Of a stretch of 44,429 nucleotides of DNA, positions 1-44,429 are shown in pieces; position 1 is the first letter of the stretch, and each line of letters starts with the position of its first letter. Location of the stretch: the NCBI GenBank assembly GCA_020720045.1, contig DYPH01000037.1, forward strand, positions 1 to 44,429. Direction: 5' to 3'. This DNA is from Sorangium cellulosum (GTDB lineage Bacteria; Myxococcota_A; Polyangia; Polyangiales; Polyangiaceae). The translations under genes were made by a program, and so were the position numbers. A model generated the notes under the pieces. The model saw nothing but the letters and a program-made list of their open reading frames with translations. It was not told the DNA's origin and searched no databases.

Positions 1-266
1 CCTAGGCGACGACGGACCGCTGCACAACGACGCGACGCTCGCGCGCTGTAGCGGGATTCCCTTCTGCGCTTGGCCGCGGTGATCCTCGGCCCTCTCGGGC
101 CCTCGACGACAACCGGGCACGGTTGCCCCGTCGCCTCCGGCATTTGTGGGACGTCGCGAACCCCGCGGCCTCGTAACGGCGTGCGGAGCCCGCAAGCATC
201 GGACATCGGAGAACGACGGCCCCGTGACGGGGCGCGGCTCGCCCTGATAGGTTCCGCCCAGCGACG
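1..266. other. Left-edge stretch with no supportable gene
   Basis: I see no convincing coding signal here. The short open frames on both strands are rich in Arg, Pro and Gly, as expected of chance frames in high-GC DNA, and none resembles a known family. The stretch presumably holds the tail of something outside the window plus the promoter of the DUF4365 gene that starts at 267, but I cannot point to a promoter. Confidence 0.5.
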
Positions 267-818
267 ATGAATCCGCTGATCCTGAACGACCAAGAATCAG
301 AGCTGAGCTACGCGTACTTGCATGCCGTCGCGGCGGCGGCCGGCATGTCGTGCACGGTGAGCGGTCGCCACGAAGACGCCCACGGCATCGACGCGACGAT
401 CACCGCTTGGGGCGACTGGGGGCCTGAGGCGCTTCGCGAGGTCACGTTCAACGTGCAACTCAAGGCGACCGTTTCGGAGCCGGCGAAGGGCGCGGATCGG
501 CTCTCCTATTCGCTCAAAGGGGTCTCCCGGTACGACGCCCTCCGCTCGGAAAAGGTCAGCGTTCCTCGGATCCTCGTCGTCCTCTTCCTGCCGAAGGATG
601 CCGCCGACTGGCTGCGCCACTCGACCGACGAACTCGCGCTCCTCCACTGCGCCTACTGGGTCTTGCGCGGCGCGCCACCGACGGACAACGCATCGGCGGT
701 GACCGTCTATCTCCCGACGGAGAACGCCCTCTCGCCCGCCACCCTGCGCGAACTCGCCTCTTCGCTGGCGAACCACGCCATCCCGAAGTACGCGCTCGGG
801 ACGGAGGCTTCTCGGTGA
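267..818 (+). CDS. DUF4365 domain protein (restriction-endonuclease-like fold)
   Basis: This 183-residue protein matches the DUF4365 family, which is predicted to adopt a PD-(D/E)XK nuclease fold and is common in defence and mobile-element contexts. Visible family landmarks are Glu12 in the first helix (QESELSYAYLHAVAA), Asp42 in GIDATI, and the Gln64-x-Lys66 pair in NVQLKAT, which together make a plausible E-D-QxK active site. The length fits a single-domain member and the whole fold seems present. The stop codon overlaps the GTG of the next gene (GTGA, 815-818), so the two should be translationally coupled. Nuclease activity and defence role are inferred from the family and the gene pairing; the substrate is unknown. 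The ATG at 267 is the only good start. Confidence 0.8.
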   Translation: MNPLILNDQESELSYAYLHAVAAAAGMSCTVSGRHEDAHGIDATITAWGDWGPEALREVTFNVQLKATVSEPAKGADRLSYSLKGVSRYDALRSEKVSVPRILVVLFLPKDAADWLRHSTDELALLHCAYWVLRGAPPTDNASAVTVYLPTENALSPATLRELASSLANHAIPKYALGTEASR

Positions 819-1916
819 CTTTCTTGCTCCCTATCGACGTCCGCGACTTCCTCCTCGCCGTGGGGTGGACGCTCGACCAGCGCCTCCTCGACGCCCGGGG
901 ACTGTTCGCCCTCACCCACCTCCCACCCGGGCCGCCAGATTGTTCTGCCGGTGGAAGACGTCGACGATCGGGACGAGGCCGTTCGGCTCGCGCTCGCGAA
1001 GATCTCCGGAATGATGAACATTTCCGTTCCCGAGCTCACGCGGCGGATCCTGCGCCGGAACTCGGATCGGATCTCGCTTCGCTTCTTCGACGGCGAAATC
1101 AGCGAGGCGCTCCCCTTCTCCTTCGCGGCGGCCGCCGTCACCGGCGCCGAACGTCTCTTGCGGAGCGCAGCAGCCTCCGCTTCGAAGCCGAAGCTCGTGC
1201 ATCCCTCCCGCCTGTCGACCGCCGCCCGCCACTTTGCCGACGAGATCCAGTTCGACCAGACCAGCAGCGGGAGCTTCGTCCTCAACCTTGCGTGCCCGAT
1301 CCACGTCGATCCGCAGACCGGAGTCGCCTTCGGCCGCAACGCGACGCGCGACCTTCACCGCGGGCTACGCACCCTCGTGCGCGCCATCGAAGCCGATACC
1401 GTGGGAGCGCTCATCGACGAGCAACGCCGCGCGAAACAGCCGATTCTCTCGGTGAACTTCTGCCAGGGCTTGGCGGAGCTCTCGGATGAGAAGCTCGCGA
1501 ACTCCCTCGAAATTGCGTTCGACTGGGCCGTCACCTTGCCGGAACCGGACCTCGCCCGAACGGTGACGATCCGCCGCCCCTACTTCGCGCGCATCGCCGA
1601 AGTCGCCCAGGCGCTCGCCGAGCGGAAGGGGCCGGAAAAGCCGCAAGCCTTCGTCGGGACCGTCGACGGGCTCTTCGGCACCTTTGGGGACGACGAGCGG
1701 CGCTCCGGTGACGTTGAAGTCCTTGTTTTTCAGGCCGATTCCGTCCCCCTCCGCGTCGTCCTCGACCTCCCCGCCGACGCCTACCGCTGCCCGATGGACG
1801 CCCACGCAAGCCCGGAACGGTTCGTCGCGTTTCACGGCCTCCTCCGGGCCGGGCGACAGCCGTGCCGCGTCGAAGCGGTCACCGACTTCCGCCTCGTGAC
1901 CAACCCGCCCGCATAA
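815..1916 (+). pseudogene. Frameshifted partner of the DUF4365 gene, about 365 residues if restored
   Basis: Two frames together make one plausible protein. The GTG at 815 opens a frame with a natural N-terminus (MTFLLPIDVRDFLLAVGW, up to about LFALTH near 915), after which it turns into Arg-rich noise. The +1-shifted frame becomes protein-like from about 921 (HPGRQIVLPVEDVDD) and runs to 1916. The shift therefore lies between about 905 and 935. The restored product has a small N-terminal alpha/beta region, the GRQIVLPV strand, then a mainly helical body and a C-terminal beta-rich segment (about the last 100 residues). I recognise the style as an uncharacterised family that sits beside DUF4365 genes, but I cannot name a domain. 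It may be a true pseudogene, a sequencing error, or a programmed shift. If only the second frame is used, the GTG at 951 starts a 321-residue product. Confidence 0.6.
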
Positions 1917-1982
1917 GGCGTCAGGAACGCGTTCTCCGATCCGGCGTCTCGCCAGGTGGAGACAAACGCGTGACACGCGCCT

Positions 1983-2438
1983 TCACCCCAAAGGCGCAAA
2001 CACCTGAATCTCCACGTCTTCCAGCTCCGCGAGCCCCCGCGTGATCAGCGGGCGGACGTCGTCCCACGCGAGGCCGCCGAGCCCTGCGCCGAGCGCGGGG
2101 ATCGCAATGGAGCCGCTCTTCCTCGCGCGGACGACGCGGACGAGATCGCGGAGCCCGTCTTCCACGCAGCTCAGCTTCGACGGATCCCGCCAATGGGCTT
2201 TCGTTGGAAAATTGAGGATATACCGCGGCTGTACCAAGCCGCCCGCCTCAAAGACGAACACGCTCCTGACGGCGAGCGCGCCTGCCTTTGCGGCCGCTTC
2301 GTAGGCTTTGAAGTTTGCCGGGAACGCCTTCTTGAACGCCAAAGCGAGCCCTTTGCCCATCACGCCGACGGTGTTCACCGGGTTGACGAGCGCCTCCACC
2401 TTCGCCGCGAGGAGGTCTCCGGAGACGAACGCGATCAT
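1983..2438 (-). CDS. Macrodomain protein, DarG/TARG1-like ADP-ribosyl hydrolase
   Basis: This 151-residue protein is a single macrodomain of the DarG/TARG1 class. Family marks are GDLL (7-10), ALVNPVNTVGVMGKGLA (16-32, the ribose-binding loop), NFPTK (77-81), and IPALGAGLGGLAW (113-125, the phosphate loop). Proteins of this class remove ADP-ribose from DNA or protein; in DarG a lysine in the NFPTK segment is catalytic, and Lys is present here at residue 80. Known DarG antitoxins carry a further C-terminal domain and sit beside the DarT toxin. This protein ends right after the macrodomain and no DarT gene is visible nearby, so it is an orphan or a house-cleaning or anti-toxin enzyme. It converges with the preceding plus-strand gene and lies 227 bp from the PIN gene. 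Confidence 0.85.
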   Translation of the reverse strand: MIAFVSGDLLAAKVEALVNPVNTVGVMGKGLALAFKKAFPANFKAYEAAAKAGALAVRSVFVFEAGGLVQPRYILNFPTKAHWRDPSKLSCVEDGLRDLVRVVRARKSGSIAIPALGAGLGGLAWDDVRPLITRGLAELEDVEIQVFAPLG

Positions 2439-2665
2439 CCCGTTCGTGTACGCCGATGGCCGATGGTGGCGGAAGCCGAAAGGCGATCCCCTCCCCGCCC
2501 TCGCGCTCGGCCCGGAGGCGCCCCTCCACTTTCCCGAATCTTCTCCAACCCTCCGAAGGGGGCCAGCGCCGCACCCCCGATCCCGTTCGCCCGACGATTC
2601 ATCGCGCGCACCTTAGAGGGTTGCCTTCGGTAGTTATGCGGCGAAGTTCGCGCCCGGTCCGACTC

Positions 2666-3193
2666 TTACCCCCGCACCCGCTTCCGAAACCGCTTCAGAA
2701 CGTCCGCCGTCACTCGCCGCGTCCCCGATGCGTGAAGCGCCTCGACGCGTCCGTCCGCGAAGCGGGAGACGGCGCGGAGGTCTCCACGAACGCGTGCGAG
2801 CGCTCGTTCCCGTTCAAGCGCGCCGTGGTCGACAAGATCGAGGAGCAACGAGAGCCCCCATGCGATGTCGACGCCGTGAGCCTCGCATTCGCGCCGGAGC
2901 CGACGATCGTTGGTGACGCACGTCGCCGCTAGCTCTTTGGCGAGAAGCAGGCAGATCCAATCGTCCATCGCGAGCGGGTGCCCCTTCGCCCGATTCGCCG
3001 CGTCAAACAGCATCTCTAAAGGGGCATCGGTCACGACAATGCCGAGTGCTTCCACTTCGTCGCGTGAAATACTCGTCACCGCGGCAACAACCGCCGCCGG
3101 AACATGCACGCTCGCGATCCGCCGATGAACTTCCGTCAGAAGCTCGCGGCCCATCACGCAGAAATCGATCAGGACGTTCGCATCGACGATCAA
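2666..3193 (-). CDS. PIN-domain ribonuclease, probable type II toxin
   Basis: This 175-residue PIN domain has the expected acidic cluster: Asp4 in VDANVLID, Glu46 in the SRDEVEAL helix, Asp77/Asp78 in AMDDW, and Asp96 in TNDRRLR. PIN toxins use such residues to bind Mg2+ and cut RNA. The segment after TNDRRLRRECEAHG, ending in a helix with LLLDLVDHGALE, is typical of the COG-type VapC-like proteins that pair with non-VapB antitoxins. The start is TTG at 3193, 18 bp after the stop of the XRE/ImmA gene and with no in-frame ATG or GTG nearby, so translation is probably coupled to that gene. The antitoxin-first order suggests a toxin-antitoxin operon. The toxin role is inferred; the RNA target is unknown. 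Confidence 0.82.
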   Translation of the reverse strand: MIVDANVLIDFCVMGRELLTEVHRRIASVHVPAAVVAAVTSISRDEVEALGIVVTDAPLEMLFDAANRAKGHPLAMDDWICLLLAKELAATCVTNDRRLRRECEAHGVDIAWGLSLLLDLVDHGALERERALARVRGDLRAVSRFADGRVEALHASGTRRVTADVLKRFRKRVRG

Positions 3194-3211
3194 GATTCGT
3201 CGAACGGCCCC

Positions 3212-4384
3212 TTAGGCATCGATCCACTCATCTTCCCGCTCGCGGAGTTCAAGGAGCGTGATTCCGAGAATCTCTGCCGCTTTCGCGTGGGTGATCAGCG
3301 ACTTGTCGAGCGCTTCGCGTACGAGCCGCGCGCGACGCTCTTCAACGAAATCGACGCTCTCCAGCCGATTGGGCTCATCGGAAGCTCGTGACGACACGAA
3401 GAAAGCCGGACTCACCTTCGGTTCTGGTTCTTCTTTCTTGGAGAGACTCCGGCCGTAGTGCTTCTTGTGCGTCGCATAGAAGCTCATCCACGCGAGCTTC
3501 TTCCTCTCCGCGGAAGCGCCTTCCGTCATGCGCGCCACGATCGTCTGCCAAGAGACGCCAAAGCGCCGCTTCACGGCAATGATGCGGTCAAAGAAAGGGA
3601 GCCCCTTCGTCGCCGCAACTTCGGCAGCAAACAGCTGCTCGGGCACCAGAAAATAGCTCGCAAAACGATCCGCTTCCGCCTCTTCCGCGCTCTCTTCGTC
3701 GGTCGCGCGGACTTGGTACGCGCCCGGATGCAGCAAGAGATGGCCGAGTTCGTGGGCCGCCGTAAAGATCCAGCGCTCCACGGAGATCCGTTCCCAGGTA
3801 TTCACGACGACCGCGGGACCGCCATCTTCGGCTGCGACGGAGAGCCCAAAGAAGGCTTCGGTGGCGACCGCCGGCGGCATGAGAACTTTCACCCCATGCG
3901 CCTCCAAGAGACCTCCAATATTGCGAACGATCTCCGAGCCGCCGTCGTGATCCAAATGGGCGATCCGTCGGGCTGCGATCGCCGCTTTCTTGGCAATATC
4001 CGCCTCCCCGGCGGCACGCCCTTCGGCGACCATCGCCAGGATCGGCGCAAACGCAAACGGCAGGCGTTGCCCCAGAAGATCTTCAAGAAACGTGTAGTGG
4101 CCGAGTTCCGTCGCAACGGTGGCGAGCACGTCCGCGCGGGAGGCGAGCTTTTTGGCCGCGCGGAAACGGACGTGGGTCAGCGTCGGCGCTTCGACGAGCA
4201 GCTCCCCGAGGCCAACCCCAAGGGCCGCCGCCAGTCGCAGGAGCGAATCGACGCGTGGGACCGCCGCCCCCTTCTCGACGTTTCGATAGCCGACGCGAGA
4301 AAGTGCAGCGTTTTCTGCAAGTTCTCCCTGGCTCATCTTCCGCGCGACCCGCAATCGGCGCAGGTTCGCGGCCAGCGTCTCCAT
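3212..4384 (-). CDS. XRE HTH plus ImmA/IrrE-type metallopeptidase, probable antitoxin
   Basis: This 390-residue protein has an XRE helix-turn-helix at about residues 5-60 (RRLRVARKMSQGELAENA, then RNVEKG) followed by a COG2856/ImmA zinc-peptidase domain with HELGHLLLH (about 211-219) and a downstream EEAEADRFASYFLVP segment supplying the third ligand. ImmA-type peptidases cleave repressors; XRE-peptidase fusions are also predicted antitoxins for adjacent toxins. The C-terminal 60 residues carry another helical segment (AKAAEILGITLLELRERE), like a second small HTH. I chose the ATG at 4384 because GGAGG lies about 9 bases upstream; the ATG at 4402 has no such site. It precedes the PIN gene by 18 bp. 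Autorepression is likely given the repeats upstream at 4416-4443. Confidence 0.85.
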   Translation of the reverse strand: METLAANLRRLRVARKMSQGELAENAALSRVGYRNVEKGAAVPRVDSLLRLAAALGVGLGELLVEAPTLTHVRFRAAKKLASRADVLATVATELGHYTFLEDLLGQRLPFAFAPILAMVAEGRAAGEADIAKKAAIAARRIAHLDHDGGSEIVRNIGGLLEAHGVKVLMPPAVATEAFFGLSVAAEDGGPAVVVNTWERISVERWIFTAAHELGHLLLHPGAYQVRATDEESAEEAEADRFASYFLVPEQLFAAEVAATKGLPFFDRIIAVKRRFGVSWQTIVARMTEGASAERKKLAWMSFYATHKKHYGRSLSKKEEPEPKVSPAFFVSSRASDEPNRLESVDFVEERRARLVREALDKSLITHAKAAEILGITLLELREREDEWIDA

Positions 4385-4410
4385 GTTCACAGATGCCTCC
4401 ATCGGAAGGC

Positions 4411-4446
4411 AAACTTATCAGGTTGACGAATCCTGTCTATCAGTCA
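4411..4446. promoter_or_regulatory. Operator-like direct repeats upstream of the XRE/PIN operon
   Basis: The hexamer TATCAG occurs at 4416-4421 and again at 4438-4443, exactly 22 bp apart, or two helical turns. The stretch is locally AT-richer than its surroundings. A further inverted repeat, TGCCTTCC with GGAGGCA on the minus strand (about 4394-4411), overlaps the ribosome-binding region. This is what an XRE autorepressor operator might look like, but the assignment rests on position and spacing alone. Confidence 0.4.
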
Positions 4447-4464
4447 CGAACGCCCGCGCACAGC

Positions 4465-5079
4465 CTATGGACCACCACGAGAGAGCGTCGGCGGCGACGG
4501 TGAACGCCTAACGCCCATCCGCCCGCGGCGAAAACCAGTCCGCGGAAACATGCGTCGCAGCGCGTCCTTCCGCGAAGCGGGAGACGCCTCGGCGCGGGCT
4601 TCGCTTGCCACGAAGAGGTCGATCCCGCCGTCGTAGGGGGCGAAGGCCTCCCCGGTCGCGACCGAAAACCAGACCGCCCGGAGCGCGTCGTTCGCGATTT
4701 CGTCGATGAGCGCCTCGAAGAGGCCGGGCCCGTGGGGCCAGGTAATTTGCGCGACGTCGACGCGCAGCGGCTCGCAAAACAGCGGATGCTCGCAGCGACC
4801 GCCCGCCACGAGCGTCACGGGAAGGCGGTCGAGGATCGAAGGCGCCTCGTAGAAGGACGGGACGACCAACCAGACGGCGCTCCCGGCAGGGAAAAGCGCG
4901 GCGGCGGCGGCCCACGCGCGGCGCCGAACCTCCGCGCGCTCCCCGTCTTCTTCCGCGTAGCGCTTGGACCCGGGGAGCGAGTGGAGGCGCAGCCACCGGT
5001 CGCCGTGGTCGGCGCGAAGGCAGTAACCGACGGGGGCCGTCGCCCCGAAGTGCTCGCGGAACCAGTGGTCAAACCGCAT
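4465..5079 (-). CDS. DUF3885-like protein
   Basis: The protein begins MRFDHWFREHFG at 5079 and is about 204 residues long; a longer frame to 5142 adds only low-complexity Arg-rich residues, so I chose the internal ATG. Segments WLRLHSLPGSKRY (about 29-41) and PYDGGIDLFV (about 147-156) match the conserved ends of DUF3885, a family of unknown function often encoded near toxin or immunity genes. No signal peptide or membrane segment is visible, so it is probably cytoplasmic. The last 15 residues (RRSPSPPTLSRGGP) do not look like the family and resemble translated repeat DNA, so the native C-terminus may have been altered. The function is unknown; the family match is moderately sure. Confidence 0.6.
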   Translation of the reverse strand: MRFDHWFREHFGATAPVGYCLRADHGDRWLRLHSLPGSKRYAEEDGERAEVRRRAWAAAAALFPAGSAVWLVVPSFYEAPSILDRLPVTLVAGGRCEHPLFCEPLRVDVAQITWPHGPGLFEALIDEIANDALRAVWFSVATGEAFAPYDGGIDLFVASEARAEASPASRKDALRRMFPRTGFRRGRMGVRRSPSPPTLSRGGP

Positions 5080-5110
5080 TGCGAACCGTATCGGCCCTGG
5101 CGGGCGCCCA

Positions 5111-5208
5111 CGCAAATGCATACGTGCGCGCCGTTTCCTCACCGCCTACGGCGGTTCCGGGCGGACGCGCAACTGCATTCGCCCGCGCCGTTTCCTCACC
5201 GCCGACGA
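5111..5208. repeat. Tandem imperfect repeat, 57-bp period
   Basis: Two 41-bp copies (5111-5151 and 5168-5208) match at about 35 positions, with the block CGCGCCGTTTCCTCACCGCC identical in both. They lie in the gap between the divergent DUF3885 and 88-residue genes. With only two copies and a 16-bp spacer unlike any CRISPR spacer, this is a small tandem duplication or a pair of interspersed elements. It may contain the promoter of either neighbour, but I see no clear hexamers. Confidence 0.65.
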
Positions 5209-5242
5209 TGCACGCGGTCGAGGCGCACGCTACGTTCCGCGT

Positions 5243-5509
5243 ATGACGAAGCGGAACCTTGCTGACCCCAGCTACGAGCCCTCCGACGCAGACTTCGCCG
5301 AACTCCTGAAAAACGCGTTTGAGGATATCGCCACGAAGCCGTCGAACCTCGTGCGTACGCCGTCGGTTTCCGAAGCCGAATCGGTTCGCGCCGAACGACA
5401 AGCGCAAATCGCTGAATTGCAGAAACATGCGTTCGCCCACGTCGCCGCCTATCGCGCAAAAAAGGCGCAGGGGGCCGAGCCGAGCCTCGCGTCACTGCCG
5501 ACTCAGTGA
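5243..5509 (+). CDS. Small hypothetical protein, 88 residues
   Basis: I do not recognise a named domain. The sequence has balanced composition, with an acidic start (NLADPSYEPSDADFAELLKN) and two helical segments rich in Ala, Glu and Lys, unlike the Arg/Pro-rich frames on the other strand, so it is probably a real gene. It lacks a signal peptide or membrane helix and carries no Cys. The repeated pattern (L/Q)KxAFxxxA occurs at about 22-28 (LKNAFEDIA) and 60-68 (LQKHAFAHVA), suggesting an internal duplication of a short helical unit. The ATG at 5243 is the first in the frame; the upstream region contains the 57-bp period repeat. The role is unknown. Confidence 0.6.
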   Translation: MTKRNLADPSYEPSDADFAELLKNAFEDIATKPSNLVRTPSVSEAESVRAERQAQIAELQKHAFAHVAAYRAKKAQGAEPSLASLPTQ

Positions 5510-5588
5510 GATCCTTGCCGTTCCGAGGCGGCCATCTCAAACCGCATTGCGCATCCCCTCCGCCAAAATCACTGCGAAAACATCTCTC

Positions 5589-5993
5589 TCAGGCCAACCG
5601 CTCGAGGAGCTCGCGGACGTCGCGGTGCCAGTCGGTGTCTTCTCCGTTTTCGTCCCAGAGTTCGCGGAGTTCGGAGTTTTCAAACACGCGCAAGACCGCC
5701 CGCCGCGCACGGGCCGCACCGACCGCCTTCGCCCCCGCGCGATGTTCTTCGACCGCGAGCCAATCGGCGGCGTCCGGGTTGAGGCGCTCCTCCCCCTTCC
5801 CGAGCGCGGCCGAAACGAGCTCGCCGGCGGCAAGGGCGGCGGAGGCTTCGTCGACCTCAATGTAGGTCGCAGCGTCCGCGTCCCCGGCCGCGTCGAGTGC
5901 GGCGCCGACGAGCGACGGATCACCGTCCGTGAGATCGCCGAGCCAATCGAGGGCCGAATCGTTGGCAAATGCCGTGTGTCCCCACGCGCCCAT
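5589..5993 (-). CDS. DUF4259 domain protein
   Basis: A 134-residue protein starting MGAWGHTAFANDSALDWLGDL, the diagnostic opening of DUF4259, a family of uncharacterised cytoplasmic proteins. A middle block of Ala/Glu-rich helices and a C-terminal helix ending in ELRELWDENG then DVRELLERLA complete the usual architecture. I chose the ATG at 5993 because the family begins with MGAWG; the longer frame to 6125 adds unrelated residues. No catalytic motif is known for the family and none is evident. It is a single gene between unrelated plus-strand genes. Confidence 0.85.
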   Translation of the reverse strand: MGAWGHTAFANDSALDWLGDLTDGDPSLVGAALDAAGDADAATYIEVDEASAALAAGELVSAALGKGEERLNPDAADWLAVEEHRAGAKAVGAARARRAVLRVFENSELRELWDENGEDTDWHRDVRELLERLA

Positions 5994-6148
5994 CGCAAAT
6001 CTCCAACAAAAAGGGTGAGGGCGCGGAGGGTAGCTGCTCGCCGGAAAGCACGCGGAGGATTCGACCTTTGCCCGGTCGAAGTGGGCCCGAAGCGCCTCAA
6101 ACTCCTCAGCTTCTCGTGCCACCAAAGACCCACTATAGGTCCCCCGCG

Positions 6149-6664
6149 ATGAACTACCGCGAGCCGGCGAACCCGAAAGAGTGGACGATCGAGACGAAAA
6201 CGTCCGCCGCCGACCGCGTCAAGGAGCATCGGAAGGTCATCGAGGGCTACGATTCCATTTTTTGGCAAGAGACCGTCGGATTGGCCCTCGTCGGTGCTGC
6301 GCTCGCTTCCGCCGTAGACTCGCCGCGCGCCCCCGACGACGTGCCTCGCATCCTTGCCGTGACGGTCATCGTCGCCGCCCTCTACCGGTTCGCGGTGGTG
6401 CCGATCCTCGTCCGCGCAACGAGCGTTGCGCCGTTTGACCCTTCAGCTCTGCGAAGAAGGATTCGCCTTTGAGTGGGAGGGGGATGGTCGTTCACCCACT
6501 GGCACAGCGTCGAAGAGGTCGCCGAGACCGAGAACTGCATCGGCTACCGAATTGGCCTGATCTTCCGCGCGATCCCGAAGAAGGCCTTCCAGCCCGGCGA
6601 GGAGGCGATCTTCCGCGCCATCGCTGCACGGAAGATCGCCGCCGCCAAAAAGCCGAACGAATAA
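6149..6664 (+). pseudogene. Decayed copy of the adjacent YcxB-like membrane protein
   Basis: The first part (6149 to about 6422) encodes MNYREPANPKEWTIETK and two hydrophobic segments, closely matching the first 100 residues of the intact gene at 6735. It then jumps directly to sequence matching the last 75 residues. The reading frame changes at the junction (ALRRLTLQLCEEG is in another frame from 6423) and shifts back near 6490, so that WSFTHWHSVEEV continues to 6664 in the original frame; an in-frame TGA at 6470-6472 interrupts it. Relative to the 1104-bp intact copy, about 590 bp are missing. The tail is still very similar at DNA level (CCCGAAGAAGGCCTTCCAGC occurs in both), so the duplication is fairly recent. 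A short two-helix product could still be made, but the gene is broken. Confidence 0.75.
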
Positions 6665-6734
6665 GGGAGGTTTGTGCGCCGGCACGTCGGCTCTTCGACG
6701 AGAGCGAGTCAACCGAGGTATGCCTAAACCCACA

Positions 6735-7838
6735 ATGAACGACCGCGAGACGGCCACCCCGGAAGAGTGGACGATCAACACAAGCACGACCGCCGAAGAA
6801 CGTGCCGAAGCCCACCGGGAACTCATGGGGTTCTACAGCGGCTTTTTCTGGGGGGAAGCTGCCGGCATCATGTTCGTCGGTGCGCTGCTCGCGACGGCGG
6901 TTCGAACGTGGAGCGACCCCGACGCGGCGCCACGCATCCTCGCCGCCTCCGCGATCGGCGCCATCCTCTACCGGTTCGCCGTTGCGCCGGTCCTCGCCCG
7001 CGCGACCCTCGCCCGCACACCGGCCCCCGCGCCGTCGGTCACACTCCGGGTCAGCGACGAAGGGCTCGGCATCGCCAATAGCCAGGGGAACGATTTCTAT
7101 GGCTGGGACTGGGTAAGCGACATCGAAGAGAAGGGCACCGGGGCAAAAGCCAACGTTTCCATCGTCTTGCGGACCTACCATGAGATCGCGGGGCCGGCGA
7201 CGAGGTTCCCCAAAGAGGCGCTCGACGCCATCCGGGCACGGATCAAACCGGCCGGCAGCGGGACGACGCGCACCTCGAACACGTGCGTCGATCGCGGTCT
7301 CACGCCGATCGCCGGCGGGCTCGTCCGCTTCCGCGAGTCGGGCGACACCGTCCTCAACCCGACGACGCGACCGCCGGTCCTTTCCGCCGCCGAAATCCTC
7401 GCCATCCGCGTCCCTTTTGCGCTTCCGCCCTTCCTCCTCGCCGCCCAATCCGAGCAAGCCCGCCACTGGCCCCACAGCGCCTATACGGTCGGCGCCCTCG
7501 CCCTCTCCATCGCGTTTGGTCGTATCCTGTTCACCTTCGTCCCCACGCAACAGAAATTCGCGCTCGCCCGCTTCAATCTGCTCTTCCAAGACAAGGCTCT
7601 CCGGCGATTGACCGTCCAGCTTTGCGAGGAGGGTCTCGCCTATGAGTGGGACGGGGGATCGTCGCTGACCGAGTGGCACAACGTCGAGGCGGTCCCCGAC
7701 ACGGAGAAATGCATCGGCTACCGTATCGGCCTCATCTTCCAGGCGATCCCGAAGAAGGCCTTCCAGCCGAGCGAACTCGAAGCCTTCCAGGAGATCGCTG
7801 CGCGGAAGATCGCCGCCGCGAAAAAGCCAAGCGAATAA
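6735..7838 (+). CDS. YcxB-like membrane protein with two repeated halves
   Basis: About 367 residues. Two hydrophobic helices near residues 30-75 (GIMFVGALLATAV and AASAIGAILYRFAVAP) are followed by a soluble segment with FYGWDWVSDIEEKG; then a second hydrophobic pair near 220-280 is followed by a similar soluble segment with LTEWHNVEAV, ending in IPKKAFQPSELEAF. The membrane pair plus PH-like soluble domain, with a W-x-x-V core and a 'pKrAf' end, is the pattern of YcxB-like proteins, whose function is unknown. The protein therefore looks like an internal duplication of that unit. I chose the ATG at 6735 by alignment with the decayed copy upstream (MNYREP and MNDRET); the ATG at 6720 is an alternative with a closer GAGG. 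Confidence 0.65.
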   Translation: MNDRETATPEEWTINTSTTAEERAEAHRELMGFYSGFFWGEAAGIMFVGALLATAVRTWSDPDAAPRILAASAIGAILYRFAVAPVLARATLARTPAPAPSVTLRVSDEGLGIANSQGNDFYGWDWVSDIEEKGTGAKANVSIVLRTYHEIAGPATRFPKEALDAIRARIKPAGSGTTRTSNTCVDRGLTPIAGGLVRFRESGDTVLNPTTRPPVLSAAEILAIRVPFALPPFLLAAQSEQARHWPHSAYTVGALALSIAFGRILFTFVPTQQKFALARFNLLFQDKALRRLTVQLCEEGLAYEWDGGSSLTEWHNVEAVPDTEKCIGYRIGLIFQAIPKKAFQPSELEAFQEIAARKIAAAKKPSE

Positions 7839-7844
7839 AAGAGA

Positions 7845-8606
7845 TTAGCGCTGGGGCACTCCGTGGAGGTGGCCCGTCTTCACCCAAATGGTCGCCCCCG
7901 TGCGCGTGAACGGGCGATGGCGGCTCCCGCTCGGGTTGCGGAGCCAGGAGCCTTTTGGGTAGCTCCCGTGTTCGTCTTCAAACACGCCATCCAGCACAAA
8001 GATCTCTTCGCCGCCGGGGTGCATGTGTGGCTGAAGGATGGTGCCAGGGGCCCGTCCGTTCGCGACAGCCAGCAAATTCCCTAGCGGAGGCGGCGCGAGA
8101 GACGGCGGGCCCACTTCGACAGGGGCCCACCGTACAAGGGCAACCGCCTCGGTAAGATGGGAATGAAGCGGAAGGACCGCGACGCCGGGGACCAAACCGG
8201 GACGCCAAGCGGCATGCGCGGTATCAATCACAACACGGGCGCCGTCTTCCGGGTGGAACTGACGGAGCTTCACGAGGAGCGTGCACCCGTCGTCACTGGA
8301 GGGAGCATGGTGAGAACCGGGCGGATTGCGGACGTAGGTCCCCGCCGGATAGACGCCATGTTCATCGGCAAAGGTGCCGTCGAGCACCAGGAACTCTTCG
8401 CCCTTTTCGTGGGCATGCGCCGAGAACCGCGAGCCTTTTTCATAACGCACGAGCGACGTCGCCCGCGCGACCTCGTGGCTCCCCCCCTCGTCGACGATGC
8501 AGCGATCGAGCAGTTGGCGCTCCACCCCCGCCATCGGCGACGGCGTCCATGCCTGTTCCCCGGGAAGGACGACCGCACGCTCCGAAAAATCAGCTCGAAT
8601 TTCCAT
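7845..8606 (-). CDS. Double ChrR-like cupin protein
   Basis: This 253-residue protein has two cupin domains of the ChrR type. Domain 1 (about 45-115) has likely metal ligands His64, His66, Glu70 and His99/100 in the HAHEKGEEFLVLDG context; domain 2 (about 150-245) has His194, His196, Glu200 and His230 in HMHPGGEEIFVLDG. ChrR cupins bind zinc and act in anti-sigma factors or as small-molecule or redox sensors, but no sigma-binding N-terminal domain is present here, so this is a free-standing cupin. Residues about 163-187 of domain 2 (from VEVGPPSL to NGRAP) are absent from domain 1, where RYEKGSRFSAH runs straight through. They are encoded by the palindromic repeat at 8045-8128. The protein lies in a minus-strand pair with the SRPBCC gene. 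Confidence 0.82.
   Translation of the reverse strand: MEIRADFSERAVVLPGEQAWTPSPMAGVERQLLDRCIVDEGGSHEVARATSLVRYEKGSRFSAHAHEKGEEFLVLDGTFADEHGVYPAGTYVRNPPGSHHAPSSDDGCTLLVKLRQFHPEDGARVVIDTAHAAWRPGLVPGVAVLPLHSHLTEAVALVRWAPVEVGPPSLAPPPLGNLLAVANGRAPGTILQPHMHPGGEEIFVLDGVFEDEHGSYPKGSWLRNPSGSRHRPFTRTGATIWVKTGHLHGVPQR
8045..8128. repeat. Palindromic coding element, copy 1 (in the double cupin gene)
   Basis: The core runs 8048-8112, 65 bp from GGGCCC to GGGCCC, with arms GGGCCCGTCCGTTCGCGA and CGCGAGAGACGGCGGGCCC forming an imperfect inverted repeat. It shares its first 19 and last 19 bases with copy 2 at 10475-10539; the centre differs. The 9-bp direct repeat CAGGGGCCC flanks it at 8045-8053 and 8120-8128, 75 bp or exactly 25 codons apart, so it adds in-frame residues to the cupin. 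The flanking repeat and its absence from the first cupin domain support insertion. Confidence 0.8.
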
Positions 8607-8659
8607 CGTATTATCCGTGTTTTGCCTTGTGCCTTGCCATCACGCCGCCGTCCAACGCA

Positions 8660-9136
8660 TTAGCGCGCAGGGTTCAGGACCTCCTCGGTCAGCCGATCGA
8701 GGTTCTCCTCGTTCGCCGGGACGACGATCGCGGCGACGTGGGCCGCCACCGCGGCGTCTTCAAACGCCTGCCCCCAGCCGACGGTCGTGCGAGTTCCGTC
8801 TTCGGAGGCGGTCAGCGTGATCGTCAAGACAAACACGGGAGCGTTCACGTGCTCAATCACGATCCGTCCGGGCAGAAGTTCGCGCCGTCCCCCGCTTCGC
8901 GGACGGACGCGTGGCGCCGCAACGCTGCGAAACCGGCACTCGTTCGCGTAGCGCGCCCCGTCGGGGGCGACCATCGTGAAGAGCCAGCGCCCCCCGTCGG
9001 CGATAACGCACTCGGTCACCTCGTTGCGGAAGCCCTTCGGCCCCCACCACGTGGCGAGGCGCTCTGGCGTAGAAATCGCAGCAAATACAGCATCTACGGA
9101 GGCTTGAATCTCGCGTGAGGTGGCGAACGGTTCCAT
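8660..9136 (-). CDS. SRPBCC (AHSA1-type) domain protein
   Basis: A 158-residue START/Bet v1-like protein of the AHSA1 class. Visible marks are IQASVDAVFAAISTPERLATWWGP (about 10-33), DGGRWLFTMVAPDG (47-60), the strand RIVIEHVNAPVFVLTITLT (91-109), and the C-terminal helix with EENLDRLTEEVL. Such proteins bind hydrophobic ligands or assist other proteins in the cytoplasm; the ligand is unknown. The loop before RIVIEH is unusually long: about residues 70-90 (SVAAPRVRPRSGGRRELLPG) replace what is normally a few residues. The DNA there has an inverted repeat, CCGTCC at 8864-8869 with GGACGG at 8901-8906. The start at 9136 was chosen because the domain begins there; the longer frame to 9310 is Arg-rich. 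Confidence 0.82.
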   Translation of the reverse strand: MEPFATSREIQASVDAVFAAISTPERLATWWGPKGFRNEVTECVIADGGRWLFTMVAPDGARYANECRFRSVAAPRVRPRSGGRRELLPGRIVIEHVNAPVFVLTITLTASEDGTRTTVGWGQAFEDAAVAAHVAAIVVPANEENLDRLTEEVLNPAR

Positions 9137-9213
9137 GCCCCGCCTCTTAGAACGGCACCGCCCATCGAGGAAACCGCGACCGCACCGCTGGGAACCGTCT
9201 ATAGCTCCTGGTG

Positions 9214-10869
9214 ATGGGGCCAGGTGAGGTCGTGTGCGTAACGTGGGGGCCCGCGAGCGGGTTTGGCGGGCCGTCGATCGCGCCGACCGCCGACGCCGTC
9301 GTGGCTGCAAAGGCGGACGCGGTGCTCGTCCCGATCCGGAGCCTCGACGACCTCGCAGCGGCGCGCGTGCTGATCGCGGGGGTCGATGCCGCCCTCGGTG
9401 TCGGCGCCGTGTCCTTCTTCGCCGCCCTCTCGGAAGCGGTCTGTGCGGTCCTCCCGGAGGACTTCCCGCCCCCGTTTGAAGGCTTCGCGCGCATCGAAGA
9501 CCCTCAATTTCGCAGCCATATCCGCGCCTGGGTCCACGGTCTCAAGAAGGCCGGCGCACGCACCGCGCAGGCGGAGGCCCGCTACGCGGCGCTCTTCGCC
9601 CACATCAACGACGCCGCCGTCCTCGCCGACGCCGATACCGGCACCATCCTCGACGTGAACCACCGCGCCCTCGAACTCTGGGGGAAGAGCCGCGACGAGC
9701 TCGTCGGTCACTCCCAGGCCTCTCTCCATCCGAGCAGCGAGACCGGCCGTCAGATCTTCGCCGAGCACCGCAAAATCCTTGAAAAGCATGGCTTTGCGCC
9801 GGCGACCGAGTTCCCGATCCTCCACAAGGACGGCCGGATCATCGACGTCGAGATCAGCGCCTCCCGCTTCACGATCGGCCCCCACGCGCGCCTCCTCGGG
9901 CTCTTCCGCGACTGCACGGAGCGCAAAGCAAACGCCGCCGCGCTCCGCGCCCACGAGGTCCAGCGGGAGCGCTCCGAGCGCCTCGAAGGGCTCGCGACGC
10001 TGGCGGCAGGAGTCGGCCACGAGGTCAACAACCCCCTCGCCTATCTCATCGGAAATCTTGAATTTCTTTCTGTTGAATTTGCACGCAACAAGCTCCCGGA
10101 AGACCTCAGCGATGCCCTAAGGGACGCGGTCGCCGGGGCCTATCGCCTCCGTACCGTCGTCCGCGGTCTTGAAGCGCTCGACCCCGGACCGGTGCGCCCA
10201 CGAGCCCCCTCGCCGCAAGCTGCAAATTCGCTCGCAATCGCCTCCTCCCGCGAGGCGGCGCGTGCCGCGAGCGCGCGGGTGAGCGAAGCTGTCGACAACG
10301 CCCTGGAGAGCCTCCGCTTCCGCCACGCCGGGCTTTGCACGATCACGGTCACGCCGGTCTCCGAGGTGCTCGCGGTCCAGCTGACGCCGACCCGCCTCAC
10401 GCAAGTCCTTGTGAACCTTCTGGCAAACGCCCTTGACGTCTTCGTCACCGCCCGGCGCGACGCCGGATCAGACGGGGCCCGTCCGTTCGCGACCGCCAAC
10501 GAAATTGCTGGCAATGGCGTCGCGAGAGACGGCGGGCCCACAAAGACAGGGGAGGGGGCCTCCGAGAACCGCATCGAAATCAACGTTACCGCCGACGACG
10601 CCTACGCGACCATCGCCATCACCGACAACGGCATCGGGATGACGCCCGAGGCCCTTCGCAACGCCTTTGATCCTGCATTTACAACAAAATTCCCCATTTC
10701 GGGAACCGGTTCCAAGGGGCGCAGCGGCCTCGGGCTCGGGGTGAGCAAGAAGTTCGTTACGACGGCCGGCGGCACCTTGACCCTCACCAGCACCCCGCGC
10801 AGCGACGGCAGCACCCCCTCGGGGACGACCGCGACCGTTCGCCTGCGCCGCGCGGAAGATTTCTCGTAG
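9214..10869 (+). CDS. PAS-domain sensor histidine kinase
   Basis: About 551 residues. Residues 1-115 resemble no family I recognise (an alpha/beta segment without membrane helices). A PAS domain follows at about 125-235 (YAALFAHINDAAVLAD to GLFRDCTERK), then the dimerisation and phosphoacceptor helix with GVGHEVNNPLAYL (His270), then the ATPase domain: N box NLLANALD (about 402-410), G1 TDNGIGM (471-477), G2 GLGLGVSKKF (507-515). No receiver domain or adjacent response regulator is seen; the next gene has a winged helix but no receiver. It has no transmembrane segment, so it is probably cytoplasmic. Two palindromic elements sit inside the coding frame: about residues 326-352 between the dimerisation helix and the ATPase domain, and about 421-450 in the lid/N-box loop. 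Start: ATG at 9214 (GTG at 9211 is equally possible). Confidence 0.88.
   Translation: MGPGEVVCVTWGPASGFGGPSIAPTADAVVAAKADAVLVPIRSLDDLAAARVLIAGVDAALGVGAVSFFAALSEAVCAVLPEDFPPPFEGFARIEDPQFRSHIRAWVHGLKKAGARTAQAEARYAALFAHINDAAVLADADTGTILDVNHRALELWGKSRDELVGHSQASLHPSSETGRQIFAEHRKILEKHGFAPATEFPILHKDGRIIDVEISASRFTIGPHARLLGLFRDCTERKANAAALRAHEVQRERSERLEGLATLAAGVGHEVNNPLAYLIGNLEFLSVEFARNKLPEDLSDALRDAVAGAYRLRTVVRGLEALDPGPVRPRAPSPQAANSLAIASSREAARAASARVSEAVDNALESLRFRHAGLCTITVTPVSEVLAVQLTPTRLTQVLVNLLANALDVFVTARRDAGSDGARPFATANEIAGNGVARDGGPTKTGEGASENRIEINVTADDAYATIAITDNGIGMTPEALRNAFDPAFTTKFPISGTGSKGRSGLGLGVSKKFVTTAGGTLTLTSTPRSDGSTPSGTTATVRLRRAEDFS
10186..10262. repeat. Palindromic coding element, degenerate copy 3 (in the histidine kinase gene)
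   Basis: Less well preserved than copies 1 and 2. On the minus strand a frame reads AASREEAIASEFAACGEG then RGRTGP, which matches the same frame of copy 2 (AVSRDAIASNFVGGRERTGP). The TGCAAATTCGCT block and the GCGAGGCGGC arm match the copies' centre and right arm. It lies about 210 bp upstream of copy 2 in the same gene and reads through in frame. Confidence 0.5.
10474..10560. repeat. Palindromic coding element, copy 2 (in the histidine kinase gene)
   Basis: The core is 10475-10539, also exactly 65 bp from GGGCCC to GGGCCC, with arms identical to copy 1 over the outer 19 bases at each end. The homology continues past the right GGGCCC to GACAGGGG. Flanking GGGGCC words at 10474-10479 and 10555-10560 are 81 bp (27 codons) apart, so the insert keeps frame. 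It lies between the N box and the strand NRIEINV of the ATPase domain. Confidence 0.8.
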
Positions 10870-11047
10870 GTTTCGTCGCGCGTTCACTGGGTTCGAGCGT
10901 TCCTCGGACCGGCGCCGGTGTCTGGCGAGGCGGTGCCCCTTGGTCGGCAGTTTTTTGCGCCTATCCAAACACTTGCATCAAGTGAGGCCCTCGCAAGGAA
11001 ACCGCAATGCCTCAGGTAGCTAGAGGTGTGATAGCTCTCGCCTCCTT

Positions 11048-13048
11048 ATGAGGCGCGCCTTTTTCCCCCTTTTTGCTGCGAAACCCCCGCCGCTTGCGTC
11101 GGCCGCGGTCGCCGGTCGCACGATCGCGGCGGCGGTCCCTGGTCGTCCGGCGAGCCCGTGGGCACCGGTCCCGGAGCCGGGCGTTGCAGCCTCGTGGGTC
11201 GCGTCGCTGGTCGACCTCGTGCCGCTCCCCGATGAAGCGGAGGCGCTCCTCCCCTGGCTCCGCGCGCTTTGCACCCAGCGCGGCCGCCTCGACATCACCC
11301 TCGGAAGCCGGCTCGTGCGTGCCTACCGCCTCGTCGGTCACTTCGATCGCGCCCGCGAAATTGCGTCGCTGTTTCCGCCGGCCGTCTCCGGCTTTCAGAC
11401 CGTCGATGCGCTCCGCCTCGTGACCGAGCGCGCCATGCTCGCCCTTATCGAAGGGCGCGATTCTCTTGGAGAAGCGGAAGCACGGAACGCGCTTCGCCTG
11501 GTGCCCCACCTGCCAAAGGGGATCGGCGTGCGGGAGACCCTCGACGCCCACGTCGCGAACGCAGAAGTCGAAATCCGCACCCGCCAGCCGGAGCGTGCCC
11601 GCGAGCTCCTGCGCCACGCCGAGCACCTGTGGGAACGCGTCGAAGGGGGCGCCGCCCGCACGGCGACCGCCTACGCGCTCGCGACGACCGCCGTGCGCCT
11701 GGAAGAGCCGGAGACGGCCCTCCGCCATTTCTATACGGTCCTCGACGGCGCAGCCCCGCTCGGCGCCGCCGCCATGCAGGCCCACGGCAACCTCGCCCTC
11801 GTCCTCGGGGCGACCGGTCGTCACGAAGAGGCCCGCGGCCACGCGACGCAAGCGATCTTGCTCGCACGCACCAACGCGCCGGGCCTCGCCGTCGCCGATG
11901 CGCTCGATATTCTTGCATTTATTGAGCTCCTTGCCGAGGAACCGGCCGCCGCGGTCGCCGCCGTCGACGAGGCCTGGGCGCTCCTTTCGAACCAGCCCGA
12001 CGGTGCCGCAAAAGCGACCGCCGCCCGGCGCCGCGCCTGGGCGCTCGCGATGGTCGATCGCCCGGAACTCGCTGTGGAATGGCTCGAAACGGCGCGGATG
12101 GCCGGCCCCTCGCCGGACGACGCCGAAGAGACGACGCTCGTCACCGCCCGCGTCCTCGAAGCGCAAGATCGCCATGCCGAGGTGATCGCCTGGGGGGCTC
12201 CGCGCCTCGAAACGATGCGGGCCGCCTTCTGGCGGGGCTGCCTCGCCGTCGTCGTCGCGCGCGCCCACCTTGCCCTCGGCCAGACGAACGAAGCCCGCAC
12301 CCTCGCCGAGCGCGCAGCCCTCCTCGGCGCCCAGCACGGCTGGATTTACCCCCAGCGGGCCCGCAGCCGTGCCCTCTGGGAGACGATCGTGACCTCCGGC
12401 GACAGCCGCGCCGTCCGCCACGCGGAGAAGATGCTCGCCTACGCGGAAGTCCGCCAGCAGAGCCTCCCCGGCGCCACCGATCTGACCCAATCAAACGAAA
12501 ATCGTGTGGCGCGCGGCCATCTTGGCGGCCACCGCGGCACGATGCCGAGCTTCCATTCGATGGTCGATCCGATGGAGCTCGATCCGTCCCGCCTCGACGC
12601 TGGCGCCGGCGAAGGGTCGGACGAAATGCTCGTCTACGTGACGACGCCCCAGGGGGTCGCCCGCGTCCCTCGCCCCCAGCTCGAAGCGGCCCTCGAAGGG
12701 GCATCCCTCGTCGTCGACACCCTCGCCCACGTCCTCCGCGTCGAAGGCAAAGAGAGCTCCCTTGAGCGTCGCCGCGCCCTCGAACCGCTCCTCGTCCAGC
12801 TCCTCCGCCGCGCCCGCACCGGCCTCACCGCCGAGGAGATCCTCAAGGCGGCCGGCGGCCCCGGCCCCGAGAGCGCCGACGCCGAGCACCGCGTCCGTGT
12901 CCTCATCAGCCGGATCCGCGATCTCCTTGGAGATCCGCGCACCATCGAGCGCACCCGCGACGCCGGCGAGCACGGCAAGACCCGCTACCGCCTCGCCGAG
13001 AACCTCCGCTTTGCGCTCGTCGAGCCGCTCGTTCTCAAAGCCAAATAG
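11048..13048 (+). CDS. TPR protein with C-terminal OmpR-type winged helix
   Basis: This 666-residue protein has a helical repeat region of TPR type at about 55-480 (for example RLVRAYRLVGHFDRAREIAS, ARELLRHAEHLWE and NEARTLAERAALLG), then a linker, then an OmpR/PhoB-like winged helix at about 553-650: strands ASLVVDTLAHVLRV, helix LEPLLVQLLRRA, helix LTAEEILKAA, recognition helix AEHRVRVLISRIRDLLG, and wing GKTRYRLAE. The TPR part probably senses or docks a partner while the winged helix binds DNA. There is no receiver domain. It lies 178 bp downstream of the histidine kinase on the same strand, so it might be that kinase's output partner, but this is only suggested by position. Start ATG at 11048, with no strong ribosome site. 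Confidence 0.75.
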   Translation: MRRAFFPLFAAKPPPLASAAVAGRTIAAAVPGRPASPWAPVPEPGVAASWVASLVDLVPLPDEAEALLPWLRALCTQRGRLDITLGSRLVRAYRLVGHFDRAREIASLFPPAVSGFQTVDALRLVTERAMLALIEGRDSLGEAEARNALRLVPHLPKGIGVRETLDAHVANAEVEIRTRQPERARELLRHAEHLWERVEGGAARTATAYALATTAVRLEEPETALRHFYTVLDGAAPLGAAAMQAHGNLALVLGATGRHEEARGHATQAILLARTNAPGLAVADALDILAFIELLAEEPAAAVAAVDEAWALLSNQPDGAAKATAARRRAWALAMVDRPELAVEWLETARMAGPSPDDAEETTLVTARVLEAQDRHAEVIAWGAPRLETMRAAFWRGCLAVVVARAHLALGQTNEARTLAERAALLGAQHGWIYPQRARSRALWETIVTSGDSRAVRHAEKMLAYAEVRQQSLPGATDLTQSNENRVARGHLGGHRGTMPSFHSMVDPMELDPSRLDAGAGEGSDEMLVYVTTPQGVARVPRPQLEAALEGASLVVDTLAHVLRVEGKESSLERRRALEPLLVQLLRRARTGLTAEEILKAAGGPGPESADAEHRVRVLISRIRDLLGDPRTIERTRDAGEHGKTRYRLAENLRFALVEPLVLKAK

Positions 13049-13057
13049 GCCTTTTCT

Positions 13058-13606
13058 ATGACGATTCTCTGGTACTTGCTGGCGCTCGCCGTCGGCCTCG
13101 CTATCGCGGTTCAGGCGCCCCTCAATGGGCAAGCGGCAAATGCGGTCGGCGTCGGCCCGCTGCTCATCATTAGTAATATCGTGGTGCTCCTCGGGAGCAT
13201 CCCCGTCTATTACCTCTGGCCCGAAACGGCCCGTTGGGGCGCCGTAAGCGGCGTCCCGCTCCTCCATTGGGGCGGCTCGCTGTGCGGCCTCACGATCGTG
13301 GTCGGCGGGATGCTCGTCTTCCCGCGCCTCGGTCCGACGACGGCGCTAGGTCTTATTTTGCTTGGGCAATTTTCGCTCGCTCTCGTCTTGGAGCGCCAGG
13401 GGTGGCTCGGCATTCCGAAGGCTCCGCTGGAGCCGACGAAGCTCCTCGGCGTCGCCCTGATGCTCTGCGGCTTCGCCGTGACCCAGTCGAAGAATCTCGC
13501 AAAGAGCTTCTCCGCGATGACGACCAAGACCGAAGCGGAACAGGCACAAACGGCCGACGCAAAAATTCCGATGCCGCCGCCGTCGACGCCCGCCTCTATT
13601 CACTGA
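13058..13606 (+). CDS. YdcZ-type (DMT family) small membrane transporter
   Basis: A 182-residue protein with five hydrophobic segments: WYLLALAVGLAIAVQAPLNG (4-23), VGPLLIISNIVVLLGSIPVYYL (32-53), a WGGSLCGLTIVVGGMLVF block (71-88), LGLILLGQFSLALVLE (97-112) and LLGVALMLCGFAV (128-140). AVQAPLNGQ and the LGPTTALGL motif match the YdcZ (COG3238) family of the drug/metabolite-transporter superfamily, inner-membrane proteins of unknown substrate. The last 40 residues (rich in Thr, Pro and Ala) form a soluble tail beyond the family's usual end. It starts 9 bp after the stop of the TPR/winged-helix gene and ends 3 bp before the convergent pabBC stop. Confidence 0.85.
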   Translation: MTILWYLLALAVGLAIAVQAPLNGQAANAVGVGPLLIISNIVVLLGSIPVYYLWPETARWGAVSGVPLLHWGGSLCGLTIVVGGMLVFPRLGPTTALGLILLGQFSLALVLERQGWLGIPKAPLEPTKLLGVALMLCGFAVTQSKNLAKSFSAMTTKTEAEQAQTADAKIPMPPPSTPASIH

Positions 13607-13609
13607 CGA

Positions 13610-15259
13610 CTACACGCGACGAAGGACGTCCGCGATCTCCGCGAGGAGCGCGGGCGGAAACGGCGCGCGGCCGTCGATGGGGAGGGTGCACGCCCCGGCC
13701 GCATTCACAAACGCGAGCGCCTCGGCGCCGTCGCGCCGCAGCGGGCCACGACGGACACGCCCGGAAAATGCTTCAAGAACAGCTGCTTCGGCGACAGAAG
13801 CGACCCGCGGCGTCTCGTCGGGCGGCACGACGAGCCTCTCCCCGTCCCAACCGACGATCGCCGCACAGTCGGCTTCGCAGAGGTTTTCCGTCCCATCGAA
13901 GAACAGAGTGAGGACGGGACCGCGCCGGAAGTCGTCGTAGACGCAGGGGGGCGCCGGCTTCGCGATCGTGCCGGTCGTGCCTGGCAGCGGCGTCGGTGCA
14001 AACTGCACGCGTTCCACGGTGGCGAGGCGGCTCCCGGCAAGTGTCCGAACCTTCACCGTATTTTCTGCGTACTGGAGCGCGTGGATCCCCTCGGGGAGCG
14101 CGTCGACGGCTTCGTCAAAGGCGCGCGCCAGCTCGTCGGAACCGGAAAAGCGTGCACGATGCAGCGATCGAAGCGGCACCCCGTCGGCGGTCTTCCGGAG
14201 GACTGTGTATCGGGAAGGCGACGCGCCGAGGACCCCGAGTTTGACCTGCCATTCGCGGAATTCGGCGGCTGCGTCGGAGCCCCAGACGATCCCGCTCCCG
14301 ACGCCAAAGGTGAACGGCTCCGCCGGCGAAGCGCGCTCGCCCGTGCGGATCAGGAGACCGAAATTATGAACGGTTTCCGAAAGATTCGAGAGACCGAGCG
14401 CCCCACAATAGGCGCCCCGCGGTTCCGCTTCGAGGGTCTTCAGGAGCGCGTAGGCGGCCTCTTTCGGCGCGCCGACGACCGATCCCCCGGGATGAAGGCT
14501 CGCGAGGATCTCGGGAAGGCCAACGCCGTCGCAGAGCGTCCCGGTGATTTCGGCGACCATCTGGAGCGCGTACCGGAGGCGCACAAGCTTCCGCGGGGCG
14601 ACGACGGCGACCGATTTCGGCACGCACAACGGCGTGAGATCGTTCCGCAAAAGATCGGTGATCATCGCGAGCTCGGCCCGCTCCTTCGGGCTCGCGAGGA
14701 GCGCCGCCTCGCCATCGAGCGGCGCAGTCCCCTTCATCGGCTCGGTGGTGATCACGCCGCCTTCCACGCGAAAAAAGCACTCCGGTGACGCACTGATGAG
14801 CTCGGAACCGTTGGGGAATTTCACCCAGGCCGACCACGGAAAGGGCGTGATGCCGCCCGCTTCGTCCCGGTGGAGCGCCGCGAAGAGCGCCGCACCATCG
14901 ACCCCGGGCGCGCCGACGGTCACCCGCGCCGTCAGGCACGCCTGGTAGACGTCCCCCGCCGCGATCGCCGCACGGATCGCCGCCACCGCCGCCGCCTGCC
15001 AGGTCCCGTCGATGGCCGTCCGCGGCAGCCCAGCCCCGTCGACCAGCGCGAGCGCCGGTGAGGAAACAGGGGCGAGCTGAACCGCCCCGCGAAAGAGCGC
15101 CGAACGGACGGCCCCCTCGTAGGGGAGAAAGCTCAAGAGAGCGTTCCCCCCGGCGGCGACGAAATCTCCACCAAACCAGGTCGAAGCATCGATCGGCCTG
15201 CCGGGGGCGAGGTCGAGATGCCGCGCGTAGGCGGGCCCGAGGAGCACGGATCCCTTCAT
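13610..15259 (-). CDS. pabB: Aminodeoxychorismate synthase component I fused to 4-amino-4-deoxychorismate lyase
   Basis: A 549-residue fusion. The N-terminal part (about 85-345) is a chorismate-binding domain with ISASPECF (155-162), PMKGT (174-178, the lysine that forms a covalent intermediate in PabB-type enzymes), LRNDL (204-208), GGSVVGAPK (258-266) and GSGIVWGSD (321-329). The remaining part (about 350-549) looks like a PabC-type class IV aminotransferase, with TLFFDGTENLCEADCAAIV replacing the usual E-x-S-x-N-I-F region. Together with PabA this would turn chorismate plus glutamine into p-aminobenzoate for folate. It overlaps pabA by ATGA (15256-15259). Fused PabBC enzymes are common; lyase activity is inferred, since the C-terminal motifs are only partly clear. 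It might also belong to an anthranilate-type pathway, but PMKGT favours PABA. Confidence 0.88.
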   Translation of the reverse strand: MKGSVLLGPAYARHLDLAPGRPIDASTWFGGDFVAAGGNALLSFLPYEGAVRSALFRGAVQLAPVSSPALALVDGAGLPRTAIDGTWQAAAVAAIRAAIAAGDVYQACLTARVTVGAPGVDGAALFAALHRDEAGGITPFPWSAWVKFPNGSELISASPECFFRVEGGVITTEPMKGTAPLDGEAALLASPKERAELAMITDLLRNDLTPLCVPKSVAVVAPRKLVRLRYALQMVAEITGTLCDGVGLPEILASLHPGGSVVGAPKEAAYALLKTLEAEPRGAYCGALGLSNLSETVHNFGLLIRTGERASPAEPFTFGVGSGIVWGSDAAAEFREWQVKLGVLGASPSRYTVLRKTADGVPLRSLHRARFSGSDELARAFDEAVDALPEGIHALQYAENTVKVRTLAGSRLATVERVQFAPTPLPGTTGTIAKPAPPCVYDDFRRGPVLTLFFDGTENLCEADCAAIVGWDGERLVVPPDETPRVASVAEAAVLEAFSGRVRRGPLRRDGAEALAFVNAAGACTLPIDGRAPFPPALLAEIADVLRRV

Positions 15260-15816
15260 AGAACCGCCCGAAAAAAAGCGTCAAAATAGGCGGGCCCGTC
15301 GACGGTTCCGTAGGAATCGGGGTGAAACTGGAGCCCCGCCATCGGCAGCGCTTCGTGTTCGATTGCCTGAATGAGTCCGTCGGAAGAGCGCGCAATCACC
15401 CGGAGCGGAGTGACGACGTCGGTGAGCGCGAGCGAGTGGTAGCGCATGACCGTCTGCACACCGACAAAACGCTTAAAAAATCGGCCTTCTTCAAAGCAAA
15501 CCGCGTCTACCTCACCGTGGGTCGGCCGCGCACGCACGAGGGTCGCTCCGAAGGCGAGACCGAGCGCCTGGTGCCCCAAGCAAATGCCCAGCGTCGGCTT
15601 CTTGAGACGCGCAAGTTCGCTCATCAATGCGACCAACCCGGCACGCACCGGATCGGTCGGCCCGGGACCGACGACGACCATCGCCGCCTCTTCAAGAAAC
15701 GGCGCCGCCGCCGCTGCCCCGACGACCACGCGCACCGCCTCCCGGGGGACCGGCAAGGCATCGACGACGTTCCACGAGAACGAGTCGTGATTTTCAACGA
15801 AGAGAACCGGCCCCAC
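15256..15816 (-). CDS. pabA: Glutamine amidotransferase subunit of aminodeoxychorismate synthase
   Basis: A class I glutamine amidotransferase of about 186 residues. GICLGHQALG supplies the nucleophile Cys (about residue 79), RYHSL and FHPDS supply the His/Glu-type partners, and VENHDSFSWNVVDAL is the usual N-terminal strand. It releases ammonia from glutamine for PabB and may also serve TrpE-type enzymes. I chose the GTG at 15816 because the family starts with that strand; it lies 10 bp after the protease stop, whereas the frame to 15876 would overlap the protease gene. It overlaps pabB by four bases. No membrane or signal segment. Confidence 0.9.
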   Translation of the reverse strand: MGPVLFVENHDSFSWNVVDALPVPREAVRVVVGAAAAAPFLEEAAMVVVGPGPTDPVRAGLVALMSELARLKKPTLGICLGHQALGLAFGATLVRARPTHGEVDAVCFEEGRFFKRFVGVQTVMRYHSLALTDVVTPLRVIARSSDGLIQAIEHEALPMAGLQFHPDSYGTVDGPAYFDAFFRAVL

Positions 15817-15826
15817 GCCTACCGAC

Positions 15827-16684
15827 TCAATCGCCGACCGCCGGTGCCGATGCCGGACTCGCGCCAACCTTCGCAATCAGCGCCAGGCAGCCGAGCCAGA
15901 CGAGCGCGCAGGGGACGAGGACGACGAGACGCGCCGTCGGGAAGGCGGCGACCGCCGGCGCGAAGATGCCGACGACGTCCCGAAGCATGTATCCCACATG
16001 GAAGAGCACGGCGGTGAGGAGGGCGTCGGTCCGGAGGCGGAGGAACGTCGTCGAGGCGCCGAGGAGGAGCGCCGACGGGATCGTGCGCGGCTCGCCACGG
16101 GTAAGTGCAAAGATTCCAAGGGCAATAAAGGCGGCGCCGGGGACCGGCGGGGCGCTATCCGCGCTGGGGCGCGCCGGGCCGTCGTCGTCATCGCCGCCCC
16201 CGAGGGTGAGCGCCGGGCGGTCGCGAAGGGCGCCAAGCAGGGCCCCGCGGAAGAGAACCTCCTCGGCAAAAGGAAGCAAAATCAAGAACGCTGCCGCCGC
16301 GAGCCCCTTGCTGCCGAGGGTCGCGCCTAGGTCGAGGGGGTCGCCATCGCCGGCGCGGGGGAACCGCTTGACGACAAGATCGGCGACCGCGTCCGAGAGG
16401 GGCGCCAGCGCGAAGCCTCCGACGAGCGCCAACGGAATCGCAGCCGCTTTCGGCAATCGCAGCGCAAGCGCGTCACGCCCCCCGTGGACGCGGTCGATGA
16501 GCGTCGCCACGAGCACAGAGGCGGCGAAAATCGCGAGGCCGGCGCTCGGGATGTCGCGTGCGCCCCCCGGCCCAAATCCGGAAACAAGGGCAAGGAACAT
16601 CCCCGCAAGAACCAGCGAGAAAAACGCGTAGAAGAGCGCGAGGAAAGGCCCCAGGGGGACGCGGAAGCGGGCCGGCTCACTCAT
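15827..16684 (-). CDS. CPBP/CAAX-type intramembrane protease
   Basis: A 285-residue, multi-helix membrane protein. PFAEEVLFRGALLGAL contains the EExxxR motif of the CPBP (CAAX protease and bacteriocin-processing) family. A third motif is probably LLTAVLFHVGYML (His present). The usual second motif FxxxH appears to read FALTR (in FIALGIFALTRGEP), with Arg in place of His, so catalytic competence is uncertain. Such proteins act in prenyl-protein maturation, self-immunity, or as scaffolds. The ATG at 16684 overlaps the nadB stop (ATGA), showing coupling; the longer frame to 17050 lies inside nadB. Its placement inside the NAD/PABA operon is odd. Confidence 0.78.
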   Translation of the reverse strand: MSEPARFRVPLGPFLALFYAFFSLVLAGMFLALVSGFGPGGARDIPSAGLAIFAASVLVATLIDRVHGGRDALALRLPKAAAIPLALVGGFALAPLSDAVADLVVKRFPRAGDGDPLDLGATLGSKGLAAAAFLILLPFAEEVLFRGALLGALRDRPALTLGGGDDDDGPARPSADSAPPVPGAAFIALGIFALTRGEPRTIPSALLLGASTTFLRLRTDALLTAVLFHVGYMLRDVVGIFAPAVAAFPTARLVVLVPCALVWLGCLALIAKVGASPASAPAVGD

Positions 16685-18312
16685 CGGCCGCGGAGATAGG
16701 CGGGAACGCCCCGTTTGACCACCGTGTCGCGCGCGAGCTTCTCGTCGAGGAGCGGGTAATCGAGCGTGTAGTGGAGGCCGCGGCTCTCGTGGCGCGCCGA
16801 CGCGCACTCGACGATCAATTGGGCAATCGTCGCGATATTTCGGAGTTCGAGCAGATCCCGCGTGACGACGTAGTTCCAGTAGTACTCCTGGATTTCCTCC
16901 TGGAGGAGCGCGATGCGCCGCGCCGCGCGCCGGAGACGCTTCGTCGAGCGGACGATGCCGACGTAGTTCCACATCAATCGGCGAAGTTCGTCCCAGTTTT
17001 GGGAGATGACGACCGCCTCGTCGCTCGTGATCGCCTTGCCGACGTCCCACTCGGGGACCTCGGGGAACGGCTCCGTCGTCTTCGCGAGGCCGCTCGCGGC
17101 GAGGGCGAGCGCGGCGCGATGGCCGAAGACGAGCCCCTCAAGAAGGCTGTTTGAAGCGAGGCGGTTTGCGCCATGAAGCCCGGTGTGAGCCGCCTCCCCG
17201 AGTGCCCAGAGACCGGGGATAGTCGTGCGCCCCTCCAAGTCGGTGGCGACGCCGCCACACATGAAGTGGGCGGCAGGAACGACCGGGATCCACTGCTTCG
17301 CGATGTTAAAGCCGAACTTTTCACATTGCCCAAAGACGCCGGGGAAGTGCTCGCGAAGAAACGGTTCATCCCGGTGGCTGATATCGAGCCACACATGGTC
17401 CGACCCGCTCTTTTTCATTTCGTAGTCGATGGCCCGCGCCACGATGTCGCGCGGCGCAAGGTCGCCGCGAGGGTCGTGGTCTTTCATGAACGGCGTGCCG
17501 TCGAAGCGGAGGAGGCGCGCCCCTTCCCCGCGGAGCGCTTCGGTGAGCAAGAAGGTGCGTGCCTCCGGGTGATAAAGGCAGGTCGGATGGAATTGATAAA
17601 ATTCCATATTCGCGATTTCAGCGCCGGCCCGGTAGGCCATCGCGACGCCGTCGCCGGTCGCGACATCCGGATTGGTCGTGTAGAGATAGACCTTCCCTGC
17701 CCCACCGCTCGCGAGAATGGTGGCCCGGGCGACGATGGTCTCCACGACACCGGTCGTCGCATTGAAAATATAGGCGCCGGCACAGAGTTCCGGCCCGCCA
17801 AACTTCGCGAGCGTCACGAGGTCGACCGCCATGTGCTCTTCAAGGAGCAGCACGTTCGGCCGTGCGCGGACCGCCTCAAGGAGCGCGCGCTCGACCTCGC
17901 GGCCGGTCATGTCGGCGGCGTGAACAATGCGTCGAGCGCTGTGGCCCCCTTCGAGGTGAAGGTCGAGCTTTCCAAGCGCCGAATCCTCCGGTTTCGCCGT
18001 CTTTGCCGTGTCGAATTTCGCGCCGAGCTCGAGGAGCATGCGGATCCGCTCGGGCCCCTCCTCGACGCAAATCTTCACCGTTTCCCGATGGTTGAGCGCC
18101 ACGCCAGCGATGAGGGTGTCCTCGACGTGGGCCTCAAAGGTATCGGTGGCATCGAGAACGGCGGCGATGCCCCCCTGGGCCCATTTCGTGTTTGATTCTT
18201 CGGCGTCGCGCTTCGAAACGACGATGACGGAGCCGTGCTCGGAGGCCTCCAACGCGAAGGAGAGCCCAGCGACGCCGCTGCCGATGACGAGAAAATCGGT
18301 CGTTCTCTGCAT
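16681..18312 (-). CDS. nadB: L-aspartate oxidase
   Basis: A 543-residue flavoprotein of the fumarate reductase/succinate dehydrogenase flavoprotein superfamily. Marks include the FAD motif GSGVAGLSFA (11-20), SNTKWAQGGIAAV (40-52), TILASGGAGKVYLYTTNP, FHPTCLYHP, LLTEALRGEGA, the active-site region HFMCGGV, GANRLASNSLLEGLVFG, and a C-terminal helical cap. It oxidises L-aspartate to iminoaspartate, the first step of de novo NAD synthesis; the partner NadA is not in the window. The length matches the family. It is the first gene of a minus-strand operon with the CPBP protease, pabA and pabBC, joined by overlapping stops and starts. It is divergent from the matrixin gene. Cytoplasmic. Confidence 0.95.
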   Translation of the reverse strand: MQRTTDFLVIGSGVAGLSFALEASEHGSVIVVSKRDAEESNTKWAQGGIAAVLDATDTFEAHVEDTLIAGVALNHRETVKICVEEGPERIRMLLELGAKFDTAKTAKPEDSALGKLDLHLEGGHSARRIVHAADMTGREVERALLEAVRARPNVLLLEEHMAVDLVTLAKFGGPELCAGAYIFNATTGVVETIVARATILASGGAGKVYLYTTNPDVATGDGVAMAYRAGAEIANMEFYQFHPTCLYHPEARTFLLTEALRGEGARLLRFDGTPFMKDHDPRGDLAPRDIVARAIDYEMKKSGSDHVWLDISHRDEPFLREHFPGVFGQCEKFGFNIAKQWIPVVPAAHFMCGGVATDLEGRTTIPGLWALGEAAHTGLHGANRLASNSLLEGLVFGHRAALALAASGLAKTTEPFPEVPEWDVGKAITSDEAVVISQNWDELRRLMWNYVGIVRSTKRLRRAARRIALLQEEIQEYYWNYVVTRDLLELRNIATIAQLIVECASARHESRGLHYTLDYPLLDEKLARDTVVKRGVPAYLRGR

Positions 18313-18435
18313 GTTGGCCGCCTACCTAAGGGCATTTCCCCCCGCAGACCAGCATGGAAGTCGGCGAAACCGCGCGCGCACGTGGGCGACGAGATCCCGC
18401 GTGAACTTGCTCGCCCTTCGCGTTAACACGAGGCG

Positions 18436-19398
18436 GTGCGTGCCCCCACCCAGCGCCTCCGCGCGCCGTCCCGTCCGCGCCTCTCTCCGCTGTTGCCGCG
18501 CTTGGCGTCGGTGGCCGCCATCGTCGCGGTCGGCGTCCTGGCGCTCCAGCCTCGCGAAGCGGCCGCCTTCTGTCGGACGACGACCGAGAGCACGCTTGGC
18601 GGCGGCTGCGCGTCGACGGGGCTCCCCCTCTATTGGAAGTACCGCTGCGTCGGCTTTCGATTGACGGAGGCCGGGACGGCAGAAGTCCCCTTTGACCGCG
18701 TCCAAGAGACCGCGTTACGCGCCTTTGAAAACTGGAGCAAACCCTCCTGCGGCTCAGGAACTCCGAGCGTCGATGTGAGCTATTTGGGGACGACAAAAAC
18801 CGACAAAGTCGAGTTTGACGTGAGGGGAACCAACGAAAACATCATCGTTTTTCGCGACGATGTGTGGCCCTACGAAGATACGCTGGCGATCGCCCTCACC
18901 ACGCTCACCTACGACAAAAGGCAGGGGGAAATCCTCGACGCCGACATCGAGGTCAACAGCCACGCGGTCGCGATCGTCGCCAAGGATCCTGGAACTCCGA
19001 TCAAGGGCAACGAGTACGATCTCTCGACGATCCTCACCCACGAAGCTGGGCACTTCCTCGGGCTCGCCCACTCGGAGGTGCGCGACGCGACGATGTACTA
19101 CAAGTACAATCCGGGCACCGTCGACCAGGCAACTCTCAAAGACGATGATGCTGCCGGGATCTGCGCGATCTATCGAAGCAGCGGTGCGCGAACGACCGCC
19201 CGCGGCGACGTCGTTCCCGTCGCCGTCTGTGCCCCGACCGCCAGCGAAGAGGCCCCCGCGTCGATGGCCGGAGGCGCCTTCGCCTGTGCGGCGCCCGGCC
19301 CGGTGGCTGGCGGGTCCTGGGGCGCAGGCGGCCTTCTCGTGGTCGCCGGCGCGCTCCTCCGAGGGCGACGTCGCGATCGCGCGCACCAGGTCCGCTAA
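18436..19398 (+). CDS. Secreted matrixin-type zinc metalloprotease with MYXO-CTERM-like tail
   Basis: A 320-residue precursor. A signal peptide is clear: RLASVAAIVAVGVLALQPREAAA (about 22-44), with cleavage probably after AAA-F45. The catalytic motif is HEAGHFLGLAHS (202-213), with the zinc ligands His202, His206 and His212, and the Met-turn DATMYYKY follows. Disulfides are likely among the paired Cys residues (FCRTTT, GGGCAS, YRCVGF, PSCGSG). The C-terminus (Cys near 288, then GGLLVVAGALLRGRRRDRA) is a Cys, hydrophobic, Arg-cluster arrangement, as in the MYXO-CTERM sorting signal of myxobacteria. It is probably exported and anchored at the surface or processed. The start is a GTG at 18436; other GTG codons further in are possible. 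Confidence 0.88.
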   Translation: MRAPTQRLRAPSRPRLSPLLPRLASVAAIVAVGVLALQPREAAAFCRTTTESTLGGGCASTGLPLYWKYRCVGFRLTEAGTAEVPFDRVQETALRAFENWSKPSCGSGTPSVDVSYLGTTKTDKVEFDVRGTNENIIVFRDDVWPYEDTLAIALTTLTYDKRQGEILDADIEVNSHAVAIVAKDPGTPIKGNEYDLSTILTHEAGHFLGLAHSEVRDATMYYKYNPGTVDQATLKDDDAAGICAIYRSSGARTTARGDVVPVAVCAPTASEEAPASMAGGAFACAAPGPVAGGSWGAGGLLVVAGALLRGRRRDRAHQVR

Positions 19399-19403
19399 GT
19401 CCC

Positions 19404-19463
19404 TTGACAGCGTTGGCGGCGTTCCTTATCCACGTCGCCTACCAAACTGAATCGCCATTCAGT
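19404..19463 (+). promoter_or_regulatory. Candidate sigma70 promoter and operator palindrome for etfBA
   Basis: TTGACA at 19404-19409 is followed 17 bp later by TATCCA at 19427-19432, a good -35 with a weak -10. About 14 bp downstream is the perfect palindrome ACTGAAT-CGCC-ATTCAGT (19446-19463), at or just after the expected transcription start, where a repressor would bind. The 5' leader to the etfB start at 19588 is about 145 bases. The TGAAT/ATTCA arms recall operators of TetR-type fatty-acid regulators, which would fit an ETF operon, but this is inference. Confidence 0.45.
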
Positions 19464-19587
19464 CCGACCGTAGCGGCCGGGGGGTGGCGTGGCCGACCGG
19501 CGAAGGCGCCTGACGTGGGACCCACAGAAGGTTTGCCGAGCAAATTGGACCTATGCACCGCGCGTGCATCGAAAAGGGGAATGTGAC

Positions 19588-20412
19588 GTGAAGATTCTCG
19601 TACCTCTCAAGCGAGTCGCCGACCCGGACAACGCCAACAAGATCAAGGTCAATGGCGGCAAGATCGACACGACCGGTCTCGAATGGAAGCTCAATCCCTT
19701 CGATGAATACGCCGTCGAGACCGCCCTCCGCTTGACGGAAAATGGCGCAAATACGAAGGCTCGCCTCGGCGAAGTCGTCGTGGTGACGCTCGGCCCGAAG
19801 GAGACGGAGACGACGCTCCGCAGCGCCCTCGCCACCGGTGCCGATCGCGCCATCCGCATTGATGCCGGCGACGACGCGATTGACGGCGACACCGTCGCCC
19901 ACGCGCTCGCCGCATTGATCAAGAAGGAAAACTTCGATCTGATCCTCCTCGGCAAGCAGGCCGTCGACGGCGACTCGAACCAGGTCCCCCAGCTCCTCGC
20001 CGAGTACCTCGGCTGGCCCCAGGCGACCTTCGCCGCCACGATCAAGAGCGAAGCCGACAAGGCGCTCGTGGTCGGCCGCGAAGTCGACGGCGGCACGCTC
20101 AACGTTCGCGTTCAGCTCCCGGCGGTCGTCTCCGTCGACCTCCGCATCGTCGCGCCGAAGAGCGTCACGTCGGTCCACACGGCGCCGACCCATAACTACG
20201 CGGATGGTGTGCGTTTTGCCGCCCTCATGCAGATCATGGCGGCGAAGAAGAAGCCGCTCGTTGAGGTGAAGCTCGCCGACCTCGGCGTCACCGCCGCGCC
20301 GAAGATCGAATACGTCGGCTTCGAGCTGCCGCCCGCCCGCAAGGCCGGCGTCAAGGTCGCAAACGTCGCCGACCTCGTCGGCAAGCTCCGCAACGAAGCG
20401 AAGGCGCTCTGA
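19588..20412 (+). CDS. etfB: Electron transfer flavoprotein beta subunit
   Basis: This 274-residue protein starts VKILVPLKRVADPDN at a GTG; a longer frame from 19489 has non-family residues at the front. Signature features are GLEWKLNPFDEYAVETALRL, VTLGPKETETTLRSALATGADRAI, and LLGKQAVDGDSNQVPQLLAEYLGWPQATFA, matching EtfB proteins that bind AMP and pair with EtfA. The dimer carries electrons from acyl-CoA dehydrogenases and related enzymes to ETF:quinone oxidoreductase. etfA follows 21 bp later. The likely promoter and operator are at 19404-19463. The slightly long C-terminus (GVKVANVADLVGKLRNEAKAL) is normal for the family. Confidence 0.96.
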   Translation: MKILVPLKRVADPDNANKIKVNGGKIDTTGLEWKLNPFDEYAVETALRLTENGANTKARLGEVVVVTLGPKETETTLRSALATGADRAIRIDAGDDAIDGDTVAHALAALIKKENFDLILLGKQAVDGDSNQVPQLLAEYLGWPQATFAATIKSEADKALVVGREVDGGTLNVRVQLPAVVSVDLRIVAPKSVTSVHTAPTHNYADGVRFAALMQIMAAKKKPLVEVKLADLGVTAAPKIEYVGFELPPARKAGVKVANVADLVGKLRNEAKAL

Positions 20413-20433
20413 GAGCCTAAGGAGATTACGAAA

Positions 20434-21396
20434 ATGGCTACGAAAATTCTCGTTGTCGCGGAGCTCCTCGAAGGCAAGATCCGCAAGGCTTCCCTCTCCG
20501 CCGTGACGTTCGCAAGGAACGCCGGCCTCCCCTTCTCGGTCCTCGTGATCGGCGCTGGCGCCGCAGGCGCCGCCGGGGAAATTACGGCGTTCGGCGCGGA
20601 GAAAGTCCTCGTCGCAGACGACGCGACCTTCAACGGCTGGACCGCCGAACGCTTCGCCCCGACGGTCGCCGCGGCGGTCAAGAACGGCGGCTTTGACGTC
20701 CTCGCCTTCACCGCGAGCTCCTTCGGCAAAGACATCGCCCCGCGCGTCGCCGCCAAGCTCGGCGCCGGCTATGCCCCGGATATCTCGAGCGTTTCCAACG
20801 AAGGTGGCACGCTCATCTACCGCCGCCCCGTCTACGCCGGCAACGCCTACGCGAAGGCGAAGCTCCTCACGGCCGTCCAGGTTGTGTCGGTCCGCCAGTC
20901 CGAGTTCACCGCGGCGGAAGCCTCCGGCGGTGCGAGCCCCGTCGAAGCGATCGCCATCGAAGCGGCCGACGCCGCCGCGTCAAAGGTCGAATTCCTCGGT
21001 CTCGAAGCGGCCAAGAGCGAGCGCCCCGACCTCGGAGACGCGCGCGTGATCGTCGCCGGCGGCCGCGCGCTCAAAGAGAAGTTCAAGGACATTCTCGAGC
21101 CGCTCGCCGACAAACTCGGCGCCGCCATCGGTGCCAGCCGCGCCGCCTGCGACGCCGGCTACGCCGCCCCCGAGCTCCAGGTCGGTCAGACCGGTCGCAT
21201 CGTCGCGCCGCGCCTTTACCTGGCGATCGGCATCTCCGGAGCCATCCAGCACCTCGCCGGAATGAAGGGCTCGAAGACGATCGTCGCGATCAACAAGGAC
21301 ACCGAAGCGCCGATCTTCCAGGTCGCCGACTACGGTCTCGTGCAGGATCTCTTCGCCGCCGTCCCCGAGCTCGTCACCGAACTGAACAAGGGCTGA
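20434..21396 (+). CDS. etfA: Electron transfer flavoprotein alpha subunit
   Basis: This 320-residue protein has the N-terminal alpha/beta domain ([19 protein letters not shown]) and the C-terminal FAD-binding domain with [20 protein letters not shown] then [20 protein letters not shown], the classic EtfA signature. Ribosome site AAGGAG lies about 11 bases upstream of the ATG. It pairs with EtfB as the second gene of the operon and carries the FAD that shuttles electrons from acyl-CoA dehydrogenases. The protein appears intact. A strong hairpin terminator follows the stop. Confidence 0.96.
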
Positions 21397-21422
21397 TCGC
21401 CTCCACGATCCCCGACTCGGAA

Positions 21423-21462
21423 AAGTGCCTCTGCGAGCGATCGCAGGGGCACTTCGCCGTTT
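21423..21462 (+). terminator. Intrinsic terminator downstream of etfA
   Basis: Stem AAGTGCCTCTGCGA (21423-21436) pairs with TCGCAGGGGCACTT (21441-21454) around a GCGA tetraloop of the GNRA class, with one G-T mismatch in the 14-bp stem. The following sequence (CGCCGTTTGTT) has a weak run of T. It lies 27 bp after the etfA stop, so it would end the etfBA transcript. Confidence 0.75.
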
Positions 21463-21499
21463 GTTCCCCGACCGAAATGAATCCCGCTAAGAATGGCGT

Positions 21500-22627
21500 G
21501 TGCGCCCGTCCCGCCCCTTCCGCTTGTACCGTAGCCTTCCCATTCTTCTCGTCGCGTGCGCCCCCCAGGCGGTCGCCGTCGCACCGATTTGCCCAAGCCC
21601 GCCGGCCGTCGCCGTCGTCGACCATCCGGCACCACCGCCGCGACGGAGCCCCTGCGAGCGAATCGCGAGCCTTCAAGAGGTTCCGTTCGCCGACGGCAGC
21701 GCTGCACCGACAACCGTCGCCCCCTACGGCTCCATCTTCCGCGTTTGTTACACCGTCAAGGGAGGCGCTGTCGGCGTCATCCAGCGGGGCCGCGACCTGG
21801 TCGAAGTTGTGTTTGAACCAACGCGAACCGAAGACGAACGGGTGGCAAAGTCACTTCCGCTGAATGCGAAGCGCATCACGAAGTTTGAAGTCTTCGTTAC
21901 GGAGGATGGCCCCATTGTTCAGCTCGGAGGCTGGCGCGATCTTCACACGGTCGTGCTTGGCCCGCGCCCGGCGCCGCGCGCCGCGGCCCTCGTGGCAGCG
22001 ATCCTCGACGCCCCTGAAAAAGCTGTATTGTCGGATATTTCCTGGAAGAACTCGGAGACTGGCGGCGGCCCGCTCGCTCTGAAAGTCGATCTTCCGCCCC
22101 TTGAGGTGAGCCTCGACGATTCCACCGATCGGACGTCGAATATCTCCCTCACGCTCCATCTCCCTTCGCTCTTTGCCGCGCCAACACAAACCACCTTCGA
22201 AGAGGCCATTCATCGCGTCTGTGAGGGGGAAACCCTCGGCGGAGCGACCGGAGTCAATCTCGTCGATGCCGCGTCGTGCGCGCGTCTTCGCGACGAACCG
22301 GTCGCAAAGATCCTCAAAGCGGTCGAAGCGCGATGCCGGACGCTCACAGCGACCCACGCCGCCGTGATCGCAAACCTCGATCGCCATTCGCCGCTGCCGC
22401 CGCCCCCGCAGCCCACCGAGGAGGACGAGGGCGGCCTCACTCCCTACGAATTGCTCAAGATCCAGCGGGAATCGTCGATTGAAAGTGACGATCAACGGCC
22501 TCCCCACGCTTGCTTCGCGGAAGCCGATCGCGGCTGGGATACGAAGATCCCCTTGCGAATTCCGGTCGTTCACGTCGATCCGGCCTGGAGCGAGCTCCTC
22601 GAACAGTTTCATCCGCCACGCTTGTGA
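21500..22627 (+). CDS. Predicted lipoprotein, first of a paralogous pair
   Basis: A 375-residue protein that I cannot assign to a named domain. A lipobox LVAC sits at residues 17-20 after a short hydrophobic segment (LPILLVAC), so it is probably lipid-anchored. It then has a Pro/Ala-rich linker (to about residue 50), a beta-rich body, and a C-terminal portion with CARLRDEPVAKILKAVEARCRTLTA (near 265-290) and ACFAEADRGWD (near 345). The same C-terminal pattern recurs in the next gene (CARLGGATTEEILKGVASRC and ACFAIHDRLWN), so the two are paralogs. Paired Cys residues are expected to form disulfides in the periplasm. The start GTG at 21500 follows GAATGGCGT. Function unknown. Confidence 0.65.
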   Translation: MRPSRPFRLYRSLPILLVACAPQAVAVAPICPSPPAVAVVDHPAPPPRRSPCERIASLQEVPFADGSAAPTTVAPYGSIFRVCYTVKGGAVGVIQRGRDLVEVVFEPTRTEDERVAKSLPLNAKRITKFEVFVTEDGPIVQLGGWRDLHTVVLGPRPAPRAAALVAAILDAPEKAVLSDISWKNSETGGGPLALKVDLPPLEVSLDDSTDRTSNISLTLHLPSLFAAPTQTTFEEAIHRVCEGETLGGATGVNLVDAASCARLRDEPVAKILKAVEARCRTLTATHAAVIANLDRHSPLPPPPQPTEEDEGGLTPYELLKIQRESSIESDDQRPPHACFAEADRGWDTKIPLRIPVVHVDPAWSELLEQFHPPRL

Positions 22628-22668
22628 GCGGGGACAAGCGCTCCAATTTCTGGTGAAATGCGCCCCCT

Positions 22669-23934
22669 GTGATCCCCCCCCTCCGGCCCCTCGACTCTCT
22701 CGCCCGCTTCGCTCCACTCCTCCCGCTTGCCTTCGGCTTCGGCTGCATGCCGGCGACGACGAGTGCACCGACAAGCGGCCCCGCCGCGTTGGTCACCGCC
22801 CCGCCATCCGCCTGCGACCGCATCGATCGTCGCCAGCGGGACGCCCTCGCGACGATGGGCTCCGTGCGCGACGTCCCGGCCGTCTTTCGGCGCTGCCAGT
22901 TCCTGAAGAACGGCGCCGTCGGCCTCGTGCCGATTGAGCTCGACGGCACGACGATCAGCCATCAGCGCCAGTTTACCTATCGGCTCGTCGTCGAAGCAAA
23001 TACCGAATTTCCTTCTACTTCCAGCCTCCGCAAGGCGCCCGGCGCCACAGCGACGACCTACCTCGGCGCGCCGAAGACGACGGAAGCGCCGGAAGATCTC
23101 GTCGTTCGCGATGGCCGTAGCGGCGCCCTTGAAGCGGCGTTTATTGCGGTGCGTAGCCCGAACGGACTTTCTCCATTGACGCTCCCCGGCGGTTCGGCGA
23201 CCGGCGAGGGGGCAGATCTCTTTACTCCGCTGTTTGATCGGAGCGAGGCGGCGAAGCGGCTTGTCGTCCCCTGGCAGGAGATTCGCTGGCAGTCCCCTAC
23301 CCACCTGCTCACCTACCGCCTCCCGGACCTTGAGACGGTGGCCCCGATCCCCTACGGCGGCGCGAGCACCGACCGCCTCGTCGGCGTGAGCGGAACGCTC
23401 TGTATTGACGATGATTTCTCCCCCTGCCGCCCCGTCGACTTCCGCTACGGGCTGGCAGAGAGCTGCCGCGGCATCGCGCCGCTTGCGAGCGTCGACGGCG
23501 CCGGTCTCTGGGCGGCCGCCGAGTGCGCACGCCTCGGAGGGGCCACCACCGAAGAGATCCTCAAAGGCGTAGCGAGCCGTTGCGAGCAGCTCGCAAAAGA
23601 GGAAGAACCGCTGTTCCTCGAGGCGCTCCGTGCCGCGAGCGCCGCCCACGATGGCGTGGACCTACCGACGAATCCCCGGGATGCGGGCGAAAAAAACAAA
23701 CCTTCCAAACCGGCCGCCGGGAAGCCGACCGCCGCAGCGAGCGGACGGGCAGAGCCGGCCCACGCGCCACGACGCCCGGCAAAGCGCACCCCCGGCGCCT
23801 GTTTTGCCATCCACGATCGCCTCTGGAACTACGGCTACACCGCCCAACTCCCCAGGCCGCGGCCGGCGGTGAGCCTCGATCGCGCCTGGGGGGACGCCCT
23901 CGAGCACCTCGCCCCGCTCCTCGCCGCCCCCTGA
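22669..23934 (+). CDS. Predicted lipoprotein, second of a paralogous pair
   Basis: A 421-residue protein related to the preceding one. After a hydrophobic start (LARFAPLLPLAFGFGC, with Cys26 as the lipobox cysteine) it has a Thr/Ala/Pro-rich linker and a beta-rich body, then the shared C-terminal motif (CARLGGATTEEILKGVASRC near 285-305) and a low-complexity Lys/Ala/Pro segment (about 330-375) before ACFAIHDRLWN. It starts at a GTG 41 bp after the previous stop. No enzymatic motif is apparent. An outer-membrane or surface lipoprotein is likely; the role is unknown. It precedes dnaX by about 50 bp on the same strand. Confidence 0.65.
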   Translation: MIPPLRPLDSLARFAPLLPLAFGFGCMPATTSAPTSGPAALVTAPPSACDRIDRRQRDALATMGSVRDVPAVFRRCQFLKNGAVGLVPIELDGTTISHQRQFTYRLVVEANTEFPSTSSLRKAPGATATTYLGAPKTTEAPEDLVVRDGRSGALEAAFIAVRSPNGLSPLTLPGGSATGEGADLFTPLFDRSEAAKRLVVPWQEIRWQSPTHLLTYRLPDLETVAPIPYGGASTDRLVGVSGTLCIDDDFSPCRPVDFRYGLAESCRGIAPLASVDGAGLWAAAECARLGGATTEEILKGVASRCEQLAKEEEPLFLEALRAASAAHDGVDLPTNPRDAGEKNKPSKPAAGKPTAAASGRAEPAHAPRRPAKRTPGACFAIHDRLWNYGYTAQLPRPRPAVSLDRAWGDALEHLAPLLAAP

Positions 23935-23985
23935 GCACGCAAAAAAACCGAGGAGCCGACGGCCGGGACGCGATAGACCAGCGCC

Positions 23986-26313
23986 GTGAGCTACCTCGTC
24001 CTCGCGCGCAAGTATCGCCCCCAGTCCTTTGAGGATCTCGTCGGCCAGTCCCACGTCGCCAAGACGCTGGCCAACGCAATCGCGCAAAACCGGGTCGCCC
24101 ACGCGTTCCTCTTCACCGGCGTCCGCGGCGTCGGCAAGACGACGAGCGCCCGCCTCCTTGCCAAGTGCCTGAATTGCCTAGGCGCGGACGGCAAGGCGAC
24201 CGGCCCGACGGCGACCCCGTGCCAGGTCTGTGCAGCCTGCACGGAAATCGCGAAGGGGACCGACATCGACGTCCAGGAGATCGACGGCGCCAGCTACAAC
24301 GGCGTCGACGAAGTCCGTAAACTCCAGGAATCGATTGGTTTTCGTCCGGCCCGCGACCGCTACAAGGTCTACATCGTCGACGAAGTCCACATGCTTTCGA
24401 ACGCCGCCTGGAACGCGTTCCTGAAGACGCTGGAGGAGCCGCCGCCCCACGTGAAGTTTCTCTTCGCGACGACGGAGGTCCACAAGGTCCCGGTCACAAT
24501 CCTTTCGCGCTGCCAACGCTACGATTTTAAACTGATTTCAGCGCAAACGGTTGCCGCCCGCCTCCGCGACGTCCTCGGCCAGGAGAAGATCCAAGCCGAC
24601 GAAGCGGCCATCGCGATCCTCGCCCGCGAGGCGGCCGGCTCCATGCGCGACGGGATGAGCCTCCTCGACCAGGTCATCGCGTTTGGCGGCGATCACCTCC
24701 GCGGCGAAGACGTCGCCCGCGTCCTCGGCGTCGCCGACCGCACCGTCCTCCACGCGCTTGCGTCGTCGCTCCTGGAAGGGAATGCGGCAAAGGCTCTTTC
24801 CGTGATCCACGAAGTCGCCGAGCAAGGTTTTGACGTGCCCCATGTGGCGAAAGACTTCCTCGCTCATTTGCGGCATCTCGTCGTCGCCCGCACGTTTTCG
24901 GGCCGCCCCGACGAAGAGCTCCGGCCGCTTCTTGATTTGGCCGACGAAGAGCTGAAAGACGTTCGCGCCGTTGCCGAGCGCTTTGAAGCCGACGATCTAT
25001 CGCGTTTGTACCAAGGCTTTTCGAAGTCCTTCGACGACGTCACCCGGAGCGGGCAGCCGCGGGCGGCCCTTGAAATGGCGCTTGTCCGCCTCGCCCGGCG
25101 ACCGGTCCTCCTCCCCCTCGACACGCTCTTGAGCCGCCTCGGCGACCTGGAGAAGCGCCTCGCAGGTGCGACGCCGCCGCGTGGTGGTGGTGGCGGCGGC
25201 CGAGCTGGTGGAAGCACTCATATTTCCAGCGAAACTCCCTCGGCGGACGCGGTTCGCGCGCCGAGCGAGACCCCCTTCCACGCGGGCGCGAGCCGTTTAT
25301 CGGCAGCGTCGGAGACGGGGCCACCTGCGCCAGCGCCGGTTCCAGTGCCAGCGCCACCGCCAGCACCGGCGGTCGCCTCGCCGCCGCGCCCGAGCGCACC
25401 GCCCCGAAATCCCGACCCTTTTGCGCCGCCGCCGGAGATTTTTGACGGTCCCCCCTCGCCGCCGCCCGCGCCGCCCCGGCAACCCGCGCCAGCGCCGCGA
25501 CCGGCCCCCGTCAGCAATTTTGCAGGCAGCCGTGAGCGGGCGCCCGATCCCTTCGCGCCGCCGCCGGGGATGTTTGACGACGAGTTTGCGGTCAATGCGC
25601 CAGAAACCCCTGAAACCACAGGATTTTCTGAGCCGGTCCGCGCGCGCCCGCGACCGAGCACACGACCGGAGCCTTTCACCCCGTCGCGCCCAGATCCCTT
25701 CCTCGCTCCGCCCGACGAGATCATCGCCGCGCGAACGGCGCCACGACCGCCGCCGGAGCCCCGCGAACCGCGTCCGAAGCCGGAGTTCGTGCCGGCCGCC
25801 GCCCCCGCGCAGCCGTTCAAGAAGCCGGAGCCGGCCCGAGTTCCGCTCACCCCCGAGCAGCTCGGCTTGGTGGCGCCGGCGCCGATTCCCGCCGCCCAGC
25901 GCCCCGACGAGGCGACCCTCACCCTCCTTCGCCAGCTCGTCGACGAGACCGGCCACGAGCGGGCCGATGTCGCCGCGCTCGTCGCCCATGCGGCCCCCCT
26001 GGTGCTTGGGCCTGGTCGCGTCGTCCTCGGCTTCAAAGATCGCGAATTTATGGGAGTTAAAGCGTCAGACCCGGAGGCGGTTGCCGTCGTCTCGCGGGCG
26101 GCGACGCGCTGCTTTGCGACGGAGACCGCGGTCACCATCGACGAGCATCCCCCGGAACACGCACGCGTTTCCCTGTGGGAAGTCGACGATTGGGAGGCCC
26201 GAAGGCGCCTGGTCGACGCACGACGGGCGATCGCTGAGCACCCCCTCGTGAAGCGGACCATCGAGCTCTTCGGCGCCGACCTCCGGGAAATCCGGCTCGC
26301 CGACGCCGGGTAG
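23986..26313 (+). CDS. dnaX: DNA polymerase III gamma/tau subunit
   Basis: This 775-residue clamp-loader ATPase has Walker A GVRGVGKTT (45-53), zinc-binding cysteines 64, 79, 82 and 85, Walker B IVDEVHML (130-137) and the sensor SRC (174-176). Domains I-III end near residue 380. A long Pro/Ala-rich linker (about 395-630) contains a repeated unit of the type DPFAPPPxxFD (NPDPFAPPPEIFDG, APDPFAPPPGMFDD, RPDPFLAPPDEI). A C-terminal alpha-helical tau-like domain follows (about 635-775). I see no A-rich programmed-frameshift signal for a short gamma. The linker includes a half copy of the palindromic element (about 508-520, SNFAGSRERAPD). GTG start at 23986. It heads a conserved dnaX-ybaB-recR block. 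Confidence 0.95.
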   Translation: MSYLVLARKYRPQSFEDLVGQSHVAKTLANAIAQNRVAHAFLFTGVRGVGKTTSARLLAKCLNCLGADGKATGPTATPCQVCAACTEIAKGTDIDVQEIDGASYNGVDEVRKLQESIGFRPARDRYKVYIVDEVHMLSNAAWNAFLKTLEEPPPHVKFLFATTEVHKVPVTILSRCQRYDFKLISAQTVAARLRDVLGQEKIQADEAAIAILAREAAGSMRDGMSLLDQVIAFGGDHLRGEDVARVLGVADRTVLHALASSLLEGNAAKALSVIHEVAEQGFDVPHVAKDFLAHLRHLVVARTFSGRPDEELRPLLDLADEELKDVRAVAERFEADDLSRLYQGFSKSFDDVTRSGQPRAALEMALVRLARRPVLLPLDTLLSRLGDLEKRLAGATPPRGGGGGGRAGGSTHISSETPSADAVRAPSETPFHAGASRLSAASETGPPAPAPVPVPAPPPAPAVASPPRPSAPPRNPDPFAPPPEIFDGPPSPPPAPPRQPAPAPRPAPVSNFAGSRERAPDPFAPPPGMFDDEFAVNAPETPETTGFSEPVRARPRPSTRPEPFTPSRPDPFLAPPDEIIAARTAPRPPPEPREPRPKPEFVPAAAPAQPFKKPEPARVPLTPEQLGLVAPAPIPAAQRPDEATLTLLRQLVDETGHERADVAALVAHAAPLVLGPGRVVLGFKDREFMGVKASDPEAVAVVSRAATRCFATETAVTIDEHPPEHARVSLWEVDDWEARRRLVDARRAIAEHPLVKRTIELFGADLREIRLADAG
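25509..25546. repeat. Palindromic coding element, half copy 4 (in dnaX linker)
   Basis: The sequence CAGCAATTTTGCAGG followed by an AGCGGGCGCCCG arm matches the inner and left parts of copies 1 and 2 at roughly 70 percent of positions. In the dnaX frame it reads SNFAGSRERAPDP, mirroring SNFVGGRERTGP of copy 2. Only one arm is present, so it is a truncated or decayed copy that reads through in frame. Confidence 0.45.
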
Positions 26314-26350
26314 TGCCCGCCAGCGCCATTTTGCGGTAAGCGTTCCCGCC

Positions 26351-26668
26351 ATGAACTTCCGCGGCGGAATGAACGAAATGATGCGCCAGGCGGCGCGCCT
26401 GCAACGCAAAATCGAAGAGACGAAAGAGTCGCTGAAAGATCGCGAGGTCGTCGCGACGGCCATCGGCGACAAAGTGAAGGCGACGGTGACCCTCGGCCGG
26501 AAGGTTTCGCGGATTGAGATCGATCCCGAATTCCTGAAGGCGGAGGGCATTGAACTCGCACTGGACGGCGTCGCTGCTGCCGTCAATGCGGGCCTCGCCG
26601 ACGCTGAAAAAGCGATGGAAGCCGAACTCGCAAAAATCACCGGCGGCGTGAAGCTCCCCGGTACCTGA
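26351..26668 (+). CDS. ybaB: YbaB/EbfC nucleoid-associated protein
   Basis: A 105-residue protein with the YbaB signature: an N-terminal helix with MNEMMRQAARLQRKIEET, the strands REVVATAIGDKVKATVTLG and KVSRIEIDPEF, and a C-terminal helix LADAEKAMEAELAKITGG. YbaB dimers bind DNA and are usually encoded with dnaX and recR, as here. The stop overlaps the ATG of recR (TGATG at 26666-26670). A cytoplasmic DNA-binding role is from family knowledge; the target site is not evident. Confidence 0.93.
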   Translation: MNFRGGMNEMMRQAARLQRKIEETKESLKDREVVATAIGDKVKATVTLGRKVSRIEIDPEFLKAEGIELALDGVAAAVNAGLADAEKAMEAELAKITGGVKLPGT

Positions 26669-27285
26669 TGCGCGGGAAAGGGGCAAAGCGGCTCACCGCG
26701 CTTCTCGCGCGCCTCCCCGGCGTCGGCGAGAAGACGGCCCAACGCTATTTGTACCACCTCCTCGCGCAGCCGAGCGCGTACGCGGTGGAGCTGGGGGACG
26801 CCCTCCGCGCCCTCCACGCGCAAATTCGCCCCTGCCTCCGTTGCGGCAACTACACCGATGTCGATGAAAACGCAGCGGAAAGCGCCCCGATCTGCGACAT
26901 TTGCAGCGACCCTCGGCGGAGCGACAAGCTCCTCTGCGTCGTCGCGCGGCCGACCGACGTCCTCGCGATGGAGCGCCCCGGCAGCATGCGCGGGCGCTAT
27001 TTCGTCCTCGGAAAGCTCCTCTCCCCCCTCGACGGCGTCGGCCCCGAAGCGCTCCCGATCGGCATCCTCCGTGCGCGCATCGAGGAGGACGGCGTTGAAG
27101 AAATCATTCTCGCAACGCCCCCCTCCGTCGACGGAGAAGCAACCGCGCTTTTCCTCCGCCGTGAGCTCGCAGCGACCGGCGTTCTCGTCACCCGAATCGC
27201 GAGCGGCGTCCCCCACGGCGGGGACCTCGAATTCGCCGATGCAATCACGCTAGGTCGCGCCCTCGACCACCGTCAAAAATTCTAG
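26668..27285 (+). CDS. recR: Recombination mediator RecR
   Basis: A 205-residue protein with an N-terminal helix-hairpin-helix (LARLPGVGEKTAQRY), the zinc finger from Cys56, Cys59, Cys76 and Cys79 (CLRCGNY and ICDICSDP), and a Toprim domain (LLCVVARPTDVLAMER, EEIILATPPSVDGEATA, GVPHGGDLEFADAITL). RecR with RecO helps load RecA on gapped DNA. The length is normal. Its ATG overlaps the ybaB stop, indicating coupling. The final residues (HRQKF) fit the family's C-terminus. Confidence 0.95.
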   Translation: MRGKGAKRLTALLARLPGVGEKTAQRYLYHLLAQPSAYAVELGDALRALHAQIRPCLRCGNYTDVDENAAESAPICDICSDPRRSDKLLCVVARPTDVLAMERPGSMRGRYFVLGKLLSPLDGVGPEALPIGILRARIEEDGVEEIILATPPSVDGEATALFLRRELAATGVLVTRIASGVPHGGDLEFADAITLGRALDHRQKF

Positions 27286-27317
27286 TTCGCTCTCATTTTC
27301 AATTGGAGAAATTTCCC

Positions 27318-27692
27318 ATGAAGGTTGTGTCGACCGACAAGGCCCCTGCCGCCATCGGCCCCTATTCGCAAGCGATCGAAGTCGGGAACATGGTGTTTCT
27401 CTCGGGGCAAATCCCCCTCGACCCGGCTACCGGGACGCTCGTGAGCGGCACCATTCAGGAAGAGACGACCCAGGTCCTCAACAACCTCGAAGCGGTGCTT
27501 GCGGCAGCCGGTTGCACGTTCTCCAACGTCGTCCGCACGACGATTTTCCTTACCGATCTCGGCGATTTCGCCGCGGTGAACGCCGTTTACGGTGAACGCT
27601 TTGCCCCCCACGCGCCGGCGCGCGCGACCGTGCAAGTCGCCGCCCTCCCCCGCGGTTCTCGCGTGGAAATCGACGCGATCGCCGCGAAATAG
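27318..27692 (+). CDS. ridA: RidA family enamine/imine deaminase
   Basis: A 124-residue RidA/YjgF protein: KAPAAIGPYSQAIEVGNMVFLSGQ (8-31), VLNNLEAVLAAAG (53-65), NVVRTTIFLTDLGDFA (70-85), and PARATVQVAALPRGSRVEID (100-119), with Arg102 as the expected catalytic Arg and Glu117 in its usual position. RidA hydrolyses 2-aminoacrylate and other reactive enamines. The ATG at 27318 has GGAG 9 bases upstream; a TTG at 27303 would lengthen it without family support. Cytoplasmic, probably a trimer. It converges on the DUF374 gene, with a strong hairpin 48 bp past its stop. Confidence 0.95.
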   Translation: MKVVSTDKAPAAIGPYSQAIEVGNMVFLSGQIPLDPATGTLVSGTIQEETTQVLNNLEAVLAAAGCTFSNVVRTTIFLTDLGDFAAVNAVYGERFAPHAPARATVQVAALPRGSRVEIDAIAAK

Positions 27693-27697
27693 GCGCT

Positions 27698-28336
27698 TCA
27701 TCGCGCGGTCGATAGGCGCTCTTTCGCCGCCCTTTCGCAGGCCACGATCGCTTCGGTGATCGTGGCCTCGTCGGTTTGTGGAGTGACGCGGATCGGCGGT
27801 CCGAGGACAATAGAAACGCGGGAGAACGGCCACGGGATCTGAAATTGATCCCATGCCTTCCGAAGCACATGGACCTGCGAGCCGGCCGCACCGAGCGGCA
27901 CGATTGGGACCTTAGAAAGCCGCGCGAGCACGAGAACTCCCTGTTTTGCCTGATGAAAGGGGCCCCGCGGCCCGTCGACGGCCGTCGCCGAATCGCACCC
28001 GCCACGCACAAGGCGCAAAAGCGCGCGTAACCCCTGAGCGCCGCCGCGGCTCGACGACCCGCGTGCGATCCGGAAGCCGAGCCGGCGGAGCAGCACCGCC
28101 TGGAGAGCGCCGTCTCGCGAATGGCTCACAAGCACAGCGAGCGGACGCGGCGCGTGGGAGAGGCTCCAGCGGAGGCCGAGCATCTGGCTTCCGTGGAAGA
28201 ACGCGAGCGCGTAGCCCCCTTCGGGGACGGCGCCGACGACGGTGACCCGGAGCGTCGCGACCCAAAGGCGGACCACAAACGAAAGAAGCGCCCCCAAAAA
28301 AGGGCGCTCTTTCTCAAAAGAAGGGGGCTCGCTCAT
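27698..28336 (-). CDS. DUF374 family lysophospholipid acyltransferase
   Basis: A 212-residue membrane-associated acyltransferase of the DUF374 (PF04028) type. Motifs are AFFHGSQM (46-52, His48 as the likely catalytic His), VSHSRDG (70-76), ARGSSSRGG (91-99) and DGPRGP (121-126). DUF374 proteins belong to the broad LPLAT superfamily, with related members transferring acyl or sugar-linked groups to outer-membrane lipids; the substrate here is not known. A hydrophobic N-terminus (LLSFVVRLWVATLRVTVVG) suggests inner-membrane association. Its ATG overlaps the giant TPR gene's stop (ATGA, 28333-28336), so it is the downstream gene of that transcript. Its 3' end contains the hairpin at 27740-27767. 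Confidence 0.86.
   Translation of the reverse strand: MSEPPSFEKERPFLGALLSFVVRLWVATLRVTVVGAVPEGGYALAFFHGSQMLGLRWSLSHAPRPLAVLVSHSRDGALQAVLLRRLGFRIARGSSSRGGAQGLRALLRLVRGGCDSATAVDGPRGPFHQAKQGVLVLARLSKVPIVPLGAAGSQVHVLRKAWDQFQIPWPFSRVSIVLGPPIRVTPQTDEATITEAIVACERAAKERLSTAR
27740..27767. terminator. Strong UUCG hairpin at the ridA/DUF374 convergence
   Basis: GGCCACGATC (27740-27749) pairs with GATCGTGGCC (27758-27767); the inner GC/GT pair closes a TTCG loop, giving a 12-bp stem with a UUCG tetraloop. It is 48 bp past the ridA stop and just inside the 3' end of the convergent DUF374 gene, so it could end ridA transcription. T-rich sequence after it is modest (CGTCGGTTTG). Confidence 0.55.
28281..28313. 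other. Hairpin in the start of the DUF374 gene
   Basis: GAAAG-A-AGCGCCC (28281-28293) pairs with GGGCGCT-CTTTC (28302-28313) around a loop of C and A residues. On the minus strand it lies about 25-50 bp into the DUF374 gene, shortly after the giant gene's stop, where it could attenuate transcription or slow translation between the two coupled genes. It might equally be a by-product of the Lys/Gly/Leu codons there. Confidence 0.35.
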
Positions 28337-31300
28337 GCAAGCGAAGCGAGCGCCGCCTTCGTCGGTTCGTGGGCAGGGTCGGCCTGAAGGGCTTTCTGGA
28401 ACATCTCCTTCGCCTTGGCCGCATCCCCTTGGCGACGGAGAATTTCACCAAGGAAGTAGAAGACTTCCGCCTTGGTGATGGCCGTGGAGCCGTCGAGCTT
28501 CTGCAACAGAAGCGCGCGGAAGCTGCGCTGGGCGCGCTCCAGATCACCGGCGTCGAGCGCGAGTTCACCAATGCGGCGAAGCACGCGAATGTTGCCCGGC
28601 TCAATGCGGAAAGAGGCGTCGTACTGAACGAGGGCGCCGGCCGGGTCCCCCTTCGCTTCAAAGGCCTCCGCGAGCTTCTGGTGGACGACCGCGAGCTCCT
28701 TCGAGCGCCGACCATTGTAGGATGCAATGATCTTCTCCAGGGCGGTCGCTGCCGCTTCCGGCCGGCCACGTCGAAGCTCAACATCGGCGAGTTCCGCAAG
28801 AATATCACGGCTCTCGGGGACGATCGCGAGCGCCGCTTCAAGGACGCGTGCTGCGCTCTCGTGGTCCTCGCCGTAGGCGGTCGCCGCCTCGCGGAAGAGG
28901 GCGACCACTTCCACGGCCGGCCCCGCGGTCGGAAGCAGGCTCCCGCCGACGTGCGGTTCACCGGCGGCCGGCTCGTTGCGGAGACGGAGACGGGCGATCG
29001 CTTCGAGGAGCGGGGCGAGGCGTCCACGATCCCCCTGCTGGGTGTAAATCGCGCGGAGGGCCTTCGGCGGCTCCGTCGCTTCCGGGTCGGCTGCCAGCGC
29101 CGCTTCCCAGGAGCGCTGGGCCGCGTCGACATCCCCCGCCGCCGTGTAGAGGCGGGCAAGACGAATGCAGAGTACACTCTTCTCCGTCCCTGAGGCCTCC
29201 GCGGCGAGCGCGTCAAGGGCGCGAAGGGCGGTCGCCCGGTCGCCAGTCGTCTCGGCGAGGTGAGCCATTTTCGCGAGCAGTGCGACGTCGGCGCCGCCAC
29301 AGCTCTCGACGATCACCAGCGATGCAAGGGCGCGTGCCGTGTCGGCGAGCGTCTCTTCGGAAGCGGCGGCGGCCCGTCGCGCGAAGGCGATGGCAGCCGA
29401 GCGCCCCGCTTCTCCAACGGAAGCGTGGTGTTGGGCGCGCTTCTCCCAGAAAGAGACCTGCGCCGCCGTTTCCGCGTGGGCGACGAGCAGCGCGTCGAGG
29501 CGCTCTTCTGCCCGCGCATGGTTCGCGTCGTCTTCAAGGATTTGCGCCAGGAGGGCGCGCCGTTCTTCCACGGTGCTGTCGCCAAGCGTCTCGAGGGTGA
29601 CGACCGCCTCCAGAAGGCGCTCGCGACGCGCCTCGTCGTGGGCGGCACCGGCAAGAACAAGAAGAAGATCGGCACGTTCCCGGTGGGCGTTACGCGCGGC
29701 ATAGAGGCCAAGGAGGGCGTCGGCAGCGTCGGCACTCGCGAGCTCCTTGAAGGCGCGCTCGAAGAGCCGAACGGCATCGTCGCTTGAACCGACGTCGCGG
29801 AGAGCGGTGGAAGCCGCTCGCAAAAGGAGCGCCTCTTTCTCGTCTTCGGCGGCGACGCCTGCGCGGCGTTCGATAACGGTCACGAGCGCGGCAAAATCCC
29901 GCTTTCGTTCAAGAACTCCCGCGAGCGCATCGAGGGCAAACGGCGCGTCGGTGAGGCGCTCAAGCGCCTCCCGTGCAATCGCTTCGGTCACCAGATCGGC
30001 GTCATCACCGAGAGTAGCGGCGACCGCAAGCGCCCGAACAAAGAGCGCTTCCGGCTCGGGAGCGAGCTTCGCGCGGGCGCGGAGCGTGGCCACGAGGGCG
30101 GCAGGTTCCGCGAGCGCTTCGAAGAGCGCCTCCTGCTCGGAGAGGACGCCGTCGTCGGCAATTCCGAGCCCGCCAGCCGCTTCGAAGAAGGCGATCGCTC
30201 GGCGGCGGTCGTCGAAGCGATCGCGGACAAGGCGGGCGAGGGCGAGCGCCTCCTCGCGACGATCGTCGCCGTCGGCGGCAGCGAGGGCCGCCGCTCCAAG
30301 GAGATCGATGGTCGCACCGACCCGTTCTGCAGCAACGGCAAGCTCGAGAATTCGCTCGCGAACTTCGCTTCCCGAACGGGCGAGCGCCCCTTCCGCGGAG
30401 ACCCGCGCGAGCAAGACGTCCAGCGCCGCGCCGGGATCCTTGCGTGCCTCGGCAAGGACGTCGGCGAGGGCCAGCGCGGCGAGCACGCCCCCTTCGTCAG
30501 CGGCGAGAGAACGGGCGAGTCGTGCCTCGTGAAGGGCGACGCGGCGGGTGACATCCTCGGCGTCCGCAAACAGGCGGTCGGCCTTCGCAAAAGCCCGCGC
30601 TGCCAGCGTTTTCCCGTCCCCGCCGTCGTTGGCGGCAAACGCTTCAAGGGCAGCCAACGCAGGCATGTACGTCGCGCGAACGGCGAGCACACTTTCCAGT
30701 CGGCCAAACGCCCCTTCCGCAGAGACGTTCTGCTCGTGGGCAAACGCGCGGAAGAGGTGCTCGGCGCGCATGTCGACGTCGAGGTCCTCCGGCTTTGCGC
30801 GCTCGGCAGCGACGGCGGCGGCGGCGGCAAATTCACTCCGCGAAGCATGGAGCGCTTCCAAGGCGGCCAGGGAACCAAAGCCGTCGGCATGGAGGTCGGC
30901 GGCGGCGCGGAAGGCAACGAGTGCGCGCTCAGCGGCATTCAACGAATCGCGCGCGATCTCCCCTTCCAAATGGCGAAGCAATGCGCGCGTTTCCGTGCCG
31001 ATCGGCCCCGCTTCGAAGGCCATCTCGTCGGTCGCAAGGCCGAGCCAACGGTCGGCAAGGCGCTCAAGGGCATCCCCACCAGCAGCGCCAGCGCGCCCCT
31101 TTGCAAGTTCGCGGACGGAAGCGATCGCACTACGGCGACCGAGCGCCGCCATCGTTGCGTCGAAGGCTGCCTCGGCGTCCCCGGCCCGTTCGTGAACGGC
31201 GGCGACGCGCAGGGCGAGATCGGCGTGGGAATCTTGGCCGACGTCGTCGGTTCCAAAAGCCCGCTCGGCGAGCTTCGCGACGCGGAAGAAAAGCGCGTAG

Positions 31301-34300
31301 TTTTCGCCCTCTTCGAGCGGAGAAAGGGTGAGAGAAACCGCCGCCTCCGCGAGGCTTCCGTTCTTTTCGGCGAGGGCAACGAGCTTGTCCGCGACGGCAG
31401 CGTCGAAGGCGCCGTCGTTGAGGAGGTCTCGGTAGCCGTCAAAGGCGTCGCGTGGCTTCCCCAGCATGTCGGCGCGCAGCGCGGCGAGGGAAAGACGAGC
31501 GGGCCGAGCGTCGGCGGTCCCGAGCTTTTCAATCCGTTTGAGGGTGATGCGCTCGACGTCCTCGTACTTCTGAAGTGCGAAGTAGCAATTCGCAAGTTCT
31601 TCCAGGGTTTCCGCATCGTCGCCGCCCGCCTCTACAAGCCCTTCGAGGATGGCCGCCGCGGCGGTCGGATCTTCATTTTCTGAGAGCTGGAGCTTCGCGT
31701 TCAAACGCGACAGGTCGCGCCGAAGCGTCTTTGCGTACTCGCCGTCGTCGTCGGCTTCAATGGCAGAAATACGGCGCGGGAGCACCGTGAGGAGCTTCTG
31801 GCCCTCACCGAGTGATTCCCAGAGTTCGATGCATGCATCCTGCAGGTAGGTGCTGGACGGATCGAGCTCGAGGGCCATCTCGTAGGCAGCCGCGGCGCCG
31901 GGCGGATCGGCAAGCATGTCCCGCTTCGCTTCGCCGATTCGAAGGGCAAGCGAGCGACGATCGTCGTCGTTCCCCGCGAGTTTCAACAGCTTTTCAAGGA
32001 CCGACACGTGAACGGCCCAGTCTGCGAGAAGCGTCGAGAGTCGTTCGGCCTCTTCCAGGGCTTGTGCGTCTTCCGCGTCCGCCTCGATGACCGCGCTCCA
32101 GGCGCTGAGCGCTTTGCGCGGGTCGTCGCGCCGTTCGTCGTGAACGCGCGCGGCCGCCACAAGAAGCGAGCGGCGGTCCTCCCCTTCGGCGCGAAGGAGA
32201 GCGGCGTCGTAGGTATCGGCGAGGACGTCCCAAGCGGCCAGCGTCGTCGCCTTTTCTTCAAAGAGCGTGCGGATTTCGAAGTCGCCGGGCTCCCGCGCGA
32301 AAGCGTCGGCGAGGGTGGCGAGCGCCGCCGAAGCGTCGTGGAGCTGCTCCTCCTGGGCACGCGCCTTCCGACGCCGGAGCGACGTCGCGAGGTCGCGATC
32401 GAGGGGCGTCACCCGCACCAGGCGCGCGTCAAAGACGCGGACCAGATCGGTGTACATTCCCCGCGCTTCGTAACCGGCGTCGAGGACTTCCAGCGCACGC
32501 GCGGCAGGACTTTCAGGAGAAATTTCGGTCGTCTCTGCTGCAGCGACAAACGCTTCGAGGCGCGCGGAGACGTCTTCGCAGAGCGCCGGCGACGCGTCCT
32601 TGTCGAGGGCGGCTGCGAGGGCGTCGATGGCGTCGTCGACGCGTCCCGCGCCGGCGAGGACGGCGGCACGGTCGGCATGAGCCTGCGATCGTCGCTCAAG
32701 CGATTCGCCGTGGATCGCGATGTGTGCGTGAAGCGCTGCGAGCGCATCGACGTCGCCCGTGGCTGTGTAGGCGTCGATGAGGGCGCGCGCCGCCGCTTCG
32801 TCCGCCGGGGCGATCTGCAGGATGGTGCGCCACGTCGCGACGGCAAGGCCCTCGCGAGCGTCCGACGGGAGATCCTTGGCCTCAATCACCGCAATAAGGT
32901 GAAGAATTTCGACGCGTTCAGCAGACGCATCCTCGGCAAGGCGCCCGAGTTTGTCGCGCTGGTGGGCGATGCGCTCTTCGTGGCGCCCGAGGGCGAACAG
33001 CAAGCGATCGACCGCGCGGAAAGCGACGTCCCCGTCGGGGGCCCCGCGATGGGCGCGCAGGTTGAGAGCGAGGGCGCGGCTCTGGTTCTCAACGCCGCTC
33101 GCCAGTTCGAAGAGCGTCGCGGCACGAAGCGCGAGGCGGACGGTGACGTCGTCTTCCTCGGCGCGCTCCGCAAGGATTTTCTCAAGAAGCTCGGCGAGGT
33201 CGAGCGGCGTCCCCCGCCGTCCGTCGCTCGCCTCACCGGCGCGTTCTGCGAGGCGCTCCAGCTCCTCGAGAGGGCGCTCCGCAGCAGCATCGAGGGCAAG
33301 CGCGGCCGCATGGGCGGCGAAGGCGGCCCCCAGATCGTGGCGCTCAAACTCATGAATTTGCGCGGTATTCGCAAGGAGTTCACGACGAACGGCGAGGTCC
33401 TCGCCCCCTTCCGTGGCGAGCACGAGGCGACGCTCGAGCACGCGAACGACGGAATCCCACCGGCGGCGGTCGCGGAGCGCCCCTTCCAAAATTTCGGCGG
33501 CGCGGAGCGCTCGTTCGCGGTCGTTGCCGTCGACCCACGCAAAGAGCAGGGCGAGGGCGCTCCCGGGCGGCGCAACTTCGGCATCGTCGGCGACCGTCGG
33601 CGTCACCGCGAGCGCCGCCTGGAGGACGTCAAACGCCTCATCGACATCGCCAGTCTTGTCGGCCAAGACCGCCGCAACCGCCGTCCCACGGGCCGCTTTT
33701 TCCGCGGCGTCGTCGACGGTGTCGGTGCGGCCACGAAGAAGCGTAACGAGGTCTCCCCAGCGCTCTTCGGCGGCAAGAAGCCGCTCAAGACCTTCAAATG
33801 CGGCCGCTTCGTAGCGCTCGGCGAGCACCGCTTCGAAGGTCTCGATGGCGCGCCCCGGCTCGCGGAGGGCCCCTTCAAGGAGCGCCCCCAAACGGAGACG
33901 GGCGGCAATGCGTGCATCTTCCCCGTATTCCGCCGTCGCGCGCTGTTCGAGGATTTCTGCAAGGCGCCCGGGGGCGTCCAGCTTCGCGAGAACCCCCTCA
34001 AGCGGAACCAGCACCGCCAAGTCGGCAGGACGAAGCTCAAGCGCCCGCTCAAGGTACTCGCGAGCCGCCTCGGTGTCGGCAAGTTCTTCGGCACTGCGCG
34101 TGCCAATTTCTAGAGCAAGTTCGCCGCGAAGTGTATCGTCGGGAAGCTCGGAGAGCACATCTCGGAAGAGACGGAGGACACGAACGCTCCCCTCCCCCGG
34201 CTCACGACTCACCGCGCCATCGGTCGCAACCTCTTTCATCGTCGTCCCGAGCGCCAACGCACTTTCGCGGGCACGCTCAAGCCAGCGCGGGAGCGACTCC

Positions 34301-37300
34301 TCAGAAACCGCTGCATAGACGCCACGCTCGGCAAGCGCGAACGCCGTTTCGTGGGCGCCCAGGCGCGAAGCGACCCCATGAGCGGCGGCAAGCGCGACAA
34401 GCGCCTCCGCCGGGTCGTCTTCGTCTTTCGAAAGGACGTCAAGCACCGCAAGGAGCTCCTTCGAGTCCCCTTCGCTTTCGAGGAGCGGCTGAAGAACGAG
34501 GGCCGCGGCGCGCGCCGCAACCGGGTCTTCGACGAGCAAAAGCAGCGCTTTACGAGTACCGGGGTGGTCCGGCGCGAGGGCCAGGGCGTCGCGGTAGGTT
34601 TCAACGGCGGCGATCGGCTCCTCGAGCTTCTCGGCCCGAAGCTCGCCGACCGTTCGGAGGATCTCGACGCGCGCGAGGACGTCGTCCTCGACCGCCAAGA
34701 GTTCTTCAAAAACCTCCACTTCCGCGGAAAAATCGCCAGCATCATGCTGGAGCCCGGCGAGTGGGACGAGCGCCTCTCGGCTCGGACCGAAGTCGTCGAC
34801 GATACGGCGGTAGGTCTCAATCGCCGCCCCCGGCAACGAGAGCGGCCCCCGCTGGAGGGCGGCCAGCGCGAAGAGCGACTCGCGACGAACGTCGGGCGTC
34901 GACGCGTGCTCCTCCCGAGCGACCAAGATTTCGGCGCGCCGGGCGGCGGGACCGAGGCTGGCGTAAAGGCGGTCGAGGGCGGCAAGGGCCCCTTCGTCCC
35001 CGTCGTCGGCGGCAAGTTGCTCCTCCCAGACGGTCACGGCCGCCTGCTGGTCCGAGAGCGTACCCTCCAAAAGTTCTGCCAATTCGGCACGTAGCGCGCG
35101 ACGGCGTTCGGGATCGAGTTCGAGCGGAACCGCCCGCGCAAGCGCCTCGCGCCGCTCGTCGTGCTTGCCGGCCGCCGCTGCCGAGCGCGCGAGAGCCAAG
35201 AAGGAAGGCAGCGCGTGGTCGGGATCCTCGGGGTCGGTCGCGACGACTTCGCGATGGGCCGCCTCCGCGCCAGCGTCGTCGCCAAGGCGCGCAAGCAGCG
35301 TCGCGAGCTCGGCAAGGAGCGCCACGCGGAGCCCCTTGTCGCTCACCGGCTCCGCAGCCCGCGCAAGGGTCTGCGCATACTCGCCAAGGCGATCGGTCTC
35401 CGCGGCAAGCGCGGCATATCCCTCACGAATTTCCGAATCGGCCGGCACGCGCGGTAGGAGCTTCGCGTAGACGGCAAGCGCCCCCAAACGGTCGCCGACG
35501 ACGTCTTTCTTCAGCTCCAGGAGCCGACGAAGCAGCGTCTCGGCCTCCTCCTCATCCTCGGTCTCGGTCTCGGCCTCGGTCTCGAGCCGCGCCTCAAGAA
35601 CGGCGATGAGCCGAGTTGCGTCTCCATTTGCAACGAAGCACGGCTCCAAAGCGGCGGCGGCTGCGCGCCGAAGGTCGGCGTTGGCAAGAAGCGCAAACAC
35701 CTCGTCGAGCACTTCCTGGTCGTCAGCGGCGTCTTCAAGAACGAGCGCGAGCAGCGGAAGGGCGCCGCGGGCATCCTTGAGAGCCCGGAGCCGCAACATA
35801 CCGAGTTTTCTCCGTAATTGGGGCACATCGTCGCCGATCGCTGCCGCGAGTCGCCGGTCGAGCACGGCAGCAAGGCGATCCCACTGCTCCATCCGCGTGT
35901 AGAGCTTTTCGAGGGCGATGAGCGACGGCTCATGGTTCGGTGCACCGACGAGTGCCTTCTCGTGAAGGGCGATCGCGCGCTCGGGGTCCTCGGCGATCTC
36001 TTCAGCGACAAGTGCCGCATCCGAGTAGCGCTCAATGCGAATATCCGGGTCTGCAGCACTCTCCGCAGCACGCTCAAAGAGCGCGAGAAGGACGTTCCAC
36101 TCGCCTAGCGCCGAGAGAATTTGCCGGAGGCGCTCAAAGACGCGATCGTTGTCCGGTGCCTTCGCGAACACACGCTCAAGGTAGGGGCGCGCCGCCTCGA
36201 CATCGCCGAAGTGCTCTTCGTGAATCGCCGCAAGTCGGTCGGCCAATTCGCTATCGACCGCCTCCGGGACCGTGCTCGGTCCCGACTTCGGGACGACGGC
36301 AGAGAGCGCCTCTACGAGCGCCGGAAGTGCCCGATGACTTTGCGCATACGCCTGAAACGAATCCCAGCCGCTCAGGTCGCTCGGCTGCTCCGCGCAGGCG
36401 CGCGACCAGGCGTCGAGGGCGCCGTCTACGTCATTGAGCCCTTCGCGGACTTCGGCAAGAGTCCGCATGTAACGCGCACGATCATCGCGAGAGGCGGCCG
36501 TCGCGATAATCACATCGAGGACTGCCGCGCGCTTCTCGGGATTTCCGTTTGCCGCATGGACCTCTTCCAGGATGAGCGCCGCACGTCCCCGCGTCTCCGG
36601 GACGACAAGAAGATCTTCAAGGACGGCGAGAGCATCGGCATCATCGGAGACGACTTCAAGGGCGCGCTTTGCGGCGGCTAGCGCCGACTGCGGCCGCCCA
36701 CCGGCGACAAACGTCTTTGCGATCGCGACCTCACGGGCCGCACGATCGGTCCCCTCGGCAGCGTCTCGGTCCTTCTCGAGCAGAGCGACTGCCGCGTCGA
36801 GATCCCCCTGCTCCTGAAGCAGCCGTGCGAGCGCGCGTGTCGCGCCGCCGTGGTTGGGAATGAGTTCGAGAATGCGGCGCTGGAGGTCGGCCGCGCGCCC
36901 AAGTTCCTCGAAAGAGCCCTCTTCCAGGGCAGCCCACTCGGTGAGGAGTTCGAGCTTTTCTTTGGTCTTCGCCGGTGCAAGGCGGCGCTCAAAGAGTGCT
37001 CGCACCCCTGCCCGGTCATCGAGGCCCCGCAGATGGCCGTCGAGCGCTTTGATCCACGCGGGCCGGTCGCCATCTTTCGCGGCGCCGTCGGCATCAAGGA
37101 GCGCCAGGTAGCCATCGGAGGCAGCCCGCCGCTGGCCGATCGCCTCGGCAAGCGCGACCTTTTTCAGCAGCAAATCATGGAGGTTCGCCGCATCGGCCAG
37201 CGCGATGCGCGCATCGATCGCTGGGATGATCGTCTCCTCGCGCCCCGCCGCGCGGGCGGCGCGCACGAAGCGATCAAAGGCAGCATCTCCGCCGGCTCGC

Positions 37301-39858
37301 TCAAGAAGGCGCGAGGCAGCATCAAAGGCGGCAACCGGATCGGTAACCCCGACCGTCTCTTCCGCGCGACGTTCGCCGAGCAGCACGTCGACAAGCGTCG
37401 ACAAACGGGGAAGAAGGAGCGCATCGACAGCGGCTGCATCGCCGCCATCGGCGTGAGCTTTCGCGGAAGCCCCTTCAAGAAGCGCAATAAACCCGGGAAG
37501 CTTCGACCAGCGCCCATCGCGATCCGCCTGCGAAAACGCGCGTGCCGCGACGTCGGCCGCGCCGGGATCGAGCATTAGAATCGTCTCGCGGGTGCGCCCG
37601 GCGAGGGCATCGTCGTGGAGGGCCTCGGTGGCGAGCGTCTCGACGCGCCGAAGCAAAGAAAGGCGATCGGCGACGTCGGCGGCGCGCTCGGAGGCGGCGA
37701 CGATCGCGTCGACGAGCGGTCCCCCCTCGCCGGCAGCGAGGAGAATCGCAGTCAGTCCGTCCCAATCGCCACGCGCAAGACGCGCTTCGCGAAGGACGCG
37801 AAGGGCTCGCGCATTTCGCGGCTCAAGCTCAAGCACACGGCCCCAGGCGACCTCGGCGGCATCGTTGCGCTCCAGCTTTTCCCCGAGCAAGAGCGCGATC
37901 CGCGTGAGCGCGGCGACGCGGTTGACGACCGGTGCGTCTGCCTCGCCGGCGCGTTCTTCGAGGAGTCCGAGGAGCAGCTCGTAATCCTTGTGCGTCTCCG
38001 CATGGCGCTCGAGCGCTTCGCGCGCTTGGGCGTGGCTCGGGTCCTCGGCGAGCAGGGCGCGGAAGGCGGAAATCGCCGCGGCACTGCGATCCAAGCGCTC
38101 CGAGGCGAGCTTGCCGCGCTCAAGCAAAATGGCGGCGCGCTCGGCGCCGGAGACGGTCTCAAGCTCGTCGCCGAGGAGATCGAAGAGCTCGGCGAACAGG
38201 CGCCGTTTTGTGTAGAGTTCACGCAATGCGCGGAGCGCGTCGGCGTCGGTCCGGTCGACGGCGCGAACCTTCTCCCAGGCCTCCAGGGCCGCCTGTGCGT
38301 TCTGGAATTGCTCGACCCACGTCCGCGCGATTCGTACGAGTTCGCGCTTCTTGGCGACAGGATCCGAAATCTTTTCAGCCACTTGCCCATCGAGAGCAAG
38401 GGCATCGCGCGGGCGCCCCATTGCGAGGAGCGTGTCGCGGAGCTCGGCGAGGAGCCCGTCCGTGTCCCCCTCAATTCGGTGGAGCTCCTGGAGGACGGCC
38501 ACTCGCGCCGTCTCGTTCTTTACGCGTTCACGGTACAATACACGCAAACGCTCGAGAAGCGGCGCGCGGCCGGTGGCATCCTCGGTGCGTTCCAAGACCC
38601 CCTTGAGGGCGTCGACGGCCTGTGGAAACGAGCCATTCGCCTCAAAGAGCGCGGCGAGCTCGAGGCGCGCTTCGCGGTCTTCCGGCTGCTTACGAAGGTG
38701 GGCGCGCAGCTCGTCGATCCGGGCGCGCCCTTCGCGATTTTCCCCCTTCACCGGCGGCGGCTGCGGCGTCTCGCCGGCCTCCGCGTAGAAGGCCATCACC
38801 GCCGGGTGGTTCCCCATGCGCGGCCGCAACTCACCGAAATATTTGGAAGCGGCCGTGCGGTCCTTTCGCATGCGGAAGTGGAGCATGCCGAGCTGCAAGA
38901 GGACGGCGTCCCGTTCGCTCGCCCCCGCACCAAGACGCACGAGCTGCCTCTCGTAGACGGCGGTGACGGCATCCCAATCTTCGCTTCGCGTGTAGAACGC
39001 AACCAACTCGCCGAGCGCTTCCCGATGGAGTGGGTCCCCTTCGTGGACCTTTTGCCAAAGCGGCAGCCGCGCATCTTCGGCGACGCCGCGACGCTTTCGT
39101 ACCGTCGCCAACCGCGCGATTCCAATCGCAAAAGCCGGCGACGGTTCGCCGTGCTCCAGGAGGCGGGCGAGCACCATATCTTCGTCGGCCGCGGCTCCGC
39201 GTCCCGCGTAGACGCAGGCGAGGGTGCGGGCGGCGCGAGCATCGCCGGGAAACTTCGCGAGCGCCTGCACAAGGAGCATCCGTGCCTCCTCCTCGACGGC
39301 CGCCGCGCGCCCCTCACCCCCTTCTCCGGAAGCAACGGCGGCGCGCCCATGCGCAAGGAGCACTTCCGCCGCGCGCGTGAGAAGCGACGCCGCGAGGGCC
39401 GGTGACGTCGCCCCGGCCGACTCCGCTTCGAAGCGAGCCGCAAGCTCTCGTGCTTTCGCCCGTTTTGCCTCGATCGCTTCAAGGGCCTCTTCGGCGGCGT
39501 CGTCGCCATCGGCGGCGAGCTCGTGCCAGACGGCCTCGGCGAGCCGCGCGTCGAAAAGCTCCTCTTCGGCGAGCTGAGCGAGACGCTTTCGCGCACCGCG
39601 CCGCCCGCCGGCGTCCGCATGGCAGCAGGCGACGAGCCCGAGAAGCCGCGCCGCCGCCTGATTTTCTCCGCGACCTTCATGCATCATACATGCATGTAGA
39701 ATGCGCGTATCCTCTCCCGGCCCGAGGGTGTCTCCGCGACCGCTGGTTCGCGCCCCCTCGAAACGAACTCCCCAACGCTCGGCAAGGGCGCTCCAGGCCG
39801 AAGCGTCTTCGGGATTTTCGAGGAGGGCGGCGAGCGACTGAGCGGCGGTGTCGGTCAT
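28333..39858 (-). CDS. Giant TPR-repeat protein, 3841 residues
   Basis: A single uninterrupted frame of 11.5 kb. The protein is almost wholly alpha-helical and made of TPR-like units grouped in super-repeats of about 100-120 residues: a 'wDDLvaLLerr' helix pair, then 'LlrrLaeLyeerL.d...A...y..vL...P.h..al.aLerly'. Clear examples are DYELLLGLLEERAGEAD, RYSDAALVAEEIAEDPERAI, and the final LGEILRRQGDAAKAKEMFQKAL. There is no signal peptide, so it is probably a cytoplasmic scaffold. The last 110 residues form a classic TPR pair. Several segments break the pattern: residues 40-65 (the insert at 39665-39741), about 362-379 (PQPPPVKGENREGRA), about 2838-2853 (SLTLSPLEEGE) and about 3630-3648 (EPHVGGSLLPTAGP). 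It starts at an ATG and is coupled to the DUF374 gene by ATGA. The function is unknown. Confidence 0.9.
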   Translation of the reverse strand: MTDTAAQSLAALLENPEDASAWSALAERWGVRFEGARTSGRGDTLGPGEDTRILHACMMHEGRGENQAAARLLGLVACCHADAGGRRGARKRLAQLAEEELFDARLAEAVWHELAADGDDAAEEALEAIEAKRAKARELAARFEAESAGATSPALAASLLTRAAEVLLAHGRAAVASGEGGEGRAAAVEEEARMLLVQALAKFPGDARAARTLACVYAGRGAAADEDMVLARLLEHGEPSPAFAIGIARLATVRKRRGVAEDARLPLWQKVHEGDPLHREALGELVAFYTRSEDWDAVTAVYERQLVRLGAGASERDAVLLQLGMLHFRMRKDRTAASKYFGELRPRMGNHPAVMAFYAEAGETPQPPPVKGENREGRARIDELRAHLRKQPEDREARLELAALFEANGSFPQAVDALKGVLERTEDATGRAPLLERLRVLYRERVKNETARVAVLQELHRIEGDTDGLLAELRDTLLAMGRPRDALALDGQVAEKISDPVAKKRELVRIARTWVEQFQNAQAALEAWEKVRAVDRTDADALRALRELYTKRRLFAELFDLLGDELETVSGAERAAILLERGKLASERLDRSAAAISAFRALLAEDPSHAQAREALERHAETHKDYELLLGLLEERAGEADAPVVNRVAALTRIALLLGEKLERNDAAEVAWGRVLELEPRNARALRVLREARLARGDWDGLTAILLAAGEGGPLVDAIVAASERAADVADRLSLLRRVETLATEALHDDALAGRTRETILMLDPGAADVAARAFSQADRDGRWSKLPGFIALLEGASAKAHADGGDAAAVDALLLPRLSTLVDVLLGERRAEETVGVTDPVAAFDAASRLLERAGGDAAFDRFVRAARAAGREETIIPAIDARIALADAANLHDLLLKKVALAEAIGQRRAASDGYLALLDADGAAKDGDRPAWIKALDGHLRGLDDRAGVRALFERRLAPAKTKEKLELLTEWAALEEGSFEELGRAADLQRRILELIPNHGGATRALARLLQEQGDLDAAVALLEKDRDAAEGTDRAAREVAIAKTFVAGGRPQSALAAAKRALEVVSDDADALAVLEDLLVVPETRGRAALILEEVHAANGNPEKRAAVLDVIIATAASRDDRARYMRTLAEVREGLNDVDGALDAWSRACAEQPSDLSGWDSFQAYAQSHRALPALVEALSAVVPKSGPSTVPEAVDSELADRLAAIHEEHFGDVEAARPYLERVFAKAPDNDRVFERLRQILSALGEWNVLLALFERAAESAADPDIRIERYSDAALVAEEIAEDPERAIALHEKALVGAPNHEPSLIALEKLYTRMEQWDRLAAVLDRRLAAAIGDDVPQLRRKLGMLRLRALKDARGALPLLALVLEDAADDQEVLDEVFALLANADLRRAAAAALEPCFVANGDATRLIAVLEARLETEAETETEDEEEAETLLRRLLELKKDVVGDRLGALAVYAKLLPRVPADSEIREGYAALAAETDRLGEYAQTLARAAEPVSDKGLRVALLAELATLLARLGDDAGAEAAHREVVATDPEDPDHALPSFLALARSAAAAGKHDERREALARAVPLELDPERRRALRAELAELLEGTLSDQQAAVTVWEEQLAADDGDEGALAALDRLYASLGPAARRAEILVAREEHASTPDVRRESLFALAALQRGPLSLPGAAIETYRRIVDDFGPSREALVPLAGLQHDAGDFSAEVEVFEELLAVEDDVLARVEILRTVGELRAEKLEEPIAAVETYRDALALAPDHPGTRKALLLLVEDPVAARAAALVLQPLLESEGDSKELLAVLDVLSKDEDDPAEALVALAAAHGVASRLGAHETAFALAERGVYAAVSEESLPRWLERARESALALGTTMKEVATDGAVSREPGEGSVRVLRLFRDVLSELPDDTLRGELALEIGTRSAEELADTEAAREYLERALELRPADLAVLVPLEGVLAKLDAPGRLAEILEQRATAEYGEDARIAARLRLGALLEGALREPGRAIETFEAVLAERYEAAAFEGLERLLAAEERWGDLVTLLRGRTDTVDDAAEKAARGTAVAAVLADKTGDVDEAFDVLQAALAVTPTVADDAEVAPPGSALALLFAWVDGNDRERALRAAEILEGALRDRRRWDSVVRVLERRLVLATEGGEDLAVRRELLANTAQIHEFERHDLGAAFAAHAAALALDAAAERPLEELERLAERAGEASDGRRGTPLDLAELLEKILAERAEEDDVTVRLALRAATLFELASGVENQSRALALNLRAHRGAPDGDVAFRAVDRLLFALGRHEERIAHQRDKLGRLAEDASAERVEILHLIAVIEAKDLPSDAREGLAVATWRTILQIAPADEAAARALIDAYTATGDVDALAALHAHIAIHGESLERRSQAHADRAAVLAGAGRVDDAIDALAAALDKDASPALCEDVSARLEAFVAAAETTEISPESPAARALEVLDAGYEARGMYTDLVRVFDARLVRVTPLDRDLATSLRRRKARAQEEQLHDASAALATLADAFAREPGDFEIRTLFEEKATTLAAWDVLADTYDAALLRAEGEDRRSLLVAAARVHDERRDDPRKALSAWSAVIEADAEDAQALEEAERLSTLLADWAVHVSVLEKLLKLAGNDDDRRSLALRIGEAKRDMLADPPGAAAAYEMALELDPSSTYLQDACIELWESLGEGQKLLTVLPRRISAIEADDDGEYAKTLRRDLSRLNAKLQLSENEDPTAAAAILEGLVEAGGDDAETLEELANCYFALQKYEDVERITLKRIEKLGTADARPARLSLAALRADMLGKPRDAFDGYRDLLNDGAFDAAVADKLVALAEKNGSLAEAAVSLTLSPLEEGENYALFFRVAKLAERAFGTDDVGQDSHADLALRVAAVHERAGDAEAAFDATMAALGRRSAIASVRELAKGRAGAAGGDALERLADRWLGLATDEMAFEAGPIGTETRALLRHLEGEIARDSLNAAERALVAFRAAADLHADGFGSLAALEALHASRSEFAAAAAVAAERAKPEDLDVDMRAEHLFRAFAHEQNVSAEGAFGRLESVLAVRATYMPALAALEAFAANDGGDGKTLAARAFAKADRLFADAEDVTRRVALHEARLARSLAADEGGVLAALALADVLAEARKDPGAALDVLLARVSAEGALARSGSEVRERILELAVAAERVGATIDLLGAAALAAADGDDRREEALALARLVRDRFDDRRRAIAFFEAAGGLGIADDGVLSEQEALFEALAEPAALVATLRARAKLAPEPEALFVRALAVAATLGDDADLVTEAIAREALERLTDAPFALDALAGVLERKRDFAALVTVIERRAGVAAEDEKEALLLRAASTALRDVGSSDDAVRLFERAFKELASADAADALLGLYAARNAHRERADLLLVLAGAAHDEARRERLLEAVVTLETLGDSTVEERRALLAQILEDDANHARAEERLDALLVAHAETAAQVSFWEKRAQHHASVGEAGRSAAIAFARRAAAASEETLADTARALASLVIVESCGGADVALLAKMAHLAETTGDRATALRALDALAAEASGTEKSVLCIRLARLYTAAGDVDAAQRSWEAALAADPEATEPPKALRAIYTQQGDRGRLAPLLEAIARLRLRNEPAAGEPHVGGSLLPTAGPAVEVVALFREAATAYGEDHESAARVLEAALAIVPESRDILAELADVELRRGRPEAAATALEKIIASYNGRRSKELAVVHQKLAEAFEAKGDPAGALVQYDASFRIEPGNIRVLRRIGELALDAGDLERAQRSFRALLLQKLDGSTAITKAEVFYFLGEILRRQGDAAKAKEMFQKALQADPAHEPTKAALASLA
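39665..39741. repeat. In-frame insert bounded by an 11-bp direct repeat
   Basis: TCTCCGCGACC occurs at 39665-39675 and 39731-39741, exactly 66 bp apart (22 codons). The material between is locally AT-rich and contains ATGCATCATACATGCATG, partly self-complementary and unlike the surrounding gene. In the giant TPR protein it gives residues around 40-65 (GDTLGPGEDTRILHACMMHE), interrupting a helical region. This is consistent with an inserted element and its target duplication, or with a small tandem expansion. Confidence 0.6.
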
Positions 39859-40048
39859 TGCGAGAATTCTCCGGACCCTCCACGAGGGTCACGAAACAAG
39901 GTTCACAGCGCTACGGCGGCGGACCGCGCGCAGGGCTTGACGGCGGCAGAAAAGCCACCGCCTGCACACAGAGCGAAGGGGCGCAATGCTACGTGGCCAA
40001 GGGGCGGTTTTTCAATGGTCGCGGCGCCTTTTCGAGGGGGCGAGCCTG

Positions 40049-40888
40049 ATGCACAAGAATCCGGCGAATGGCGGCGATTTCCGCACGGACGAGGACCGAA
40101 GCGCGATGGCATCTATCTCTGCGCGGTCGCCGCGGTATTCTCCGCGCTCTATGCCCCCTTTCCGACGGCCCGCCTCCGATGCCCGCCTCCTGCCGACCCT
40201 CCGGGCGATCGCAGAAACCGCGCGCATCAGCGTTCCGACGGTCTTCGACGCCTTCGCCGGGACCCTCGACCGCGACGTCGCCGACGGGCGCCTCTCCCAC
40301 TGGGCGTCACAGCTCATCCGCGCAGCGGCGACCAACATCGTCATTCGTGGCCGTGAGCACCGAGCCCCCAACGGCGCCTATGTGATCATGAGCAATCATC
40401 AGTCGAACTTCGACGTGCCAGTCCTCTACGAAGCGCTCGGACCGAAGATGCGAATGGTCGCAAAGGCTGAACTTTTCACGATTCCGATCTTTGGAAAGGC
40501 GATGCTCGCCGCCGGCTTTGTCGGCGTCGACCGTGCCCAGCGGTCGGAGGCCGTAAAGAGCCTCGAAGCGGCCAGAGCGCTACTTTCCGAAGGGCGCTCG
40601 CTCTTCATCGCCCCGGAAGGGACGCGGAGCCGCGATGGAACCCTCGGCCCCTTCAAAAAAGGCGGATTCCACCTTGCAGCGAGTGCAGCTCTCCCGATTT
40701 TGCCGGTCACGATCGACGGAACGCGGGAAATTCTTCCGCGCGGTGCCTTACGTACCGTTCGTGGAAAGTCGGTCGTAGTGACGATTCATCCGCCCATCGC
40801 GCCATCGGCCCCCGGCGACAAGTCGGCCCTTCTCGCAACAATCTCCGCCGTTCGTGCGGCAATTCAAAGTGCACTTCCGGCTCGGTAG
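40049..40888 (+). CDS. 1-acyl-sn-glycerol-3-phosphate acyltransferase (PlsC-like)
   Basis: An acyltransferase of the PlsC family. The NHQSNFD motif (about 116-122) is the catalytic NHX4D box and EGTRSRDG (about 190-197) is the acceptor-binding motif; the block FTIPIFGKAMLAAGFVGVDR between them is typical. It acylates lysophosphatidate or a related acceptor at the inner membrane. I chose ATG 40049, which has GAGGGGG upstream; MPPFRRPAS at 40151 matches the usual start of the family just as well and could be the true start. It is followed after 23 bp by the diacylglycerol-kinase-like gene, giving an obvious glycerolipid operon. Divergent from the giant TPR gene, with 190 bp between them. Confidence 0.88.
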   Translation: MHKNPANGGDFRTDEDRSAMASISARSPRYSPRSMPPFRRPASDARLLPTLRAIAETARISVPTVFDAFAGTLDRDVADGRLSHWASQLIRAAATNIVIRGREHRAPNGAYVIMSNHQSNFDVPVLYEALGPKMRMVAKAELFTIPIFGKAMLAAGFVGVDRAQRSEAVKSLEAARALLSEGRSLFIAPEGTRSRDGTLGPFKKGGFHLAASAALPILPVTIDGTREILPRGALRTVRGKSVVVTIHPPIAPSAPGDKSALLATISAVRAAIQSALPAR

Positions 40889-40911
40889 GCACGCGTTTCA
40901 AAGGACATTGG

Positions 40912-41970
40912 ATGACCTTCGGTAGTCTCGTTCCGCCGCCGGCCCGCGCGGGTGAAAATATTGCTATCGTTGTGAATGCAAACGCGAAGCGGGGCGGCCG
41001 CCGCGTCGCTGCGCAGCTTTCACGTGCCCTCCCGGGCGCGGAAGTCCGATTGACGCGTCGAATTGAAGAGATCGAAGGGTGGCTGCGGACGCTCAGCGCA
41101 CCACGCGCCATCTTCTCAGCCGGCGGCGACGGTACGGCGATCGCGCTGTTGAACGCGATGCGACGCGTCTACGGAGACCACGGCCGCTTCCCGCCCGTCG
41201 GCGCCCTCCCGCTCGGAACCGGAAATGCCTGGGCCCACGCCACGGGCGCGCGCAAACTGCATCGTTGCGTACGGTCCCTTGCACGCTTTCATGGGCCCTT
41301 CCCGACGCGCCGTTACAGCCTCTTGGAATGCGATGGGACGCTCACGTTTTTTGCGGGCTCTGGCTGGGATGCTCAGGTTCTAAACGACTACAAAGAGCAG
41401 CTTGAGGCGTCGAAAGGCCCATTGAAGCGCGTCTCCAAGTCGGTCTACGGCTACGTCACCGCTATGATCACGCGGACGGCGCCAAAGAACCTTCTCTTTG
41501 GGCGCCCCCACGTTGTCGTCGAGAACTTGGGCGACGACGTCTACACCATCGATGCCGACCGAAACCTGGAGAAACTTGAAGGTATCGGCCGCGGCGCAAT
41601 CCTCTATGACGGCATGGCTTCCGTTGCGGGAGCGGCGACGTGCCCCGAGTTCGGCTATCGCTTTCGTGCGTTCCCCCACGCCGAGCGTATGCCGGGAATG
41701 ATGTCGGTGCGCGTCTACGATGCGTCGACGCTCGTTGGTCTCCATCAAATCCCAGAAGTGTGGCGTGGAGAACACCCACTACGCGGAATGCACGACTGGT
41801 TTGCAACCCACGTCCGGATGACCTTTTCCAGACCCTCGCCGCTCCAGATTGGTGGCGATGCGGTGGGTCTTCGTCAATCGGTAGAGTTCAAGATTTTCCC
41901 CGCCGCGATCGACTGCGTAGACTGGCGCGCGGTTGCCGCGGAAACCAGCGACGGCGCCGACGGGCGATGA
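40912..41970 (+). CDS. Diacylglycerol kinase family (DAGKc) lipid kinase
   Basis: A 352-residue protein with the DAGK catalytic domain: NIAIVVNANAKRGG (16-29), SAGGDGTAIALLNAM (69-83, the GGDGT motif that binds ATP), and LPLGTGNAWAHATGA (99-113). The C-terminal beta-sandwich is also present (for example FAGSGWDAQVLNDY, then GDAVG near 325). It phosphorylates a lipid alcohol such as diacylglycerol or a sphingoid base; which is unknown. Ribosome site AAAGGA precedes the ATG. It ends with TGA overlapping the ATG of the next gene (ATGA, 41967-41970). With PlsC it would supply phosphatidate or recycle diacylglycerol. Confidence 0.92.
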   Translation: MTFGSLVPPPARAGENIAIVVNANAKRGGRRVAAQLSRALPGAEVRLTRRIEEIEGWLRTLSAPRAIFSAGGDGTAIALLNAMRRVYGDHGRFPPVGALPLGTGNAWAHATGARKLHRCVRSLARFHGPFPTRRYSLLECDGTLTFFAGSGWDAQVLNDYKEQLEASKGPLKRVSKSVYGYVTAMITRTAPKNLLFGRPHVVVENLGDDVYTIDADRNLEKLEGIGRGAILYDGMASVAGAATCPEFGYRFRAFPHAERMPGMMSVRVYDASTLVGLHQIPEVWRGEHPLRGMHDWFATHVRMTFSRPSPLQIGGDAVGLRQSVEFKIFPAAIDCVDWRAVAAETSDGADGR

Positions 41971-42581
41971 CCACTGATCGGGAGACGCCAAGCGCGCCAC
42001 CACTTGCCAATTTTCGAAACGTTTCCGGACTTTTAAGACCATCCGAGCTTGCACGGCACCTTAGCGTCCACCCGAAGACGGTGACCGAGTGGATCCGGAG
42101 CGGGCGCCTCCTCGCAATCCGGACACCAGGAAATCAATTCCGGCTTTCGGCCGACGATGTACGAGCGTTTTGCGAACGGGAAGGGGTGCCGGTGCCGACC
42201 TTCGCCGCAGCCGCGTCGCGTTCGCTGCTTTACGTCGGCTCGACGGCTCCGCTTACGCTTCGCGGTGCGCGTTACCGGGACGTCTCGCTCACAGCGGTCC
42301 CCTCTCTCTTCCACGCGCTGTACGCGTGCCTTCGCGAGCCACCGTTCGCGCTTTTGATCGAAGGTTTGCCTCGCGATCTTCGGGACTTCGCCGATGCTCT
42401 CCGGACGGCATTCGCGACGCCGGTCGGCGGGCGCACCGATCGAGCTCCACCCATTTATCTGTATGATACACCTGCGCGACGGCGTGGGGTACTCCCCCTT
42501 GGCGTAGCCGGCGTTTTCGCCCCCGAGGAGCGCGACGAACTCGGGAAAACCGTCCGGAGTCAGCTCCGAAGCGGCCGATAG
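41967..42581 (+). CDS. Excisionase/MerR-type HTH protein with a pseudo-receiver-like C-terminal domain
   Basis: A 204-residue protein. Residues 21-70 (LRPSELARHLSVHPKTVTEWIRSGRL then IRTPGNQFRLSADDVRAF) are a winged HTH of the excisionase/MerR type, as in DNA-binding regulators. Residues 85-204 look like an alternating alpha/beta domain: LLYVGST strand, VPSLFHALYACLREP helix, FALLIEGLP strand, LRDFADALRTAF helix, PPIYLYDT strand, AGVFAPEERDEL helix. That order resembles a response-regulator receiver, though no typical phospho-acceptor Asp cluster is apparent, so it may be a pseudo-receiver. Its ATG overlaps the kinase stop. Perhaps a local regulator of the lipid genes; this is speculation. 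Confidence 0.6.
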   Translation: MTTDRETPSAPPLANFRNVSGLLRPSELARHLSVHPKTVTEWIRSGRLLAIRTPGNQFRLSADDVRAFCEREGVPVPTFAAAASRSLLYVGSTAPLTLRGARYRDVSLTAVPSLFHALYACLREPPFALLIEGLPRDLRDFADALRTAFATPVGGRTDRAPPIYLYDTPARRRGVLPLGVAGVFAPEERDELGKTVRSQLRSGR

Positions 42582-42630
42582 TTCCGCGTGACTCTGCCCA
42601 TTCGCTCCGTTTCGAGCTAGACCAAACGCA

Positions 42631-43611
42631 ATGCGTGCGCCATCGCCAGTTGCTGCCGCTCTCCCCGTCGGGCGCGGCCTCCTCCTCGCCCTCGCACTTG
42701 GCGCCTTTGCCCTTGTGGCGAGTCAGGCAGCCTGCGGGAATACCTATACGGCGCTGCCCGGGATCGCCGAGGAACCGCTTGATTGCATTACGTTTTCCGT
42801 CTTCGACTTGCAAGACAAGGGCTTTTGTCGGACGTCGGGCACCATCGACGACAATTGCGCCGGTGCGAACGGACACTCAAAGGTGGTTGTCGATCGCGTG
42901 GCGCGAACCATCACCGGGACCGCGTTCAACGATCCATCGCTTGAGGCGTCCGGCCTACCGGCGGCGAACGGCGAGGCGTACGCAGTATTCGACCTGCCCC
43001 AATCCCCACGGAAAGTGATCTTGGATCATACCTTCCGCGTCGACGAGAAGAGCGCCAGCAAGATGGCATTCACGCCCGGTTGTTCCCTCGAATGGGTTTC
43101 CGGAAAGATCCAAGACAATCTTGATTTAGACATCGGCCGCAACAATTTGGCGGGCATCTATTACTACCGGGGCTCCATTCCGAATGATGGTTCCTTTCTG
43201 ACGGGCCTCCCCTTCCCGACGACGCGCTCCGGCACGTTTACCGGAGTCCTCGAGGCCTACGCCAGCGCCCGCGCAACGCGGATTGCGACGAAAGTTACCG
43301 AAGGTTCGACGGTCTACCTCGACGTTTCGAAGGTCGGCCCTCCGTTCTCCGGCCAGGGCGCGCTTACAATGTTTGATCCCGTCACCTTCAGCATTTACTG
43401 CGGAATGTCGGTCCAAGACGGCGACGGAACGCTCATGAAGGCGACGGGGACGAGCTTCGATCCGAAGGTCACGGCGTGCTACCCGAAGGGCACTGCGCCC
43501 TCCAAACCGGTCTACACACCCCCGGCCGACGCGGGGGTTGACGCCGCCGTGATTCCCGACAGCGGAGCCGGCGACGCGGGGCCGAAAGTTGCGGGACTCG
43601 ACGGCGGATAG
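42631..43611 (+). CDS. Predicted secreted lipoprotein
   Basis: A 326-residue protein. The hydrophobic segment LLLALALGAFALVASQAAC ends in a lipobox with Cys35, so it is probably lipid-anchored. The mature part is beta-rich with several Cys (LDCITF, GFCRTSG, DDNCAGA, TPGCSLEW, IYCGMSV, TACYPKG), suggesting disulfides, and ends in a Pro/Asp/Ala/Gly linker (PPADAGVDAAVIPDSGAGDAG). I do not recognise a family or catalytic motif. The tail is typical of myxobacterial cell-surface proteins. It follows the HTH gene on the same strand by 49 bp and converges on the acyltransferase at 43615. Confidence 0.7.
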   Translation: MRAPSPVAAALPVGRGLLLALALGAFALVASQAACGNTYTALPGIAEEPLDCITFSVFDLQDKGFCRTSGTIDDNCAGANGHSKVVVDRVARTITGTAFNDPSLEASGLPAANGEAYAVFDLPQSPRKVILDHTFRVDEKSASKMAFTPGCSLEWVSGKIQDNLDLDIGRNNLAGIYYYRGSIPNDGSFLTGLPFPTTRSGTFTGVLEAYASARATRIATKVTEGSTVYLDVSKVGPPFSGQGALTMFDPVTFSIYCGMSVQDGDGTLMKATGTSFDPKVTACYPKGTAPSKPVYTPPADAGVDAAVIPDSGAGDAGPKVAGLDGG

Positions 43612-43614
43612 CGG

Positions 43615-44402
43615 CTATTTGCCCCGCGCGCGAGGCTGCCCGCGAAGGAAGCGCCGACCGAGGGTGAGACGATCCAACGACGCCTGCATCACCGTCTCGA
43701 CCTCCCGGAAACAGCGCGCGACGACCTCGGGATCTTCGGCGTCGGCCGCCGTGAGCGACGGCCAGCGGAGCGGCTCTCCGAACTCGATCGACGTCTGCGT
43801 CGGAAGAGGCACGTAGGGGATGATCCCCGGCATGAGTCCCCACGGCAGGGCCAGCGCAATGGGGAAAACGGCGGCGCGTGTGTGCTTGCGCATCCCGAGG
43901 ATCTTTGCGAGCGTCTCCCCGCGAGTGAGCACAATCATTTGCTCATGAAGGCCCGCGCTCACGACGGGAACAATCGGAACACCCGCTTTGAGCGCGAGTT
44001 TGACAAACCCGGTTCGCCCCGCAAGAACAATCCGATTTCGTTCGGAAAATGGACGGGCGGCGTCGTAGTCGGAGCCGGGTAAAACGAGCACGTCATGCCC
44101 CGCCTGGAGCGCGCGCAGCGCATTCTCCGGGTCGGCGCGAAGGAGGCCGACGCGCCCGGCGACCTTTCGAAGGACGGGATCGGCGAACATAACGTCATGA
44201 GCAAGGGCATAGAGCCGCCTCCGTGAACCTGCCGATGAATAACGCCGGTCAGTCCCCCCTCGGTCGCGAGGATTCCCCCATTGTGATTTCCGACGAAAAG
44301 TGTCGGCTCGTTAGGAATTCGAGACGCTCCAAGCGTCTCAAGGCGGAACCAGCTCGTGGCCGCTTCCGCGTAGACGTCTAGGTAGCTGCTCGGAATTGCA
44401 AT
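43615..44402 (-). pseudogene. Lysophospholipid acyltransferase-like gene, frameshifted near the right edge
   Basis: The 3' part (ATG-capable from 44190, 191 residues) has GHDVLVLPGSDYDAARPFSE and RIVLAGRTGFVKLALKAGVP then PIVPVVSAG, resembling bacterial membrane acyltransferases with the PGSD-x-D motif. The 5' part, in the neighbouring frame from about 44402, reads FRLETLGASRIPNEPTLFV then GNHNGGILATEGG, the NH-containing start of the same family. LYALAHDVMFADP then continues in the other frame, so a shift lies at about 44205-44235. The gene has no good start before an in-frame TAA at 44403-44405, and may continue beyond the window. Either it is a broken gene or there is a sequence error at the window end. 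Confidence 0.6.
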
Positions 44403-44429
44403 TTACACGGGATGTGATCAAAGCAATGT

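Follow-up and report, generated by a model that had tools for sequence, protein, structure and literature searches.

A hairpin insertion in a double cupin gene

The window, i.e. the whole stretch of 44,429 nucleotides of Sorangium cellulosum DNA analysed here, carries at 7845..8606 on its minus strand the gene of a double cupin (Cupin_7, ChrR cupin-like), whose 253 aa product matches Cupin_7 with E 6e-58. Within this gene lies a 65-bp imperfect palindrome, 8048..8112 (+), which had been noticed in an earlier sequence-only reading together with a direct repeat on its flanks. Both observations hold. The repeat CAGGGGCCC is read on the plus strand at 8045..8053 and again, 75 bp further, at 8120..8128, the right copy being the 3' end of the element; the arms of the palindrome are exact at 8048-8065/8094-8112 and at 10475-10492/10521-10539, and occur twice only in the window, which gives the two 65-bp copies originally claimed. 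For the window alone, shuffling produced two matches in 8 and 4 of 100 shuffles (one figure per arm); that test allowed up to 3 mismatches, both window matches are exact, and the decisive evidence is the genome-wide count given below.

The earlier reading overlooked that the unit is 75 bp long, not 65 bp, and that two further families, B and C, are also present in the window. The family A unit occupies 8053..8127 (+), in frame and antisense in the cupin gene, and consists of a core (CGTCCGT..GAGACGGC) at 8053-8106, a right foot GGGCCC at 8107-8112 and a tail to 8127. The left foot GGGCC of the 65-bp palindrome may belong to the target rather than to the unit. In the cupin alignment, the 25 residues APVEVGPPSLAPPPLGNLLAVANGR form a clean 25-column gap in all five aligned relatives (L206, L208, L210, L211 and L212, the loci with an aligned reading frame among nine from other genera offered to the script), which bears out the suggestion of an inserted, in-frame coding palindrome. 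Likewise, tblastn matches to the cupin are split at residues 162 and 186 in the genomes G002, G060, G072, G095 and G096; 13 of 108 genomes matched at threshold, the window genome included, and the congener G009 had no match. The empty outgroups show that the insertion in the cupin is the derived state.

The second family A copy, 10475..10539 (+), lies in frame and in sense orientation in a PAS/HisKA/HATPase histidine kinase gene (9211..10869, +), in a stretch which we take to follow the N-box. In the best PDB relative, chain 9jfj_A, query positions 409 to 457 span 7 chain residues; the interval that separates two domain matches of weak score counts 47 residues in the query and 7 in the chain. 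Family B is represented by a 45-bp unit at 8865..8909 (-), in frame in a coding segment of the ORF 8660-9310(-), by another at 2748..2792 (+), which the gene model borders with coding sequence on a single side, and by a degenerate unit at 4563..4607 (+). Two 57-bp repeats, 79% alike, form a family C array at 5092..5205 (-). A search of the window against Rfam at gathering scores gave no match. The window further contains one open reading frame of 3841 codons at 28333-39858 (-), and direct repeats at 6479-6685 and 7653-7859 (122 and 76 nt, 84% and 79%, 1174 bp apart), which are perhaps tandem paralogous genes.

Families and distribution of the elements

The genome holds at least three hairpin families (B, C and D) in addition to family A. 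The family A arm GGGCCCGTCCGTTCGCGA is matched 269 times in the 6.3-Mb genome when up to 3 mismatches are allowed, compared to 11 times for the reversed pattern, as the expectation of further copies had it, and a wider signature derived by comparing copies (CGTCCGT...GAGACGGC; searched as CGTCCGTN{8,38}GAGACGGCG) has 200 genome matches compared to one when reversed. Cores are mostly 54 bp in family A (72 of 97), 26 bp in B and 38 bp in C, and the commonest array spacing of A is 75 bp, with 45 bp in B, 57 bp in C and 39 bp in D. Arrays run head to tail at exact unit spacing, and the logos of the left flanks end in GGGCC (A), aACG (B) and tGCg (C). A sample of 245 kb, composed of the window and 20 contig starts taken at even steps, contained 32 elements (10 C, 9 B, 8 A, 5 D), against zero with reversed patterns; since assemblies often break within elements, contig starts probably hold more of them than other stretches do.

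Among 108 genomes of the family, only the window genome (200) and G009 (73, control 0), the single further member of its genus in the set, stand out for the A/B signature. One to eight signature matches occur in 70 of the remaining 106, and among the matches listed the sequences differ from one another. The strict A pattern retrieved 49 stretches from a named collection, which possibly lacks entries for the genome of the window, and all of them belong to one MAG, JAAFHJ01 (Myxococcales bacterium bin76). The window genome and G009 are draft assemblies in which repeats may be collapsed, and several contigs start or end at A/B copies (e.g., C125, C185, C219, C242 and C321); array lengths and copy numbers are therefore probably underestimates.

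Hairpin structure

Families A, B and C share a common plan, namely a foot stem, a 5' bulged T, a CCG(T)/(A)CGG stem, a 3' bulge or loop bearing GAG, and an apical stem with its loop; in family A this is an imperfect hairpin in which a T bulges out on the 5' side and GAG on the 3' side. Folded as single-stranded DNA, the consensus unit of A reaches -28 kcal/mol (z -4.8 compared to shuffles). Folds were computed for A to C, and the hairpins of B and C are unexceptional against shuffles (z -1.4 and -1.6). Among 90 distinct 65-mers from both genomes, two-sided changes occur at the pairs 13/51 (7), 14/50 (6) and 18/46 (6), the last of which is broken in 13 of the 90 sequences. The invariance of the CGTCCGT and GAGACGGC columns is no evidence because the search pattern fixes them.

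Placement in genes, unit length and stop codons

A self-trained, seven-state gene model with the A-C elements masked placed 149 element blocks, 83 of them confidently, with 45 unsure and 21 at ends. Coding sequence with equal frame on both sides surrounds 39 of the 83 confident blocks, and 4 have the same strand in another frame; the rest are coding on one side (22), intergenic (14) or located between opposite strands (4). By comparison, 69% of 5000 random points fall in the in-frame coding class, equal to 83% of the confident ones, against an in-gene share of 47% for the confident element blocks. Elements are thus depleted from genes, and inside genes the frame is kept. The earlier proposal of an element that spares reading frames consequently stands with regard to its position inside genes (39 versus 4) and does not stand as a preference for genes; the intragenic share, 39 of 83, falls below that of random points.

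All but one of the 39 in-frame blocks are stop-free. They are not all independent, as L179 and L184 appear to be one insertion on two contigs; L171 may be no real element. A Pfam domain (E 1e-5 or better) was found in 13 of the 18 host ORFs scanned from these blocks, the hosts including aldehyde dehydrogenase, P-type ATPase, 3-hydroxyacyl-CoA dehydrogenase, a TRCF-like helicase and MatE. For two of these hosts, the aldehyde dehydrogenase and the P-type ATPase, a domain match encloses the insert.

The main array periods (75, 45, 57 and 39 bp) are all multiples of three. Spacings of neighbouring A-C units are divisible by three in 68 of 76 cases and not so in 8, and the ratio by context is 8/8 in in-frame coding blocks, 53/57 elsewhere and 7/11 at contig ends. 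Tandem Repeats Finder, which is blind to families, returned periods divisible by three in 7 of 10 cases from the even-step sample (3 of those ten being A, B or C arrays), in 48 of 56 from element-centred stretches and in 25 of 28 from loci of G009. Family A units are open in all six frames in 46% of cases, compared to 8% of mononucleotide shuffles and 17% of random genome segments of equal length; the corresponding values are 53%, 19% and 30% for family B, and 85%, 17% and 37% for family D. Family C is not stop-poor, with 8% open in six frames against 17% of shuffles and 23% of genome segments. The sparing of frames is mainly a matter of unit length, to which few stops are added in A, B and D; outside confident in-frame coding context, too, 53 of 57 spacings are divisible by three.

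Filled and empty sites in two genomes

Eighteen aligned pieces of more than 1 kb between element-bearing stretches are 86-95% identical between the window genome and G009. The joined flanks of in-frame copies were sought in G009, and the flanks of G009 copies in the window genome, which gave 30 comparable blocks filled in the window genome and 27 filled in G009. Scoring was restricted to single blocks that differ in length by 40 or more and match in no fewer than 80% of the bases of the empty site, and resulted in 14 insertions. Sites filled in the window genome and empty in G009 comprise 75 bp of family A at L082, L083, L098 and L148, family B insertions of 45 bp at L105, L133 and L145 and of 46 bp at L148, and family C insertions of 54 bp at L119 and 52 bp at L096. 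The reverse state was found for family A at L046 (75), L047 (76), L040 (63) and L045 (51). Eleven of the 14 lengths are divisible by three, the exceptions being 46, 52 and 76. The suspected mobility is thereby supported by empty sites in the genus mate as well as by cupin relatives without the insert. The mobile, multi-family set of hairpins is real, and both in-frame insertion and three-base length are well supported; the polarity of the insertions other than that in the cupin is our inference.

Two differences escape the scoring rule. A 45-bp gap is visible in the alignment of L104, where a second indel hides it, and a 39-bp difference at a D element of L048 is under the limit. Whole-unit differences between arrays of the two genomes occur at L090, L132, L160, L044, L048, L049, L051 and L096; arrays elsewhere differ by other lengths, and some copies are shared without difference. 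Comparisons excluded because the difference was below 40 are, on the own-filled side, L089 (33), L101 (11, -17), L104 (9, second indel), L096A (-150), L110 (-79), L111B (-39), L128 (0), L149 (0), L171 (0), L177 (-18) and L194 (-1), and on the G009-filled side L033 (33, -133), L037 (0), L038 (0, 17), L039 (0), L042 (3), L044 (0), L048 (-75, 39), L049 (-75), L050 (-8), L053 (1, 0), L060 (0) and L079 (18). Arrays of at least two elements were likewise set aside (own-filled: L090, 75; L111A, 141; L132B, 45; L132C, 79; L159, 57; L160, 75; G009-filled: L040, 117; L044, 75; L051, 150; L060, 123; L067, 79), as were L182 (75), which adjoins an N run and an array, and alignments with less than 80% matching (L137, 66; L036, 75; L044, 75, with 66, 75 and 73 in other alignments).

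An exact GGGCC, the unit's own end, precedes the junction in 3 of the 8 scored empty A sites (L083, L148 and L047), and no fixed ACG was seen in the scored empty B sites. In the family C insertion L119, the left site TTGCT arrived with the insert; no strict target TGCK could be upheld for family C, as neither L119 nor L096 fits it. Across the 14 insertions, the tie at the junction varies between 0 and 11 bp and has no constant length.

A candidate RAYT-like enzyme

Pfam Y1_Tnp has weak matches in the window genome and in G009, and the RAYT-like protein of about 314 aa has 12 matches in the former and 14 in the latter at 63-100% identity, some of which are contig-end fragments. Elsewhere in the family, 23 of 106 genomes have 1-10 matches each at 26-37% identity, and the genomes with such distant relatives display no excess of the A/B signature. 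Two copies from the window genome match NCBIfam REP_Tyr_transpos with E 5.5e-9 and 1.8e-10, at 36 and 41 bits and hence below the curated cut-off of 80. A profile of the enzyme, built from 27 relatives of which the program used 16, aligns in hhalign to two canonical Y1 proteins with E 2.2e-8 at a probability of 95, the aligned part covering the region of the HUH and Y...NP motifs. The NH[IM]H and Y...NP motifs are present in all 18 full-length copies, all of which are open, and differences in the 12 copy pairs that were printed lie mostly at third codon positions. A phmmer search of the protein against the PDB returned weak, seemingly unrelated matches only, and a structure prediction from a two-sequence alignment reached a mean pLDDT of 37.5.

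Of 21 enzyme copies, 5 are followed by an A-D element no more than 150 bp beyond the stop codon, compared to 1.8% of random points; on the upstream side, 3 of 19 copies have one at a distance of up to 350 bp. A strict A-D element just downstream is missing in 16 of the 21. The copies are paralogs, and elements common to several RAYT units may have been inherited together with them. The co-occurrence of enzyme and elements is seen in one genus and counts as one evolutionary event.

Unlike A-D, the RAYT units have a left end of their own with a palindrome (CTGGCCCRGGCCAGG). This left end was matched 20 times in the window genome and 15 times in G009, several of the matches lying at contig ends. 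The loci L297-L322 are RAYT-like mobile units with the left end CCCCCCTGGCCCRGGCCAGGCAAATTCG. At L314, a pair of family D hairpins spaced by 39 bp runs into a RAYT-like gene without the common left end. In genomes of other genera, G050 and G100, GGGTGGCGGCCGCCACCC is found directly 5' of several RAYT-like genes, with more copies dispersed in G050, where it occurs 22 times on each strand compared to 3 for the control and, being its own reverse complement, marks 22 sites. In appearance, GGGTGGCGGCCGCCACCC is the left end of that enzyme unit more than a counterpart of A-D.

Mode of transposition and origin of the three-base length

We lean, by a modest degree, towards REP-like, non-autonomous hairpin elements moved as single-stranded DNA by the RAYT-like HUH transposase. 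The hairpin would be recognised as single-stranded DNA by this HUH/Y1 enzyme acting in trans, and its right foot might pair both with a short target sequence lying in the left flank and with the 3' end of the unit itself, similar to guide and cleavage sites of IS200/IS605. Insertion beside the end of an existing copy would generate tandem arrays. Selection among element lineages may have kept stop-poor units of a length divisible by three, which would be retained because they survive landing in genes.

A competing explanation concerns the part assigned to the enzyme. A host recombinase or an unrelated transposase could move the elements, the expansion of the RAYT-like gene being coincidental: CGTC REPs occur elsewhere without an adjoining RAYT (PMC3733652), most enzyme copies have no strict element just downstream, and such elements are missing from other genera that hold several remote relatives of the enzyme. 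We nevertheless judge this unlikely, if to be reckoned with, since enzyme copies of 63-100% identity are confined to the two element-bearing genomes and since the E. coli TnpAREP needs a bulge in its hairpin (PMC8266576), a feature that the present hairpins share. Long inverted arms in family A and short direct repeats around the insert are what one would expect of MITEs, whose terminal inverted repeats are cut by a DDE transposase with a target duplication of fixed length. The junction ambiguity of 0-11 bp over 14 insertions does not agree with such a duplication, and B, C and D are small hairpins (cores of 26-38 bp) in arrays which run head to tail at exact unit spacing, so that a MITE origin appears improbable. 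Even less credit is due to the idea of minisatellite-like units, whose copy number is altered by replication slippage at hairpins after an old dispersal and without current transposition. It would explain whole-unit differences between arrays (L090 75, L132 45, L160 75, L051 150); slippage is, however, unable to make the first copy at a new site, single units are present or absent in both directions, and the cupin outgroups are empty.

The three-base length itself could result solely from selective filtering of copies in genes, without being inherent in the unit. Indeed, each of the six scored insertions that lie confidently in frame in coding sequence measures 75 or 45 bp, and is thus divisible by three, whereas 46 and 52 were found in blocks outside such context and 76 in an unclassified block of G009. 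On the other hand, the 53 of 57 spacings divisible by three come from arrays not confidently in coding frame, and we consider filtering by itself somewhat doubtful. Returning to REP-like elements moved by the RAYT-like enzyme, we tentatively entertain a bolder version, a frame-neutral class of REPs in which lengths divisible by three evolved, which is stop-poor in most frames, colonises coding DNA and is driven by a long RAYT-like transposase of a kind without a known cognate repeat. If true, hairpins would lengthen proteins by whole-codon steps.

Comparison with known systems

Rickettsia palindromic elements such as RPE-1 are coding palindromic insertions scattered in unrelated genes. The elements described here are likewise in-frame coding palindromic insertions in unrelated genes and differ, compared by description, in comprising several families built on one bulged plan, in forming tandem arrays, in keeping a three-base length outside genes too, and in showing filled and empty sites between near relatives. 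In-frame palindromic coding elements have been cited for Rickettsia, Wolbachia and an archaeon (PMC2996958). Di Nocera et al. distinguish GTAG and CGTC REPs, place RPE-4 and RPE-6 among the latter and report intragenic REPs in several species (PMC3733652). Coding palindromic elements as such are therefore not new. The sequence-only reading named none from Myxococcota, and no paper on such elements in that group was recognised from titles and abstracts of the open-access papers searched.

With REP/RAYT systems (REPtron, REPIN) the elements share short, imperfect, bulged hairpins in hundreds of copies (pronounced in A, weaker in B and C) and a Y1 protein whose HUH and Y...NP motifs correspond to class 2 of Quentin et al. 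(PMC6006769). Elements lie beside some of the paralogous enzyme genes (5 of 21 downstream, 3 of 19 upstream). By contrast, no GTAG (GT[AG]G) tetranucleotide is found at the hairpin foot, the units (39, 45, 57 and 75 bp) are long-tailed and arranged head to tail instead of in inverted pairs, and the enzyme is long, has 12-14 matches per genome and a left-end palindrome of its own. In that classification, subclasses 2.1 and 2.3, to which the longest proteins belong, had no adjoining REP (PMC6006769), and the present protein is of comparable length. The same source describes REPs inserted in tnpAREP genes of subclass 2.4 with the frame undisrupted (PMC6006769).

CGTC REPs are described with an unpaired CGTC tag, a stem of 8-9 bp with AT first pairs and a loop of 4-5 nt, and, according to the 2013 survey, seem to be without a dedicated transposase (PMC3733652). 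They have intragenic copies in common with our elements, and the cores of A, B and C begin with CGTC. Here, however, the CGTC is largely paired in the fold and forms no unpaired tag, the stems are unlike those described, and a multi-copy RAYT-like gene is present. IS200/IS605 elements (PMC6006769) are similar with respect to hairpins, and insertion beside a short target, which can resemble the element end, may be a further parallel; no fixed-length duplication was seen here, GGGCC is exact in 3 of 8 scored empty A sites, and junction ties are variable. Our elements differ in measuring only 39-75 bp, with one hairpin and no internal gene.

These comparisons touch on how REP-like repeats move and on why some bacteria carry palindromic insertions in proteins. 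One genus combines filled and empty single-unit sites, four families with lengths divisible by three and a candidate enzyme in many intact copies, so that transposition and frame-neutral selection become directly testable. The elements work like both REP/RAYT systems and Rickettsia palindromic elements, yet they have neither the GTAG foot nor the unpaired CGTC tag, and we do not file them as a member of any of these groups.
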